Below, piece after piece: positions 1 to 54,396 of a stretch of 54,396 nt of DNA (within the stretch, counting starts at the first letter, position 1; each line of letters opens with the position of its first letter). The stretch spans positions 503,610 through 558,005 of the forward strand of contig NZ_JABVCF010000002.1 of NCBI RefSeq assembly GCF_014595955.1. The letters run 5' to 3'. This DNA comes from Pseudaminobacter soli (ex Zhang et al. 2022). Its GTDB lineage: Bacteria > Pseudomonadota > Alphaproteobacteria > Rhizobiales > Rhizobiaceae. The position numbers were made by a program, and so were the translations under genes. Below the pieces are notes generated by a model, which had not been told where the DNA came from, did no database searches, and saw only the letters and a program-made list of their open reading frames with translations.

Positions 1-429
<429 letters not shown>

Positions 430-438
430 GCTTGTCCG

Positions 439-1392
439 ATGGACCTCTTCCTGCTCTATGCCGCTGTGTTCATGGCTGGGCTGATCCTGTTCGATCGGCT
501 GATCCGCTCTGTCTTCTCGTTTTCCAGCCGCGGCCGGTCGCTGAACCGCAGACTGCGCCTCCTCGAAGCCAGCGACGACCAGCGCGCCGTCTATCAGGCG
601 ATGCTGCGCGAGCGCGCGATCACCTCCGTCGCGCAGTCGCCGGGAATGACCGGGTGGCTCAGGCGCAGCTTCTCCCAGTCGGGGATCCGATGGGACCCGC
701 TGCGCATGGCGCTCTACGCAGCCGTCGGCGCGATCGTGCTCTGGTTTCTGCTGGGCTTTGTCATCTCCTCTTCCCTCATCCGGCTGCTGACGAACCTGCT
801 CCTGGCGGGGGTCGTTCCCTTCTTTGTGGTCATGCGGGCGCGCTCACAGCGGATGTCCAAATACATGATGCAGCTTCCCAATGCGCTCGACGTGATCAAT
901 CGCAGCCTGTCGTCCGGCCATCCGCTGCCGACTGCGATCGCGCTCGTCTCGCGCGAGATGCCGGACCCGGTCGGCACCGAGTTCGGCATCCTCAGCGATG
1001 AGTTGACCTACGGCACCGATCTGGACCACGCCATGCTCAACATGGTCGAGCGGGTCGGCGCCGAGGACCTCAAGCTGCTCGCCGTCTCCATGAGCGTGCA
1101 GCGCGGCACGGGCGGGAACTTCGTGGAGATCCTCGAAAACCTGTCCAATGTCATTCGCGAACGGGCGATGCTGAAGGCCAAGGTGAGGGCGCTTTCCGCC
1201 GAAGGGCGCATCACGGCGCTGGTGATGTCCGCCTTCCCCTTCGGGCTCTTCTTCATGATCAACGCGCTTTCGCCGACCTATTTCGACCCGGTCTGGGACA
1301 GCGGCTACGCAAACCACGTCGTTGCCGCCGCCATCGTCATCATGCTGATCGGCAACTACGTCCTCTACAAGCTGGTCCATTTCGACTTCTAG
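439..1392 (+). CDS. tadB: TadB, inner-membrane platform protein of the Tad pilus
   Basis: A 317-residue type II secretion F-domain protein. There is a membrane segment at about residues 2-17, a hydrophobic block at about 95-135, the cytoplasmic T2SSF domain in the middle (NALDVINRSLSSGHPLPTAI, a conserved region), and two C-terminal membrane segments near residues 255-275 and 290-312. The length and order match TadB, which with TadC forms the inner-membrane base that couples the CpaF ATPase to pilin extrusion. It lies nine bases after cpaF and abuts tadC. No strong ribosome binding site precedes the ATG, which fits translational coupling within the operon. Confidence 0.92.
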   Translation: MDLFLLYAAVFMAGLILFDRLIRSVFSFSSRGRSLNRRLRLLEASDDQRAVYQAMLRERAITSVAQSPGMTGWLRRSFSQSGIRWDPLRMALYAAVGAIVLWFLLGFVISSSLIRLLTNLLLAGVVPFFVVMRARSQRMSKYMMQLPNALDVINRSLSSGHPLPTAIALVSREMPDPVGTEFGILSDELTYGTDLDHAMLNMVERVGAEDLKLLAVSMSVQRGTGGNFVEILENLSNVIRERAMLKAKVRALSAEGRITALVMSAFPFGLFFMINALSPTYFDPVWDSGYANHVVAAAIVIMLIGNYVLYKLVHFDF

Positions 1393-1401
1393 GTGGAGAA
1401 C

Positions 1402-2343
1402 ATGGGCGAAAACCTCATCCTTGCAGCCACGTTCGTTGCTGTCCTTCTGGTCTCGACGATTTCGCTCAGCTTCGTCGTAAGCCGCCGCGAGATCAGTTCC
1501 AGGTTGGCCGAGGCCGGGGGCAAGCTGACCGAAAGCGGCCTGTTCGTGGACCAGGACCTCTCCGGGCTGTCGAAGCGCGACAGCGCGCGCATCAAGCATT
1601 ATTTCGACGTCATCCGGAACGACACCAATTCGGACTCGCTGCCCAACCGCCTCTTGCGCGCGGGGTTCTTCTCTCCGAATAGCCTGTCCTATTTCCAGAT
1701 CGTCAGAGCCGGCATCGGCTTCGGCGTGAGCGTGCTCGCCTATTTCCTGCTGCAGACTTATGTGCCTTCGGCTTCGAATGTGCTGGCTCTCGTCATCGCG
1801 CTGATGGCCGGCGCCTTCTCCTTCTTCATCGCCAATATCGTGCTGGAGCGGATGGGGGTCAGCAAGGAGAGGCAGTATCGCAGGCTGTTCCCCGACTATA
1901 TGGACATGATGATCGTCTGCGTCGATGCGGGCCTCAGCATCGAGGCGGCTGCCGACCGCGTGGCGCGGGAGTTCTCCCCCACCCATCCGGGCTTCGGCAT
2001 CCACCTCTCCATCATGATGCTCGAGGTGCGCGGCGGACGGCGGCTGCGCGAGGCGCTGGCGAACCTTGCAGATCGTCTGCGCATCGACGAAGCCCGCACG
2101 CTGGCCGTGCTCTTCCGCCAGTCGGAGGAACTGGGCTCGAGCGTGACGAAGAGTCTGCGCGTCTATAGCAGGGAGATGCGCCAGCACCGCATCCTGAAGG
2201 CCGAGGAGAAGGCCAACGCTTTGCCGATCAAGATGCTGTTTCCGCTCGCGACCTTCCTGTTCCCGATGAGCCTTCTCATCGTGCTGGTGCCGATCGTGAT
2301 GCGGGTGGTGTCGATGCTGACCGGCCTGTCTCCGGGGGGATGA
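1402..2343 (+). CDS. tadC: TadC, inner-membrane platform protein of the Tad pilus
   Basis: A 313-residue protein with a T2SSF domain (DYMDMMIVCVDAGLSIEAAADR) flanked by hydrophobic segments at the N terminus, near residues 95-150 and at the C terminus, as in TadC. I place the start at the ATG preceded by AGGTGGAG. A GTG three codons earlier (1393), immediately after the tadB stop, is the alternative and would add VEN. The gene follows tadB without a gap and is probably co-transcribed with it. The TPR gene tadD that often follows tadC is not here; a lytic transglycosylase gene comes next. Confidence 0.91.
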   Translation: MGENLILAATFVAVLLVSTISLSFVVSRREISSRLAEAGGKLTESGLFVDQDLSGLSKRDSARIKHYFDVIRNDTNSDSLPNRLLRAGFFSPNSLSYFQIVRAGIGFGVSVLAYFLLQTYVPSASNVLALVIALMAGAFSFFIANIVLERMGVSKERQYRRLFPDYMDMMIVCVDAGLSIEAAADRVAREFSPTHPGFGIHLSIMMLEVRGGRRLREALANLADRLRIDEARTLAVLFRQSEELGSSVTKSLRVYSREMRQHRILKAEEKANALPIKMLFPLATFLFPMSLLIVLVPIVMRVVSMLTGLSPGG

Positions 2344-2425
2344 CTGCCGGCTCGGAAGGGAATGTCCAGGCAGATTTCTTTGACGTTGGAAATGCGGGGG
2401 CGCCGCGGGAGAGAGGCGCATCATT

Positions 2426-3127
2426 GTGAAGGGACAAAGCCTTGGTTCGACCCTGTTCGCTCTGCTTGCCGCCACCGAACTCGCCCTGTCGAAGCCGCCG
2501 GACGACTTCGCACGGCCGCCGCCCGCTGCCTGCCTGGCCACGCTTGCCACGTCCGGGGATTACCGCGGAGCGGCCAAATGCGAGGCCCGTCGACAAGGCC
2601 TGCCGCCGGAGGTCGCACTGGCGGTCATGGAGATCGAAAGTAATTTCGATCCGGGCGCCAAGGGGGCGGCAGGCGAGGTTGGCTTGATGCAGATTATGCC
2701 GGCCACGGCGCGGATGCTGGGCTTTGCAGGAGACGACGCACTGCTTGCCGATCCAGCGGTCAACATTCGGCTTGGGTTGCAGTATCTCGCCAAGGCGCAC
2801 AGGCTCGCTGACGGCGATCTCTGCACAACGCTCATGAAGTACCGCGCAGGCCACAGTCAGACGCGCTTTTCCGCCCGCTCTGTCGAGTATTGCAAGCGGG
2901 CGAGAAAAATCCTTTCGAGCGCAGGCTATAGGGTGACGGGCGGGATTCCGACCCTGGCTCCTGCCTCGGCAGATCCCTCACCCAAAGCGCCCGCCCGCGC
3001 AGGACCGGACGGCACGGACCGGAACTGCGTTAGCAGGAGCTTCGAGTCCGGCCCGAGATTTCGTCACTGCATCACGTTCGGGAAGATCACGGTGACGCGG
3101 CTCAAGGTGACGCCCGCCGAACAATAG
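2426..3127 (+). CDS. Lytic transglycosylase (SLT domain), probably pilus-associated
   Basis: A 233-residue protein with a hydrophobic N terminus (signal-like, about residues 1-22) and a goose-type lysozyme/SLT domain. The signature VALAVMEIESNFDP carries the catalytic Glu, followed by GEVGLMQIMPATARMLG and NIRLGLQYLAK. Enzymes of this type cleave peptidoglycan between MurNAc and GlcNAc in the periplasm, and small family members open the wall for secretion machines. The start is GTG, chosen because GGAGAGAGG lies about nine bases upstream. The gene follows tadC by 82 bases on the same strand, so a role in passing the Tad pilus through the wall is a reasonable inference. The last 60 residues (after GYRVTGG) are outside the catalytic domain, proline-rich in part and carry two Cys. 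Confidence 0.85.
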   Translation: MKGQSLGSTLFALLAATELALSKPPDDFARPPPAACLATLATSGDYRGAAKCEARRQGLPPEVALAVMEIESNFDPGAKGAAGEVGLMQIMPATARMLGFAGDDALLADPAVNIRLGLQYLAKAHRLADGDLCTTLMKYRAGHSQTRFSARSVEYCKRARKILSSAGYRVTGGIPTLAPASADPSPKAPARAGPDGTDRNCVSRSFESGPRFRHCITFGKITVTRLKVTPAEQ

Positions 3128-3222
3128 CGGTGTAAGACTACGCTCCGAGACAGCGAAGATGGCCGGAGGGCGGCAGCGACCGGTTAGAATTGTCGCCGCG
3201 AGATCACGGCTTTGATGGCGCG

Positions 3223-3591
3223 CTACTGTTCCGACGGTACCACGTAGCCGCGTGTGACCGTCTTGTGCCGGTCATGTCGCGTGACCTGGACCATGCGGTT
3301 GGCGGTCGGGCGGCCCTGGCTATCGTAGAGAACCGCGCCCCTTTCATCCCTGCCGGCCGGCTTAATCTGGCCCGGCACGACACTGCCAGTTGCCATCAGA
3401 TCCAGTTCAACGGTTTCGCAGTGCCCGGTGACATGACGCTGCGGCGTCTGCAGGCGCGCGAGCACGGACTTTAACCCGTCACGGCACTCCTCGATCGAGG
3501 CAAAGCCGTTGACGCTGCGAACTTCGCGGCACGTGCTGGAATCCTGGGCGCAGACGAGCAGCACGATGACGGCGGCGGTTGCGGAATCCAC
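3223..3591 (-). CDS. Small exported Cys-containing protein of unknown function
   Basis: The open frame extends further upstream, but the likely start is GTG at 3591 because AAAGGGAG sits eight bases before it. The resulting 122-residue protein starts VDSATAAVIVLLVCAQD, a short hydrophobic leader. Cys residues follow in CAQDSSTC, SIEECRDG and GHCETVEL, and the C-terminal half is polar. I do not recognise a family. The spaced Cys suggest a periplasmic protein held by disulphides. It converges on the lytic transglycosylase gene and has no partner gene. Confidence 0.55.
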   Translation of the reverse strand: MDSATAAVIVLLVCAQDSSTCREVRSVNGFASIEECRDGLKSVLARLQTPQRHVTGHCETVELDLMATGSVVPGQIKPAGRDERGAVLYDSQGRPTANRMVQVTRHDRHKTVTRGYVVPSEQ

Positions 3592-3643
3592 AGCTTGGGC
3601 TCCCTTTCGCCAGACAACCCGACCCGGCCGGTTCGGTTCCACG

Positions 3644-4021
3644 CTATCGCACGGCTGTTCGACACTCCCGCCGACCGGGGGCGAGCGTACACGATCCAGT
3701 ACCCGAAACGGAGTTCCAAGAGCACCGTCGCGTGGCGGCCGAAAACCCAAATCCAGGGCTTTTGAGGCCGCTAATTCGAAGCCGAGGCGATTTGGCGGGT
3801 GGGATGCCCCTGATGGCGCGTCGCCGCGCGTGGATGAAGCCGAACTCGACTGGCGCCAAGCGGGATCGTCCGGGTGAAGCACGATACCGCGTTCTTCCAG
3901 AGCCCCGATCAAGGGTCAGATGAAGCGTTTCTCCGCCGCGCATCTTGGCCGCCTCGGAGCGGCTGAGGTCATCGAGGACGGCAATCGCCCTTTGATAGAG
4001 CCCCAGATCATCGTCGCTCAT
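3644..4021 (-). pseudogene. Possible frameshifted or decayed small ORF
   Basis: Between 3592 and the tRNA at 4090 there is no convincing intact gene. One frame starts at 4021 with MSDDDLGLYQRAIAVLDDLSR and reads like protein through about GGETLHLT. It then turns into a low-quality Arg/Pro-rich shadow to 3644. The adjacent frame takes up protein-like sequence at that point (LIGALEERGIVLHPDDPAW). This pattern suggests a gene that has lost frame near 3915, but I cannot name a family. It could also be chance. Confidence 0.25.
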
Positions 4022-4089
4022 GCCGAGCCCGTCCGGCCCCACGATGCCACGAGAACCCGCTCAGCAGTTTCAAAGGGTTGATCTGAGAG

Positions 4090-4164
4090 TGGCACGCCCA
4101 AGGGGAATCGAACCCCTGTTTGCGCCGTGAGAGGGCGCCGTCCTGACCGCTAGACGATGGGCGC
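4090..4164 (-). tRNA. tRNA-Glu (anticodon CTC)
   Basis: The reverse complement folds as a full cloverleaf. The acceptor is GCGCCCA paired with TGGGCGT (one G-U at the end). The anticodon stem is GCGCC/GGCGC with loop CTCTCAC, so the anticodon is CTC (Glu, codon GAG). The T-arm is AGGGG-TTCGATT-CCCCT. The CCA end is encoded. The 75-base gene reads towards the small exported protein gene. Confidence 0.95.
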
Positions 4165-4390
4165 TGACCAGTGGCCCGTACTTAGGATGCCTCGATTCAA
4201 AAAGCAACCGGGTTTGATCAGGTTTGCGATCGTTCGTGTTCGATGGCGCTGACCGCGGCTTTTGTGCAACCGAATCCAGTATCGGTGCCGGGCGGGCCCT
4301 CAGACGGCAAACTCGCGAGTCGTCGTGCGCGGCGCGGCCGAGTCGTCGTGCGCGGCGCGGCAAAGTGCGCCTTACGGTCCTTACGAGCAC

Positions 4391-4825
4391 CTAAACTTTC
4401 GAAGGGCAGGCTTGCCGGGCGGGTTCAATCAGATCCCACAGATTGCCGTAAAGGTCGGAGAATACGGCGACCGTGCCATAGGGTTCCTGACGCGGGGCTT
4501 CGTGAAAGCGGACGCCCGAGCCTAGCAGTGCCGCATGGTCGCGTGCGAAATCGTCGGTCTCGAGGAACAGGAAGACGCGCCCGCCGGCCTGGTCGCCGAT
4601 CCGCGTCTCCTGGTGCGCGTCGGCGGCCCGGGCCAGCAAGAGGCGCGTGCCGCCGCCTGGCGGCGAAACGGTCACCCAGCGCTTGCCGCCGCCAAGGTCC
4701 GTATTCTCCACGAGTTCGAAGCCGAGCGATCCTGTGTACCATTCGATTGCCTCGTCATAGTCGCGCACGACCAACGCGACCGTGGCGATGGAGCGGGCAG
4801 GACGACGCGGACGTTGGGCCGTCAC
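4391..4825 (-). CDS. VOC (glyoxalase/bleomycin-resistance fold) protein
   Basis: A 144-residue single-module vicinal-oxygen-chelate protein. SIATVALVVRDYDEAIEWYTGSLGF at about residues 12-36 is the typical first beta-alpha unit, and the C-terminal half has the second unit ending in VAVFSDLYGNLWDLIE. The family includes glyoxalases, extradiol dioxygenases and drug-binding proteins, so the substrate cannot be deduced. The start is GTG at 4825, whose GTGA overlaps the stop of the upstream membrane protein; the two are probably translated together. The frame stays open upstream but that part is a shadow of the neighbouring gene. Confidence 0.85.
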   Translation of the reverse strand: MTAQRPRRPARSIATVALVVRDYDEAIEWYTGSLGFELVENTDLGGGKRWVTVSPPGGGTRLLLARAADAHQETRIGDQAGGRVFLFLETDDFARDHAALLGSGVRFHEAPRQEPYGTVAVFSDLYGNLWDLIEPARQACPSKV

Positions 4826-5208
4826 TGTGCGACGACGGAAAAGCGCGCCACCACGCGCCGCTCGGCAATATCGTAGACGTGAATGGCGCGGCCGCCGCTC
4901 GTCAGTTCGATTTCCAGGGCCAGGCGATTGCCCGAGAGCGACTGCGAGACGATGCGCGCGCCGGCCGGAAGCGGGATTTCGCCCTCCAGCACCGCGCCGG
5001 GCGGCACCGGAATTTCGCTGATGGGCAGTTCGGCAGCGGGAGGCGCCGCGCTGCGGGTCTTGTAGACAATCGCCCCCACCACCGCCATAAGCGCCACCAG
5101 AAGGATGCCGAGATTGATGGCGACGAACCGGACAAGTTTTTTCCGCACATTCTCGACCGCGGGGTCGAGCGGCTTGTCTTCCTCGTCTTCGAAGGTCGGC
5201 CTTGCCAT
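4822..5208 (-). CDS. Small single-pass membrane protein (DUF6476-like)
   Basis: A 128-residue protein that begins MARPTFEDEEDKPLDPAVENVR and has one strong membrane segment at about residues 28-49 (FVAINLGILLVALMAVVGAIVY). A roughly 75-residue extracytoplasmic domain follows, ending DIAERRVVARFSVVAQ. I recall this layout from a conserved alphaproteobacterial family (DUF6476), with no known role. It overlaps the downstream VOC gene by four bases and lies divergent from the RluA-family gene, with the two starts only 23 bases apart. Confidence 0.75.
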   Translation of the reverse strand: MARPTFEDEEDKPLDPAVENVRKKLVRFVAINLGILLVALMAVVGAIVYKTRSAAPPAAELPISEIPVPPGAVLEGEIPLPAGARIVSQSLSGNRLALEIELTSGGRAIHVYDIAERRVVARFSVVAQ

Positions 5209-5231
5209 GTATCCATTTCCGGGCTGTAGCG

Positions 5232-6260
5232 ATGGGCGACCCTGATAACGGAGCGGGCGGCACCTGGAAAGAGTTGACAGCCGGGCCGGAATCCGCCGGG
5301 CAGCGGCTCGACCATTGGCTGGCTGGCGCATTCAACGGGGAATTCTCCCGCAGCCGCATCCAGACGCTCATCCGCACTGGCGCGGTGCGCGTCCGCGGCA
5401 AGGCCGTGGTCGAGCCCAAGCGGAAGCTTTCCGGCGGCGAGCGGATCGAGATGGAAGTCCCGGAGGCGCAACCCGCCGAGCCGAAGGGCGAGAACATTCC
5501 GCTCGACATCCTCTACGAGGACGCCGAACTGATCGTCATCAACAAGCCGCCTGGATTGGTCGTGCATCCCGCCGCCGGGAACTGGACGGGTACGCTTGTG
5601 AACGCGCTGATCCATCATTGTGGCGACAGCCTCTCCGGGATCGGCGGCGTGCGCAGGCCCGGCATCGTGCACAGGCTCGACAAGGACACCAGCGGCGTGC
5701 TGGTGGTGGCCAAGACCGATCGGGCCCATATGGGGCTGTCGGAGGCCTTTGCCGACCATGGCCGCAGCGGCGACCTGGAGCGCGGTTACTTGGCGCTCGT
5801 CTGGAACATTCCGTCGCGCCTGAGCGGAACGGTCGAGGCGCATCTGGGAAGGGCGGCCGACCGCGTGCGCCGGGCCGTCGTGCCCGAAGGGCGCGAGGAT
5901 GCAAGGCATGCGGTGACGCATTACAAGGTGCTGGAACGGTTCGGTGAGGGACGCGTTGACGTCGCGCAGGCCGCCTTGTTGGAGTGCCGCCTGGAGACCG
6001 GACGGACGCATCAGATCCGGGTGCACATGGCCCATATCGGCCACTCGCTGATCGGCGATCGCGACTACGGACAGGCGTTCCGGACCAAGGCCAAGCGGCT
6101 GCCCGAGCCGCTTCGTTCAACCGTCGAGCACTTTCCGCGGCAGGCGCTGCACGCTTGGCTGCTCGGGTTCCAACACCCGACCACGGGCGAACAGATGCGT
6201 TTCGAGGCTCCGGCTCCTGCCGATTTTGCTGGACTCCTGGAGTCGTTTCGCGGTATCTAA
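5232..6260 (+). CDS. RluA-family pseudouridine synthase (RluD-like)
   Basis: A 342-residue rRNA-modifying enzyme. An N-terminal S4 RNA-binding domain occupies about residues 20-85 (RLDHWLAGAF, SRSRIQTLIRTGAVRVRGK). The catalytic domain has the family signature GIVHRLDKDTSGVLVVAKTD, with the nucleophilic Asp in HRLDKDTSG, and the later motif ETGRTHQIRVHMAHIGHSLIGD. Domain order and length match RluD/RluC rather than RluA, which lacks S4. Which uridines it modifies cannot be told. I use the ATG at 5232. An in-frame ATG at 5202 would add ten residues but would lie inside the divergent gene. rpoH follows 175 bases downstream. Confidence 0.9.
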   Translation: MGDPDNGAGGTWKELTAGPESAGQRLDHWLAGAFNGEFSRSRIQTLIRTGAVRVRGKAVVEPKRKLSGGERIEMEVPEAQPAEPKGENIPLDILYEDAELIVINKPPGLVVHPAAGNWTGTLVNALIHHCGDSLSGIGGVRRPGIVHRLDKDTSGVLVVAKTDRAHMGLSEAFADHGRSGDLERGYLALVWNIPSRLSGTVEAHLGRAADRVRRAVVPEGREDARHAVTHYKVLERFGEGRVDVAQAALLECRLETGRTHQIRVHMAHIGHSLIGDRDYGQAFRTKAKRLPEPLRSTVEHFPRQALHAWLLGFQHPTTGEQMRFEAPAPADFAGLLESFRGI

Positions 6261-6311
6261 TGGATACCTACTCACCGACGTTCACTTTCAGGTGACAAGC
6301 GGTGTTCGGCC

Positions 6312-6341
6312 GAACAAATCGTGTTCTTTCTCGATTTGTTC
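6312..6341 (+). promoter_or_regulatory. Inverted repeat in the rpoH leader region
   Basis: GAACAAATCG (6312-6321) and CGATTTGTTC (6332-6341) are perfect 10-base arms around a 10-base loop, 95 bases before the rpoH start. A separate perfect 12-base palindrome, GTTCGGCCGAAC, overlaps its left side at 6304-6315. No T-run follows, so it is not an evident terminator of the upstream gene. TATATA lies directly after it (6343-6348) and may be a -10 box. An operator or an mRNA leader structure are both possible. Confidence 0.5.
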
Positions 6342-6435
6342 CTATATATGAGAGTTCGGCGCGGTCGGGCGAAATGCAGCCGCGTCAAATGCCCGCCTTG
6401 TTCAGGGGGCAGACTGAAGAGAGGAGGGTGCTTCA

Positions 6436-7347
6436 ATGGCCCAGACACTACCAAGCATTGTTTCCGGAGAAGGGGGGCTTTCCCGCTATCTGGAGGAAAT
6501 CCGCCGTTTCCCGATGCTCGAGCCGCAGGAAGAGTACATGCTCGCCAAGCGGTATCACGAGCATGAGGATACTGGCGCCGCCCACAAGCTCGTCACCAGC
6601 CATCTCAGGCTCGTCGCCAAGATCGCGATGGGATATCGCGGCTACGGCCTGCCGATCGGCGAGGTGATCTCGGAGGGCAATGTCGGCCTGATGCAGGCCG
6701 TAAAGAAGTTCGAGCCGGAGCGCGGCTTCCGGCTGGCCACCTACGCCATGTGGTGGATCAAGGCCTCGATCCAGGAATACATCCTGCGCTCCTGGAGCCT
6801 GGTGAAGATGGGAACGACCGCCAACCAGAAGCGGCTGTTCTTCAATCTGCGCAAGGTCAAGGGCAAGATCCAGGCGCTGGACGATGGCGACCTCAGGCCG
6901 GAGCAGATCGCCGAGATCGCCACCCGACTGAACGTCAGCGAGGAAGAGGTGGTTTCCATGAACCGCCGCCTGTCAGGCGACGCTTCGCTGAACGCGCCGA
7001 TCCGCGCGACGGAAGGCGAGTCCGGCGAATGGCAGGACTGGCTCGTGGACGAGCATGAGAGCCAGGAACAGGTGCTGATGGAGCAGGATGAACTGGAGAG
7101 CCGCCGCGCTCTGCTCAGCGGCGCCATGTCGGTGCTGAACGATCGCGAGAAGCGCATCTTCGAGGCGCGCCGCCTGTCCGAGGATCCGCTGACGCTGGAG
7201 GATCTCTCCGGCGAGTTCGGCATCTCGCGCGAACGCGTGCGCCAGATCGAGGTTCGCGCCTTCGAGAAGGTGCAAGACGCCGTCAAGGCCGCGGCAAAGC
7301 GGCAGGCACAGTCTCTGCGCACCATAGAAGCTCAACCGGCGGCATAA
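6436..7347 (+). CDS. rpoH: RNA polymerase heat-shock sigma factor (sigma-32)
   Basis: A 303-residue sigma-70-family protein of RpoH type. Region 2 contains HKLVTSHLRLVAKIAMGYRGYG and FRLATYAMWWIKASIQEYILRSWSLVKMGTT. The RpoH-box region follows (NQKRLFFNLRKVKGKIQALDD). Region 4 ends the protein with LTLEDLSGEFGISRERVRQIEVRAFEKVQ. The length and the RpoH box distinguish it from RpoD. GAGAGGAGGG about seven bases before the ATG is a strong ribosome binding site. The stop codon sits in the loop of the terminator hairpin. Its target promoter type is visible upstream of clpB in the same window. Confidence 0.96.
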   Translation: MAQTLPSIVSGEGGLSRYLEEIRRFPMLEPQEEYMLAKRYHEHEDTGAAHKLVTSHLRLVAKIAMGYRGYGLPIGEVISEGNVGLMQAVKKFEPERGFRLATYAMWWIKASIQEYILRSWSLVKMGTTANQKRLFFNLRKVKGKIQALDDGDLRPEQIAEIATRLNVSEEEVVSMNRRLSGDASLNAPIRATEGESGEWQDWLVDEHESQEQVLMEQDELESRRALLSGAMSVLNDREKRIFEARRLSEDPLTLEDLSGEFGISRERVRQIEVRAFEKVQDAVKAAAKRQAQSLRTIEAQPAA

Positions 7348-7365
7348 GCCGCCGGTTCTTTTTTT
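7334..7365 (+). terminator. Rho-independent terminator of rpoH
   Basis: AACCGGCGGC (7334-7343), loop ATAA, GCCGCCGGTT (7348-7357), then C and a run of T. The rpoH TAA is in the loop, so the hairpin overlaps the last codons of the gene. Confidence 0.93.
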
Positions 7366-7385
7366 GGAGTTTACTGTCCCTTTGG

Positions 7386-7466
7386 GGTGCGTCCTTCGAG
7401 GCTCGCCCACTCCTTACATTGCAGCAATATCATCTACATCGACGGGCGATCCTCGAAGGACGCACC
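7386..7466. repeat. Inverted copies of a dispersed 16-base repeat
   Basis: GGTGCGTCCTTCGAGG at 7386-7401 is repeated exactly in inverted orientation at 7451-7466, separated by 49 bases. A third exact copy occurs 44 kb away at 51984-51999. The pair lies between the convergent ends of rpoH and the small gene at 7476. Such dispersed palindromic repeats are common between rhizobial genes. Confidence 0.8.
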
Positions 7467-7475
7467 TTCTGTCGC

Positions 7476-7736
7476 TCACGTGCGGTGTTTTCCGCTTCTC
7501 CGCGCTTCAATCTTCTCTATCCACTCGGCGCCGATACCCAGCTCGCGGATGATTGGCAGCGGGTCCTGCCAATCCAGCCGCGAGCAGAGTCGGTAAACTT
7601 CCAGTGTGTCGGCGCTCATGTCGCCGCGCATGTGGAAGAACATGGCTGCGGCATAGCGGGCTCGGCCGGACCAAGGCTCGCCAAGCGGTGCATCGACGAG
7701 AGCCCCTTGCTCGTTCAGCGCGTCGTCGCCGGACAT
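7476..7736 (-). CDS. Small conserved-looking protein coupled to the GcvT-like gene
   Basis: An 86-residue soluble, mainly helical-looking protein (MSGDDALNEQGALVDAPLG...; YRLCSRLDWQDPLPIIRELG). I do not recognise the family. Its ATG begins one base after the stop of the GcvT-like gene, so it is almost certainly translated from the same mRNA. It is therefore probably the last gene of the oxidoreductase/GcvT operon and could be an accessory subunit. There is no Cys pair, signal peptide or membrane segment to hint at a role. Confidence 0.65.
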   Translation of the reverse strand: MSGDDALNEQGALVDAPLGEPWSGRARYAAAMFFHMRGDMSADTLEVYRLCSRLDWQDPLPIIRELGIGAEWIEKIEARRSGKHRT

Positions 7737-7737
7737 C

Positions 7738-8985
7738 TCAGAACCGTCCCGGCGGGGTCGCTATACGACGGGGGAGCTTTATGAAGGGGCGCGGGACGAT
7801 CTTCGCCCGCTTCATCATCTTGATGTATTGCAGTTCGCGCATGGCATAGATCTCCACCCAGAGATCGGCTGTGCCCGGCCGACCATAGCGCCTGTCCAGG
7901 CTGGCAATCGCTATGTTGCGCTTCGCCGTGGGCGACCATATGGCGGCGGAGACGAGGCCGACCTCGCGCTTGGCGTTGTGATAGACAATGGCATGCTCGG
8001 CTGGGACGTTGCCTTCGATCTCCAGTCCGACCAACAGCTGCGCCGGACCGCCATTCGCCCGCGACTTCTCGATCGCGCGGCGCCCGTTGAAGTAACCCTT
8101 CTTCAGATCGACCATGAAGCCCAGCCCGATCGCGTCGGGCATCCTGACGCGGTCGGACCGCAGGGCGTGCTCGGCCGTGACGAAGTCGGCATTGGCGACG
8201 ATGAATCCCGCCTCGATGCGGGCCCGGTTCAGGGCGGCATAGCCGATGGCGCGGATGCCGAAGAGCTTTCCGGCCTCGAACAGCCGGTCCCAGAGCGACA
8301 AGGCGTGTCCTGCATTGACGAAGATCTCGTAGCCGAGGTCACCGGTAAAGCCGGTTCGGGAGATGGTGACCTCTTCGCCCTCGTGCGCGAAGGTGCCGAT
8401 GTCGAATGGTTTCAGGCGTTCGGTGCCCGGACAGCCGGCAGCTTCGAGCACCGACCACGAGGTCGGCCCCTGCAGCGCGAGTGCGGCGATCTCTTCGGTC
8501 TCCTCCTCGATCTCGACCCCGAAGCCGATGGCGCTATCGAGAAGCCACGGCAGATGCCGCTCCTGGCAGCACAGGCGGAACCGGGTGTCGGAGAGCCGGA
8601 AGAGGGTGCCGTCGTCGAGCACATGCCCATCGTCGTCGCACCAGGCCGTGTAGTGCACGCGACCGGGGCGAAGCTTCGTGACGTCGCGCAAGGTGAGACG
8701 GTCGAGGAAGCCTTCCGCGTCCGGCCCCTCGATGCGGTATTTCACCATCGGCGAGATGTCGAAGACGGCGGCCTGGCTGCGAATCGCGAAATATTCCAAT
8801 TCCTCGTCCCACAGTACGCTAGGTGCCTTATAGCCCGCCCAGTCGTACCATTCCTGGCGGCTGCTCAAGGCCTCGACGCGCGGCTGGAAGGGCGTGCCCA
8901 GCCGCAGCGTGCGGAAGTGGGGCTGGAGGGCGAGGCGATGGGCGATTTCTGTAGGTTTCGTACCCACGGTCATGTCGGCGTTCAT
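7738..8985 (-). CDS. GcvT/DmdA-family folate-dependent demethylase-like protein
   Basis: A 415-residue protein of the aminomethyltransferase (GcvT) family. Typical blocks are FAIRSQAAVFDISPMVKYRIEGPDAEGFLDRL near the N terminus, ISRTGFTGDLGYEIFV in the middle, and a C-terminal barrel region with VGLEIEG and GLVSAAIWSP. Members move a one-carbon group from an amine or a sulphonium compound to tetrahydrofolate. The glycine cleavage partners gcvH and gcvP are absent, so it is more likely a stand-alone demethylase (as DmdA) than glycine cleavage T protein. The start at 8985 follows a G-rich ribosome site; an in-frame ATG at 8973 is possible. It lies downstream of two flavoprotein genes, with a palindromic repeat between. 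Confidence 0.85.
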   Translation of the reverse strand: MNADMTVGTKPTEIAHRLALQPHFRTLRLGTPFQPRVEALSSRQEWYDWAGYKAPSVLWDEELEYFAIRSQAAVFDISPMVKYRIEGPDAEGFLDRLTLRDVTKLRPGRVHYTAWCDDDGHVLDDGTLFRLSDTRFRLCCQERHLPWLLDSAIGFGVEIEEETEEIAALALQGPTSWSVLEAAGCPGTERLKPFDIGTFAHEGEEVTISRTGFTGDLGYEIFVNAGHALSLWDRLFEAGKLFGIRAIGYAALNRARIEAGFIVANADFVTAEHALRSDRVRMPDAIGLGFMVDLKKGYFNGRRAIEKSRANGGPAQLLVGLEIEGNVPAEHAIVYHNAKREVGLVSAAIWSPTAKRNIAIASLDRRYGRPGTADLWVEIYAMRELQYIKMMKRAKIVPRPFIKLPRRIATPPGRF

Positions 8986-8990
8986 TCGCG

Positions 8991-9145
8991 CCCCCCTCTG
9001 GCCTGCCGGCCATCTCCCCCACAAGGGGGGAGATCAGGCTGGCCGCGGGGCCTTCGCCATTCGCCAACGTGAGGGTTTGGTTGCCGAGATCGGGGCTGCC
9101 GATCTCTCCCCTCGTAGGGGAGATGGCCGGCAGGCCAGAGGGGGG
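8991..9145. repeat. Large palindromic intergenic repeat element
   Basis: The outer arms, 8991-9019 and 9117-9145, are a perfect 29-base inverted repeat (core CTGGCCTGCCGGCCATCTCC). Two small inner hairpins lie at 9011-9035 and 9101-9124 (CATCTCCCCCACAAGGGGGGAGATC and its partner). The core GGGGAGATGGCCG is shared with the element at 30877-31041. It separates the flavoprotein pair from the GcvT-like gene within what looks like one operon, so it may affect mRNA stability or partial termination. Confidence 0.88.
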
Positions 9146-9196
9146 CAACGTGGAGCGCGACCTTTGAGCGCTCAGAGGAACTATCTCGGACAAAGA

Positions 9197-10774
9197 TCAC
9201 GCTCTGCCTCCCAGCACCCTTCTCGCCGCGTTCATGCCGGGCACGCCGAAAATGCCGCCGCCGGGATGCGAGCCAGAGCCCGCCAGAAAGAGGCCGGGGA
9301 GAGGTGTGTGGTAACCCTCGGCCCCGAACACCGGGCGCGACATCAGCATCTGGTCGGCCTGGAGCTCGCCGTGATGCCAGTGGCCGCCTGGCATGCGGTA
9401 CCGCGCCTCGATGTCGGCCGGCGTCAGCAGTTCGGAATGGAGGATGGTCTTGCGGATGCCGGGCGCGTGGCGCTCCAGGACCGAGAGTACCGCCTCCAGC
9501 AGCTTCGGCTTGCCGGCCACCCAGCCTTCCTTGAGCAAGTAGGGTGCATACTGGATCGTTGCGGATAGCACGGAGGCGCCTGTCGGCGCGAGCGACGGAT
9601 CGCCGATCGACGGCAGCGTGATCTCCATCGCCGGTTCGGGGGAGAACTCGCCATGCTTCGCGGGGTTGAATGCCCGCTCCACGTAGTCGGTCGATGACGC
9701 GATCACGAGGCGCGCGTTACGGTACTGCTGAGGCAGGCCGTTGAATGCCGGGATACGCTCAAGAGCGAGGTGCAGCTTCGCGGCGTCGCCCTTCATGCGG
9801 ATGTTGCTCACGCGCCGAACGAACCCGGTGTCGAGGTGTTGGGGGCCGACCAGTTCAAGAAACGTGGTCGCCGGGTTCAGCGCCGAGATCACCTTGCCCG
9901 CCCTGATATCCTCGCCGCTATCGAGCATCACCCCGGTGGCCCGGCCTTTCTCGACAAACACCTTCGCTGCCACGGCGCTGGTTCGGATCGTGACGCCCGC
10001 CGCTTCCGCCGCCTTGCGCACAGCCGCCATGACCGCGCCCGTCCCGCCTGCCGGAACGAGCTGCGCGCCGGGAGCGCCGCCCAGTTCGCCGGCCAGGCGA
10101 TAATAAAGGCCGAGCAGCGAGGTTGGCGAACGCGGGCCGAGATGGCTGCCCAGCACCGCATCGAAGGCAAGCAGCCCCTTCAGCCGATCGTCTTGAAGGC
10201 CCTCGTCGCAGAAATCGGCGACGTTCATCAACAGCACGCGCAGGAAGTCGCGCATGTCCTCCCGACCGAGCCGCTTCAGCGACAGGCCCGTCATCGCCCA
10301 GGCGGAGGACGCCGCCAGATCCATGCCGTCGAGCGAAGGCGGGCGGCGCGCAAGCAGCGGCTTCAGGATGTCGGCGTAGCGGAAGAGCTGGGCGCGAACT
10401 TCGGCCCAGGCCTGCTTTTCGGATGCATCGGCGCCTTCAAGTCCCTCGCCATAGGCGCCGGTGAGGATCAGCGGCTTGCCTTCCGAAGAGAGCGCCACCG
10501 TCGGCACCTGGTGGGCGGGGGAGAGGTCGAGGCCGTGCTTCTCCAGCTCCAGCGCCTTGACCACTTCGGGGTGCAGCCGGTTCAGGAGGTGCGCCATCGA
10601 CACGCGAAAACCGGGAGCGAATTCGTGCGTGCGGCCCGCGCCGCCTATTTGCTCTTCCGCTTCCAGCACCAGGACCTTGCGACCGACCCTGCCCAGGAAA
10701 GCGGCGCACACCAGTCCGTTATGGCCGCCGCCGATGACGACGGCATCCCATCTGGTTTCGTCAGATGACGTCAT
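9197..10774 (-). CDS. FAD-dependent oxidoreductase of the phytoene-desaturase-like family (second copy)
   Basis: A 525-residue flavoprotein. The N-terminal Rossmann motif is AVVIGGGHNGLVCAAFLGRVGRKVLVLEAEEQIGGAGRTHEF. The C-terminal FAD loop is LFLAGSGSHPGGGIFGVPGMNAAR. This matches COG1233 (phytoene dehydrogenase and relatives), whose bacterial members include many amine and carotenoid oxidoreductases. The start overlaps the end of the preceding homologous gene by 14 bases. No carotenoid gene is nearby, so carotenoid chemistry is unlikely. The shared cluster suggests oxidation of an amine-type substrate, which is inference. Confidence 0.85.
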   Translation of the reverse strand: MTSSDETRWDAVVIGGGHNGLVCAAFLGRVGRKVLVLEAEEQIGGAGRTHEFAPGFRVSMAHLLNRLHPEVVKALELEKHGLDLSPAHQVPTVALSSEGKPLILTGAYGEGLEGADASEKQAWAEVRAQLFRYADILKPLLARRPPSLDGMDLAASSAWAMTGLSLKRLGREDMRDFLRVLLMNVADFCDEGLQDDRLKGLLAFDAVLGSHLGPRSPTSLLGLYYRLAGELGGAPGAQLVPAGGTGAVMAAVRKAAEAAGVTIRTSAVAAKVFVEKGRATGVMLDSGEDIRAGKVISALNPATTFLELVGPQHLDTGFVRRVSNIRMKGDAAKLHLALERIPAFNGLPQQYRNARLVIASSTDYVERAFNPAKHGEFSPEPAMEITLPSIGDPSLAPTGASVLSATIQYAPYLLKEGWVAGKPKLLEAVLSVLERHAPGIRKTILHSELLTPADIEARYRMPGGHWHHGELQADQMLMSRPVFGAEGYHTPLPGLFLAGSGSHPGGGIFGVPGMNAARRVLGGRA

Positions 10775-12380
10775 GGGCCGGGCTCATGTGGCTGGTGCCG
10801 CGTTTCAGGTCGCGCAGGATTTCGAGGGCGGCGTTGCGCCCGGGTGCGCCCATGACGCCGCCGCCGGGGTGCGTGGACGAGCCGCAGATGTAGAGGCCGC
10901 CGATCGGCGAACGGTATTGCGCGTAGCCGGGCACCGGGCGGTTGAAGAGAAGCTGGTCGAAGGTGAGCTCGCCCTGGAAGATATTGCCCTCGGTGAGGCC
11001 GACCTCGGCCTCCAACTCGCGTGGCGTCCTCACCTCCATGTGGACGATGCGATCGCGAAAGCCCGGCGAATAGTCGACGATCTGCGAGATCACGGTCTCG
11101 GCGAAGGCGTCGCGGTCGGCATCCGTCCACTCGCGGCCCTCCACCTTCGGCGGGCAGTACTGGACGAAGACGCTCATGAAGTGCTTGCCGGGCGGTGCCA
11201 TGGTGGGATCGAGCGTGGTCGGAATGACCACGTCGAGGAACGGGTCGGCCGACCAGCGGCCCGCCTTCCAGTCGTCGTAGGCGCGTTCCATGCGCTCCAC
11301 CGTATCGGTGAAATGCAGGTCGGCCCGCACGCAGGGCGAATCCGGCGGCAGGGCCGGGAACTCCGGCATGGAATCGAGCGCGATGTTCAGCTTGCCGGAG
11401 GAGCCGCGCATGCGGAAGTTGCGGACGCGGCGCAGGAAAATCTCCGGCAGCTCACGTTCATCTACGAGCTTCAGGAAGGTGCGCTTCACGTCGGCATTTG
11501 AGATCACCATCCTGCCGTGGATTTCCTCGCCGTCGCTGAGCACGACGCCGGCCGCCTGGCCCTTCTTCACCAGGATCTCTTCGACCTCGGCTTGCGTGCG
11601 GATCGTGCCGCCAGAGGCGCGGAACGAGTCGGCAAGTGCCTGCGTGACCGCGCCCATTCCACCGCGCGCATAGCCCCAGGCGCCGACTGACCCGTCGACC
11701 TCGCCCATATAGTGGTGCAGGAGCACGTAGGCCGTGCCCGGAGACATAGGCCCAAGAGCGGTGCCGATGATCCCGGAGAGCGAGAGGTTGGCCTTGATGA
11801 CGTCCGTTTCGAAATACTCGTCCAGAAAGTCGGAGATGGACATGGTCCAGAAGCGCATCGTATCGGCCATCTCGCGCGCGCCGAGACCCGCGAATTTCCT
11901 GGCCAAGTAGACGAGTTCGCCGATGTCGCGCGGCTTCAGGCTGGTCGGATCGGGGGCGGTGCGCATCAGCAGCGGCTGGATGAACCGGCACTGGCGCGTC
12001 ACGTCGCGCGCGTAGCGGTCGTAGGCCTCGGCGTCCTTCTTCGAGAAGCGCGCGAACTCGCGGCGGTGTGCATGGTGGTCGCGGTAGTTGGCGAGATAAT
12101 CCCCGTCCCGCGTGAAGACGGCGCCGCCCTCGTACGAGATCACCTGCAGGCCGAAGCGCGGCAGATCGAGATCGCGCATGATCTCCGGCCGGAACAACGA
12201 GCAGACATAGGAGCAGTTCGAATAGAGGAAGCCCGGCGTCAGCGAGCGGCTGACCGCGGCGCCGCCGATCCACTTGTTCTTCTCGACCACGAGAACATCG
12301 AGGCCGGCCCGCTGCAGGTAGCAAGCGTTGACCAGGCCGTTGTGGCCCGCGCCGACGACGATGGCATCCCATGTCTTCAT
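10761..12380 (-). CDS. FAD-dependent oxidoreductase of the phytoene-desaturase-like family (first copy)
   Basis: A 539-residue flavoprotein with [39 protein letters not shown] at the N terminus and [28 protein letters not shown] at the C terminus. It belongs to the same COG1233-type family as the next gene. The two are clearly homologous but well diverged, suggesting old duplication and a possible heteromeric enzyme. The ATG at 12380 has AGGGAGGGG ten bases upstream. A TTG three codons earlier would be too close to that site. It is the first gene of a minus-strand operon running to 7476 and diverges from the methyltransferase gene across a BetI-type palindrome. Confidence 0.86.
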
Positions 12381-12443
12381 TGGCGGCAAACCCCTCCCTT
12401 GCCCGCCAGTCTGGCATGCCGATTCGAGGGCTGTCCAGCCGTA

Positions 12444-12459
12444 TTGAATGAATGTTCAA
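12444..12459. promoter_or_regulatory. BetI-type operator, site 1
   Basis: TTGAA-TGAATG-TTCAA, a palindrome with 5-base arms and a 6-base centre. It lies in the 162-base gap between the divergent flavoprotein operon and the methyltransferase/regulator operon. It is the same pattern as sites 18743-18758 and 21517-21532. The arm sequence TTGAA/TTCAA recalls the operator of the choline repressor BetI. Confidence 0.8.
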
Positions 12460-12542
12460 CAAGCGGCCTTGTGTTTCGCCAATGTTGTTATAGGCTTTCG
12501 CTTACATCCGGCGCTCTTGCTTCAGTTCGAGACGACGAACGC

Positions 12543-13343
12543 ATGACGACAGTCGGCCACTCAGGCGAACCGGAATACGACGACACGGCGATCCGGTTCC
12601 TGGAGGCGCTGTGGGGGGAGGGGTATCTCTCGCCGGGCGGTCCGGACGAAGTCGACCGGGTTCTGGAGGGGATCTCCCTGCACGGTAAGTCGGCGCTGGA
12701 CATCGGCTGCGGTTCGGGTGGCATTGCCCTGCATCTGCTGGAGCGCCATGGCGCCGCCCATGTGACCGGGTTCGACGTAGAGCAGCCCGTTGTCGAGCAG
12801 GCACGCAAGCGGGCGGCCGAGAGGGGCCTCTCCGTGCGTGCGGAATTCGTCCAGGCACCGCCCGGGCGACTGCCATTCAAGGACCGGTCCTTTGACGTGG
12901 TCTTCTCCAAGGACGCGCTCCTCCATGTCCCCGACAAGGACGCGCTTTTTGCGGACATCTTCCGGGTGCTCAGGCGGGGTGGCATATTCGCTGCAAGCGA
13001 CTGGATGATCTCGCATGACGGGGAGCCGTCGGCGGACATGAAGGCCTATGTCGCGGCCGAGGGCCTGAGTTTCTCGATGGCCTCGCCGGAGCGCTATCGG
13101 CAGGCGATGGAGCGCGCGGGCTTCGAGGACGTGCGGATCGTCGATCGCAATCCCTGGTACAGGGAGGTGGCGCGCGGGGAACTCGCCCGGCTCAAAGGGC
13201 CGCTTTATGCGAAAGCGGCCGCCGCGGTCGGAAACGCTTATGTCGACAAGAACATACGGACCTGGGAGGCGATGCAGAAGGTGCTTGACTCGGGGGAGCA
13301 CCGTCCCACTCATCTGCGTGGCAGGAAGCCGGACAAGGACTGA
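12543..13343 (+). CDS. SAM-dependent methyltransferase, phosphoethanolamine N-methyltransferase-like
   Basis: A 266-residue protein. Motif I for SAM is [10 protein letters not shown] (residues 51-60), with GFDVE at the end of the second strand. It resembles the Plasmodium phosphoethanolamine methyltransferase over its length: [22 protein letters not shown] parallels the N-terminal active-site lid, and [11 protein letters not shown] parallels SRDAILHL. Tyr12 and His128 fall where that enzyme has its catalytic Tyr19/His132 pair, and the C terminus ([16 protein letters not shown]) also fits. The family makes phosphocholine from phosphoethanolamine. Here the gene stands in a regulon of apparently catabolic enzymes, so the acceptor may differ. 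The BetI-like gene starts six bases after its stop. Confidence 0.8.
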
Positions 13344-13348
13344 CCGGC

Positions 13349-14041
13349 ATGTGGAGCGTCGCATCCGCCATGAAGACCCCCGAAAAGGACGCTCCAGCGG
13401 ATGAGAGGCGTGGCCGCAAGGCCTCGAAGGAGACGCGGCGCCAGCAGTTGATCGATGCGACGATCGATTCGCTCGCCAAGCGCGGCTATGCCGAAACCAC
13501 GATGGCGGATGTAGCCGAGGGTGCGGGGCTGTCGCGCGGCATCGTCAATTTCCATTTCGAGAGTAAGGAAAAGCTCCTCGTCGCCACGCTTCAGTACATG
13601 GCCGACGAATATGCCGCGCACTGGCGTGCGGCGCTGGTGAAGGCGGGCGAGGACCCGGCGCGTCAACTCGGAGCGCTCGTCGCGGCCGATTTCGACCGGT
13701 CGATCTGCAACAAGCGCAAGCTCGCCGCCTGGTGCGCGTTCTGGGGCGAGGCGAAATCGCGGCCGACCTATCAGGTATTGTGTGGCGCGCGCGACGCAGC
13801 CTACCAAAACGTCATCGTCGACCTCTGCCGGCGTCTGAAGGAGGAGGGCGGATACGATTTCGAGCCGTTTTCGACGGCGCTCGGCGTGAGCGCCATGCTC
13901 GAAGGACTTTGGCTGAGATTGATGATGGGGCCCGACGAGGTGACGCGCGAGGCCGCGCATGCCTCGGCAAGGGACGTGCTCGCCTCTATCTTTCCCCGCC
14001 ACTTCGAACGGGCCATGCGGCGGGACCGAAAAATCGCTTGA
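13349..14041 (+). CDS. BetI-like TetR-family repressor
   Basis: A 230-residue TetR regulator. The DNA-binding domain runs from about residue 28 (RRQQLIDATIDSLAKRGYAETTMADVAEGAGLSRGIVNFHFESKEKLL). The ligand domain has CAFWGEAKSRPTYQVLC, which is very like BetI, the repressor of choline-to-betaine genes. No betA, betB or betC lies nearby, so it probably senses a related methylated amine. It sits between the methyltransferase and the binding-protein genes on one strand. The palindromes at 12444, 18743 and 21517 are its natural candidate operators. The start may instead be the ATG at 13370. Confidence 0.88.
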   Translation: MWSVASAMKTPEKDAPADERRGRKASKETRRQQLIDATIDSLAKRGYAETTMADVAEGAGLSRGIVNFHFESKEKLLVATLQYMADEYAAHWRAALVKAGEDPARQLGALVAADFDRSICNKRKLAAWCAFWGEAKSRPTYQVLCGARDAAYQNVIVDLCRRLKEEGGYDFEPFSTALGVSAMLEGLWLRLMMGPDEVTREAAHASARDVLASIFPRHFERAMRRDRKIA

Positions 14042-14060
14042 ACAGGATGGGAGGGGAACG

Positions 14061-15143
14061 ATGACTAATCTGAAACGCAGACTGATCACGGTGGCGGCTG
14101 CGGCCGCGCTCACCGCCTCGGCTTCGGCCATCGCGGTCGCCGACGACAGCGAGCTCACGATCTTCGAGTGGTCGGGCTACGAAGCACCCGAGTTCCATCC
14201 GCGCTACGTCGAAAAATACGGAACATCGCCGACATTCACCTTCTTTGGCGACGAGGATGAGGCATTCGAGAAGCTGCGGTCGGGATTCAAGGCCGACCTC
14301 GCCCATCCCTGCTCGCAGAGCGTGGTGAAATGGCGCGAGGCCGGGCTGCTGCAGCCGCTGGACACCTCGAAGATCGCTGGGTGGAACGACCTCCTTCCCG
14401 GCATCATGGCGATGAAGGATCTTGCCACCACCGAGGATGGAACTGCTTGGTTTATGCCCTGGGATTGGGGCAATACCCTGATGACCTACAACTCCGAGAA
14501 AGTGAAGGAGGAGGAGGTCCAGTCGCTCAAGGCCTTCGCCGACCCGAAGTTCAAGGACCGCGTTTCGATCGGCGACAATGTCGACGATGCCTATGCCCTG
14601 GCCTCGCTCGCCATCGGGCTGACGGACTGGACGAAGATGACCGACGATCAGTTCAAGGAAGCTTCGGACTTCCTGCGCGCCGTGCACAAAAACGTGCGTC
14701 TCTACTGGACCGACAACACCGACATCGTCCAGGCGATGAGCGGCGGAGAGGTGGATCTTGCCTGGGCCTGGAACGATGCCAGCGTCCAGGCCGCGCTCGC
14801 AGGCGCGCCGGTCAAGGCCAAGAAGGACACCGATGAAGGCCTGTCGACCTGGGTTTGCGGCTATGTGCGCCTGAAGGACGCTCCCGGCAGCGCGGAAAAG
14901 GCGTACGACTTCCTCGGCATGGTCAACGAAGATCCCAAGGTCGCGCAGTATCTGCTCGGCGACTGGGGCTATGGCCACGCCAACGCCAAGGCTCTGGCGA
15001 GCATCGATCAGAAGGTCCTGGATGAAAAGGGCTACGGTGACGTGACGAAGTTCGTCGACAAGACGCTCTTCCAGGCCCCGATTCCCGCCGAGCTCAAGCT
15101 GAAAATGATTGCGGAGTTCGAGAAGATCAAAGCCGGCTATTGA
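14061..15143 (+). CDS. Periplasmic substrate-binding protein, polyamine/betaine-type ABC importer
   Basis: A 360-residue PotD/PotF-type binding protein. The signal peptide covers about residues 1-28 (KRRLITVAAAAALTASASAIAVA, then DDSELTIFEWSGYEAPEF). The mature part has FTFFGDEDEAFEKLRSG, PWDWGNTLMTYNSEKV and VDLAWAWNDAS. This family binds polyamines and related cations. GGGAGGGGAACG directly precedes the ATG, a strong site. It follows the BetI-like gene by 19 bases, but its membrane and ATPase partners are on the other strand at 15798-18602, beyond an unrelated gene. Confidence 0.9.
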   Translation: MTNLKRRLITVAAAAALTASASAIAVADDSELTIFEWSGYEAPEFHPRYVEKYGTSPTFTFFGDEDEAFEKLRSGFKADLAHPCSQSVVKWREAGLLQPLDTSKIAGWNDLLPGIMAMKDLATTEDGTAWFMPWDWGNTLMTYNSEKVKEEEVQSLKAFADPKFKDRVSIGDNVDDAYALASLAIGLTDWTKMTDDQFKEASDFLRAVHKNVRLYWTDNTDIVQAMSGGEVDLAWAWNDASVQAALAGAPVKAKKDTDEGLSTWVCGYVRLKDAPGSAEKAYDFLGMVNEDPKVAQYLLGDWGYGHANAKALASIDQKVLDEKGYGDVTKFVDKTLFQAPIPAELKLKMIAEFEKIKAGY

Positions 15144-15154
15144 TTCTTTCGACA

Positions 15155-15170
15155 GCCGCCTTCGGGCGGC
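15155..15170 (+). terminator. Weak hairpin after the binding-protein gene
   Basis: GCCGCC-TTCG-GGCGGC, a stable tetraloop hairpin 11 bases after the stop. There is no T-run, so it may mainly protect the 3' end of the mRNA or serve as a weak terminator. Confidence 0.45.
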
Positions 15171-15190
15171 CGCTCGTCCAGCGAAAACGT

Positions 15191-15598
15191 TCACAATCGG
15201 GATCCGGGCGCCACTTCCCGGGTCGCTCGGTCGGATGCGTGCTTCTTGGCGCGCTCGGCGGCGCGTTCGCAGGTCTTTCGCAGTTCCTCGACCTCCGCCT
15301 CGGTAAGGTGCTCGATCCCGATGAAAGCGTCCTTCGCTTTCGACACTCGGATCAGTTCATCCAGCTTGGCCTGGATTGCGACTCCGTCGCGATTCTGGGT
15401 GTTCTGGATCAGGAAGACCATCAGGAACGTGACGATCGTCGTTCCCGTGTTGATGATCAACTGCCACGTGTCCGAAAAACCGAATATCGGGCCGGTTACC
15501 GCCCACACCAGAATCAACAATACACAAAGCATGAAGGTGCTCGGTCTCCCGGATGCGCTGGAGACCTCGGTCGCTATCTTGGAAAACATTCGTTCCAC
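15191..15598 (-). CDS. Low-affinity iron permease-family small membrane protein
   Basis: A 135-residue protein with two membrane segments, at about residues 20-38 (FMLCVLLILVWAVTGPIF) and 45-64 (LIINTGTTIVTFLMVFLIQNTQNRDG), followed by a charged coiled helix. The TGTTIVTFLMVFLIQNTQNRD block is the hallmark of the low-affinity iron permease family (PF04120). The bacterial members have not been shown, to my knowledge, to carry iron. The GTG at 15598 has GAGGAGG seven bases upstream, so I prefer it to the ATG three codons later. The gene sits between the binding protein and the rest of its transporter. Confidence 0.8.
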   Translation of the reverse strand: MERMFSKIATEVSSASGRPSTFMLCVLLILVWAVTGPIFGFSDTWQLIINTGTTIVTFLMVFLIQNTQNRDGVAIQAKLDELIRVSKAKDAFIGIEHLTEAEVEELRKTCERAAERAKKHASDRATREVAPGSRL

Positions 15599-15797
15599 TT
15601 GAACGCCTCCTCGCGGTGCTGCCACGACCGACTCCCAACTGTTGCGCGTGCCTCGCTGCATGCGCGGCAGTCTGTCTTCAACAAAGCACAATGCGGGAAG
15701 TTCCCGCAGTGTTCCTGTGGAAACGCTTACGGATGGGGCCGCGTTTCATCTCAGGCGAGGGGTAAGACCGTAAGCCGCACCTGCCCGGGCGCGTCCC

Positions 15798-16871
15798 TCA
15801 GTCGGCCATCGCCACGAGGGCGTCGGGATCATAGGCAAGCCGGATCGTAGCGCCGATCGGCAGGTCGTCGGCGCCGAAATCGTTGGTCTCGGTCACCGAT
15901 AGCGGCTTCTCCATCCCGGGAACGTCCACGACCAGGTGGGTGATCTCGCCGAAATAGTGCCTTTCGATCACCGTGCCTGCCACCTCATGTTGCGCGGTCG
16001 CGCCATCCCATAGGACGCGCAGGCGCTCGGGGCGGATGCCGACCGTCGCGTGCAGACCCTTGCGGACCAAACCCTGCGGACGCTCGGTGGTCACGCGGCC
16101 GAATCCCTCCGTGTCGACGACGATCGACACGCCCGTCTCGTCGACGACCTCCGCCTTTACGAAATTCATTCCGCCAAGGAAGTCGGCGACTTGGCGATTG
16201 ACCGGCCTCTGGTAGATCTCCTTGGGCGCGGCGACCTGCGCGATCCCGCCCCCGAACATCACTGCGATGCGATCGGACATGGCGAGCGCCTCGTACTGGT
16301 CATGCGTCACCAGCACGAAAGTGATGCCGACGGCCTGCTGAAGCCGGCGAAGCTCGACCTGCATCTGCTCGCGCAGCTTCTTGTCCAGCGCGGAAAGCGG
16401 CTCATCGAGCAGCAGAACCTTAGGCCGCATTACCAGGGCGCGGGCGAGGGCAACGCGCTGCCGTTGCCCGCCGGACAGTTCGTTCGCGCCGCGGCGGCCA
16501 AGCCCGGAAAGCGACACCATCGACAATGCTTCCTCGACCCGCCGCTTCTCCTCTTCGGCGCCGAGCCTTAGGCGCTTCAGGCCATAGGCGACGTTCTGCT
16601 CGACATTGAGATGTGGAAAGATCGCATAGCTCTGGAAGACCATGTTGGTCGGACGCCGGTTCGCGGGGATTCCGTCCATCGACTGGCCGTCGAGGAAAAT
16701 CGAGCCGCTGGTCGGCGTGTCGAGGCCCCCGATCATGCGCAGCAGCGTGGTCTTGCCGCAGCCTGAGGGGCCGAGAAGCGAGAAGAACTCGCCCTCTTTG
16801 ATCGAGAGCGACACGTCGTCCAGTGCCCGGAACGCGCCGTAGCTGCGGCCGACATTGCGGATGTCGATCAT
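15798..16871 (-). CDS. ABC transporter ATP-binding protein (PotA-type)
   Basis: A 357-residue ATPase: Walker A LLGPSGCGKTTLLRMIGG, signature NELSGGQRQRVALARAL, Walker B VLLLDEPLSALD, and the H-loop LVTHDQYEALAMSD. A C-terminal TOBE regulatory domain runs from about residue 275 (ATVGIRPERLRVLW). This is the layout of polyamine/spermidine-type importers. It is the third gene of the minus-strand transporter operon. A TTG at 16883, overlapping the previous stop by eight bases, is an alternative start. Confidence 0.92.
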   Translation of the reverse strand: MIDIRNVGRSYGAFRALDDVSLSIKEGEFFSLLGPSGCGKTTLLRMIGGLDTPTSGSIFLDGQSMDGIPANRRPTNMVFQSYAIFPHLNVEQNVAYGLKRLRLGAEEEKRRVEEALSMVSLSGLGRRGANELSGGQRQRVALARALVMRPKVLLLDEPLSALDKKLREQMQVELRRLQQAVGITFVLVTHDQYEALAMSDRIAVMFGGGIAQVAAPKEIYQRPVNRQVADFLGGMNFVKAEVVDETGVSIVVDTEGFGRVTTERPQGLVRKGLHATVGIRPERLRVLWDGATAQHEVAGTVIERHYFGEITHLVVDVPGMEKPLSVTETNDFGADDLPIGATIRLAYDPDALVAMAD

Positions 16872-16875
16872 GGAG

Positions 16876-17688
16876 TCAGGCAAGTGTCACCCCGGCGCTC
16901 TGCACCCGCTGCTCGGCTCGCCGCCGGATCATCTCGGCGAGCGTGAGAAGCAGGAAGGACCCGACGAGAAGCAGCGTGCCCAGCGCAAGCACACCCGGAA
17001 GCTTGGCGGCGAAGCGAAGCTGGCCCCAGATGTAGATCGGCAGGGTCGCCTGGGTGCCGCCGAGGAAGAAGGCGATGATGAAGTCGTCCAGCGAGATGGT
17101 GAAGCAGACGAGCAGCGAGGAGATGATCGCTGGCGTCACCATCGGCAGCGTGACCCGCCGGAACGTGCCGAAGGCGGTTTCCCCGAGATCGGCCGACGCC
17201 TCTTCCAGGCTGCGATCAAAGCCCTCGAAGCCGGAGGTGAGGACGCTCATGGAATAGGGCAGGCAGATGAGAACGTGGCCGAGAACGATGGTGAACAGCG
17301 ACAGGTCCAGGCCGAGGCGCAGCAGCACGAGCAGCAGCGACACCGCCAGGATGATCTCGGGGAGAACCAGCGGGGCCATGATCAGCCCGTTGATCGGCCG
17401 CCGCCCCGGGAAGCGGTAGCGGGTGATGGCACGCGCAGCGCAGATTCCGAGCAATGTCGAAAGCAGCGCGGCTGCGACGCCCACAAGGAGGCTGTTCCGT
17501 GCCGCGTCGATGAGAGCGGCGTTGCGGGGAAGCTCCTCGTACCATCTGAGCGTGTAGCCCGAGAGCGGGAATTGCGGGGTGGGCGCGGTGTTGATCGAGA
17601 AGATCGGCAGGAACAGGACAGGCAGATAGAGGAAGGCGATGTAGAGCGCCGCGTAGGCTGGCAGCCAGCGGCCAGGCATGCGCTTCAT
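16876..17688 (-). CDS. ABC transporter permease (PotC-type)
   Basis: A 270-residue permease with six predicted membrane segments. The EAA loop is EEASADLGETAFGTFRRVTLPMVTPAIISS, which docks with the ATPase. FYISLDD-like sequence (CFTISLDDFIIAFFLGG) is typical of PotC/PotI proteins. Its ATG overlaps the stop of the upstream permease as ATGA (17685-17688), so the two are translationally coupled. Confidence 0.91.
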   Translation of the reverse strand: MKRMPGRWLPAYAALYIAFLYLPVLFLPIFSINTAPTPQFPLSGYTLRWYEELPRNAALIDAARNSLLVGVAAALLSTLLGICAARAITRYRFPGRRPINGLIMAPLVLPEIILAVSLLLVLLRLGLDLSLFTIVLGHVLICLPYSMSVLTSGFEGFDRSLEEASADLGETAFGTFRRVTLPMVTPAIISSLLVCFTISLDDFIIAFFLGGTQATLPIYIWGQLRFAAKLPGVLALGTLLLVGSFLLLTLAEMIRRRAEQRVQSAGVTLA

Positions 17689-18602
17689 CGGGCCCACCTC
17701 ACCGCCAGGCGGAGCAGCAGAACCGAAGCCGCGGCCATCGCCGAGACGACCAGCATCGTCGAGACGGAGAGCGCGGCGCCGAGCGGCCAATTTGCGGCCT
17801 TTCCGAATTGCGCCTGGATCGCAGTGGCGATCATCACGCCGTACTTGCCGCCAACCAGCTTCGGCGTAACGTAATCGCCAACGGTCGGGATCATCACGAT
17901 GAGCAGCGCGGAGATCACGCCGGGCATTGAGAGCGGGAGCGTCACGCGCAGGAAGCGCCGGACCGGCCCGTCGCCGAGGTCGGCCGCCGCCTCGATCAGC
18001 GTGCGATCGACCTTCTGCAGGGAAACGTAGATCGGCAGGATGGCGAAGGCCGCCCAGGCATGCGTGAGCGTGATGACGACCGCGCTGGAATTGTAGAGGA
18101 AGGCGGTCGACGGCTCGTCGATGATGCCCAGCGCCAGCAGCCCGGAATTCAGGACGCCATTGTAGCCGAGGATGACCTTCCACGACATCACCCGCAGCAG
18201 ATAGCTGGTCCAGAAGGGGATCGTGATCAGGAACAGCCAGAGGTTCTTGCGGTCGCCGCCGTGAAACGAAATGAAGTAGGCGACCGGATAGGCGAGCACG
18301 ACTGTGGCGACACTGACCGCGAACGAGATCAACAGCGAGCGGAGAAGCAGGTCCCGGAAGATGGGCTCGGTCAGCGCGATCCGGTACTGCTCGAACGTAA
18401 AGGTCCGATCGATCGTCAGGTAGTTCTGCGTCCAGAAGCTGTGCGCCAGAACCACGAGGATCGGTAGGACGAGCAGGACGAGCGCGAAGAGGAAGGTGGG
18501 GCTTACCAGCGCAAAACCTTGCGCGGCTTCCGATTGCAGAAGGGGCTTGGCGCCCGTGCGCGCCTGGCGGATAGCCTGCGACCCTTCCACGGCGGCCGTC
18601 AT
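17685..18602 (-). CDS. ABC transporter permease (PotB-type)
   Basis: A 305-residue permease. A long cytoplasmic N terminus (about 30 residues) precedes six membrane segments. The EAA loop reads IEAAADLGDGPVRRFLRVTLPLSMPGVISALL, followed by IPTVGDYVTPKLVGG, typical of PotB/PotH. It is the first gene of the transporter operon. It diverges from the aminotransferase gene, with the BetI-type palindrome at 18743-18758 between them. Confidence 0.91.
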   Translation of the reverse strand: MTAAVEGSQAIRQARTGAKPLLQSEAAQGFALVSPTFLFALVLLVLPILVVLAHSFWTQNYLTIDRTFTFEQYRIALTEPIFRDLLLRSLLISFAVSVATVVLAYPVAYFISFHGGDRKNLWLFLITIPFWTSYLLRVMSWKVILGYNGVLNSGLLALGIIDEPSTAFLYNSSAVVITLTHAWAAFAILPIYVSLQKVDRTLIEAAADLGDGPVRRFLRVTLPLSMPGVISALLIVMIPTVGDYVTPKLVGGKYGVMIATAIQAQFGKAANWPLGAALSVSTMLVVSAMAAASVLLLRLAVRWAR

Positions 18603-18710
18603 CGCGGCGGCGCGCCTTTCGTCGGATCGACCTTGCGTCCCATTTCCGCTCCGGTCGGCCTTTGACTGGCCGGTTGTTCTGTTCCCGCCGACATCATGCG
18701 CAACAGGCGA

Positions 18711-18758
18711 TTGAAATCAAGCGAAATTTCCGGCTATATTGATTGAACGAACATTCAA
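18711..18758 (+). promoter_or_regulatory. Aminotransferase promoter with BetI-type operator, site 2
   Basis: The likely sigma-70 promoter is TTGAAA (18711-18716), 18 bases, TATATT (18735-18740). The palindrome TTGAA-CGAACA-TTCAA occupies 18743-18758, just after the -10 box, a position suited to repression. It lies in the gap between the divergent aminotransferase and permease genes, so it could control both. Confidence 0.78.
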
Positions 18759-18830
18759 AATGCGGACGATTTAGTTAGCTTTTTCAGTGGCTTGTAGCGC
18801 TACGGATCGTGCATCTGAGGAGAGAATAAA

Positions 18831-20252
18831 ATGGCGTCGATCAGGAAGGCAAGTGCAGGGCCCTCCAAGTATGAGGTCTCGGCCGAGGCCGCGGTCGACC
18901 TCGCGAAGCGACACCTCATCCAGCCTTGGCCCTATTCCGGCTCGATCGGCACCGAGGCGCGCAGCCTGATCGGCAGCGGCGACGGCATCTACATCCATGA
19001 CGGCGAAGGGCGGCGGCTGATCGACGGGCCAGCCGGCATGTGGTGCGTGAACGCCGGCCATCGCCGCGAGGAACTGGCGCGCGTCATGTACGACCAGGCG
19101 ATGGAACTCTCCTACAACACGCCCTGGTACACGATGAACTCGCCGTCCGCCGTACTCGCCGAGCGGATCGCCGGCCATGCGCCGGGGGACTTGCGGCACG
19201 TTTTCTTCACCACGGGAGGCTCGTCTGCGGTCGAGAGCGCGCTGCGCTTCATGCAGTTCTACAACAATGTGCGCGGGCGCTCGGAGAAGAAGCTAATCAT
19301 ATCGCGCGGCGGCGCCTATCATGGCTCGACCTATCTTTCCGCCTCGCTGAACGGCCGTCCCCGCGATCGTGACTGGATGGACATCGCCGGCGGCCTGGTC
19401 GTCAAGCTGACGTCGCCCGATCCGTTCCGGCGCCCGGCAGCGATGACGATCGAGGCCTTCTCGGACTTCCTGGTCTCAGAATTCGAGGAAACGGTCGAGC
19501 GTCTCGGCGCCGACAAGATCGGGGCTTTCGTGGCCGAGCCGATCCAGGCTTCCGGCGGCGTGATCGTCTCGCCGCCGAACTATCTGCCGCGCATCAGGCA
19601 GATCTGCAGGGCGAACGACATCCTTTACATCTCGGACGAGGTGGTGACCGGCTTCGGGCGGCTCGGCGAAATCTTCGCTTCGGAAAGCGTGTTCGGCCTT
19701 TCGCCCGACATCATCACCTTCGCCAAGGGAGTCACGTCGGGCTATTTTCCGCTCGGCGGGATGATCGTCTCGGATCGCCTGCTCGCGGACTTGCGCCGCT
19801 CGAACCATCCGGACGCCATGTATGCACATGGACTGACCTACAGCAGCCACCCGGTCGGATGCGCCGTCGCACTGGCCAATCTCGATCTGCTCGAGAACGG
19901 CATCCTCGACCACGCCCGAGATGTGGCGCCCTACTTCATCGAGGAGATGAAGACGCTCGAAGACCTCCCGCTGGTCGGCGAGGTACGTGGTATCGGGCTC
20001 ATGGCCTGCGTCGAATGTGTCGCTGACCGGGAAAGCAACAATCCGCTGCAACTCGACATCGAGGTCGGCAAGCGCATCGACGCGCACTGCTATGCGCTCG
20101 GCCTGCTTGTGAGGCCGTTGATCCACATGTGCGTCATGTCGCCCCCGCTGATCATCACGCGCGAGCAGATCGACGACATGGTCGCGATCCTGCGTGAGGG
20201 CATTTCCCGCACCATGGAGGATCTCCGGCGCGAGGGCGTGTGGCGGAATTAA
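18831..20252 (+). CDS. Class III (omega) aminotransferase
   Basis: A 473-residue PLP enzyme. Conserved blocks are GPAGMWCVNAGH, FTTGGSSAVESALRF (PLP phosphate site), the Asp of ILYISDEVVTGFGRLG, and the Schiff-base Lys in IITFAKGVTSGYFPLGG. Length and motifs fit the aspartate-aminotransferase-fold class III group, which includes putrescine, beta-alanine and taurine transaminases. The amino donor here is unknown. GAGGAGAG precedes the ATG. The gene converges on the Rieske oxygenase gene, and both lie behind BetI-type palindromes. Confidence 0.9.
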   Translation: MASIRKASAGPSKYEVSAEAAVDLAKRHLIQPWPYSGSIGTEARSLIGSGDGIYIHDGEGRRLIDGPAGMWCVNAGHRREELARVMYDQAMELSYNTPWYTMNSPSAVLAERIAGHAPGDLRHVFFTTGGSSAVESALRFMQFYNNVRGRSEKKLIISRGGAYHGSTYLSASLNGRPRDRDWMDIAGGLVVKLTSPDPFRRPAAMTIEAFSDFLVSEFEETVERLGADKIGAFVAEPIQASGGVIVSPPNYLPRIRQICRANDILYISDEVVTGFGRLGEIFASESVFGLSPDIITFAKGVTSGYFPLGGMIVSDRLLADLRRSNHPDAMYAHGLTYSSHPVGCAVALANLDLLENGILDHARDVAPYFIEEMKTLEDLPLVGEVRGIGLMACVECVADRESNNPLQLDIEVGKRIDAHCYALGLLVRPLIHMCVMSPPLIITREQIDDMVAILREGISRTMEDLRREGVWRN

Positions 20253-20298
20253 TGCGGCCGACCGCCGGCGGCGATGCCTGCCGCAGCGGCGGTGCCGA

Positions 20299-21498
20299 TC
20301 ATGCCCGCGACAGCAGGGCCTCGTTAAGGTTCGACATCTCCTTCTCATCGGGCACGGTCTCGAGACGGAGGACCGGAAGAACCCGGCGCAGATGGTCGTG
20401 GTGCGTTCGCACCCCGTATTCCAGGTCCGAAAGAAAGAAGCCCGAGAAGGCGTCCGACAGCATGGATTCGTTCGACCAGATGGTCAGTTGGATGTCCTCG
20501 GACGTGGTTTCCCGGTCGATGCGGCGCGCCAGATAGCGAGCCGCTCGCTGGCGGCGGTTCTCGTTGGGGTAGCGATAGATCGCACCGCGCAGCAGGGTCT
20601 CCCCGGTGGAGAGCGGAAATTCCTGATAGAACTGCGCGCTCTCAGGCGTCGCGGCGATGACCATATTCGGAAAGATGCCGTAATAGACCCACGCCTTCTT
20701 CAGATCGTCGGGAAGGTGATCCGCCTCCGTTGCAATCCGTACGTAGTTGCGCACGCTCCAGCGGCGGCCGGCGTGGGGACTGTAGGTCGAGAAGGAGCGC
20801 GACACGCCCTTCACATACGGCTCGTCGAAATAGTCGGCGCCATAGAGGTCCTGCAGCGCCGGATGGGCCATGGCGACGTGATAGCCCTCATTGTCGACGT
20901 CCCGCACCGATTTCCAGTTCACCGGGATCTTCTGCGACCAGAAGCCGTCGGAGAGAACCATCTCGCCGATCCGGTAGTGGGCGATCTCGTCGGTCATGGG
21001 CCGCATCAGTTCCGCGACGGAGGGCTGAGGGCCCTTCCGGAACCGCACGAAGATCAGGCCCATCCAGATCTCCAGGTCGAGAGGGATCAGCCCGAAATCG
21101 ACCTTGTCGAGTTCCGGGAAGGAGCGGGGGCGGGCGGCGCCTCGAAGCGTCCCGTCGAGATTGTAGACCCATCCGTGGAAGGGACAGACGAGCGCGTTCT
21201 TGCAATGGCCCCTGTCGTCGGCCACCACGCGCGAGCCGCGATGCCGGCACAGATTGTGGAAGGCCCTGACGACGCCGTCCTGTCCCCGGACGACCAGAGC
21301 TCGCTCTCCCACGATGTCGATGGCCAGATAGTCGCCCGGGCTCGGCATGTCGGAGACATGTCCGACGATCTGCCAATGGGTTCGGAAGACGTGCTCCTTC
21401 TCGAGGTCAAGAAGCGCCTGGCTGTGATAGCTCCAGCCCGGCAGTCCCCGCCTGTCCCATCCCTCCGGCACGGTCACGTCATGGCGGTGCAGGTTCAT
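20299..21498 (-). CDS. Rieske oxygenase alpha subunit (GbcA/betaine-demethylase-like)
   Basis: A 399-residue ring-hydroxylating-type oxygenase. The Rieske 2Fe-2S ligands are Cys84/His86 (NLCRHRGS) and Cys105/His108 (VCPFHGW). The mononuclear iron site is NWKSVRDVDNEGYHVAMAHP with His207 and His212. Close relatives demethylate glycine betaine, stachydrine and carnitine-type compounds. An in-frame ATG at 21528 lies inside the operator palindrome and downstream of the -10 box, so I start at 21498. No reductase subunit gene is adjacent, so electrons must come from elsewhere. Confidence 0.88.
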   Translation of the reverse strand: MNLHRHDVTVPEGWDRRGLPGWSYHSQALLDLEKEHVFRTHWQIVGHVSDMPSPGDYLAIDIVGERALVVRGQDGVVRAFHNLCRHRGSRVVADDRGHCKNALVCPFHGWVYNLDGTLRGAARPRSFPELDKVDFGLIPLDLEIWMGLIFVRFRKGPQPSVAELMRPMTDEIAHYRIGEMVLSDGFWSQKIPVNWKSVRDVDNEGYHVAMAHPALQDLYGADYFDEPYVKGVSRSFSTYSPHAGRRWSVRNYVRIATEADHLPDDLKKAWVYYGIFPNMVIAATPESAQFYQEFPLSTGETLLRGAIYRYPNENRRQRAARYLARRIDRETTSEDIQLTIWSNESMLSDAFSGFFLSDLEYGVRTHHDHLRRVLPVLRLETVPDEKEMSNLNEALLSRA

Positions 21499-21516
21499 GG
21501 CGGCGCTCGCTGGATA

Positions 21517-21536
21517 TTGAACGGGCATTCAATATA
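21517..21536 (-). promoter_or_regulatory. Rieske gene promoter with BetI-type operator, site 3
   Basis: On the minus strand TATATT (21536-21531) is the -10 box, with TTGCTT 18 bases upstream. The palindrome TTGAA-CGGGCA-TTCAA (21517-21532) overlaps it. The symmetry extends to ATATTGAA/TTCAATAT, eight-base perfect arms. Spacing and arrangement copy those of site 2. Confidence 0.8.
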
Positions 21537-21897
21537 GCTCGTTTTCTCGATTACAAGCAATCTTTTACCTGAAACGGTGGCTCTCGTTACGCTGTTTGCA
21601 GGACGCGGCAGAGGCCGAAACATCCGTGATCTCCGATGCTTAGGAGAGTGTTGCGGCCAGCGCTGGACAGGACTGAAAGCGCCCCGGAGGAGAAAGCTGT
21701 GAGCTATGGGGGTACCATCAACTGCCCCATGGGGCGCTCAGGCTTTGTGGCGCGGCGAAGAGAGTGCGTGTGCTCGATGCCCGATTCTGTTGCGCTTTGC
21801 TGATACGAATCTCAAAACGTGCAGCATCGGTCAGATACGGAGCCGAGCTACTACGTCTCGATCAACCAAACATTCAACCAAGATCGGGCCGACGACG
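21537..21897. other. Intergenic region without a recognised gene
   Basis: About 360 bases between the Rieske promoter and the small membrane protein gene. The frame of the downstream gene stays open across much of it (from about 21706), but the translation is not protein-like and no good ribosome binding site is seen. I find no RNA gene or repeat. Confidence 0.5.
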
Positions 21898-22296
21898 ATG
21901 TTCCGCTCCGCCGTGAATGCCAATTCCAGTCAGCCGAAATCGAGCTTTTTGAAACTGCCCCGCCTTGTGCTTCGCCGGCGATCGGCAGAGCACCCGATGG
22001 CGATGTTCGCGATCGCGGTCGGCATCTGCTTCCTGTCGATGGCGCTGGTGCCAAATGTGGGCTCCGCACTTGCCAACCGCGACGAGCCGCTGCGGGTGAG
22101 CGGGAATGGCGGCACTTTCACCGACACAACCCGGCAGGAGTTGAGCGAGACCGAGATCGCCTGCAGGGGGCAGGCCTGGGGCTCGGAGAGCGACCAATGC
22201 CTTATCGAGATCGCGCAGCACTCAGGCCTCGGTGAGCGCAAGGTCCGCAGGCTTAAGGCCGCCGCTCCCAATGCCTCGACGCCGAACGTGTTCTAG
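21898..22296 (+). CDS. Small single-pass membrane or exported protein, unknown function
   Basis: A 132-residue protein with a basic N terminus, one hydrophobic segment at about residues 38-58 (MAMFAIAVGICFLSMALVPNVGSALA, possibly an uncleaved signal) and a polar domain containing two Cys (EIACRGQAWG, SDQCLIEIAQHSG). The end, GERKVRRLKAAAPN, is basic. I do not recognise the family. The start is uncertain because no clear ribosome site is seen; MAMFAIAV further on is another possibility. Confidence 0.5.
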   Translation: MFRSAVNANSSQPKSSFLKLPRLVLRRRSAEHPMAMFAIAVGICFLSMALVPNVGSALANRDEPLRVSGNGGTFTDTTRQELSETEIACRGQAWGSESDQCLIEIAQHSGLGERKVRRLKAAAPNASTPNVF

Positions 22297-22365
22297 ATAT
22301 CCTCCCAGCGCCCGTCTCAGGCGCATGGGCTCCTGCGGCTGGTCTCAGTTGCAGGAGCCGTCCGA

Positions 22366-24453
22366 CTATCGCGGGACCGCGAGTTTCTCGTTGACCGCAG
22401 CCAGGACGCTACGGACATCGAGCGTGCTGAACGGCTTCTCGAGGATGTGCGGACGATGTTCGGCCGGCAGTTGCTCGACCTGTGCGCGTGCCCCGATCAT
22501 GTCACCTGTCACCAGAACGAAGCGATTGGCGAGTTCTGGCCGCTTCTGCGTGAGTTCCTCAAAGATCATCAGACCGTCTGCGCCGGGCATCCTGAGATCG
22601 CTGAAGACGATGTCGATCTCCTCACCGCCCAGCACCTCCTCGGCTGACGTCCAGGCCGGAACGGTGCGGGACTTGACGCCCATCAGCAGGAGGAGGTCTG
22701 CCAGCGCCCCGGCCACATCGGGCTCGTCGTCGATGATCAGGGCATGACCGATGCCGGTCGCCTGGGCGGGACCGACCGCAAAGCTGTCGGCGCCGCCGTT
22801 CATGGCGGGAAGCTCCACCACGAAGCGAGCGCCGTTCGGAAGGGCTGGCTCATGCCAGACGCGACCCTTGCAGCGCTCTATGATGGATTTTGAGATCGAT
22901 AAGCCGATGCCAGTGCCGACACCAACCGGCTTGGTGGTAAAATAGGATTCGAAGATCCGGTGCCGGACATGCATCGGAACGCCAGGCCCGTTGTCTTCCA
23001 CGGTGAAACCGCATTTGCCGTCGTCGCGCCGGAAGGTGCGTACCTTTATGCGCTTTTCGCCATTGATCGCAGCAAGCGCGTGCTGGCTGTTGACCAGCAG
23101 GTTGGCAACGACCTGGGTGATGTGATCCGGATCGGCAAGCACCGAGAGCGATCCCTTGACGAAGTCTGTCTCGATCTGGATGCCGCTGGAACGGGCGCCG
23201 TAGGCGGTCACCTCCAGTGCGGCCCGCACGGCGTTGTTCAAGTCCATCTCGCCCTGGCTCGGCGGATGCAGCCTCACCATTCCGAGGAAGCTCTTAACGA
23301 TGCGGCCACAACGTTCGGCCGCTGCCCGCACCTTTTCTGCCCTAAGCTTGGTCTGTGGATCGGGGGCGAACTCGTGGAGCAGGGTCGATTGGGCGACGAC
23401 GACCGCCAGCGGATTGTTGAGCTCGTGCGAAACGCCCGCCAGCAGCGAGCCCATAGCCGCCATCTTCTCGTTCTGGTGGAGGCGCTCGCGCTGCCGGTTG
23501 ATCTCTTCCTCGGCGCGATGCTTCTCGCGCAGGTCGCGGACCGAGCCGAAGATCAGCCGGCGGTCGGCCACCTTGATCTCGGTGGCCGTTAACTCGATCG
23601 GAAAGACCTCGCCGGCAGAGTTCTGGGTGATGGTCTCCATGCGCTGGCCGATCATTGGTGCGCCGCGGCCGGCCATGTATTCCGCCCCATTGGAGTAGCC
23701 TTGGCGGAACTTGGCGGGGACGACCGTGTCGAGCAGGTCGTGGCCGAGAATCTCGTTACGCGTGTAGCCGAACATCTTCTCGGCGGCCGGATTGAACTCG
23801 ATGATGCTGCCGGTCTCGTCCATGACGATGATGGCATCGAGCGAGGCTTGGATCATCGTCCGCCGGACGATATCGCTGACATGCGCCTCGGTGAAGGAGC
23901 GCTCGATGGCATCGCCGATCGCCAGCGCGACCATCTCCATCGCCGCGATCTCGTTCTCCGCCCAGCCGCGCTCGCGGCAGCAGTCGTTGACGGCGAGGCT
24001 GCCCCACAGATGTCCGTGCGCGAAGACGGACACCGAGAGGAAGGATTTGATGTGCTGCTGTTCGAAGTCGTCGCGGAGGAAACCGTTCAGGTTGCTCGTC
24101 AATCCCGCGAAAATCTTGCCTTGGCGAAGCTCCGTCGACAGCCGGGCAAGGAAGGGATCGGACTCCATGACGTCCTGGGAGATGGTCGTCGGCGACGCGG
24201 CAACTCCCGCGACCGTCGCATCGACCCAATAAGAGGCGATCGATTGCGCGAAGCCCTTGCCGGGCAGTTCACGCAAGCGGAACAGGACGGCGCGGTGGCA
24301 GTCGAGCTTGCGGCCGAGGGTCTCCAGCACCTCCGGCACGGTCTGCTGCCAGTCGGGCGCCTGGCGCAGCAGGCGCATCATGCGCAACGCCGCCACCGCC
24401 GAGCCGCCCCGTGCGAACTCGGCCACCGAGGCCATGATCATGTCCTGCGTCAT
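22366..24453 (-). CDS. Hybrid sensor histidine kinase (GAF-PAS-HisKA-HATPase-REC)
   Basis: A 695-residue soluble kinase without a membrane segment. A GAF-like domain occupies about residues 35-190, a PAS domain about 200-320 (SLDAIIVMDETGSIIEFNPAAEKMFGYTRNEILG), and the phospho-acceptor is in LAGVSHELNNPLAVV. The ATP-binding domain has NLLVNSQHAL, VEDNGPGVP and GVGTGIGLSISKSI. The C-terminal receiver has DDEPD, phospho-acceptor Asp in DIVFSDLRMPG and Lys in ILEKPFS. It lies 47 bases after the response-regulator gene on the same strand, so the two form an operon. The signal is not evident; cytosolic GAF/PAS domains suggest an internal cue. Confidence 0.92.
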   Translation of the reverse strand: MTQDMIMASVAEFARGGSAVAALRMMRLLRQAPDWQQTVPEVLETLGRKLDCHRAVLFRLRELPGKGFAQSIASYWVDATVAGVAASPTTISQDVMESDPFLARLSTELRQGKIFAGLTSNLNGFLRDDFEQQHIKSFLSVSVFAHGHLWGSLAVNDCCRERGWAENEIAAMEMVALAIGDAIERSFTEAHVSDIVRRTMIQASLDAIIVMDETGSIIEFNPAAEKMFGYTRNEILGHDLLDTVVPAKFRQGYSNGAEYMAGRGAPMIGQRMETITQNSAGEVFPIELTATEIKVADRRLIFGSVRDLREKHRAEEEINRQRERLHQNEKMAAMGSLLAGVSHELNNPLAVVVAQSTLLHEFAPDPQTKLRAEKVRAAAERCGRIVKSFLGMVRLHPPSQGEMDLNNAVRAALEVTAYGARSSGIQIETDFVKGSLSVLADPDHITQVVANLLVNSQHALAAINGEKRIKVRTFRRDDGKCGFTVEDNGPGVPMHVRHRIFESYFTTKPVGVGTGIGLSISKSIIERCKGRVWHEPALPNGARFVVELPAMNGGADSFAVGPAQATGIGHALIIDDEPDVAGALADLLLLMGVKSRTVPAWTSAEEVLGGEEIDIVFSDLRMPGADGLMIFEELTQKRPELANRFVLVTGDMIGARAQVEQLPAEHRPHILEKPFSTLDVRSVLAAVNEKLAVPR

Positions 24454-24500
24454 TGCGTGTCCCCGCGACGCTTGTCGGTCAGGTTGAGTTCGTCAGTGGT

Positions 24501-25280
24501 TCAGTTTGCTTCGTCAGGCAGCGCGAAGATGTAGCCTTCGCCACGCACGGTGCGCAGGAAGCGCGGATTTGCCGGGTCCGCTTCGATCTTCTTGCGCAGC
24601 CGCATGATCCTGATGTCGACGGCCCGCGAGGTCTCAGGCTCCTCGCTCAAACCTATCGCCTCCGAGAGTGCCATGCGCGTGAGCAGGCGATTCGGCCTTG
24701 TCAGGAACGCCTCCAGCACGTCGAACTCGCTCTTGGCCATGTCGATGACGGTGCCATCCGAACGGGTAAGAATTCGTCCGTCGAGATCGGCGTTGAAATC
24801 GGCGAAGGAGACGCAACGGCGACTGTCCTCGTGCCGCCCGTTGCGTTGAGCATGCGTTTCTTCGGGCGAGGGCACGCGGCGCAGCACGCTGCGCACCCGG
24901 GCGAGCAACTCTCGAAGCTCGTAGGGCTTCACCAGATAATCGTCGGCGCCCAGTTCCAGGCCGACGATCCGGTCGATGGCCGTTCCGGCCGCGGTGGCAT
25001 AGATGAGGCCGACCGGCATTTGCGATCGCAGCCAGCGCCCGAGCGAAAGGCCGTCCTCGCCGGGCATGGCGATATCGAGAATCACGAGATTGAACGGCGT
25101 CCTCTCCGCCGCCTCCCGCATAGCCTCCGCGCTGTCCAGCGCAGTCACGTCATAGCCGTTCGCGCCGAGATACTCGGCGACGGCCTCCCTAAGGTCGGGC
25201 TCGTCCTCGACGATGGCAATCCTGGCGCGCAGTGTGATCCAGTCTCCAAATTCGCTGGAAAGTAGATTAGGAAGAAACAT
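24501..25280 (-). CDS. OmpR-family response regulator
   Basis: A 259-residue regulator. The receiver has the acidic pair in IAIVEDEPDL, the phospho-acceptor Asp in NLVILDIAMPGEDG, and Lys in DDYLVKPYELREL. The winged-helix DNA-binding domain follows, with FDVLEAFLTRPNRLLTRMAL, RAVDIRIMRLRKKI and TVRGEGYIFALPDE. I start at the ATG at 25280; the frame is open further upstream without protein character. It precedes the hybrid kinase and diverges from a degenerate relative, with 36 bases between the two starts. Confidence 0.9.
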   Translation of the reverse strand: MFLPNLLSSEFGDWITLRARIAIVEDEPDLREAVAEYLGANGYDVTALDSAEAMREAAERTPFNLVILDIAMPGEDGLSLGRWLRSQMPVGLIYATAAGTAIDRIVGLELGADDYLVKPYELRELLARVRSVLRRVPSPEETHAQRNGRHEDSRRCVSFADFNADLDGRILTRSDGTVIDMAKSEFDVLEAFLTRPNRLLTRMALSEAIGLSEEPETSRAVDIRIMRLRKKIEADPANPRFLRTVRGEGYIFALPDEAN

Positions 25281-25316
25281 GATGTCCAGACCATTCGAAT
25301 AGGGGTTGGAACGGCA

Positions 25317-25994
25317 ATGGCTCGAAGACCAATGATTGGACTTGCCTGCCTCGCCGACGCTGATCATGTGGCGGACTATCTCGAGCGGCGCGGATACGAC
25401 GTCGCCCGCGCCGACGAGGACTGGGAACTTCGCCCTCTGCTGACAAGTTCTCTCGACGTCATCGTGCTTGGCGAGAGGCTGCCAACTGTTGCTACCCAGG
25501 TGCTTTTGCGCCGGCTACAGGGGGAGAACGCCCCGAGCGTCGTGGTTCTGCGCCCCAGGACCGAACTGGTGGAGACCGTGCTCGCCCTCGAACTCGGCGC
25601 AGCCGACGTCGTGGATGCCCCGGTGAATACCCGCGAACTGGCGGCGCGGATCGCCGGCCTGCTCGCGCGGAAGGGCAAGGCGGCTCCGGAACTCGTCACA
25701 CTCGAGAATTCCACGATTGACCTCAGATCGGCTCTGGTGATGCACAAATCGGGCGAGGAGGAGCAGCTTTCGCCGGGGCAGGTGGCTCTGCTCAGACTTT
25801 TCCTCGCTCACCCGCGCAAGGTTCTGACGCGGGACAACATCATTGCGGCTGCACCGGCGGAGAGTACGGAAGCGTTCGACCGGTCGATCGACTCACGAAT
25901 CGTCAGGCTGCGACGAAAACTCGACACCGAGTCGATCGTGACCATCCGCGGTGCCGGCTACCGGTTCGATCCGCCGGAACGCCAGCACGACTGA
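25317..25994 (+). CDS. OmpR-like regulator with degenerate receiver domain
   Basis: A 225-residue protein with a receiver-like fold and a C-terminal winged helix (LSPGQVALLRLFLAHPRKVLTRDNI, RSIDSRIVRLRRKLD, TIRGAGYRFDPPE). In the receiver the phospho-acceptor Asp is replaced by Gly52 (LDVIVLGERLP). The usual Thr/Ser is Arg79 (VVVLRPR), and the usual Lys is Ala101 (VVDAPVN). It therefore cannot be phosphorylated in the normal way and is probably an atypical, constitutive or ligand-controlled regulator. It shares a 36-base divergent promoter region with the intact response regulator, suggesting mutual control. Confidence 0.87.
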   Translation: MARRPMIGLACLADADHVADYLERRGYDVARADEDWELRPLLTSSLDVIVLGERLPTVATQVLLRRLQGENAPSVVVLRPRTELVETVLALELGAADVVDAPVNTRELAARIAGLLARKGKAAPELVTLENSTIDLRSALVMHKSGEEEQLSPGQVALLRLFLAHPRKVLTRDNIIAAAPAESTEAFDRSIDSRIVRLRRKLDTESIVTIRGAGYRFDPPERQHD

Positions 25995-26002
25995 GCCGCG
26001 GC

Positions 26003-26170
26003 TTACAGCCGGACGCCAGCCTCGGACGACGAGGGTACGCTGGTCCCGATCGCCACGCTCTGCGGCTCGTCACGGTCGCGGATGAAGACCGTGGCCGCTC
26101 CGGCGAAGCACAGGAGGACCTGGGCATAGACCAGGACTCTCAAGATGCCTGCTGCGAAATCGGACTTCAT
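26003..26170 (-). CDS. 55-residue single-pass membrane protein
   Basis: A short frame beginning MKSDFAAGILRVLVYAQVLL, with a hydrophobic segment at about residues 9-29 (ILRVLVYAQVLLCFAGAATVF) followed by IRDRDEPQSVAIG and a polar tail ending GVRL. GGGGAT lies about six bases before the ATG. It starts with a basic residue, has one membrane span and a clean stop, all of which suggest a real small protein. I do not recognise a family. It ends against the 3' end of the degenerate regulator gene. Confidence 0.5.
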   Translation of the reverse strand: MKSDFAAGILRVLVYAQVLLCFAGAATVFIRDRDEPQSVAIGTSVPSSSEAGVRL

Positions 26171-26214
26171 GACTTATCCCCGTAACCTCATCCCACCAGC
26201 ACCGGCCGACTTGG

Positions 26215-26520
26215 TCAGCCGGCGTTCGCGCCGCGTCCCCGGACGCGATGGAGCATCGATGCTGCCCTAACGCGCCGGGGCGGAGAAGGTTCGATGCGGA
26301 AACGCCAGCCTCCCTTCCGTGGCCGGATGCGGCCGCTCGACAGGGTCCGGGGCAGAGCGAACAACATGGCCGCATGGGTTGCAAACTGCACATCCGCGGA
26401 TGCTGCGCGCCCGCTATCGGCCAGCAGTGCGACGGCCGCCAATGCCGTCGTCGCAATGAAGACCTTGGTGAGCCAGTTCATCATGCCCATGCTTTCGTTT
26501 TCATTTTCGCAAGGCGACAT
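26215..26520 (-). CDS. Small putative exported protein, unknown function
   Basis: A 101-residue frame with a Cys at residue 4 and a hydrophobic segment at about residues 15-36 (MNWLTKVFIATTALAAVALLADSGRAAS), resembling a signal peptide with an AxA-type site. The mature part is basic and Arg/Pro-rich. GGAGGAG sits just before the ATG at 26520. If translation starts at the later MNWLTK it would be a plain secreted protein. No family is recognised, and the tail has a composition that could also be random. Confidence 0.45.
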   Translation of the reverse strand: MSPCENENESMGMMNWLTKVFIATTALAAVALLADSGRAASADVQFATHAAMLFALPRTLSSGRIRPRKGGWRFRIEPSPPRRVRAASMLHRVRGRGANAG

Positions 26521-26824
26521 ATTCTCCTCCCGCGTATCCGAACGATGACGTTCGGCTTCCGCTTTGTTGCGTTGCTGTTTCCGGCCCGGAAAGCCCAGGA
26601 ATCCGGTGATCAACTACTTCCGATGTCAGGCAAATGCGCATACGGGTCGAACTGACATGCGACTGGTCGCGCCCGTATGTTTCGGCGAATTAATACAACA
26701 TCGGGCACAAACGGTCAAGAGAAGTTGGGAAAACGAAACATATCGATCCAATAACGAAATCGAGACGAAACATGCCTCTGCGATGTGGCACTCACCGCCA
26801 ATGAGCGACCGAATGGAGGGGGCA
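26521..26824. other. Intergenic stretch with no recognised gene
   Basis: Around 300 bases, noticeably richer in A and T from about 26690 to 26780. ACGAAACAT occurs twice here (near 26734 and 26764). I see no RNA gene or convincing ORF. It probably carries the promoter of the small exported protein that follows. Confidence 0.4.
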
Positions 26825-26983
26825 ATGAAAAGGGTACTTGCCGCCACGTTGATCGATATCGCGGTTGCCGCCGTGCTCACGGCGTCCTCGTTCCTGCAGG
26901 CCGTCTCTGTGCATGCATCCGGCGACGAACGGATATCTATCGTCGAGGCATGGGGCAGAAGCTCAGAAATGCACCGCGTTTAG
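26825..26983 (+). CDS. 52-residue putative secreted peptide
   Basis: Starts MKRVLAATLIDIAVAAVLTA and has a typical signal peptide: basic start, a hydrophobic core to about residue 25, and VHAS as a plausible cleavage site. A mature tail of about 20 polar residues follows (GDERISIVEAWGRSSEMHRV). GGAGGGGGCA immediately precedes the ATG, a strong ribosome site. It is unlike any family I know. Confidence 0.45.
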   Translation: MKRVLAATLIDIAVAAVLTASSFLQAVSVHASGDERISIVEAWGRSSEMHRV

Positions 26984-27112
26984 GTTGCATCGTAGCTATG
27001 CAACAACCGCATTGCCGGCATGCGCGAGTGGCTATTCAAATCGGTTTGAGACACCCCTATCTGAGCGGGGTAAGAAGAACATCGGCACTAGCAAGAACAA
27101 AGAGAGAGTACC

Positions 27113-27256
27113 ATGAACCTGCTGCGTAACTATCGGAATTGGCGCCGTTATCGCGAGACCGTGAACGAGCTGAGCCGCCTTTCCAACCGTGAGCTCGCCG
27201 ACCTCGGCATCAGCCGCGCCGACATCTACCTCGTGGCCGCCAAGGGCCGCCAGTAA
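27113..27256 (+). CDS. DUF1127 small protein
   Basis: A 47-residue highly basic protein: MNLLRNYRNWRRYRETVNELSRLSNRELADLGISRADI. The core RxxNRELxDLGISRxDI is the DUF1127 (YjiS-like) signature. In alphaproteobacteria these short Arg-rich proteins are stress-regulated and have been linked to RNA turnover and to carbon and phosphate metabolism. AGAGAGAGTACC precedes the ATG. A strong terminator follows at 27341. Confidence 0.9.
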   Translation: MNLLRNYRNWRRYRETVNELSRLSNRELADLGISRADIYLVAAKGRQ

Positions 27257-27340
27257 TCCGTTTCCCGCCGCGGCCTTCCTCCTCCCAGCTGCGGCGGCAC
27301 GGACCGGCATCCCCTCCTCCCGAAGCCGGTCCACCTATGA

Positions 27341-27371
27341 AGCCCGTCGGCTCAGCCGACGGGCTTTTTTT
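27341..27371 (+). terminator. Rho-independent terminator after the DUF1127 gene
   Basis: AGCCCGTCGG (27341-27350), loop CTCAG, CCGACGGGCT (27356-27365), then a T-run. It lies between the DUF1127 gene and the convergent BrnA-like gene. Confidence 0.9.
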
Positions 27372-27375
27372 CATT

Positions 27376-27660
27376 TCAGTCGTCGTTGGTCGCGTTGAGC
27401 TCTTCGGGCCTTTTCCCCGGGTCGTCCATGCCGGCCGCCTTCACCATCTCGCGCAATGCCGAGTTGATGCGCTCCTGCCAGCCGGGCCCTTCTGCCTGGA
27501 AGTGATCGAGTACGTCACGGTCCAGCTTGAGGGTCACAGTCTCCCGCGCGGCCGCCAAGATTGGCTCTCGCCTGGCTTCGGCCGCCGGCTTCGGCGCTGG
27601 CCTGAACACGGCCTCGGCCGCGGCAAAGGGGTCGCCGGGGCGTCGGGTCGAACTTGCCAT
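27376..27660 (-). CDS. BrnA-type antitoxin, without a toxin gene beside it
   Basis: A 94-residue protein. The C-terminal half VTLKLDRDVLDHFQAEGPGWQERINSALREMVKAAGM matches the BrnA antitoxin ribbon-helix-helix fold. The N-terminal half is a Pro/Ala-rich linker. BrnA normally follows the RelE-fold toxin gene brnT, but only about 100 bases separate this gene from epmA and no toxin ORF fits there. AAGGAG lies six bases before the ATG. A small hairpin, GCCAGC-AAAC-GCTGGC on the coding strand, occupies 27678-27693 upstream. It may be a solitary DNA-binding protein. Confidence 0.8.
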   Translation of the reverse strand: MASSTRRPGDPFAAAEAVFRPAPKPAAEARREPILAAARETVTLKLDRDVLDHFQAEGPGWQERINSALREMVKAAGMDDPGKRPEELNATNDD

Positions 27661-27763
27661 CACATGCTCCTTTGTTCGCCAGCGTTTGCTGGCTCGGCGG
27701 TAGATCCGTCACCATTAGAAGTAGTTCTGCGCCCCAAAGTTGCCGAGATGTCGGCGGGGGTGA

Positions 27764-28810
27764 TCACCCTTCCGCGACAGGGGTCCAGATCACGTCCTCG
27801 ATCTTGGACGCCCCGCTGGCCAGCATGACCAGCCGGTCGAAGCCGAGCGCAATGCCGCTCGCCTCCGGCATCAGGGAGAGGGCGTTCAGGAAGTCTTCGT
27901 CGATCGGGTAGCGCTCGCCGTAGATCCTTTCCTTCTCCTCCATCTCGGCGGCGAAGCGGCGGCGCTGCTCGGCGACATCCGTCAGTTCGCCGAAGGCGTT
28001 TGCGAGCTCAACCCCGCAGCAATAAAGCTCGAAACGTTCGGAAACGCGCGAATCACGCGGGCTCGGCCGGGCGAGAGCCGCCATCGAAATGGGGTATTCG
28101 CACAGGATCGTCGATCGTCCATGCCCAAGCTCCGGCTCGACCTTCTCCACGATCACCTTGCTAAAGATGTCGGCCCAACTGTCGTCCGGCGCGGTGACGA
28201 TGCCCGCGGAAACGGCGGCGGCGTTCAGCTGCTCGCGATCGGTGCTGCCATCGCGCCCGACGCTGGCCAGAAGGTCGATGCCGGCGTACCGCTCGAATGC
28301 CTCGGCCACAGTGAGGCGTTCAGGCTCGGCGAGAGGATCGGCGGTCCGGCCACGGAACGAGAACTGGCGACAATCCGCCGTCTTGGCGGCCAGGGACAGC
28401 AGTGCGGCACAGTCGGCCATCAGGCTCTCATATGTCTCCCCGACGCGGTACCACTCGACCATCCTGAACTCGGGGTGGTGCAGCGGACCGCGTTCGCGGT
28501 TGCGCCAGACGGGCCCGAAGCTGAAGATCCGCTTCTCGCCGGCCGCCAGCAGCTTCTTGCAGGCGAATTCGGGGGAGGTGTGGAGATAGCGCGGCCAGTG
28601 CGAGCCGTCGGAGCCGATCTCCTGCGTCGCAAAGGCGGAGATGTGCGTCTCGTTGCCCGGCGAGACCTGCAGGCTGGCGGTCTCGACTTCGATGAAGTCG
28701 CGCTCGGCGAACCAGGCGCGGATGGCGGCGCTGATCCTGCTGCGCGCAATGAGCCGCGGGCGGCGGTCGGCATGGACGTGAGGAGTCCACCAGGGGGAGG
28801 CTTCGGTCAT
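27764..28810 (-). CDS. epmA: EF-P beta-lysyltransferase (EpmA/GenX/PoxA)
   Basis: A 348-residue class II lysyl-tRNA-synthetase-like protein without the anticodon-binding domain. Motif 2 is FGPVWRNRERGPLHHPEFRMVEWYR and motif 3 is ASGIALGFDRLVMLASG. The length is that of EpmA. It attaches (R)-beta-lysine to a conserved Lys of elongation factor P, which helps the ribosome through polyproline stretches. Its target efp lies just across a divergent intergenic region of 111 bases. The aminomutase partner epmB is not in the window. Confidence 0.94.
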   Translation of the reverse strand: MTEASPWWTPHVHADRRPRLIARSRISAAIRAWFAERDFIEVETASLQVSPGNETHISAFATQEIGSDGSHWPRYLHTSPEFACKKLLAAGEKRIFSFGPVWRNRERGPLHHPEFRMVEWYRVGETYESLMADCAALLSLAAKTADCRQFSFRGRTADPLAEPERLTVAEAFERYAGIDLLASVGRDGSTDREQLNAAAVSAGIVTAPDDSWADIFSKVIVEKVEPELGHGRSTILCEYPISMAALARPSPRDSRVSERFELYCCGVELANAFGELTDVAEQRRRFAAEMEEKERIYGERYPIDEDFLNALSLMPEASGIALGFDRLVMLASGASKIEDVIWTPVAEG

Positions 28811-28921
28811 GACTGATCTGCTGATGTTCGAAAGATGGTGGCAACAAAGGCCGGAATGCTGTAGGGGCCCCAGCGAGGCTCTTCAGCCGAATGCCACAAC
28901 TTACATCGCAGGATTGACCCC

Positions 28922-29488
28922 GTGAAGGTGATCGCCAGCTCTCTCCGCAAGGGAAATGTCGTCGATAAGGACGGAAAGCTCTACGTCATTCTGTTCGCGG
29001 AAAACATACACCCCGGCAAGGGTACGCCGGTGACGCAGCTCGACATGCGTCGCATCTCCGACGGCGTGAAGGTGTCCGAGCGCTACCGCACCACTGAGCA
29101 GGTCGAGAGGGCGCATGTCGAGGAGCGCGAGCACACCTTCCTCTACAGCGACGGCGAGGGCTTCCACTTCATGAACCCGGAGAGCTTCGAGCAGGTGGCG
29201 GTCTCGGACAGCGTCATCGGCGACCAGGCGCCCTACCTGCAGGAAGGCATGGCAGTGCAACTCGCCCTGCACGAAGGCAGCGCGATCTCGATCGTCCTGC
29301 CGCAGCGGGCGGTCTTCGAGGTGGTCGAGACCGAGCCGGTCACCAAGGGCCAGACGGCGTCCTCGTCCTACAAGCCGGCCACCCTGTCCAACGGCGTCCG
29401 TACCGCCGTGCCGCCGCACATCACCACCGGCACCCGCATCGTGGTGATGACGGCCGACGGCTCCTACGTCGAGCGCGCGAAGGATTGA
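28922..29488 (+). CDS. efp: Elongation factor P
   Basis: A 188-residue protein of three beta-barrel domains. The N-terminal KOW-like domain has [12 protein letters not shown], whose Lys is the modification site for Epm[41 protein letters not shown] is the C-terminal OB domain signature. EF-P stimulates peptide bond formation at proline stretches. The start is GTG (GTGAAGGTGATC). The neighbour epmA supports beta-lysylation. Confidence 0.96.
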
Positions 29489-29763
29489 GGCGAACTAGGG
29501 CGGCGTGGTTACCGGGTCCCGGCGCCTTGAAACGCGTCGCTGGAAGCCGTCTAACAGAGCGGGCCGCGCGCCTTTTGTTGCCGAACCCTCTATGCGTTGC
29601 CCGCGTCGGCACTTCCGACGCGGGGCAATCCCCCTCTTATCGGCCATTCGGATCGCCTGTCGTTTTCATCGCGGGATTCCAGTGATAAGCGCGGTTTCCT
29701 CATTGACAGGCGGCGGCGTTTCCAGTCGGCTGCTGCAAAAACCAGACGAGAGAGGGGCAATTT

Positions 29764-30858
29764 ATGCGTGACGTGACAAGGCGCGAGTTCCTGCGCTATT
29801 CCGGCGCGGGCGGTGTCGCGCTTGGCGTTGGCGGCCTGCCCGGCCTCGCCGCTGCCGAGGAAAAGCTGAAGATCGGCGTCGTCTACGTCTCGCCCATTGC
29901 GGAGATTGGTTGGACCAAGCAGCACAGCCTCGGCGTCGAGGCCATCAAGGCCGAACTGGGCGATAAGGTCGAGATCACGGTTCTCGACAATATCTTCATG
30001 CCGCAGGATGCCGAGCGCGTTTTTCGTGAGCTCGCCGCCTCAGGCAACAAGCTGATCTTCGGCACCAGCTTCTCGCACGGCACGCCGATGCAGAAGGTCG
30101 CGCCCCGCTTCCCCGAGACGGCGTTCGAGCACTGCTCGGGAATCGTGCACCTAGCCAATCTGGGCACTTTCGAGGCGAAGTATTATGAGGGCACTTTCGT
30201 CGCCGGCGCTGCCGCCGGTCACATGACCAAGACCGGCAAGATCGGCTTCATCGGCGGCTTCCCGATCCCGGACATCGTCGGCCCGGCCAATGCGCTGCTG
30301 CTCGGCGCTCAGAGCGTGAAGCCGGAGATCACCTGCAACGCGATCTTCCTCAATTCGTGGTTCGATCCGGGCAAGGAGAAGGAAGCCGCAAACACGCTGG
30401 TCAGCCAGGGCTGCGATGTCATCTGCTCGATGACGGATACTCCTACCGGCGTCCAGGTCGCCGGCGAGAAGGGCGCCTGGTCGATCGGCTACGCCAGCGA
30501 CATGTCGAAGTTCGGCTCGGGCAAGCACCTGACCGCCTTTATGCTCGACTGGTCGCGCGACTATGTCGGCGCGGCGAAGGCCGTCGCGGCGGGGACCTGG
30601 AAGCCGGAGGTGCGCTGGGACGGACTGGCCGCAGGGGTGGTCAAGATGGCGCCCTACAACGAAGCGATCCCGGCGGATGTCCGCGAGAAGCTGAAGCAGC
30701 TTGAGACCGACATCGGCTCCGGCAAGGTCCACCCCTATACCGGCGAGCTCAAGGATCAGGACGGCAACGTCAAGGTCGCGGCGGGTTCTGTGCTTTCGGA
30801 TCCCGACATCCGCGGCATGAACTGGTTCGTCCAGGGCATGATCGGCAACCTGGGGTAA
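29764..30858 (+). CDS. BMP-family substrate-binding protein with Tat signal
   Basis: A 364-residue periplasmic protein of the PnrA/BMP (purine nucleoside-binding) family. The leader MRDVTRREFLRYSGAGGVALGVGG has a twin-arginine motif RREFLR, so it is probably exported folded and anchored or cleaved after AAA. The mature part has VVYVSPIAEIGWTKQHSLG, IFGTSFSHGTPM and GFIGGFPIPDIVGPANALLLGA. It heads the importer operon that continues with an ATPase and two permeases, after a repeat-filled gap of about 240 bases. Confidence 0.92.
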   Translation: MRDVTRREFLRYSGAGGVALGVGGLPGLAAAEEKLKIGVVYVSPIAEIGWTKQHSLGVEAIKAELGDKVEITVLDNIFMPQDAERVFRELAASGNKLIFGTSFSHGTPMQKVAPRFPETAFEHCSGIVHLANLGTFEAKYYEGTFVAGAAAGHMTKTGKIGFIGGFPIPDIVGPANALLLGAQSVKPEITCNAIFLNSWFDPGKEKEAANTLVSQGCDVICSMTDTPTGVQVAGEKGAWSIGYASDMSKFGSGKHLTAFMLDWSRDYVGAAKAVAAGTWKPEVRWDGLAAGVVKMAPYNEAIPADVREKLKQLETDIGSGKVHPYTGELKDQDGNVKVAAGSVLSDPDIRGMNWFVQGMIGNLG

Positions 30859-30876
30859 GCATGGCCGCAGTGTTCT

Positions 30877-31041
30877 CTCCCCCCTTGAGGGGGAGATGGC
30901 CGCGAAGCGGTCAGAGGGGGTCGGAAGAGGCCGCGCGCAACCGTGGCAACGAATGTCCAGCACGGCCGCAGCGACCCCACCCCGCCTCGCGCCCCTCGCT
31001 TCGCTCGGCTCGCTCGTCGACCCTCCCCTCAAGGGGGAGGG
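30877..31041. repeat. Palindromic repeat element inside the importer operon
   Basis: Two G/C hairpins frame this element: CTCCCCCCTTGAGGGGGAG (30877-30895) and CCCTCCCCTCAAGGGGGAGGG (31021-31041). GGGGGAGATGGCCGCGAAGC, extended to AGAGGGGG, overlaps the first. The core is shared with the 8991-9145 element, where the middle reads GCAGGCCAG instead of CGAAGCGGTC. It lies between the binding-protein gene and the ATPase gene, where it could hold mRNA levels of the first gene high. Confidence 0.82.
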
Positions 31042-31099
31042 GTTCGCTGGCCGCGGCGCCCCGCTCGTCCGTGGTCAAGAGGAAGCCAGAACCCAGCCG

Positions 31100-32635
31100 A
31101 TGACCCCCCGCCTCGAACTGCGCAACATCTCGAAGCGTTATCCTGGCGTCCTCGCCAACGACGATATCTCGCTGGCAATCATGCCCGGCGAGATCCACGC
31201 CGTGCTGGGGGAGAATGGAGCCGGCAAATCCACCCTGATGAAGATCATCTACGGCGCGGCGCAGGCTGATTCCGGCGAGATCTACTGCGACGGCAAGCTG
31301 ATCCAGGATCACAATCCGGCGGTGTCTCGCGCGCTGGGCGTCGAGATGGTCTACCAGCATTTCGCGCTGTTCGAATCCGTCACCGTTGCCGAAAACATCG
31401 CGCTCTGCTTGCGCGGGCCGTTCGACCGCAGGGCGCTGTCCTCCCGCATTGTCGAGCTCTCGCAGCGCTACGGCATGCCGATCGACCCGGCGCGAAAGGT
31501 GCACGAGCTTTCGGTCGGCGAGCGCCAGCGGGTCGAGATCGTGCGCTGCCTCCTGCAGAACCCAAAACTTCTCATCCTCGACGAGCCGACATCGGTCCTC
31601 ACGCCGCAGGCCGTGTCAAAACTCTTCGAGACCTTGCGCCAGCTTGCCGCCGAAGGCTGCAGCATTCTCTACATCAGCCACAAGCTGGACGAGGTGCAGC
31701 AGCTTTGCGACTCGGCGACCGTGCTGCGCAACGGCCGGGTGACCGGCACGGCCAAGCCGAAGGAGACGACCTCGCTCGAACTCGCCCGCATGATGGTCGG
31801 CTCCAACCTGCCGCACATGAACGTGACGCCCTCGAATCTGAGCGACGGGCCGGTGCTTGAAGTGCGCGACTTGTCGGCCGAATCCCGCAGCCACCACGGC
31901 GTGAACCTGCGCGACGTTTCGTTCGAAGTTTTTGGCGGCGAGATCGTCGGCATCGCCGGGGTTTCCGGCAATGGCCAGGCGGAACTGATATCGCTGCTCA
32001 GCGGCGAGCGCACCCACAAAAGGGTGGAAGCAATTCGCATCGGGGGCAAGGATGCAGGGCGTCTCCACGCCAACGCGCGGCGAAGGCTCGGCATGACCTT
32101 CGTGCCGGAAGAGCGGCTCGGCCGTGGCGCTGTTCCCTCGCACACGCTTTGGGAGAACGCGCTGCTCACTGGCAATCGCGCTGGCCTGGTCCGCAGCGGT
32201 TTTGTCGACCGGGGCAGGGCAGTGGCCTTCGCCAAGAACATCATCGAGCGCTTCGGCGTTAAGGCGAACGGGCCGGAAGCCGCCGCCCAGAGCCTCTCCG
32301 GCGGCAATCTGCAGAAATACATCGTCGGCCGGGAGATCGTGCTCGCTCCAAAACTCCTGCTGGTTTCGCAGCCGACATGGGGTGTCGACGTTGGAGCGGC
32401 AGCCTTCATCCGCCAGACCTTGGTCGATCTCAGCCGCGCCGGCGCTGCGGTGCTGGTGGTCTCGGAGGAACTCGACGAGTTGTTCGAGATCTGCGACCGG
32501 CTGCTGGTCATCTGCCAGGGGCGCGTTTCGCCTCCGCTGATGCGGGCCGAGACCAACCGCGAGGAAGTGGGGCTGCTGATGACCAGATTGGGCACCGCGA
32601 CATCGGAGAAGAGCGGTCTTGCGCTACAGGATTGA
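31100..32635 (+). CDS. ABC transporter ATPase with two nucleotide-binding domains
   Basis: A 511-residue tandem ATPase of the sugar/nucleoside importer type. Domain 1 has VLGENGAGKSTLMKIIYG, LSVGERQRVEIVRCLL and LLILDEPTSVL. Domain 2 has a weakened Walker A (GVSGNGQAELISLLSG), the signature SLSGGNLQKYIVGREI, and SQPTWGVDVGA in place of the DEP Walker B Asp-Glu, as is usual for the second domain of this group. The start is the ATG at 31100; the longer frame upstream is repeat sequence. It overlaps the next gene by 17 bases. Confidence 0.92.
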   Translation: MTPRLELRNISKRYPGVLANDDISLAIMPGEIHAVLGENGAGKSTLMKIIYGAAQADSGEIYCDGKLIQDHNPAVSRALGVEMVYQHFALFESVTVAENIALCLRGPFDRRALSSRIVELSQRYGMPIDPARKVHELSVGERQRVEIVRCLLQNPKLLILDEPTSVLTPQAVSKLFETLRQLAAEGCSILYISHKLDEVQQLCDSATVLRNGRVTGTAKPKETTSLELARMMVGSNLPHMNVTPSNLSDGPVLEVRDLSAESRSHHGVNLRDVSFEVFGGEIVGIAGVSGNGQAELISLLSGERTHKRVEAIRIGGKDAGRLHANARRRLGMTFVPEERLGRGAVPSHTLWENALLTGNRAGLVRSGFVDRGRAVAFAKNIIERFGVKANGPEAAAQSLSGGNLQKYIVGREIVLAPKLLLVSQPTWGVDVGAAAFIRQTLVDLSRAGAAVLVVSEELDELFEICDRLLVICQGRVSPPLMRAETNREEVGLLMTRLGTATSEKSGLALQD

Positions 32636-33686
32636 ACGGCGGCCCGAACCGTCTGCGCTCATGCGGGTCGCAGCCCCGGCAATCGCGACGCTCCTCACCA
32701 TCATCGTGGGTTCCGTGTTCTTCGCGGTCCTCGGCTATGACCCGCTCGCGACGCTCAACGCCTTCTTCGTGGAGCCGGTGAGTTCGCTGAACGGCCTTTC
32801 CGAACTGCTGTTGAAGGCCTCGCCGCTAATCTTGATCGCCTGCGGTCTCGCGGTCGGCTTTCGCGCCAACGTCTGGAACATTGGCGCCGAAGGACAGCTC
32901 ATCATTGGCGCCATCGCGGCATGCGGCGTCGGCCTGTTCTATCCCGATCCTGAGAGTTTTCTGCTCCTGCCGCTGATGCTTATAGCCGGTGCCGTGGCCG
33001 GCATGGCCTGGGCGGCGATTCCCGCCTTCCTGCGGGCGCGCATGAACACCAACGAGATCCTCGTCACGCTCATGCTGACCTATATCGCCACGCTGCTCTT
33101 GTCGTGGCTGGTTCACGGGCCGTGGCGCGATCCGGCCGGCTTCAACTATCCGCAGACGGCGCTGCTGCCCGGCGCCGCCATGTTCGAGCCCTTCGACTAC
33201 TCCTACCGGCTCAACTCCTCGATCTTCATCACGGTCATCGCAGTGGTCGCGATGTGGCTGTTCGCCGACCGCAGCTTTCTCGGTTACAAACTGTCGGTGA
33301 GCGGAGCCGCGCCGCTTGCCGCCCGCTATGCCGGCTTCCGCGAGTCCTCGGCCGTGTGGACGGGCCTGCTCGCCGGCGGCGCGGCAGCGGGACTCGCCGG
33401 GATGGCCGAGCTTTCGGGACCGCTGGGGCAGCTCTCGCCGCAGATCTCGCCCGGCTACGGTTTCGCAGCGATCATCGTCGCCTTCGTCGGGAGATTGAAC
33501 GCCTTCGGCATCGTGCTCGGCGGCCTGCTTCTGTCATTGCTGTTCTTGGGCGGAGAGGCGGTGCAGATGAGCCTCGGCCTGCCTTCGGCGCTGACGCGCA
33601 TTTTTCAAGGAATCCTGCTTTTTTTCCTGCTCGCCGCCGACTTCTTCATCTTCTACCGCCTGCGGCGGCTTGCGGAGCACGCCTGA
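32619..33686 (+). CDS. Nucleoside-type ABC permease, first subunit
   Basis: A 355-residue BPD_transp_2 permease with about nine hydrophobic segments. FRANVWNIGAEGQLIIGAI is the family signature of the YufP/NupP-type subunit. It starts at TTG within the end of the ATPase gene, preceded by GAGAAGAG. An ATG at 32661 is the alternative. Its stop overlaps the ATG of the next permease (TGATG). Confidence 0.92.
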   Translation: MRYRIERRPEPSALMRVAAPAIATLLTIIVGSVFFAVLGYDPLATLNAFFVEPVSSLNGLSELLLKASPLILIACGLAVGFRANVWNIGAEGQLIIGAIAACGVGLFYPDPESFLLLPLMLIAGAVAGMAWAAIPAFLRARMNTNEILVTLMLTYIATLLLSWLVHGPWRDPAGFNYPQTALLPGAAMFEPFDYSYRLNSSIFITVIAVVAMWLFADRSFLGYKLSVSGAAPLAARYAGFRESSAVWTGLLAGGAAAGLAGMAELSGPLGQLSPQISPGYGFAAIIVAFVGRLNAFGIVLGGLLLSLLFLGGEAVQMSLGLPSALTRIFQGILLFFLLAADFFIFYRLRRLAEHA

Positions 33687-34606
33687 TGGACCTTTTCGTC
33701 GCCATCTTCACGGGAACGGTCATCGCCGCCACGCCGCTGATCTTCGCCGCTCTCGGGGAACTGGTCGTGGAGAAATCAGGTGTCTTAAACCTCGGCATCG
33801 AGGGCATGATGCTGGTGGGCGCGGCCTTCGCCTTCTGGGCGGTCGTCGCGGGCCTGCCGATGCCGCTGGCGATCCTCGCCGGGGCGCTCGCCGGCGCTGC
33901 GGCGTCGCTGCTGTTCGGGGTGCTGGCGCTGACATTCCTGACCAACCAGTACGCCGCCGGACTGGCGCTCGCGATCTTCGGCTCGGGCGTATCGGCCTTT
34001 CTCGGCCGCAACTTCGGCAGCGAACCGATAGACGGACTGAAGCCTCTCGCCATCCCGCTGCTATCAGATATCCCGGTGCTCGGGCCGCTGCTCTTCCGCT
34101 ACGATCCGCTGGTCTATCTGGCGATTCTGTCCTTCGTCGCCATCGCCTGGTTTCTCAGCCGCACCAAGGGCGGGCTGATCTTGCGAACGATCGGCGAGTC
34201 TCCCGAGATCGCCCACGCGATCGGCTATCCGGTGGTGAAGATCCGCTACTGGGCCGTGCTGTTCGGCGGGCTGATGGCCGGGCTCGGCGGCGCCTACCTA
34301 TCCGTAGCCTACACGCCGCTGTGGGTCGAGAACATGACCGCCGGCAAGGGCTGGATCGCCTTGGCGCTGGTGGTCTTCGCGACATGGCGGGCCTACAGGG
34401 TCCTGCTCGGAGCATGGCTGTTCGGCGGTATGACGATCCTGCAATTGCAGGGGCAGGCGCTGGGCCTCGCGGTGCCGTCCGAATTGCTTTCAGCGCTGCC
34501 CTATCTCGCGACGATCGTGGTGCTGGTGATCATCTCGCAGAACCGGCAGATGCTCGCCGAACATTTCCCGGCGTCACTGGCGAAACCATTCCGACCGACG
34601 GTGTGA
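33686..34606 (+). CDS. Nucleoside-type ABC permease, second subunit
   Basis: A 306-residue permease of the YufQ/NupQ type, with the signature ALGELVVEKSGVLNLGIEGMMLVGA and about eight membrane segments. Together with the first permease, the tandem ATPase and the BMP-family binding protein it makes a complete importer. The family imports purine or other nucleosides and, in some cases, related heterocycles; the actual substrate is unknown. The DUF763 gene converges eight bases after its stop. Confidence 0.92.
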   Translation: MDLFVAIFTGTVIAATPLIFAALGELVVEKSGVLNLGIEGMMLVGAAFAFWAVVAGLPMPLAILAGALAGAAASLLFGVLALTFLTNQYAAGLALAIFGSGVSAFLGRNFGSEPIDGLKPLAIPLLSDIPVLGPLLFRYDPLVYLAILSFVAIAWFLSRTKGGLILRTIGESPEIAHAIGYPVVKIRYWAVLFGGLMAGLGGAYLSVAYTPLWVENMTAGKGWIALALVVFATWRAYRVLLGAWLFGGMTILQLQGQALGLAVPSELLSALPYLATIVVLVIISQNRQMLAEHFPASLAKPFRPTV

Positions 34607-34614
34607 GGGGCCAG

Positions 34615-35916
34615 TCAGGACTTCTGTTGAGATATCGGCTCACCGCTTCCTGTTGAGGCCTGCTTCTCGCCTGGACCTTGTTCCGGATCCGGCCGTGCCT
34701 CCCACCCAAACACACTCCGGCCGCCGAGCAGGTGCGATTGGTCCATCTCGCCTGCGACAAGTTCTTTTAGACTCGGCCCGGTCGCGTAGCGCTCCATAGC
34801 GCGGGAGCGATCGTCGAGCCGCTTCAGCGCCGCGAGTTCCTCCTCGCGACCGAGATTCGCCTTCGACACCGCCGATTTCAGTACCTGAATGGTCTCGTCA
34901 TAGACCTTAAGGGGAACGGGGAAGGGGTGCCGGTCCTTGCCGCCATGGGCAATCGAATAGCGGGCCGGATCGGAGAAGCGGCAGGGCGCGCCGTGCACCA
35001 CTTCGGAGACCAGCGCCAGCGCGCGTACCGTACGCGCGCCGACGCCGGGCACGAGCAGCAGTTCGGCGAAATCCGCCGGACCGCGTTCCGCCGCCGCGGC
35101 GATGTTGCCGTGCAGACGCCGCATGACGACGTCGCTCTCGCGCACGTCGTGATGCGCGGGCATGACGAGATGCGGCAGCGTGAGTTGGTCCGCGCCGTTG
35201 TCCGGCAGACCCTCGATTACCGAAAGCTCGCGAACGATCCTGTCCGGACCCAAGGAGGCCAGGAGATCGAGCTGACCCTGCCGGGACTGTTTTGCGCGAT
35301 GGTCGGTGAGGTTGATGATTTCGCCGCGGCCGCGGCCCTCGATCGCGCTGTGGGGCTCGTCGACAAAACTCTCCAGCCCTTCCGACAGCCAATGGTAGCG
35401 GCGTGCCTGCCGCTGCTCGCCGTTCATGCCCTGTTGGACCACCACCCAATGCCCATCGTCAGTGACGATGAAACCATGCAGGTAGAGGTCGAAGCCGTCC
35501 TGGACCGCGGCGCTGTCCACCTTCGCCACCAGCCGGCTTGCGGTCGCCAACTGACTGCCGTCGATCCCTGTGCGCTCGCCGATTGCCAGCAACTCCTGCG
35601 GCGTCTTGCGCGACTGCGCGCCGCGGCCGCCGCAGACATGGATGCCGAGTTCGTTCGAGAGCGGAGTTAAGCCGCGCTTCAGCGCGCCGATGACGCTGGT
35701 CGTGATCCCCGACGAGTGCCAGTCCATGCCCATCACCGCGCCGAAGGACTGGAACCAGTAGGGATGGGCGACGCGCCGCAGGAACTCGTCGCGGCCGTAA
35801 TGGTGCACGATCGCCTCGGTGATGACCGCGCCGAGGCGCGTCATGCGTTCGCCCAACCATCTGGGCACTCGCCCGCCGTGAAGCGGCAGATCGGCGCTGC
35901 CTGCGCGTTGTGCCAA
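34615..35916 (-). CDS. DUF763 protein
   Basis: A 433-residue protein matching DUF763 by several blocks: ADLPLHGGRVPRWLGERMTRL at the start, PYWFQSFGAVMGMDWHSSGITTSVIGALKRGL, FDLYLHGFIVTDDGHWVVVQQGMN and LLLVPGVGARTVRALALVSEVVHG. The last has helix-hairpin-helix character, so a nucleic-acid role is possible. The function is not known to me. The family is frequent in archaea and scattered in bacteria. The start is TTG, with AGGAACACA just before it. It converges on the nucleoside-type permease gene; no functional link is shown. Confidence 0.85.
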   Translation of the reverse strand: MAQRAGSADLPLHGGRVPRWLGERMTRLGAVITEAIVHHYGRDEFLRRVAHPYWFQSFGAVMGMDWHSSGITTSVIGALKRGLTPLSNELGIHVCGGRGAQSRKTPQELLAIGERTGIDGSQLATASRLVAKVDSAAVQDGFDLYLHGFIVTDDGHWVVVQQGMNGEQRQARRYHWLSEGLESFVDEPHSAIEGRGRGEIINLTDHRAKQSRQGQLDLLASLGPDRIVRELSVIEGLPDNGADQLTLPHLVMPAHHDVRESDVVMRRLHGNIAAAAERGPADFAELLLVPGVGARTVRALALVSEVVHGAPCRFSDPARYSIAHGGKDRHPFPVPLKVYDETIQVLKSAVSKANLGREEELAALKRLDDRSRAMERYATGPSLKELVAGEMDQSHLLGGRSVFGWEARPDPEQGPGEKQASTGSGEPISQQKS

Positions 35917-36202
35917 TGTGTTCCTCGTGCCTTCCGACGCTCACCCAAAGTGGCGCGGTCATCCAGTTGCCTCTCTTACACGATCCCGGCTGAAAACGGG
36001 GGCGTGGAATGAGATTTGATCGCGCAGCGGAGGGCACGGCCTTCGTTTGTCGGAGGTGGAGCCGGTGTCAGCTGCCCGGCACGCGTCGCGATGCGTCGGC
36101 CTTCCGCTTCCACGGAACGTTCCGAAGCAGCCGTGCGTTCGAACCTTTGCCGGGGGCGAGAGTTGCCGCGCGTTTGCCCCGCACTTGGGAGTCGGATCTG
36201 CC

Positions 36203-37679
36203 ATGAACAACCTTCCAGGCAAAGTCGGAAGTTGCTGGGTCGCGAGTGCTCCGCCCACGAACTATCCGGTTCTGGACGCCTCCCTGCATGCCGAGACTGT
36301 GGTGGTCGGCGCCGGGATCGTCGGCCTCACCACGGCGCTGCGCCTCTGCGAGATGGGCCACTCGGTGATTGTCGTCGAAGGTCTGCGCGTCGGCGGTCAG
36401 GTGACCGGCGGCTCCACGGCCAAGATCACGACGCAGCATGCCCTGATCTATCGCCACCTCATCGAGACAAAAGGGCGCGAGGCGGCGCAGAGTTATGCGG
36501 ACGCCAACAGCGCCGGCGTACGCCAGATCAGGAACTGGATCGGTCAGTACGCTATCAACTGCGATCTGGACGACAAGGACGCCTACAGCTACACGCTGAA
36601 CTCGGGCCGGCGGGGTGAACTGGAGGCGGAGGCCGCCGCCGCGCGCGAGCTTGGGTTCAGGGCCGAGGCGTTGGACCGCAGCTCCGCTGCCGTTCGAGAC
36701 CGCTGGGGCGCTTCGCTTCCCTGGGCAGGGGCAGTTCAATCCCGCGAGCTATCTCGTTGGCCTGGCGGCTGCGGTTACTGATCTCGGCGGCAAGATCTTC
36801 GAGAACAGTCGGGCGAGGCTGATCGACGAGGCAAGCCGCTGGCGCGTGGTCACCGACGGCGGCAATGTCCATGCCGAGCACGTCGTCGTCGCCACCAACA
36901 TGACGGTCAAAAGCCCGGTCGGCATGGCAAGGCGCACGCAGCCGCGTATGCACACGGCGATCGCGTTCCGGATCAACGATCCTGGCGTTGTCGACGGAAT
37001 GTTCATCGGCATCGACGAACCGACGCATTCGATCCGGACCGGCCGTGATGCCGAAGGGCCATTGCTCGTGGTGCTCGGACCGAAATTCAATACCGGCCAC
37101 GACGGCGACGTCGCCCGGCGGTTCGTCGAACTGGAGGCCTGGGCGCGGCGGCAACTTCCGGTCGGCGAGGCGGTCTGGCGCTGGTGCAACGAGGACTATG
37201 ACACGCCGGACCGGGTCGCCTATGTCGGGACGCCGGACCGCGAGAAGGCGCCGGGATTCCACATCGCGACCGGCTTCAACGCCTGGGGCATCAGCAACGG
37301 CTCAGCCGCCGGCCTGATGATCGCCGGACTTGTTGCCGGTCAATCGAGCCCTTGGGAAAACCTCTACGATCCTGCCCGGCCATATCCCGAGGATTTTCAC
37401 AAGGATGGCGACAGCCAGACCATCGTTTCCGGCTTCGACACGATCCCGCCGGGCGGAGGGGGCGTGGTCGTCTCAGGCGACAAGAAGATCGCGGCCTGGC
37501 GTGACGGGGGCGGCGCGCTCCATGCCGTCTCCGCGACCTGCACGCACAAGGGCTGCACGGTGACCTGGAACAATGCGGATCGCACCTGGGACTGCCCCTG
37601 CCACGGCTCGATCTTCGCTGCAGACGGCTCCGTCCTTCACGGCCCGGCGCGCAAGCCGCTGCAGCGAATTGACGTCTGA
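36203..37679 (+). pseudogene. FAD-dependent oxidoreductase with C-terminal Rieske domain, frameshifted
   Basis: Two frames together encode about 491 residues. The first (36203-36781) has the FAD motif TVVVGAGIVGLTTALRLCEMGHSVIVVE and runs correctly to GFRAEALDR. The second takes over at LPFETAGALRFPGQGQFNPASYLVG and ends with a Rieske domain: CTHKGCTV (Cys-x-His) and DCPCHGSIF. Removing one C at 36676-36677 (GACCGC to GACGC) joins the frames as EALDAAPLPFETAG. The family is DAO-type FAD oxidoreductases fused to a Rieske domain. It may be a true mutation or an assembly error. Confidence 0.88.
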
Positions 37680-37970
37680 CAAAGTAGTCTCGGGAAGTGT
37701 GGCTTCGAGAATTGTGATTGTGAGTTGATATCCGCCGTTGGTGGGACGAGCACCGGGCGGAGTAGCCCTGCGTCGCTTGCACTTTTGTTGAGACGACGGT
37801 TTCAGTTCTTGTGGTCCTTTCGCCTTAAAACTATCCCGTATACCCGCCGCAGAAAGAGAGCGGTCAGGGCAGGGCGATGCGGCTCCCCCGGAGAGCTCCG
37901 CGATCGACTGTTCCTTGATTCTCTCCACTTTCTCGTCGATCGCCGAAGGCGGAACCAGGAATGTTCGTTC

Positions 37971-38651
37971 GTGATTGATTTCATCTTCATGCTGACGCGC
38001 GATGATCGCACGATCGAAGACAGCCTCGACCTGATGAGGCTCATCGAGCCGGTCGGTCTGAAACATGTGGGCTTCAAGGATGTCGGCGTGCCGCGCGCGG
38101 CGCTGAAGACGCTTGTCGCCGACATCCATCGGGCCGGCGCGATCTCCTACATGGAAGTGGTCTCGACCATGCCGGAGGTGTGCCTGCAGTCGGCGCGCAT
38201 CGCCCGCGATCTCGGCGTACGGCGGCTGCTCGGCGGCACGCAGGTCGACGAGATCCTCGGCATCCTCGACGGTAGCGATACGGCCTATTTCCCGTTTGCT
38301 GGCAAGCCGGTCGGGCATCCGACGAAGCTCGGCGGCACGGCCGCCGATGCCGAGGCGGATTGCCGGGCCTTTGTCCGCAAGGGCTGTGCCGGTTGCGACG
38401 TACTTGCCTATCGCGCGACTGAGGCCGATCCGATCGACCTGGTGCGCGCCGCACGCAAGGGACTGGGGCCGGACAAATACCTGATCGTCGCCGGGGCCGT
38501 TACTTCGGCAGCGCAAATCAGGGCGATCAAGGCTGCGGGCGCGAACGCCTTCACCATCGGCACTGCGGTGTTGAACGGCTCCTATTCGCCGTCGAAGGGC
38601 TCGATCCTATCGCAGCTTCGGGATGTTCTCGCCGACTGTGAAGGGGACTGA
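37971..38651 (+). CDS. TIM-barrel protein of HisA/HisF-like fold
   Basis: A 226-residue protein. The first strand is VIDFIFMLTRDDRTIEDSL, so I take the GTG at 37971 rather than the later ATG at 37989, which would cut the strand. Later motifs are HVGFKDVGVPRAAL, SYMEVVSTMPEVC, RRLLGGTQVDEIL, PFAGKPVGHPTKLGG, YLIVAGAVTSAAQIRAIKAAGANAFTIGTAVL. The C-terminal phosphate-binding pattern (GAVTSAAQI, TIGTAV) is that of phosphate-binding barrels. I recall similar proteins annotated only as HisA-related; the substrate is unknown. The 291 bases between it and the frameshifted gene carry nothing I can identify. Confidence 0.75.
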   Translation: MIDFIFMLTRDDRTIEDSLDLMRLIEPVGLKHVGFKDVGVPRAALKTLVADIHRAGAISYMEVVSTMPEVCLQSARIARDLGVRRLLGGTQVDEILGILDGSDTAYFPFAGKPVGHPTKLGGTAADAEADCRAFVRKGCAGCDVLAYRATEADPIDLVRAARKGLGPDKYLIVAGAVTSAAQIRAIKAAGANAFTIGTAVLNGSYSPSKGSILSQLRDVLADCEGD

Positions 38652-38858
38652 GCTGGCGGTCAAAGGGAGCGTTGGCGCTTGTCCATAAGCGATCAAGCCA
38701 ACGGGGCTTCAGAAGCAGCGGCATCAGGCGAAATAGTCGGCTGGGGGTGGCCAGCCCGCGCGAAGTTTGGATTCCGTGGTATAATTTGGGGCGACGGGAG
38801 AGCGCAAATCGGGGCGGGCAAGTGCATCGCCTTACACGTCGATTCATGGAGATAAACC

Positions 38859-39050
38859 ATGCGCAAATATATCGACTGCCGAGAGTTCCCGAGCGAAATG
38901 AAATGCACTGTCGCGATCGTGGCGGACAGCGAAGAAGAGCTGATCAACGCCGCGGTGCAGCATGCCGTCGCCGTCCACGGCGAGCACGACACGCCGGAAT
39001 TCCGCTCCGAGATCAAGAAAGCCATTCATGAAGGGTCGCCGCAGGCCTGA
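38859..39050 (+). CDS. DUF1059 small protein
   Basis: A 63-residue protein, MRKYIDCREFPSEMKCTVAIVADSEEELINAAVQHAVAVHGEHDTPEFRSEIKKAI. It matches DUF1059: a short beta-beta-alpha domain with conserved Cys (DCREFP, KCTVAI) and AVQHAVAVHGE. The function is unknown. GGAGATAAACC precedes the ATG. Confidence 0.9.
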   Translation: MRKYIDCREFPSEMKCTVAIVADSEEELINAAVQHAVAVHGEHDTPEFRSEIKKAIHEGSPQA

Positions 39051-39365
39051 CGGTGGCGGCGCAGCGCATCGGCGAAGCGTCGACGCAAGCGGCTATTGGC
39101 GAAGCTGCTTGGGCCGCTCGGGAGTGGCGGTGATGATCACGGAAACCGGGTCGCTGCCGGGAAATGTGTCTTCAAGCTCTTCTTGAAGCTGGTGCTCAAG
39201 GGTTGCTCCTTCCGTACGCTGGCATTCGAAGCCTGCTTCTCCTGTTGATGTCGCGAGCGTGAAGGCACTGAAAGGCTAGACTAACCCCCTGTCGTTGAAG
39301 TGACGCCCGGTGGGGAATTCAAAACAACAAAGGCAACATCGAGTTAGGCGAGCTTGCTACCAACG
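39051..39365. other. Intergenic region without recognised content
   Basis: About 315 bases between the DUF1059 gene and the convergent small operon. No ORF of protein-like composition, RNA gene or repeat was identified. The base composition shifts towards A+T at the right end. Confidence 0.4.
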
Positions 39366-39644
39366 CTAGCCAATAGGGCAGAGGTTAGAAATTTCATTCA
39401 CAGCCTTGAACGAAAGTTTCGAATTATAATGAGATAACGCTTCATCATAGAGTTTTGCGTCGACGCCGTACTTGTCTTTGAGATGGAAGTGCGCCATTTC
39501 GATCAGAAATATCGTTTCAATGTGATTCCTAAACGTTGATTTGATGAGATCACAATCCGTTGAGGCCGGGTTGGCATTTGTACTACCGTTCGATATTGCG
39601 ATAGCCAAAAAGATGGCAAAGACGGATGTTCTAACAATTCTCAT
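39366..39644 (-). CDS. Small exported protein of unknown function
   Basis: A 92-residue protein. The signal peptide is MRIVRTSVFAIFLAIAISNGSTNANPAS (cleavage after NA or so). The mature part has two Cys (STDCDLIKS, EISNLCPIG) that may form a disulphide. Base composition is much richer in A+T than the neighbours. Its ATG overlaps the stop of the upstream ORF as ATGA, so both are probably translated from one mRNA. No family recognised. Confidence 0.6.
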   Translation of the reverse strand: MRIVRTSVFAIFLAIAISNGSTNANPASTDCDLIKSTFRNHIETIFLIEMAHFHLKDKYGVDAKLYDEALSHYNSKLSFKAVNEISNLCPIG

Positions 39645-40069
39645 TTTATTGACTCTATTGCGTCGTATATATTCAGATTTATACCCAAAGAAAGATCAAC
39701 AGGCGCTATAACGCTTGGACGTACTGCGGCCGATTCCACATCGACCAATTCGGATTTTGTCCATCCGATAAGTCCACTTGCTTTATCGATGCGATGCTCT
39801 CTGAAGATGGCAATCAGGCGGGCGTACGCGGAACCATTCTGCATTATCTGCAGAGCCGCTCTGCCGTGCGTGGCCGCAAGGTGATTTTCTGCCGTGCGCA
39901 GGGCCTCGATGGGAGGCTTTAGCGGCTCCAGTCTGCCTGTCGTCTTCGCATCTCCGCCAGATGGTGTCCGGCCAAATGCAGATAAGAAACGAAAGGCACA
40001 GCAATAAATAGAGTCAGCGCCAATCCAAGGGCCAACAGTGGTAAAAGTCGGGGCAAGGGAGGCGATCAT
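39641..40069 (-). CDS. Hypothetical protein, possibly mis-framed at its N terminus
   Basis: A 142-residue frame. The C-terminal part (PPIEALRTAENHLAATHGRAALQIMQNGSAYARLIAIFREHRIDKASGLIGW) reads like a genuine protein. Its stop overlaps the next start by four bases, which supports expression. The first 40 residues are less convincing. In another frame the same DNA (39919-40056) encodes LPRLLPLLALGLALTLFIAVPF followed by VSYLHLAGHHLAEMRRRQADWSR, a good membrane segment. So the true gene may be two overlapping proteins or a frameshifted one. No family recognised. Confidence 0.4.
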   Translation of the reverse strand: MIASLAPTFTTVGPWIGADSIYCCAFRFLSAFGRTPSGGDAKTTGRLEPLKPPIEALRTAENHLAATHGRAALQIMQNGSAYARLIAIFREHRIDKASGLIGWTKSELVDVESAAVRPSVIAPVDLSLGINLNIYDAIESIK

Positions 40070-40364
40070 CCCGCACACAGCGCGTTTGTGACAGCCGCAA
40101 AAAAACCTTCACCTGTTAACAGGGCATTATGGAGTAAGGTGGCATTTTACGTTAACGATGATTTAATCGGAATGTTGGGAGCGAGTGGGCCGTCGCCCAA
40201 CTATCGATACCTCGCGCCAGAACGATAGCAGCAAGCCAAAAATAGCAACCATCGATTCGGGCGAGATTGGTATAGAGTTGGTATAAACTGGAAGCTGCGA
40301 CAGACTGCGACATGACAGCTGATTTTTAGCGGCTTGATTTATCTGGCGATTCAAGGGGGTTAGC

Positions 40365-40441
40365 TGGTGATCCCGGCAGGAATCGAACCTGCGACCTACA
40401 GATTAGGAATCTGCCGCTCTATCCTACTGAGCTACGGGACC
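40365..40441 (-). tRNA. tRNA-Arg (anticodon CCT)
   Basis: A 77-base cloverleaf on the minus strand. The acceptor is GGTCCCG paired with CGGGATC, the anticodon stem GCAGA/TCTGT with loop TTCCTAA, giving anticodon CCT (Arg, codon AGG). The T-arm is CAGGTTCGATTCCTG and CCA is encoded. Its 3' end faces the A+T-rich small operon at 39366-40069. Confidence 0.95.
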
Positions 40442-40679
40442 ACTGGACCGACACATAGACGCTTCGGCCGGTTTCGCCAACTGTTTCCGCATGGCATTTG
40501 AGTCGCGGAGACCGGCCGGAGCGGCGGAATAGCCCTCCGAGGCAGGAAGCCTTGCGGAATGGCAGCGATTTGGTTAAGAGCGCCCGCATTGGCGCCGGGC
40601 CAGCGCGGCGGCCGCAAACTGCAATCATTCCAAGGCTTGCCTGAGCCCGGGACAGTCGAACGGGGCATCCGCTTAATCC

Positions 40680-41933
40680 ATGGCGCGTATCGTGATGAAA
40701 TTCGGCGGAACTTCCGTCGCCGATATCAATCGCATCCGTAATGTCGCGCGTCATGTGAAACGCGAGGTCGATGCCGGGCATCAGGTCGCTGTCGTCGTCT
40801 CCGCCATGGCGGGCAAGACCAACGAGTTGGTCGCCTGGACGCGCGAAGCGTCGCCCATGCACGACGCGCGCGAATATGATGCCGTGGTCGCTTCCGGCGA
40901 GCAAGTCACCTCGGGGCTGCTTGCCATCGTGCTGCAGTCGATGGGCGTCCACGCACGCTCCTGGCACGGCTGGCAGATCCCGATCCGCACCGACGGCGCA
41001 CATGGCGCCGCGCGCATCACGGATATCGACGGTTCTGTCCTGATCAAGCGCTTCGAGGAAGGGCAGGTCGCCGTGATCGCTGGCTTCCAGGGGATCGCGC
41101 CCGACAACCGGATCTCCACGCTCGGCCGCGGCGGCTCGGACACCAGCGCGGTCGCCATTGCCGCCGCCGTCAAGGCCGACCGCTGCGATATCTACACCGA
41201 CGTAGACGGCGTCTACACGACCGATCCGCGCATCGAGCCCAAGGCGCGTCGCCTCGACCGGATCACCTTCGAGGAGATGCTGGAGATGGCCTCGCTCGGC
41301 TCGAAGGTCCTGCAGGTGCGCTCGGTCGAACTCGCCATGGTCCACCGGGTGCGGACCTTCGTTCGATCGTCATTCGCGGACCCGGATGCGCCGGGTATGG
41401 GCGACCTTCACAATCCGCCCGGAACGCTGATTTGCGACGAGGAAGAAATCGTGGAACAGGAAGTCGTCACCGGTATCGCCTACGCCAAGGACGAAGCCCA
41501 GATTTCGCTCAGGCGCGTTTCCGACCGCCCGGGAGTCGCGGCGGGCATCTTCGGGCCGCTCGCCGAGGCCAACATCAATGTGGACATGATCGTCCAGAAC
41601 ATCTCGGAGGACGGCAAGTTCACCGACATGACCTTCACCGTGCCGTCCGGCGACATCGCCAAGGCGCTCGCGGTGCTCGAGAAGGTCAAGGCGACGGTCG
41701 GCTTCGACGTCCTCCAGCATGACGAGGGCATGTCGAAAGTGTCCGTCATCGGCATCGGCATGAGAAGTCATGCCGGCGTCGCCGCGACCGCCTTCAAGGC
41801 ACTCTCCGAAAAGGGGATCAATATTCGCGCGATAACGACGTCCGAGATCAAAATCTCGATCCTGATCGACGGCGCCTATACGGAATTGGCTGTTCGCACT
41901 TTGCATTCCGTCTACGGTCTCGATAAGCATTAG
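40680..41933 (+). CDS. lysC: Aspartate kinase
   Basis: A 417-residue enzyme catalysing the first step of the aspartate pathway to Lys, Thr and Met. The N-terminal kinase domain has KFGGTSVADINRIRNVA, VVSAMAGKTNELV and GRGGSDTSAVAIAAAVKADRCDIYTDVDGVYTTDPR. Two C-terminal ACT regulatory domains start near residue 265 (SLRRVSDRPGVAAGIFGPLAEANINVDMI) and 340 (VSVIGIGMRSHAGVAATAFKALSEKGINI). The length fits the feedback-regulated monofunctional type. It begins the conserved block lysC-ptsP-prfA-prmC. Confidence 0.97.
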   Translation: MARIVMKFGGTSVADINRIRNVARHVKREVDAGHQVAVVVSAMAGKTNELVAWTREASPMHDAREYDAVVASGEQVTSGLLAIVLQSMGVHARSWHGWQIPIRTDGAHGAARITDIDGSVLIKRFEEGQVAVIAGFQGIAPDNRISTLGRGGSDTSAVAIAAAVKADRCDIYTDVDGVYTTDPRIEPKARRLDRITFEEMLEMASLGSKVLQVRSVELAMVHRVRTFVRSSFADPDAPGMGDLHNPPGTLICDEEEIVEQEVVTGIAYAKDEAQISLRRVSDRPGVAAGIFGPLAEANINVDMIVQNISEDGKFTDMTFTVPSGDIAKALAVLEKVKATVGFDVLQHDEGMSKVSVIGIGMRSHAGVAATAFKALSEKGINIRAITTSEIKISILIDGAYTELAVRTLHSVYGLDKH

Positions 41934-42021
41934 GGTAAACACCCGGCTAGGGATGGCGGCACGCCGGCCGGCGGCGCCGCCGCATTCCTTGCCGCCTGGA
42001 GGCTGGATGCGGGATTAGGCC

Positions 42022-44277
42022 GTGGGACCGCGCGTACTACTCAGACGCCTGCGTGAGATCATGGCCGAGCCGCTCGACCCGCAGGCCCGGCTCGACCGGA
42101 TTGTGCGCGAAATCGCCGCCAACATGGTGGCCGAAGTGTGCTCGCTCTACGTGCTTCGCGCCGACTCCGTGCTGGAGCTCTACGCCACCGAAGGCCTCAA
42201 CCCCGGCGCCGTCCACTTGGCACAACTGCGGCTGGGGCAGGGTCTCGTCGGCACGATCGCGGCAAGCGCACGGCCGTTGAACCTGTCCAACGCACAGGAG
42301 CATCCGGCATTTGCGTACCTGCCTGAGACGGGTGAGGAGATCTACCACTCCTTCCTCGGCGTGCCGGTGCTGCGCGCCGGCCGCACCCTGGGCGTACTGG
42401 TTGTCCAGAACCGGACGATGCGCACCTACCGCGAGGATGAGGTCGAGGCGCTCGAAACCACGGCCATGGTGATGGCCGAAATGATCGCGACAGGCGATCT
42501 CGCGCGGCTGACGCGGCCTGGCATCGAGCTCGATTTGCGACGACCGGTCTCCTTCACCGGACAGGCGTTCAACGACGGGGTCGGCCTGGGCCATGTCGTG
42601 CTGCACGAGCCTCGTATCGTGGTGACCAACCTGTTCAATGAGGACTCCGATGCGGAGATCAGGCGGCTCGACAACGCGCTTGGTTCGCTGCGGCTGTCGA
42701 TCGACGACATGCTGTCGCGCGGCGAGGTTAATTTCGAGGGCGAGCACCGGGATGTGCTGGAAGCCTACCGCATGTTCGCCAACGACCGCGGCTGGGTTCG
42801 CCGGCTGGAGGAGGCGATCAGCAACGGGCTGACGGCGGAGGCTGCGGTCGAGAAGGTGCAGAGCGACATGCGTGCGCGCATGATGCACATGACCGACCCG
42901 TACATGCGCGAGCGCATGAGCGATTTCGACGATCTGGCGAACCGGCTGCTGCGCCAACTGATGGGCCGCTCGCCGGACGACATCGCTGCGGCCCTACCGA
43001 AGGATTCGATTATCGTCGCCCGCTCGATGGGGGCGGCCGAACTGCTCGACTATCCGCGCGACAAGCTCAGGGGGCTGGTGCTGGAGGACGGAACGATCAC
43101 CAGCCATGTCGTGATCGTCGCGCGGGCCATGGGCATCCCCGTGGTCGGCCAGCTCAAGGGCGCCGTGTCGATGTCGGAGAACGGCGACGCCGTCATCGTC
43201 GACGGCGAGGAAGGCGCGGTTCACCTGCGCCCGCAATCCGATGTGGAATCCGCCTATGCCGTGAAGGCGAGGTTCCGCGCCAGAAGGCAGCAGCTCTACC
43301 GCGAACTCCGCGACAAGCCTGCCGTCTCGAAGGACGGAGTGGCGGTCGACCTGCTGATGAATGCAGGGCTGGCGGTCGACCTGCCGCAGCTCGCCGATTC
43401 GGGCGCCGCGGGGATCGGGCTGTTCCGCACCGAACTCCAGTTCATGGTGGCTTCGACTTTCCCGCGTGCCGAGACGCAGGAGCGTTTCTATCGCGACGTG
43501 CTCGATGCCACACGCGGCAAGCCGGTCACCTTCCGCACGATCGACATCGGCGGCGACAAGGTGCTGCCTTATTTCAAGACTGTTGCTCACGAGGAGAATC
43601 CGGCGCTCGGCTGGCGCGCGGTTCGGCTGACGCTCGACAGGCCCGGGCTGCTGCGCTCGCAGATGCGTGCGCTGCTGCGCGCCGCCGCCGGGCGCGAACT
43701 GCGGGTGATGCTGCCGATGGTGACTGAGCTCGGCGAGATCGAGCGGTCGCGCGAAATCATCGACAAGGAGGTGACACACCTGTCGCGCTTCGGCCACCTG
43801 CTTCCCACCAGCCTCAAGGTGGGCGCGATGCTGGAGGTCCCTTCGCTGCTTTTCCAACTCGACGAGTTGATGCAGGCAGTCGACTTCGTCTCGGTCGGCT
43901 CCAACGATCTCTTCCAGTTCGTGATGGCGACCGATCGCGGCAACAGCCAGCTAGCCGACCGCTTCGATCCGCTGTCTGTGCCGTTCATGCGGGTGCTGAA
44001 GCAGATCGCGGAGGCAGGCGCTCGTAGCGACACGCCCGTCACGCTGTGCGGCGAGTTGGCGGGCAAGCCGATCACGGCAATGGCATTGATCGGGCTCGGC
44101 TACCGCTCTATCTCCATGTCGTCGGCCTCCATCGGGCCGGTCAAGGCCATGCTTGCCGAACTGCCGGTGCGGGCCTTGGCCTCTTTCATAGACGAGAACC
44201 TGGCTGGGGTGAGCGCCCGTTTGCCGATGCGGGCGCTGCTGCAGACCTTCGCCGACGATTGCGGAATACCCCTCTGA
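42022..44277 (+). CDS. ptsP: PTS-Ntr enzyme I (PtsP) with N-terminal GAF domain
   Basis: A 751-residue phosphoenolpyruvate-protein phosphotransferase. The GAF domain occupies about residues 15-160. The phospho-histidine domain has [24 protein letters not shown], and the PEP-binding barrel has [23 protein letters not shown] and [17 protein letters not shown]. It starts the nitrogen-PTS phosphorelay to NPr and EIIA-Ntr, regulating nitrogen, potassium and polymer metabolism. The annotated start is GTG. Six bases earlier, in frame, a TAG follows ATG-CGG-GAT, which has GGAGG in front of it (see findings). The gene follows lysC by 88 bases. Confidence 0.93.
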
Positions 44278-44285
44278 AGACACGG

Positions 44286-45357
<1,072 letters not shown>

Positions 45358-45365
<8 letters not shown>

Positions 45366-46245
45366 AGGCGGCCCGGTTACGCTGGAGGTCCTTCTCCGGC
45401 TTGGCCGCGACATGTTGCTGAAGGCTGGTATCCCGGATGCGGCGCTGGATGCGCGGCTGCTGGTCGAACGTTTCACCGGGACGACGCGCACGGATGCGAT
45501 CATCGACCCACTGCGGCCGGTCGACTCCGAGACGAGCCGCAAGATCCTGAAGGCGTTCGAGCGGCGGACGGCAGGCGAGCCGCTGCACCGGATCACAGGT
45601 TCGCGACAGTTCTATGGGCTGGAACTGTCGCTCTCGCCAGCCACCCTCGAGCCCAGGCCGGATACGGAAACACTGGTAGACGCAATGCTTCCCCTGGTGA
45701 GGAAGACGGTCGCGAGACGCGGAAGCTGCCGCATCCTCGACCTCGGCACCGGAACAGGGGCGATCGCATTGGCCCTGCTGTCGCAATTCCCCGAGGCCAC
45801 GGCCACAGGGGTCGATGTTTCGGCCGAGGCGCTGGCGACGGCTTGCGCGAACGCGGAGAGACTGGGGCTTAGCGTTCGCTTTTCGGCCACTTGTTCGGAC
45901 TGGTTCCAAAATGTCGCGGGTCTCTATGATGTAATCGTATCGAACCCTCCCTATATACCCAGGGACGATATTGCCGGTTTGGCGCGTGATGTGCGGGAAC
46001 ATGATCCCCGTGCGGCGCTCGACGGCGGAGGCGACGGGCTCGATGCATACAGGCGCATCGCCGCGGAAGCCGCAAGATTTCTCGATGACGACGGCACAAT
46101 CGGTCTTGAGATCGGTTTTGACCAGAGGCAGGCGGTGACCTCGATCTTCGAGGGACAAGGCTTTGAGCTGCTGGGTTCGGCAAAGGACCTGGGCGGCGAT
46201 GATCGCGTGGTGATCTTCGGCTTGCCTGTCCGTTCGCAGGCTTGA
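45358..46245 (+). CDS. prmC: Release factor glutamine methyltransferase
   Basis: A 295-residue SAM enzyme that methylates the Gln of the GGQ motif in release factors. An N-terminal helical domain of about 90 residues is followed by the Rossmann domain, with motif [17 protein letters not shown] and the catalytic motif [12 protein letters not shown]. It overlaps prfA and is translated with it. The usual length for the family is 280-300 residues. Confidence 0.96.
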
Positions 46246-46543
46246 GAAAGACAGCGGAAATATCTCTTGGCAATCCGGTAGAATATGGATAGGGTCCGAG
46301 TACCGGATGGACGAAGCAGGCAGTGCTCTGAACAATTCGGTTCCCTGAGAAAAAGCTGCCTTTCACGCAAGTTGATGCTTGCGCTTCGCACGGGGATCGT
46401 CCGGTGTCGTGACATCGACAACAAACGGGATCGCATGTGACGCCAACGCAACCGATGCGGGCGAACATCGTCGGAGGACTACGAACCGGCTCGCCGCCCG
46501 GCGCGTCCGTTCGTGATTAAGATTTCAAAACGAAGAGAGTCTG

Positions 46544-47377
46544 ATGAGGCCACAACAGCAGAACAGGCGCATGCGCGGCCGCGGGGGCGGTGGTGGCGGC
46601 GGCAACAACAACATGGGCGGCCGCAAGGGACCGAATCCGCTTTCCCGCAACTATGAGAGCAACGGGCCTGACGTGAAGATTCGCGGCTCTGCGCAGCAGA
46701 TCGCCGAGAAGTACGCAGCTCTCGCCCGCGATGCGCAGAGCTCGGGCGATCGGGTGATGGCCGAGAACTATCTCCAGCACGCCGAGCACTACAACCGAAT
46801 CATCGCCGCCGCACAGGCCCAGTTCGCGCCGCAGCAAACGCAGGCGCCGCGCGAGGAATTCGAGGACGATTTCGAAGCTGGATATGGTCCGGAGTCGGGC
46901 GGCGAATCGCATGCCCCGGCTCAGCCGCAGCATCACCATGGTCAGCCCGCCCAGCAAAACGTGCAGCCGATGCAGGTGAACGGGTCGGGTCCGCAGCCGG
47001 TCATCGAAGGCATGCCGGCGGAAGTGGCGCTGAACAACGAGAATGTCGGCCAGCAGCAGACGGGCGGTGGCCGTTATCGCCGTCGCTTCGAGAATCGCCA
47101 TCAGGCGAACGGAGCCGGGCAGGAACGCGGTGAGGGCGAGCAGCCCTCGGCGCAGCCTGAAGGCAGTGATCAGCCTGCTGAAGTGCCTGCGCCGGCAGAG
47201 GCCCAGGCACAGGGAGCCGAAGAGCCGGCACAGGAGCAACCCAAGCGGGCTAGGCGCCCTCGGCGTAGCCGCAAGAGTGAAACCGGCGAGCAACAGGAAG
47301 CTGCGGCGGGTGCTTCCGCCGGCGACGCTTCTACGGATGCCGGCGGAGAGACGACCGCGGTCGCGGCGGAAGCCTGA
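46544..47377 (+). CDS. DUF4167 RNA-binding-like protein
   Basis: A 277-residue protein. The N terminus MRPQQQNRRMRGRGGGGGGG is RG-rich and followed by the DUF4167 core KGPNPLSRNYESNGPDVKIRGSAQQIAEKYAALARDAQSSGDRVMAENYLQHAEHYNRII. The remainder is low-complexity Gln/Glu/Pro/Ala-rich, with several QQ and PAEVPAPAEAQAQ-type runs. The basic glycine-rich start suggests RNA binding; the function is unknown. It stands alone between prmC and clpB with its own strong terminator. Confidence 0.9.
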   Translation: MRPQQQNRRMRGRGGGGGGGNNNMGGRKGPNPLSRNYESNGPDVKIRGSAQQIAEKYAALARDAQSSGDRVMAENYLQHAEHYNRIIAAAQAQFAPQQTQAPREEFEDDFEAGYGPESGGESHAPAQPQHHHGQPAQQNVQPMQVNGSGPQPVIEGMPAEVALNNENVGQQQTGGGRYRRRFENRHQANGAGQERGEGEQPSAQPEGSDQPAEVPAPAEAQAQGAEEPAQEQPKRARRPRRSRKSETGEQQEAAAGASAGDASTDAGGETTAVAAEA

Positions 47378-47397
47378 TCGAAAGTTTGTAATGCAAC

Positions 47398-47433
47398 GCG
47401 GCGGGAGCGGAGACGCTCCCGCCGCTTTCTTTT
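47398..47433 (+). terminator. Rho-independent terminator of the DUF4167 gene
   Basis: GCGGCGGGAGCG (47398-47409), loop GAGA, CGCTCCCGCCGC (47414-47425), then TTTCTTTT. Twelve perfect base pairs. Confidence 0.94.
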
Positions 47434-47453
47434 CGGGGTGCTGGTCGGCGCGC

Positions 47454-47482
47454 CTTGAGAGCTTTGTACCCGCTTCCCATAT
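47454..47482 (+). promoter_or_regulatory. Sigma-32 (RpoH) promoter of clpB
   Basis: CTTGAG (47454-47459), 16 bases, then CCCATAT (47476-47482), matching the alphaproteobacterial RpoH promoter pattern CTTGAA-N16/17-CCCATnT. It lies 94 bases before the clpB start, and rpoH itself is in the window. Confidence 0.8.
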
Positions 47483-47575
47483 TCGCTCCAATTGGACCCG
47501 CCGTGACTGAATGGGGGTTCGTCACATTGGCCAAACCGGTGCCGCGAGCGGGCCGGGGTCGGAATGGAGACAGAT

Positions 47576-50200
<2,625 letters not shown>

Positions 50201-50208
50201 CGATACCG

Positions 50209-50248
50209 AGCCGCGGAGGGGAACAGATCTCCTCCGCGGCTTGCGTTT
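50209..50248 (+). terminator. Terminator-like hairpin after clpB
   Basis: GCCGCGGAGG (50210-50219) pairs with CCTCCGCGGC (50231-50240) around an 11-base loop, followed by TTGCGTTTT. The T-run is interrupted but the stem is perfect. Confidence 0.75.
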
Positions 50249-50417
50249 TGCCGCGAACGAGGCCATCCCGCGCACAACACCCTGACGCGGATCAGCTAAT
50301 GCCAGGTGGCATTTCACCGACCTTGTCATCTTCATGCCCGGTTCATGTTGGAACCACTAGGCCTGCTAAGGGATTGCGGGATCGCGCTGGTCGATTCGTC
50401 GAGGGCATCGAGGGAAG

Positions 50418-51893
50418 ATGAAAAGGAACGTGCTGCGCAGCTTCATGCTCATTCCGGCGATCGGGGCGCTGATGACCGCCGCCACGGCGGTGGATGCTGC
50501 CCAGACGCCGCCGCCCTCGTTGATCGGTGATACGCCTAGGCAAGTGCGTCCTTCCGAGGGCTCGATCCAACTGGCGCAGTACCGGGAAGCGGAGGTCTAT
50601 TACGACCGGAACGGCAATCGGGTGATCGTCGATTCGATGACGGGCGAGATCATTGCGGTGCAGCCGCGGGGCTTCGAAGGCCGGCCCGCACGACGGGAGC
50701 GGCGCGACGACCGCTACTATCTCGACGATCCGGATGACATGGCGCGGCTGAGACGCGACCAGATGCAGGAACGGCGTTTGCGCGCCCTGCCTCCGCCCGA
50801 CGATTTCGTCTATGCCGATCCGGATTACCCCCGGCCCGATTATGACTATGTCGAGCCGGAGTACGACTACGGCAGGCGCGGCAACGGTTCCGATGCATTC
50901 CCGGAAGCGCCGCCTCGCGGGACAGTAGAGCGCGCACCCCTCGATCCAGCCGAGCCCTGGATCGAGAGCCCAGACCAAACCACCACGATCACTTCTCCGT
51001 CCGAGCTCGATTCTTCCGAGCCAACCAGGCCGCCGGCGTTGAATTTCACGGCCCGGGAGGACGTGGCCGCGCTGCAGATCCTTCTCGACAGGGCAGGGGC
51101 GTCGCCGGGCGTCATTGACGGCAAGTTCGGCTCGAATGTCGACAAGGCGCTTGCCGCCTATCGGGAGATCACCGGGAAGAACCTTAGGTCCACCGACACG
51201 GCGCTCATCAAATCCGAGCTTCAGGCGACCGGCGGCGATCCCTTTGCCTTGTACGAGATCACGCCGACCGACGCGGCCGGCCCCTTCGTGGCTTCCGTGC
51301 CGGAGGACTACGGCGAGAAGGCCAGGCTCGAACACATGAGCTACACCTCGGTCACCGAGATGCTGGCCGAGCGGTTCCACATGGACGAGGGTTTCCTGAA
51401 GGCGCTCAATCCCGACGCGAACTTCTCGCGCCCCGGCACGCGGGTGAGGGTCGCCAATTTCGGCCAGACAGTTTCGAAGAAGGTGACCCGGCTTGTCGCG
51501 GACAAGTCGCAGAAGCAACTGCTCGCCTATGGCGAGGACGGCAGGCTGGTCGCAGCCTATCCGGCAACGATCGGCTCGTCCGACACGCCCTCGCCGACGG
51601 GCATCCACAACGTCTCTCGCGTGGCGTTCGATCCGAACTACACGTACAATCCCAAGGTCAATTTCAAGCAGGGCAACAACCACCAGATTCTAACGATCCC
51701 GCCGGGCCCGAACGGACCAGTCGGCTCGATCTGGATCGCCCTCGACAAGCCGACCTACGGGATCCATGGTACGCCCGAGCCGTCCAAGATCGGCAAGACC
51801 GAGAGCCACGGCTGCGTTCGCCTGACCAATTGGGATGCCCAGGAACTGGCGAAGCTGGTTTCGCCCGGCGTTCCGGTCGAGTTCATCGAATAG
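50418..51893 (+). CDS. L,D-transpeptidase (YkuD domain)
   Basis: A 491-residue exported protein. The signal peptide ends around VDAAQ (residue 28). A disordered Arg/Asp/Tyr/Pro-rich region covers about residues 60-190, followed by a peptidoglycan-binding domain near 210-260 (DVAALQILLDRAGASPGVIDGKFG). The YkuD catalytic domain at the C terminus has YGIHGTPEPSKIGKTESHGCVRLTNWD, where the Cys is catalytic. The enzyme forms 3-3 crosslinks in peptidoglycan or anchors outer-membrane proteins. It sits beside another wall enzyme, the M23 peptidase, in convergent orientation. Confidence 0.93.
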   Translation: MKRNVLRSFMLIPAIGALMTAATAVDAAQTPPPSLIGDTPRQVRPSEGSIQLAQYREAEVYYDRNGNRVIVDSMTGEIIAVQPRGFEGRPARRERRDDRYYLDDPDDMARLRRDQMQERRLRALPPPDDFVYADPDYPRPDYDYVEPEYDYGRRGNGSDAFPEAPPRGTVERAPLDPAEPWIESPDQTTTITSPSELDSSEPTRPPALNFTAREDVAALQILLDRAGASPGVIDGKFGSNVDKALAAYREITGKNLRSTDTALIKSELQATGGDPFALYEITPTDAAGPFVASVPEDYGEKARLEHMSYTSVTEMLAERFHMDEGFLKALNPDANFSRPGTRVRVANFGQTVSKKVTRLVADKSQKQLLAYGEDGRLVAAYPATIGSSDTPSPTGIHNVSRVAFDPNYTYNPKVNFKQGNNHQILTIPPGPNGPVGSIWIALDKPTYGIHGTPEPSKIGKTESHGCVRLTNWDAQELAKLVSPGVPVEFIE

Positions 51894-51983
51894 CGGGAGC
51901 ATCTCGCCGGCGGCAGACGTTTGTCGGCATCCGCCGCCCTCAGTTCCTATCCCGGAAATCCGCAATCGGCTGGGGCTTCGGAG

Positions 51984-51999
51984 CCTCGAAGGACGCACC
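51984..51999. repeat. Single copy of the dispersed 16-base repeat
   Basis: CCTCGAAGGACGCACC, identical to the right arm of the pair at 7386-7466. It lies between the convergent L,D-transpeptidase and M23 genes. Confidence 0.7.
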
Positions 52000-52014
52000 T
52001 GAACCCAGCGGGCG

Positions 52015-53982
52015 TTATTCCTGTTCGGCGGCCTTCACGCTGGCGACCTTCAGCGGCCCGCCTTCTTCTTCCTTGAGAAGCTTGTCGATGCGCTCGCGCT
52101 CGGCATTGAAGCGCGCGAGATCGCTCCCCTTGAGGACGCGGCCGCTCGGCAATCGCACCCGCATCGGGTCCACCTTACGGTCGTTGACGATCAGTTCGTA
52201 GTGCAGATGCGGTCCCGTCGACAGGCCGGTATTGCCGACGAAGCCGATCACCTGACCTTGCCTGACGCGCGTACCAGGCTTGACGCCGGCGGCGATGCCG
52301 CTCTGGTGGCTGTACGAGGTCTCATATCCGTTGGCGTGGCGAATCACCGTCTGGCGGCCGTAGCCGCCGGACCAGCCGGATTTCTGGACCACGCCATTGC
52401 CAGCAGCGAGGATCGGCGTTCCGCGGGGCGCCGCCCAGTCGACGCCGGTATGCATGCGGGTATAGCCCAGCAGCGGATGGCGGCGACTGCCGAAGCCGGA
52501 GCGGAACTGCCCGGTCGGCACGGGCTTACGCAGGAGGAACTGCTGCGAACTGCGGCCTTCCTCATCGAAATATTCCACCGACCCGTCCGCGAAGGCGAAG
52601 CGGTAGTATGTCCGCAAGGTGCCGCCGAAATTGGCCGCCACATAGAGCAACTCGGAATCCTTCGAGACCTGGTCGTTCTCATCGGGCTGCGAGAAGAACA
52701 CCTCGATCTGGTCGGTCGGGCTCAGCCGCGACTGGAAGTCGACCTCCGAAGCGAGCAGCTTGATCAACTGGCGCGTCATGGAGCGCGACATGCCGTAGGA
52801 ATAAGCGGCCTGATAGATGCCGTCATATACCGTGGGCAGCGCGCCGCGGGTGGTGATGATCGGCGTATCGTCGAAGGCAGTCTGGAGGCCGGGATTGGGC
52901 TCGGGCTCCGGGGCGGCGACGATCACGCTGCGATCGTCCACGGCAACGGTAAGGATGTGCTGGGTCTTGGCATAGACGCCCAGCCGCACCATGCGCGCCC
53001 GCTCCCCACGCACCTCAAGGCCGACCGTGAGCACGGTTCCAGGTTTCAGCGCCGTCGCATGCAGCCGCATCGCGACAGCTTCCGCGAGCGACTTCGCATC
53101 GTCGCCGGCATAGCCTGCGTCGGCCAGGGCCTCGATGAGCTCGCGCTCCCTGGCGAGGGGAATGAGATCCTCGGCATAGGCGAGTTCCGATGCGGTTTCT
53201 TCCACGCGCGGAAAGACCGAAACGTTCTCAGGCACGATGCGCACGCCGAGCGAGGCGGTGAGCGCCTGGGCAGCAAGAGAATCGCCGAAACGCTGCGGAT
53301 CGACATAGTGCAGAGCGGCGACCTGGATCGCCCCGTCGGTCAGGTCGGCACCGGTGGCGCGTACGACCTCCTCAACTTCCGCTGCGGTAAGTCCGCTCTT
53401 CTCGTCGAATACGGCCGTGTCCATGGGAAAGTCGACCGTCTTCAGACTCATCTCGCTTTCCACCTTGGATCCGTAGATCTGCCCGCCGGCAATGGTGGAA
53501 GCGGTCTCGGCGGCGGCTCCGTCCTCGGCGAAGACCTCGAGGGGATCGAAGGGGGGGTAGGGACGGCTCGTCTTGTAACCGGCCGCCAGCGGCATTTTGA
53601 TCTGGACGAAGGGGATCGTGCGCACCAGGTTGCGGTCGCCGACCTGCGTCATCATCGAGACTTCCATGCGCCGCTTGTTGCGGGCGCGGGCGACCTGGCG
53701 CGGCGGAACCAGCCGCGCAGTCTTTGCCTCTTCGCCGCCGCCATATTCGCGCGCCACCGTACCGATATCCGCGATCTCGGGCGGGGTTGCGAGCTGCTCG
53801 CGGCCGTCGAGCGCGACCACCAGAGCCACCCCCATGAGAACGGTCGAGGTGAGCCCGGTCAGAAACGTGCCGGTCAGCCAGCGAGCGGAAACCTCGCGCC
53901 GGTCGGGGGGGCCACTGCGCCCGTCCGCGATCAGCGGCGGGTCGTTGCCGAGTTCGGCTATGGTCAACTCGGTCTCGTGCAT
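52015..53982 (-). CDS. M23-family peptidoglycan endopeptidase, membrane-anchored
   Basis: A 655-residue protein. One membrane segment at about residues 36-60 (LTGTFLTGLTSTVLMGVALVVAL) precedes a long periplasmic region with two LysM/OapA-like stretches. The C-terminal LytM domain has FGSRRHPLLGYTRMHTGVDWAAP, where His and Asp are zinc ligands, and STGPHLHYELIVND, which supplies the last His. It hydrolyses peptide crosslinks during wall growth or division. I use the ATG at 53982; TTG codons at 54036 and 54057 in frame are possible starts. Confidence 0.92.
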   Translation of the reverse strand: MHETELTIAELGNDPPLIADGRSGPPDRREVSARWLTGTFLTGLTSTVLMGVALVVALDGREQLATPPEIADIGTVAREYGGGEEAKTARLVPPRQVARARNKRRMEVSMMTQVGDRNLVRTIPFVQIKMPLAAGYKTSRPYPPFDPLEVFAEDGAAAETASTIAGGQIYGSKVESEMSLKTVDFPMDTAVFDEKSGLTAAEVEEVVRATGADLTDGAIQVAALHYVDPQRFGDSLAAQALTASLGVRIVPENVSVFPRVEETASELAYAEDLIPLARERELIEALADAGYAGDDAKSLAEAVAMRLHATALKPGTVLTVGLEVRGERARMVRLGVYAKTQHILTVAVDDRSVIVAAPEPEPNPGLQTAFDDTPIITTRGALPTVYDGIYQAAYSYGMSRSMTRQLIKLLASEVDFQSRLSPTDQIEVFFSQPDENDQVSKDSELLYVAANFGGTLRTYYRFAFADGSVEYFDEEGRSSQQFLLRKPVPTGQFRSGFGSRRHPLLGYTRMHTGVDWAAPRGTPILAAGNGVVQKSGWSGGYGRQTVIRHANGYETSYSHQSGIAAGVKPGTRVRQGQVIGFVGNTGLSTGPHLHYELIVNDRKVDPMRVRLPSGRVLKGSDLARFNAERERIDKLLKEEEGGPLKVASVKAAEQE

Positions 53983-54057
53983 TCCGTTGGGAGTTTCTTC
54001 CCGATGAATGATTTGATGGTTCGTTTGCGCTGACAATTGCCCGCGGGCGGGGCCCAA

Positions 54058-54296
54058 GTCAACGAATCCGCCTCAGTTCGGACCGCGGCATCTGATCCTG
54101 CCCCGGCCTCGTCCACATAGGCGTCTTATACAGAGACCTTTCGGTCCATTGCGGCAGCAGTGCGGCTGGGGCTCTCTCGAGACCCTTTATCCCCTGGTTT
54201 GGGGAGCCGGCGGATTGAATTTCGCGGGGTGACGCAGGGGTTTTAAGGGGTGGGGTTTGGGTGTCGCAAAAACTTCAAAAAACTTGGGCGGCGGTG
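54058..54296. other. Leader of the putative rRNA promoter region
   Basis: No gene is seen from the M23 start (53982) to the window end. The sequence is GC-rich with several G-runs (GGGGTGGGGTTTGGG near 54247-54261) and the A-rich stretch CAAAAACTTCAAAAAACTT at 54266-54284, just upstream of the promoter, which could act as an UP-like element. Confidence 0.45.
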
Positions 54297-54326
54297 TTGA
54301 CAGTTTGTCGGGGTGGCGACTATATA
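54297..54326 (+). promoter_or_regulatory. Strong sigma-70 promoter, probably of an rRNA operon
   Basis: TTGACA (54297-54302), 18 bases, TATATA (54321-54326), a near-consensus sigma-70 promoter, followed by ACGCCTC. It resembles rhizobial rrn promoters as I remember them, and no ORF starts in the remaining 70 bases. A 16S rRNA gene beyond the window is inference. Confidence 0.7.
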
Positions 54327-54396
54327 CGCCTCACCAACGACGGCGGCGACGCTGCTGGCGGCCAAGAAGTTCGCTTCCAGGTACCGCGACGTTGGT

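Follow-up and report, generated by a model that had tools for sequence, protein, structure and literature searches.

The twelve genes at positions 7476–21498 of the window, the whole stretch of 54,396 nucleotides of Pseudaminobacter soli DNA that was analysed, raise the question of what compound they handle and whether they act together. Most likely, the cluster enables rhizobia and some marine relatives to take up a methylated amine, demethylate it and feed on the remainder, and we assign a probability of roughly 55% to its being a BetI-type regulon for the catabolism of N-methylated amines. Because no characterised orthologue was found for any cluster enzyme, we infer the substrate and the reactions. 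A literature search on the gene set or its substrate, with homarine pathway genes outside the comparison, returned no description, in agreement with the initial annotation, which had called the cluster undescribed.

Gene content and predicted regulation

Profile scans covered ten of the twelve cluster proteins, and the two permeases were typed by their similarity to annotated ABC permeases. All genes named in the initial annotation were found in place, in the families given there. Its statement that betA/betB, gcvP, dimethylglycine dehydrogenase (DMGDH) and sarcosine oxidase are missing held for the cluster, where none of the ten scanned proteins was named BetA, BetB, GcvP or DMGDH and the sarcosine oxidase cut-off was not reached; it did not hold for the genome, which encodes three full SoxA homologues above cut-off elsewhere. 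No GbcA above cut-off was present in the genome. A plain glycine-betaine or choline pathway was rejected for the cluster, as betA, betB, gcvP, DMGDH and sarcosine oxidase were not found among the ten proteins scanned and the other two are ABC permeases.

The repressor gene (13349–14041, plus strand, with an alternative start possible at 13370) encodes a BetI-like TetR protein with a match to PF13977. Against the curated BetI models, it scored 121.3 bits with NF001978 (above the cut-off of 118) and 124.8 bits with TIGR03384 (below the cut-off of 201.3). The gene was found in 83 of the 84 type-1 loci, a set that includes the window and in which most loci extend only 10 kb from flavA, the gene of flavoprotein A.

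The promoter gaps of the cluster contain a 16-bp inverted repeat, TTGAAYGNNNRTTCAA. Exact matches to it number three across the 6.1-Mb genome, each of them in one of these gaps, and a reversed-pattern control gave zero exact sites. The operator-like copies lie between the flavoprotein A and methyltransferase genes (TTGAATGAATGTTCAA, 12444–12459), between the permease and aminotransferase genes (TTGAACGAACATTCAA, 18743–18758) and just upstream of the Rieske start (TTGAACGGGCATTCAA, 21517–21532). The first of these gaps holds an equivalent repeat in 79 of 84 related loci, the second in all 73 that could be tested and the third in all 21 that could be tested, and outside the expected promoter gaps there were five matches in 1.77 Mb of related loci. 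The repeat was absent from the Rhodobacterales plasmid loci L011 and L012 and from the distant loci L117, L118, L120 and L138. No published BetI operator sequence was found in the literature for comparison.

The best reading of the shared operator-like repeats is that the twelve genes are predicted to form one regulon under one dedicated repressor. This protein would act at the three conserved sites, with the substrate or an intermediate as the signal for its release. That the genes form a functional unit, as the initial annotation had assumed, is supported by the neighbourhood conserved in 84 loci together with the shared repeat. Since the cluster has its own repressor and three operator-like sites, it is directly testable: the ligand that frees the repressor, or the one that the binding protein takes, would reveal the substrate.

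The flavoprotein–GcvT core and its conservation

Two flavoproteins, A and B, together with the GcvT-like protein, make up the invariant core of the cluster. Their genes lie on the minus strand at 10761–12380 (flavA, 539 residues), 9197–10774 (flavB, 525 residues) and 7738–8985 (gcvT, 415 residues), the reading frames of flavA and flavB sharing 14 bp. The order flavA–flavB–gcvT was observed in 80 of the 84 type-1 loci, the remaining four being loci of 5–13 kb. When 25 loci were picked by flavA alone, flavB adjoined it in all 25 and gcvT came next in 23, while the other two stop at contig ends.

Flavoprotein A was the most conserved cluster protein in type-1 loci, with a median identity of 86% in 83 related loci. 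Both flavoproteins, presumably members of COG1233, are CrtO-like: flavoproteins A and B matched PF01593 at 64.1 and 53.4 bits and the CrtO model at 305 and 204.5 bits (cut-off 1000), respectively. CrtO-like flavoproteins usually act on C–C bonds, a point against the preferred reading. The structure model of flavoprotein A (pLDDT 85.7) was nearest to 4rep, 3ka7, 4dgk and 3nrn, which are carotenoid desaturases and related oxidoreductases, followed by amine oxidases (nicotine oxidoreductase, MAO and putrescine oxidase).

The GcvT-family (aminomethyltransferase, folate-binding) protein stands alone, with no catalytic half fused to it, and matched the folate-binding domains PF01571 (193.5 bits) and PF08669 (36.1 bits), both over cut-off. 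The likeness to DmdA put forward initially was not borne out, as the TMAO demethylase (Tdm) model, its best NCBIfam match (258 bits against a cut-off of 1100, over the C-terminal half), and the GcvT model (208 bits) outscored DmdA (138 bits), all three remaining below their cut-offs.

Because of the invariant adjacency and the fold class, the core may be a split demethylase. The three proteins would constitute a demethylation module in which a flavoprotein turns N-CH3 into an iminium and the GcvT-like protein passes the carbon to tetrahydrofolate, giving methylene-THF; such a module would correspond to a dimethylglycine dehydrogenase or sarcosine oxidase divided into separate proteins, in which CrtO-like flavoproteins take the place of DAO-like ones. 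A more specific proposal, put forward only tentatively, is that the core represents a new oxidative demethylase, a three-subunit complex in which two CrtO-like flavoproteins pass the carbon of the N-methyl group on to a folate protein that is a chain of its own. It would have evolved independently of the DAO–GcvT fusions and would serve two or more pathways that differ in importer and aminotransferase. In a bolder form, the phosphoethanolamine-type N-methyltransferase of the regulon would first over-methylate the amine to allow cleavage.

The gene set was kept across Mesorhizobium, Phyllobacterium, Shinella, Ensifer and other rhizobia, and rearranged versions occurred in Rhodobacterales. Among the 84 type-1 loci, flavB was present in 84, the binding protein in 82, gcvT and the gene of the small protein in 80 each, the ATPase in 76, the permeases in 74 and 74, the aminotransferase in 73 and the methyltransferase in 68; Rieske genes were found in 26, most loci ending 10 kb from flavA. 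Other lineages substitute different binding protein, aminotransferase and Rieske genes around the core. Comparison of gene content and order in relatives thus revealed co-occurrence and not scatter, in line with the unit first proposed, yet a Rieske orthologue (>500 bits) occurred without a flavA orthologue (>950 bits) in 9 of the 20 order genomes having Rieske. Since, in addition, 6 of the 17 order genomes with flavA had no Rieske orthologue above 500 bits, the Rieske gene and the core are separable.

Neighbours of the lone-core locus L128 (glutamine-synthetase adenylyltransferase, EF-hand and sigma-factor genes) say nothing about the substrate. ORF clustering also gave arylsulfatase-like, PRC-barrel and efflux neighbours, which were excluded from the cluster parts, and several scanned ORFs without a family may be antisense frames.

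Two further products fall outside the proposed steps. The small protein (7476–7736, minus strand, 86 residues) is an orphan without Pfam or NCBIfam match, modelled as five helices (pLDDT 93.4). When the SdhE/SDHAF2 flavoprotein assembly factors were considered for it, the first-ranked Foldseek hit was the yeast assembly factor 2lm4, a weak match (E 1.6, TM 0.28), and the SdhE/SDHAF2 (Sdh5) Pfam profile matched 0 of 25 small-protein members at E up to 10, with HMMER filters that drop most weak matches. The Fuscovulum homologue forms the N-terminal part of a PF16867 cupin (L011:23240–24091; 45% identity over 62 residues). The class I SAM methyltransferase (12543–13343, plus strand; PF08241, 89 bits) has phosphoethanolamine N-methyltransferases as its nearest solved relatives (5wp5, E 5e-33). 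Its place inside a demethylation regulon is unexplained and counts against the preferred reading.

Importer, aminotransferase, Rieske oxygenase and the probable substrate

The importer consists of a PotD/PotF-family periplasmic binding protein (14061–15143, plus strand) and, on the minus strand, a PotA-like ATPase (15798–16871) and permeases in the PotC (16876–17688) and PotB (17685–18602) positions. The ATPase scored 357.4 bits with TIGR01187 (cut-off 355.6), while the binding protein reached 82.1 bits with the PotD model NF007048, short of the cut-off of 582, and was further typed by alignment with PotD. According to PMC11414716, the spermidine site of PotD is formed by the acidic residues E36, D168, E171 and D257 and the aromatic residues W34, Y37, W229 and W255. 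In eight of eight aligned family members, the aromatic box was kept (W37, Y40, W237 and W264), whereas the acidic positions were invariantly G39, N173, D176 and C266, with one of the four still acidic. Because the aromatic box is retained and three of the four acidic ligands are lost, the ligand is probably a methylated mono-cation and not a plain polyamine, and the PotD-like importer would take up a methylated cationic compound. A strict polyamine importer was disfavoured by the same alignment.

The class III aminotransferase (18831–20252, plus strand) belongs to the PRK07036 family (NF005447, 708.4 bits, cut-off 618), and its nearest solved structure is 3i5t, named only "Aminotransferase". 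It would take off the amino group. Many relatives have an amine oxidase gene in addition or as an alternative, detected in 51 of 85 loci by ORF clustering and in 56 of 84 by tblastn. No remnant of this amine oxidase was found at E up to 10 in the gap at 15144–15797 of the window; the nearest similarity was an 11-residue chance match at 15799. Other accessory genes of relatives encode an OYE-type flavoenzyme and dehydrogenases of the aminobutyraldehyde and PuuC-like types. L073 and L090 encode a TPP decarboxylase (PRK07524), and type-2 loci a GntE-like aminotransferase; these two genes may instead indicate an amino acid or a guanidino compound as the substrate, which counts against the preferred reading.

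These genes bear on an alternative in which the substrate is an unmethylated diamine, polyamine or guanidino compound, whose amine ends are oxidised by the flavoproteins and the aminotransferase while the GcvT-like protein has another folate role. The PotABCD family of the transporter and the PRK07036 aminotransferase agree with it, as do the amine oxidase and aminobutyraldehyde-type dehydrogenases of some relatives and the decarboxylase and GntE-like genes just described. We nevertheless consider it unlikely, as it fits poorly with the loss of the spermidine-holding acids and leaves the Rieske oxygenase and the GcvT-family protein unexplained.

The Rieske oxygenase alpha subunit (20299–21498, minus strand; PF00355 and PF00848) has 399 residues from an internal ATG, chosen as in the relatives L009 and L010, the open reading frame extending to 21528. 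Its nearest solved structures by sequence were carnitine monooxygenase (CntA), then 3vca and 4qup, which we take to be Stc2, and its best NCBIfam model was GbcA (NF058607), with 126.6 bits over residues 28–236 only and below the cut-off of 670. Closeness in sequence to CntA, GbcA and Stc2 places it, as a prediction, in group V (quaternary-ammonium). The motif DNEGYHVAMAH carries GYHV where CntA and Stc2 have CYHC, and a motif scan showed that the window protein and all 46 subfamily matches, some of whose loci overlap, have EGYHV where others have ECYHC; the partner Rieske proteins in L012, L117 and L162 retain CYHC. A Cys-X-X-Cys beside the mononuclear iron is reported for some group V members in PMC10952381. 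The enzyme would oxidise an N-methyl group or the carbon adjoining the nitrogen, and its electrons would come from a reductase whose gene lies elsewhere. The cluster of the window yielded no identifiable ferredoxin reductase, a point against the preferred reading. In L159, EamA, PhyH and AraC-type genes sit between the aminotransferase and Rieske genes.

Two-gene units of a 35–38% identical Rieske protein and a CrtO-like flavoprotein occur elsewhere (L116, L185–L188), with no GcvT match in the stretches examined around these pairs; neighbours in L185 and L186 were uninformative. Such units agree with a ring compound (N-heterocycle or aromatic amine) as substrate, hydroxylated by the Rieske enzyme and desaturated by the CrtO-like flavoproteins, with the GcvT-like protein removing an N- or O-methyl group. 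Further points on that side are the closeness of the flavoproteins to carotenoid desaturases and a Rieske protein without the CxxC described for CntA and Stc2 in PMC10952381. We rate a ring substrate as rather improbable, with carnitine monooxygenase as the nearest solved Rieske structure and no ring-cleavage enzyme, CoA ligase or hydrolase among the ten window proteins scanned. An identity of the cluster with the known pathway for homarine (N-methylpicolinate), or with a near variant of that pathway, is very improbable. Homarine is a cation with an N-methyl group, and a conserved pathway for it is reported in environmental bacteria (cited in PMC13390433), but N-methylglutamate dehydrogenase (Mgd), which takes part in it according to that text, was not among the names given to the ten scanned proteins.

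The preferred reading is the catabolism of an N-methylated amine. The demethylation chemistry is suggested by the folate domain of the GcvT-like protein, its likeness to TMAO demethylase, the fold that flavoprotein A shares with amine oxidases and a Rieske protein close to CntA and Stc2. Uptake, demethylation, one-carbon transfer and transamination, as initially proposed, are still the best reading of the parts, the DmdA comparison aside. In the presumed sequence, import would lead to N-oxidation by the Rieske enzyme, then to demethylation coupled to folate in the core and last to transamination; the order of these steps and a betaine as substrate are conjectural.

Comparison with known systems

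Many rhizobia, which live on compounds from plant roots, carry the cluster as a conserved unit on a chromosome or plasmid. It has counterparts in Rhodobacterales from marine samples, and no assigned function was found for it. If the proposed reading is true, it would give bacteria of soil and sea an unrecognised way to use methylated nitrogen compounds as a carbon, nitrogen and one-carbon source, through a demethylation module of new composition.

The repressor resembles the BetI regulators of choline and glycine betaine genes (PRK00767 cut-off reached) but differs in missing the TIGR03384 cut-off, in a cluster without betA or betB, and in three exact operator-like sites that all lie within the cluster. 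The transporter shares the family of the PotABCD and PotFGHI polyamine importers, and its ATPase passes the polyamine subfamily cut-off, whereas G, N and C stand in place of the acids that bind polyamine amines and the aromatic box is retained. CntA and Stc2 (group V) are nearest to the Rieske protein by sequence, and the glutamate aligned with CntA E205 (numbering as in PMC10952381) is kept, whereas the Cys-X-X-Cys next to the active-site His is not.

Tdm, dimethylglycine dehydrogenase/oxidase and the sarcosine oxidase alpha subunit carry the same folate-binding GcvT domain as their C-terminal half; here, in contrast, it is unfused to a DAO-type or DUF1989-type half and follows two CrtO-like flavoproteins. 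These share their fold class with CrtO/CrtI-like flavoproteins and flavin amine oxidases, but they lie far under the CrtO cut-off and form a tandem pair tied to GcvT.

Gene content and conservation of the cluster

In the window (bases 503610–558005 of contig 12; genome of 6.1 Mb in 51 contigs), all twelve genes were verified by ORF analysis and profile scans. The initial annotation was right about the cluster itself. Its proposed pathway (methylated-amine uptake, demethylation, one-carbon transfer to folate, transamination) is plausible as a whole; the substrate, the order of steps and the demethylase chemistry are, like binding by the repressor, points that we infer.

The genes are likely arranged in five transcription units. 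The first, on the minus strand, comprises flavoprotein A (10761–12380), flavoprotein B (9197–10774), the GcvT-like protein (7738–8985) and a small protein (7476–7736). The second, on the plus strand, comprises the methyltransferase (12543–13343), the BetI-like repressor (13349–14041) and the binding protein (14061–15143). The permeases (17685–18602 and 16876–17688) and ATPase (15798–16871) form the third (minus), the aminotransferase (18831–20252) the fourth (plus) and the Rieske oxygenase (20299–21498) the fifth (minus). The Rieske ORF reaches 21528; an internal ATG, which is the start in relatives L009 and L010, agrees with the gene end annotated initially.

The interval from the GcvT-like gene to the flavoprotein B gene contains a dispersed palindromic repeat (9000–9150), with 30 more matches in the genome, several being both strands of one place. 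In many Mesorhizobium-type loci a flavin amine oxidase sits between binding protein and ATPase; the corresponding gap in the window (15144–15797, 654 bp) held no amine oxidase remnant.

On plasmids, the Rieske and GcvT-like tblastn queries shared their top seven records. Among the fetched regions, those of Shinella and Rhizobium sp. SL42 carried this gene set except for the methyltransferase, and Fuscovulum and Parasedimentitalea had it in rearranged form. When genome contigs were scanned with flavoprotein A, 558 related stretches matched; the best 80 of them were mostly from Mesorhizobium. The type-1 loci (window-like gene set) are biased towards close relatives, since they were picked as best matches to flavoprotein A. 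In the 84 best-matching type-1 loci, most of which end 10 kb from the flavoprotein A gene, we counted flavoprotein B in 84, repressor in 83, binding protein in 82, GcvT-like and small protein in 80 each, ATPase in 76, the two permeases in 74 and 74, aminotransferase in 73, methyltransferase in 68, amine oxidase in 56 and Rieske in 26. In the subset of 64 type-1 loci made up of the window and those spanning 21 kb or more, repressor, binding protein, flavoprotein B, GcvT-like and small protein were each present in 64, aminotransferase in 62, methyltransferase in 51 and Rieske in 24.

The cluster may be novel: targeted searches of an open-access library returned no earlier description of this gene set, and a reported homarine pathway is the one candidate precedent.

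An operator-like repeat and its regulon

Inspection of the promoter gaps of the window revealed the inverted repeat TTGAAYGNNNRTTCAA, with exact sites at 12444, 18743 and 21517. Allowing up to two mismatches, 10 strand matches were found in the window versus a shuffled mean of 1.36, and none of 100 shuffles reached 10. Genome-wide, these three exact sites (five strand matches) were the only ones, every one inside the cluster, and the reversed-pattern control gave no exact site in the whole genome. Seven genomes pooled contained 17 distinct exact sites, 15 of them in the cluster or, judged by position, next to it; the other two were elsewhere (G105:C6 and G085:C1:3698370).

The survey was extended, at up to one mismatch, to 84 type-1 loci (the window and L009–L094 minus L011–L013). 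The repeat was present upstream of flavoprotein A in 79 (the exceptions being L009, L084, L088, L092 and L094), and in every testable locus both in the aminotransferase–permease gap (73/73) and upstream of the Rieske gene (21/21). Other matches numbered five in 1.77 Mb; Markov-simulated sequence (0.5 Mb) gives about four per Mb. No match was found in L011 and L012, both on Rhodobacterales plasmids, or in the distant loci L117, L118, L120 and L138. These results argue strongly for a dedicated three-site regulon, a new result, in which the BetI-like protein would bind the repeat sites.

The flavoprotein–GcvT core and its changing partners

In the less biased order sample of 249 genomes, flavoprotein A exceeded 950 bits in 17 (own genome included), and the interval of 525–950 bits was empty; at E up to 1e-200 it matched in 17/385 class and 7/299 phylum genomes. 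A Rieske orthologue (>500 bits) occurred in 20/249 order genomes. Comparison of the two order lists gave 11 genomes with both genes, nine with Rieske only and six with flavoprotein A only. Seven of the 11 had the two genes no more than about 14 kb apart on a single contig, G105 and G224 had them on different contigs (possibly breaks), and in G037 and G228 they lay apart. On these counts, the Rieske gene and the core (flavoproteins A and B with the GcvT-like protein) are linked yet separable. The aminotransferase family of the window, PRK07036, is commoner than the core, being over cut-off in 32/249 order genomes (0/14 control genomes).

At L159 (8934–12472, genome G248), permeases, ATPase, aminotransferase and Rieske are kept but the core is missing, and EamA, PhyH and AraC-type genes separate aminotransferase from Rieske; G248 shares its genus with four flavoprotein A-positive relatives.

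By tblastn, 25 of the 32 other flavoprotein A genomes of the order and class samples (L117–L141) were surveyed. Flavoprotein B adjoined flavoprotein A in 25/25 and the GcvT-like gene came next in 23/25 (L121 and L140 stop at contig ends), GcvT identity to the window's protein dropping to 31–36% in the four most distant loci (L125, L126, L128, L129). The invariance of the core is a strongly supported new result. Its partners varied: the aminotransferase was of the PRK07036 type in six loci and of another type in eight, the Fuscovulum member of the latter being GntE/GSA-aminomutase-like (420.5 bits versus a cut-off of 525), and no locus of the pooled set carried both types. In type-2 loci (core with the GntE-like aminotransferase and another importer), the binding protein, where one was seen, was only 21–32% identical to the window's. 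As the core was found with different partners, it looks like a module common to at least two pathways.

Fuscovulum L011 encodes, at 23240–24091, a PF16867 (DMSP-lyase family) cupin whose N-terminal part is homologous to the 86-aa small protein, and also an Amidohydro_3 protein; similar genes occur in L141. Three congeneric genomes, G068, G135 and G208 (L160, L161, L167), carried two Rieske genes together with the fused cupin and a type-2 importer, with no core in their 20-kb stretches; a BetI-type gene was also present there. Two-gene units of a 35–38% identical Rieske and a CrtO-like flavoprotein were noted at L116 (8166–10958) and L185–L188, with no GcvT match nearby. These units suggest that Rieske plus CrtO-like flavoprotein is an older partnership.

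Substrate and comparison with known enzymes

The binding protein could be aligned to PotD across most of its length. Of the spermidine ligands given for PotD (PMC11414716), the acids E36, D168, E171 and D257 correspond to G39, N173, D176 and C266, and the aromatics W34, Y37, W229 and W255 to W37, Y40, W237 and W264; all eight mapped positions were invariant among the eight family members aligned. Two of the lost acids have equivalents in PotF, D39 and D278, whose conservation among 250 homologues is 96% or more according to PMC8666671. Judged from these residues, an aromatic box with acids on one side would fit a single methylated cation more readily than a diamine.

Further genes are present in relatives: a PF01593 amine oxidase placed between the genes for binding protein and ATPase (51/85 loci, ORF clustering), an OYE-type flavoenzyme of 680 aa, aminobutyraldehyde dehydrogenase-like (three loci) and PuuC-like (L119) dehydrogenases, a PRK07524-type decarboxylase (two loci) and an amine oxidase directly adjoining the Rieske gene (L162 and L164). 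Such genes are consistent with loss of a primary amine to give an aldehyde and then an acid, a scheme that does not name the compound.

The small protein was modelled with confidence as five helices (pLDDT 93.4), and its fold had no significant match. The methyltransferase was closest to phosphoethanolamine N-methyltransferases, an odd member of a demethylation regulon. The fold of flavoprotein A (model pLDDT 85.7) matched first carotenoid desaturases and two uncharacterised oxidoreductases, followed by amine oxidases such as nicotine oxidoreductase, MAO and putrescine oxidase. The GcvT-like protein has both GcvT domains and was closest to the folate half of TMAO demethylase. On contigs 49, 23, 4, 1, 5 and 45 of the same genome, three full homologues of sarcosine-oxidase alpha exceeded the cut-off, and the sarcosine-oxidase GcvT half had seven more matches, in frames of 804–1018 aa.

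The closest solved structure to the Rieske protein was carnitine monooxygenase CntA, followed by 3vca and 4qup, which we take to be Stc2; no Rieske reductase was identified in the window's cluster. As in CntA, glutamate is kept at the E205 position, whereas GYHV replaces the CYHC of all three structures. The cysteine pair was absent from all 46 subfamily matches (motif scan of loci, some overlapping), and the partner Rieske proteins of L012, L117 and L162 retain CYHC. Since the pair is described as unique to some group V enzymes in PMC10952381, the GYHV protein may still be an N-demethylase.
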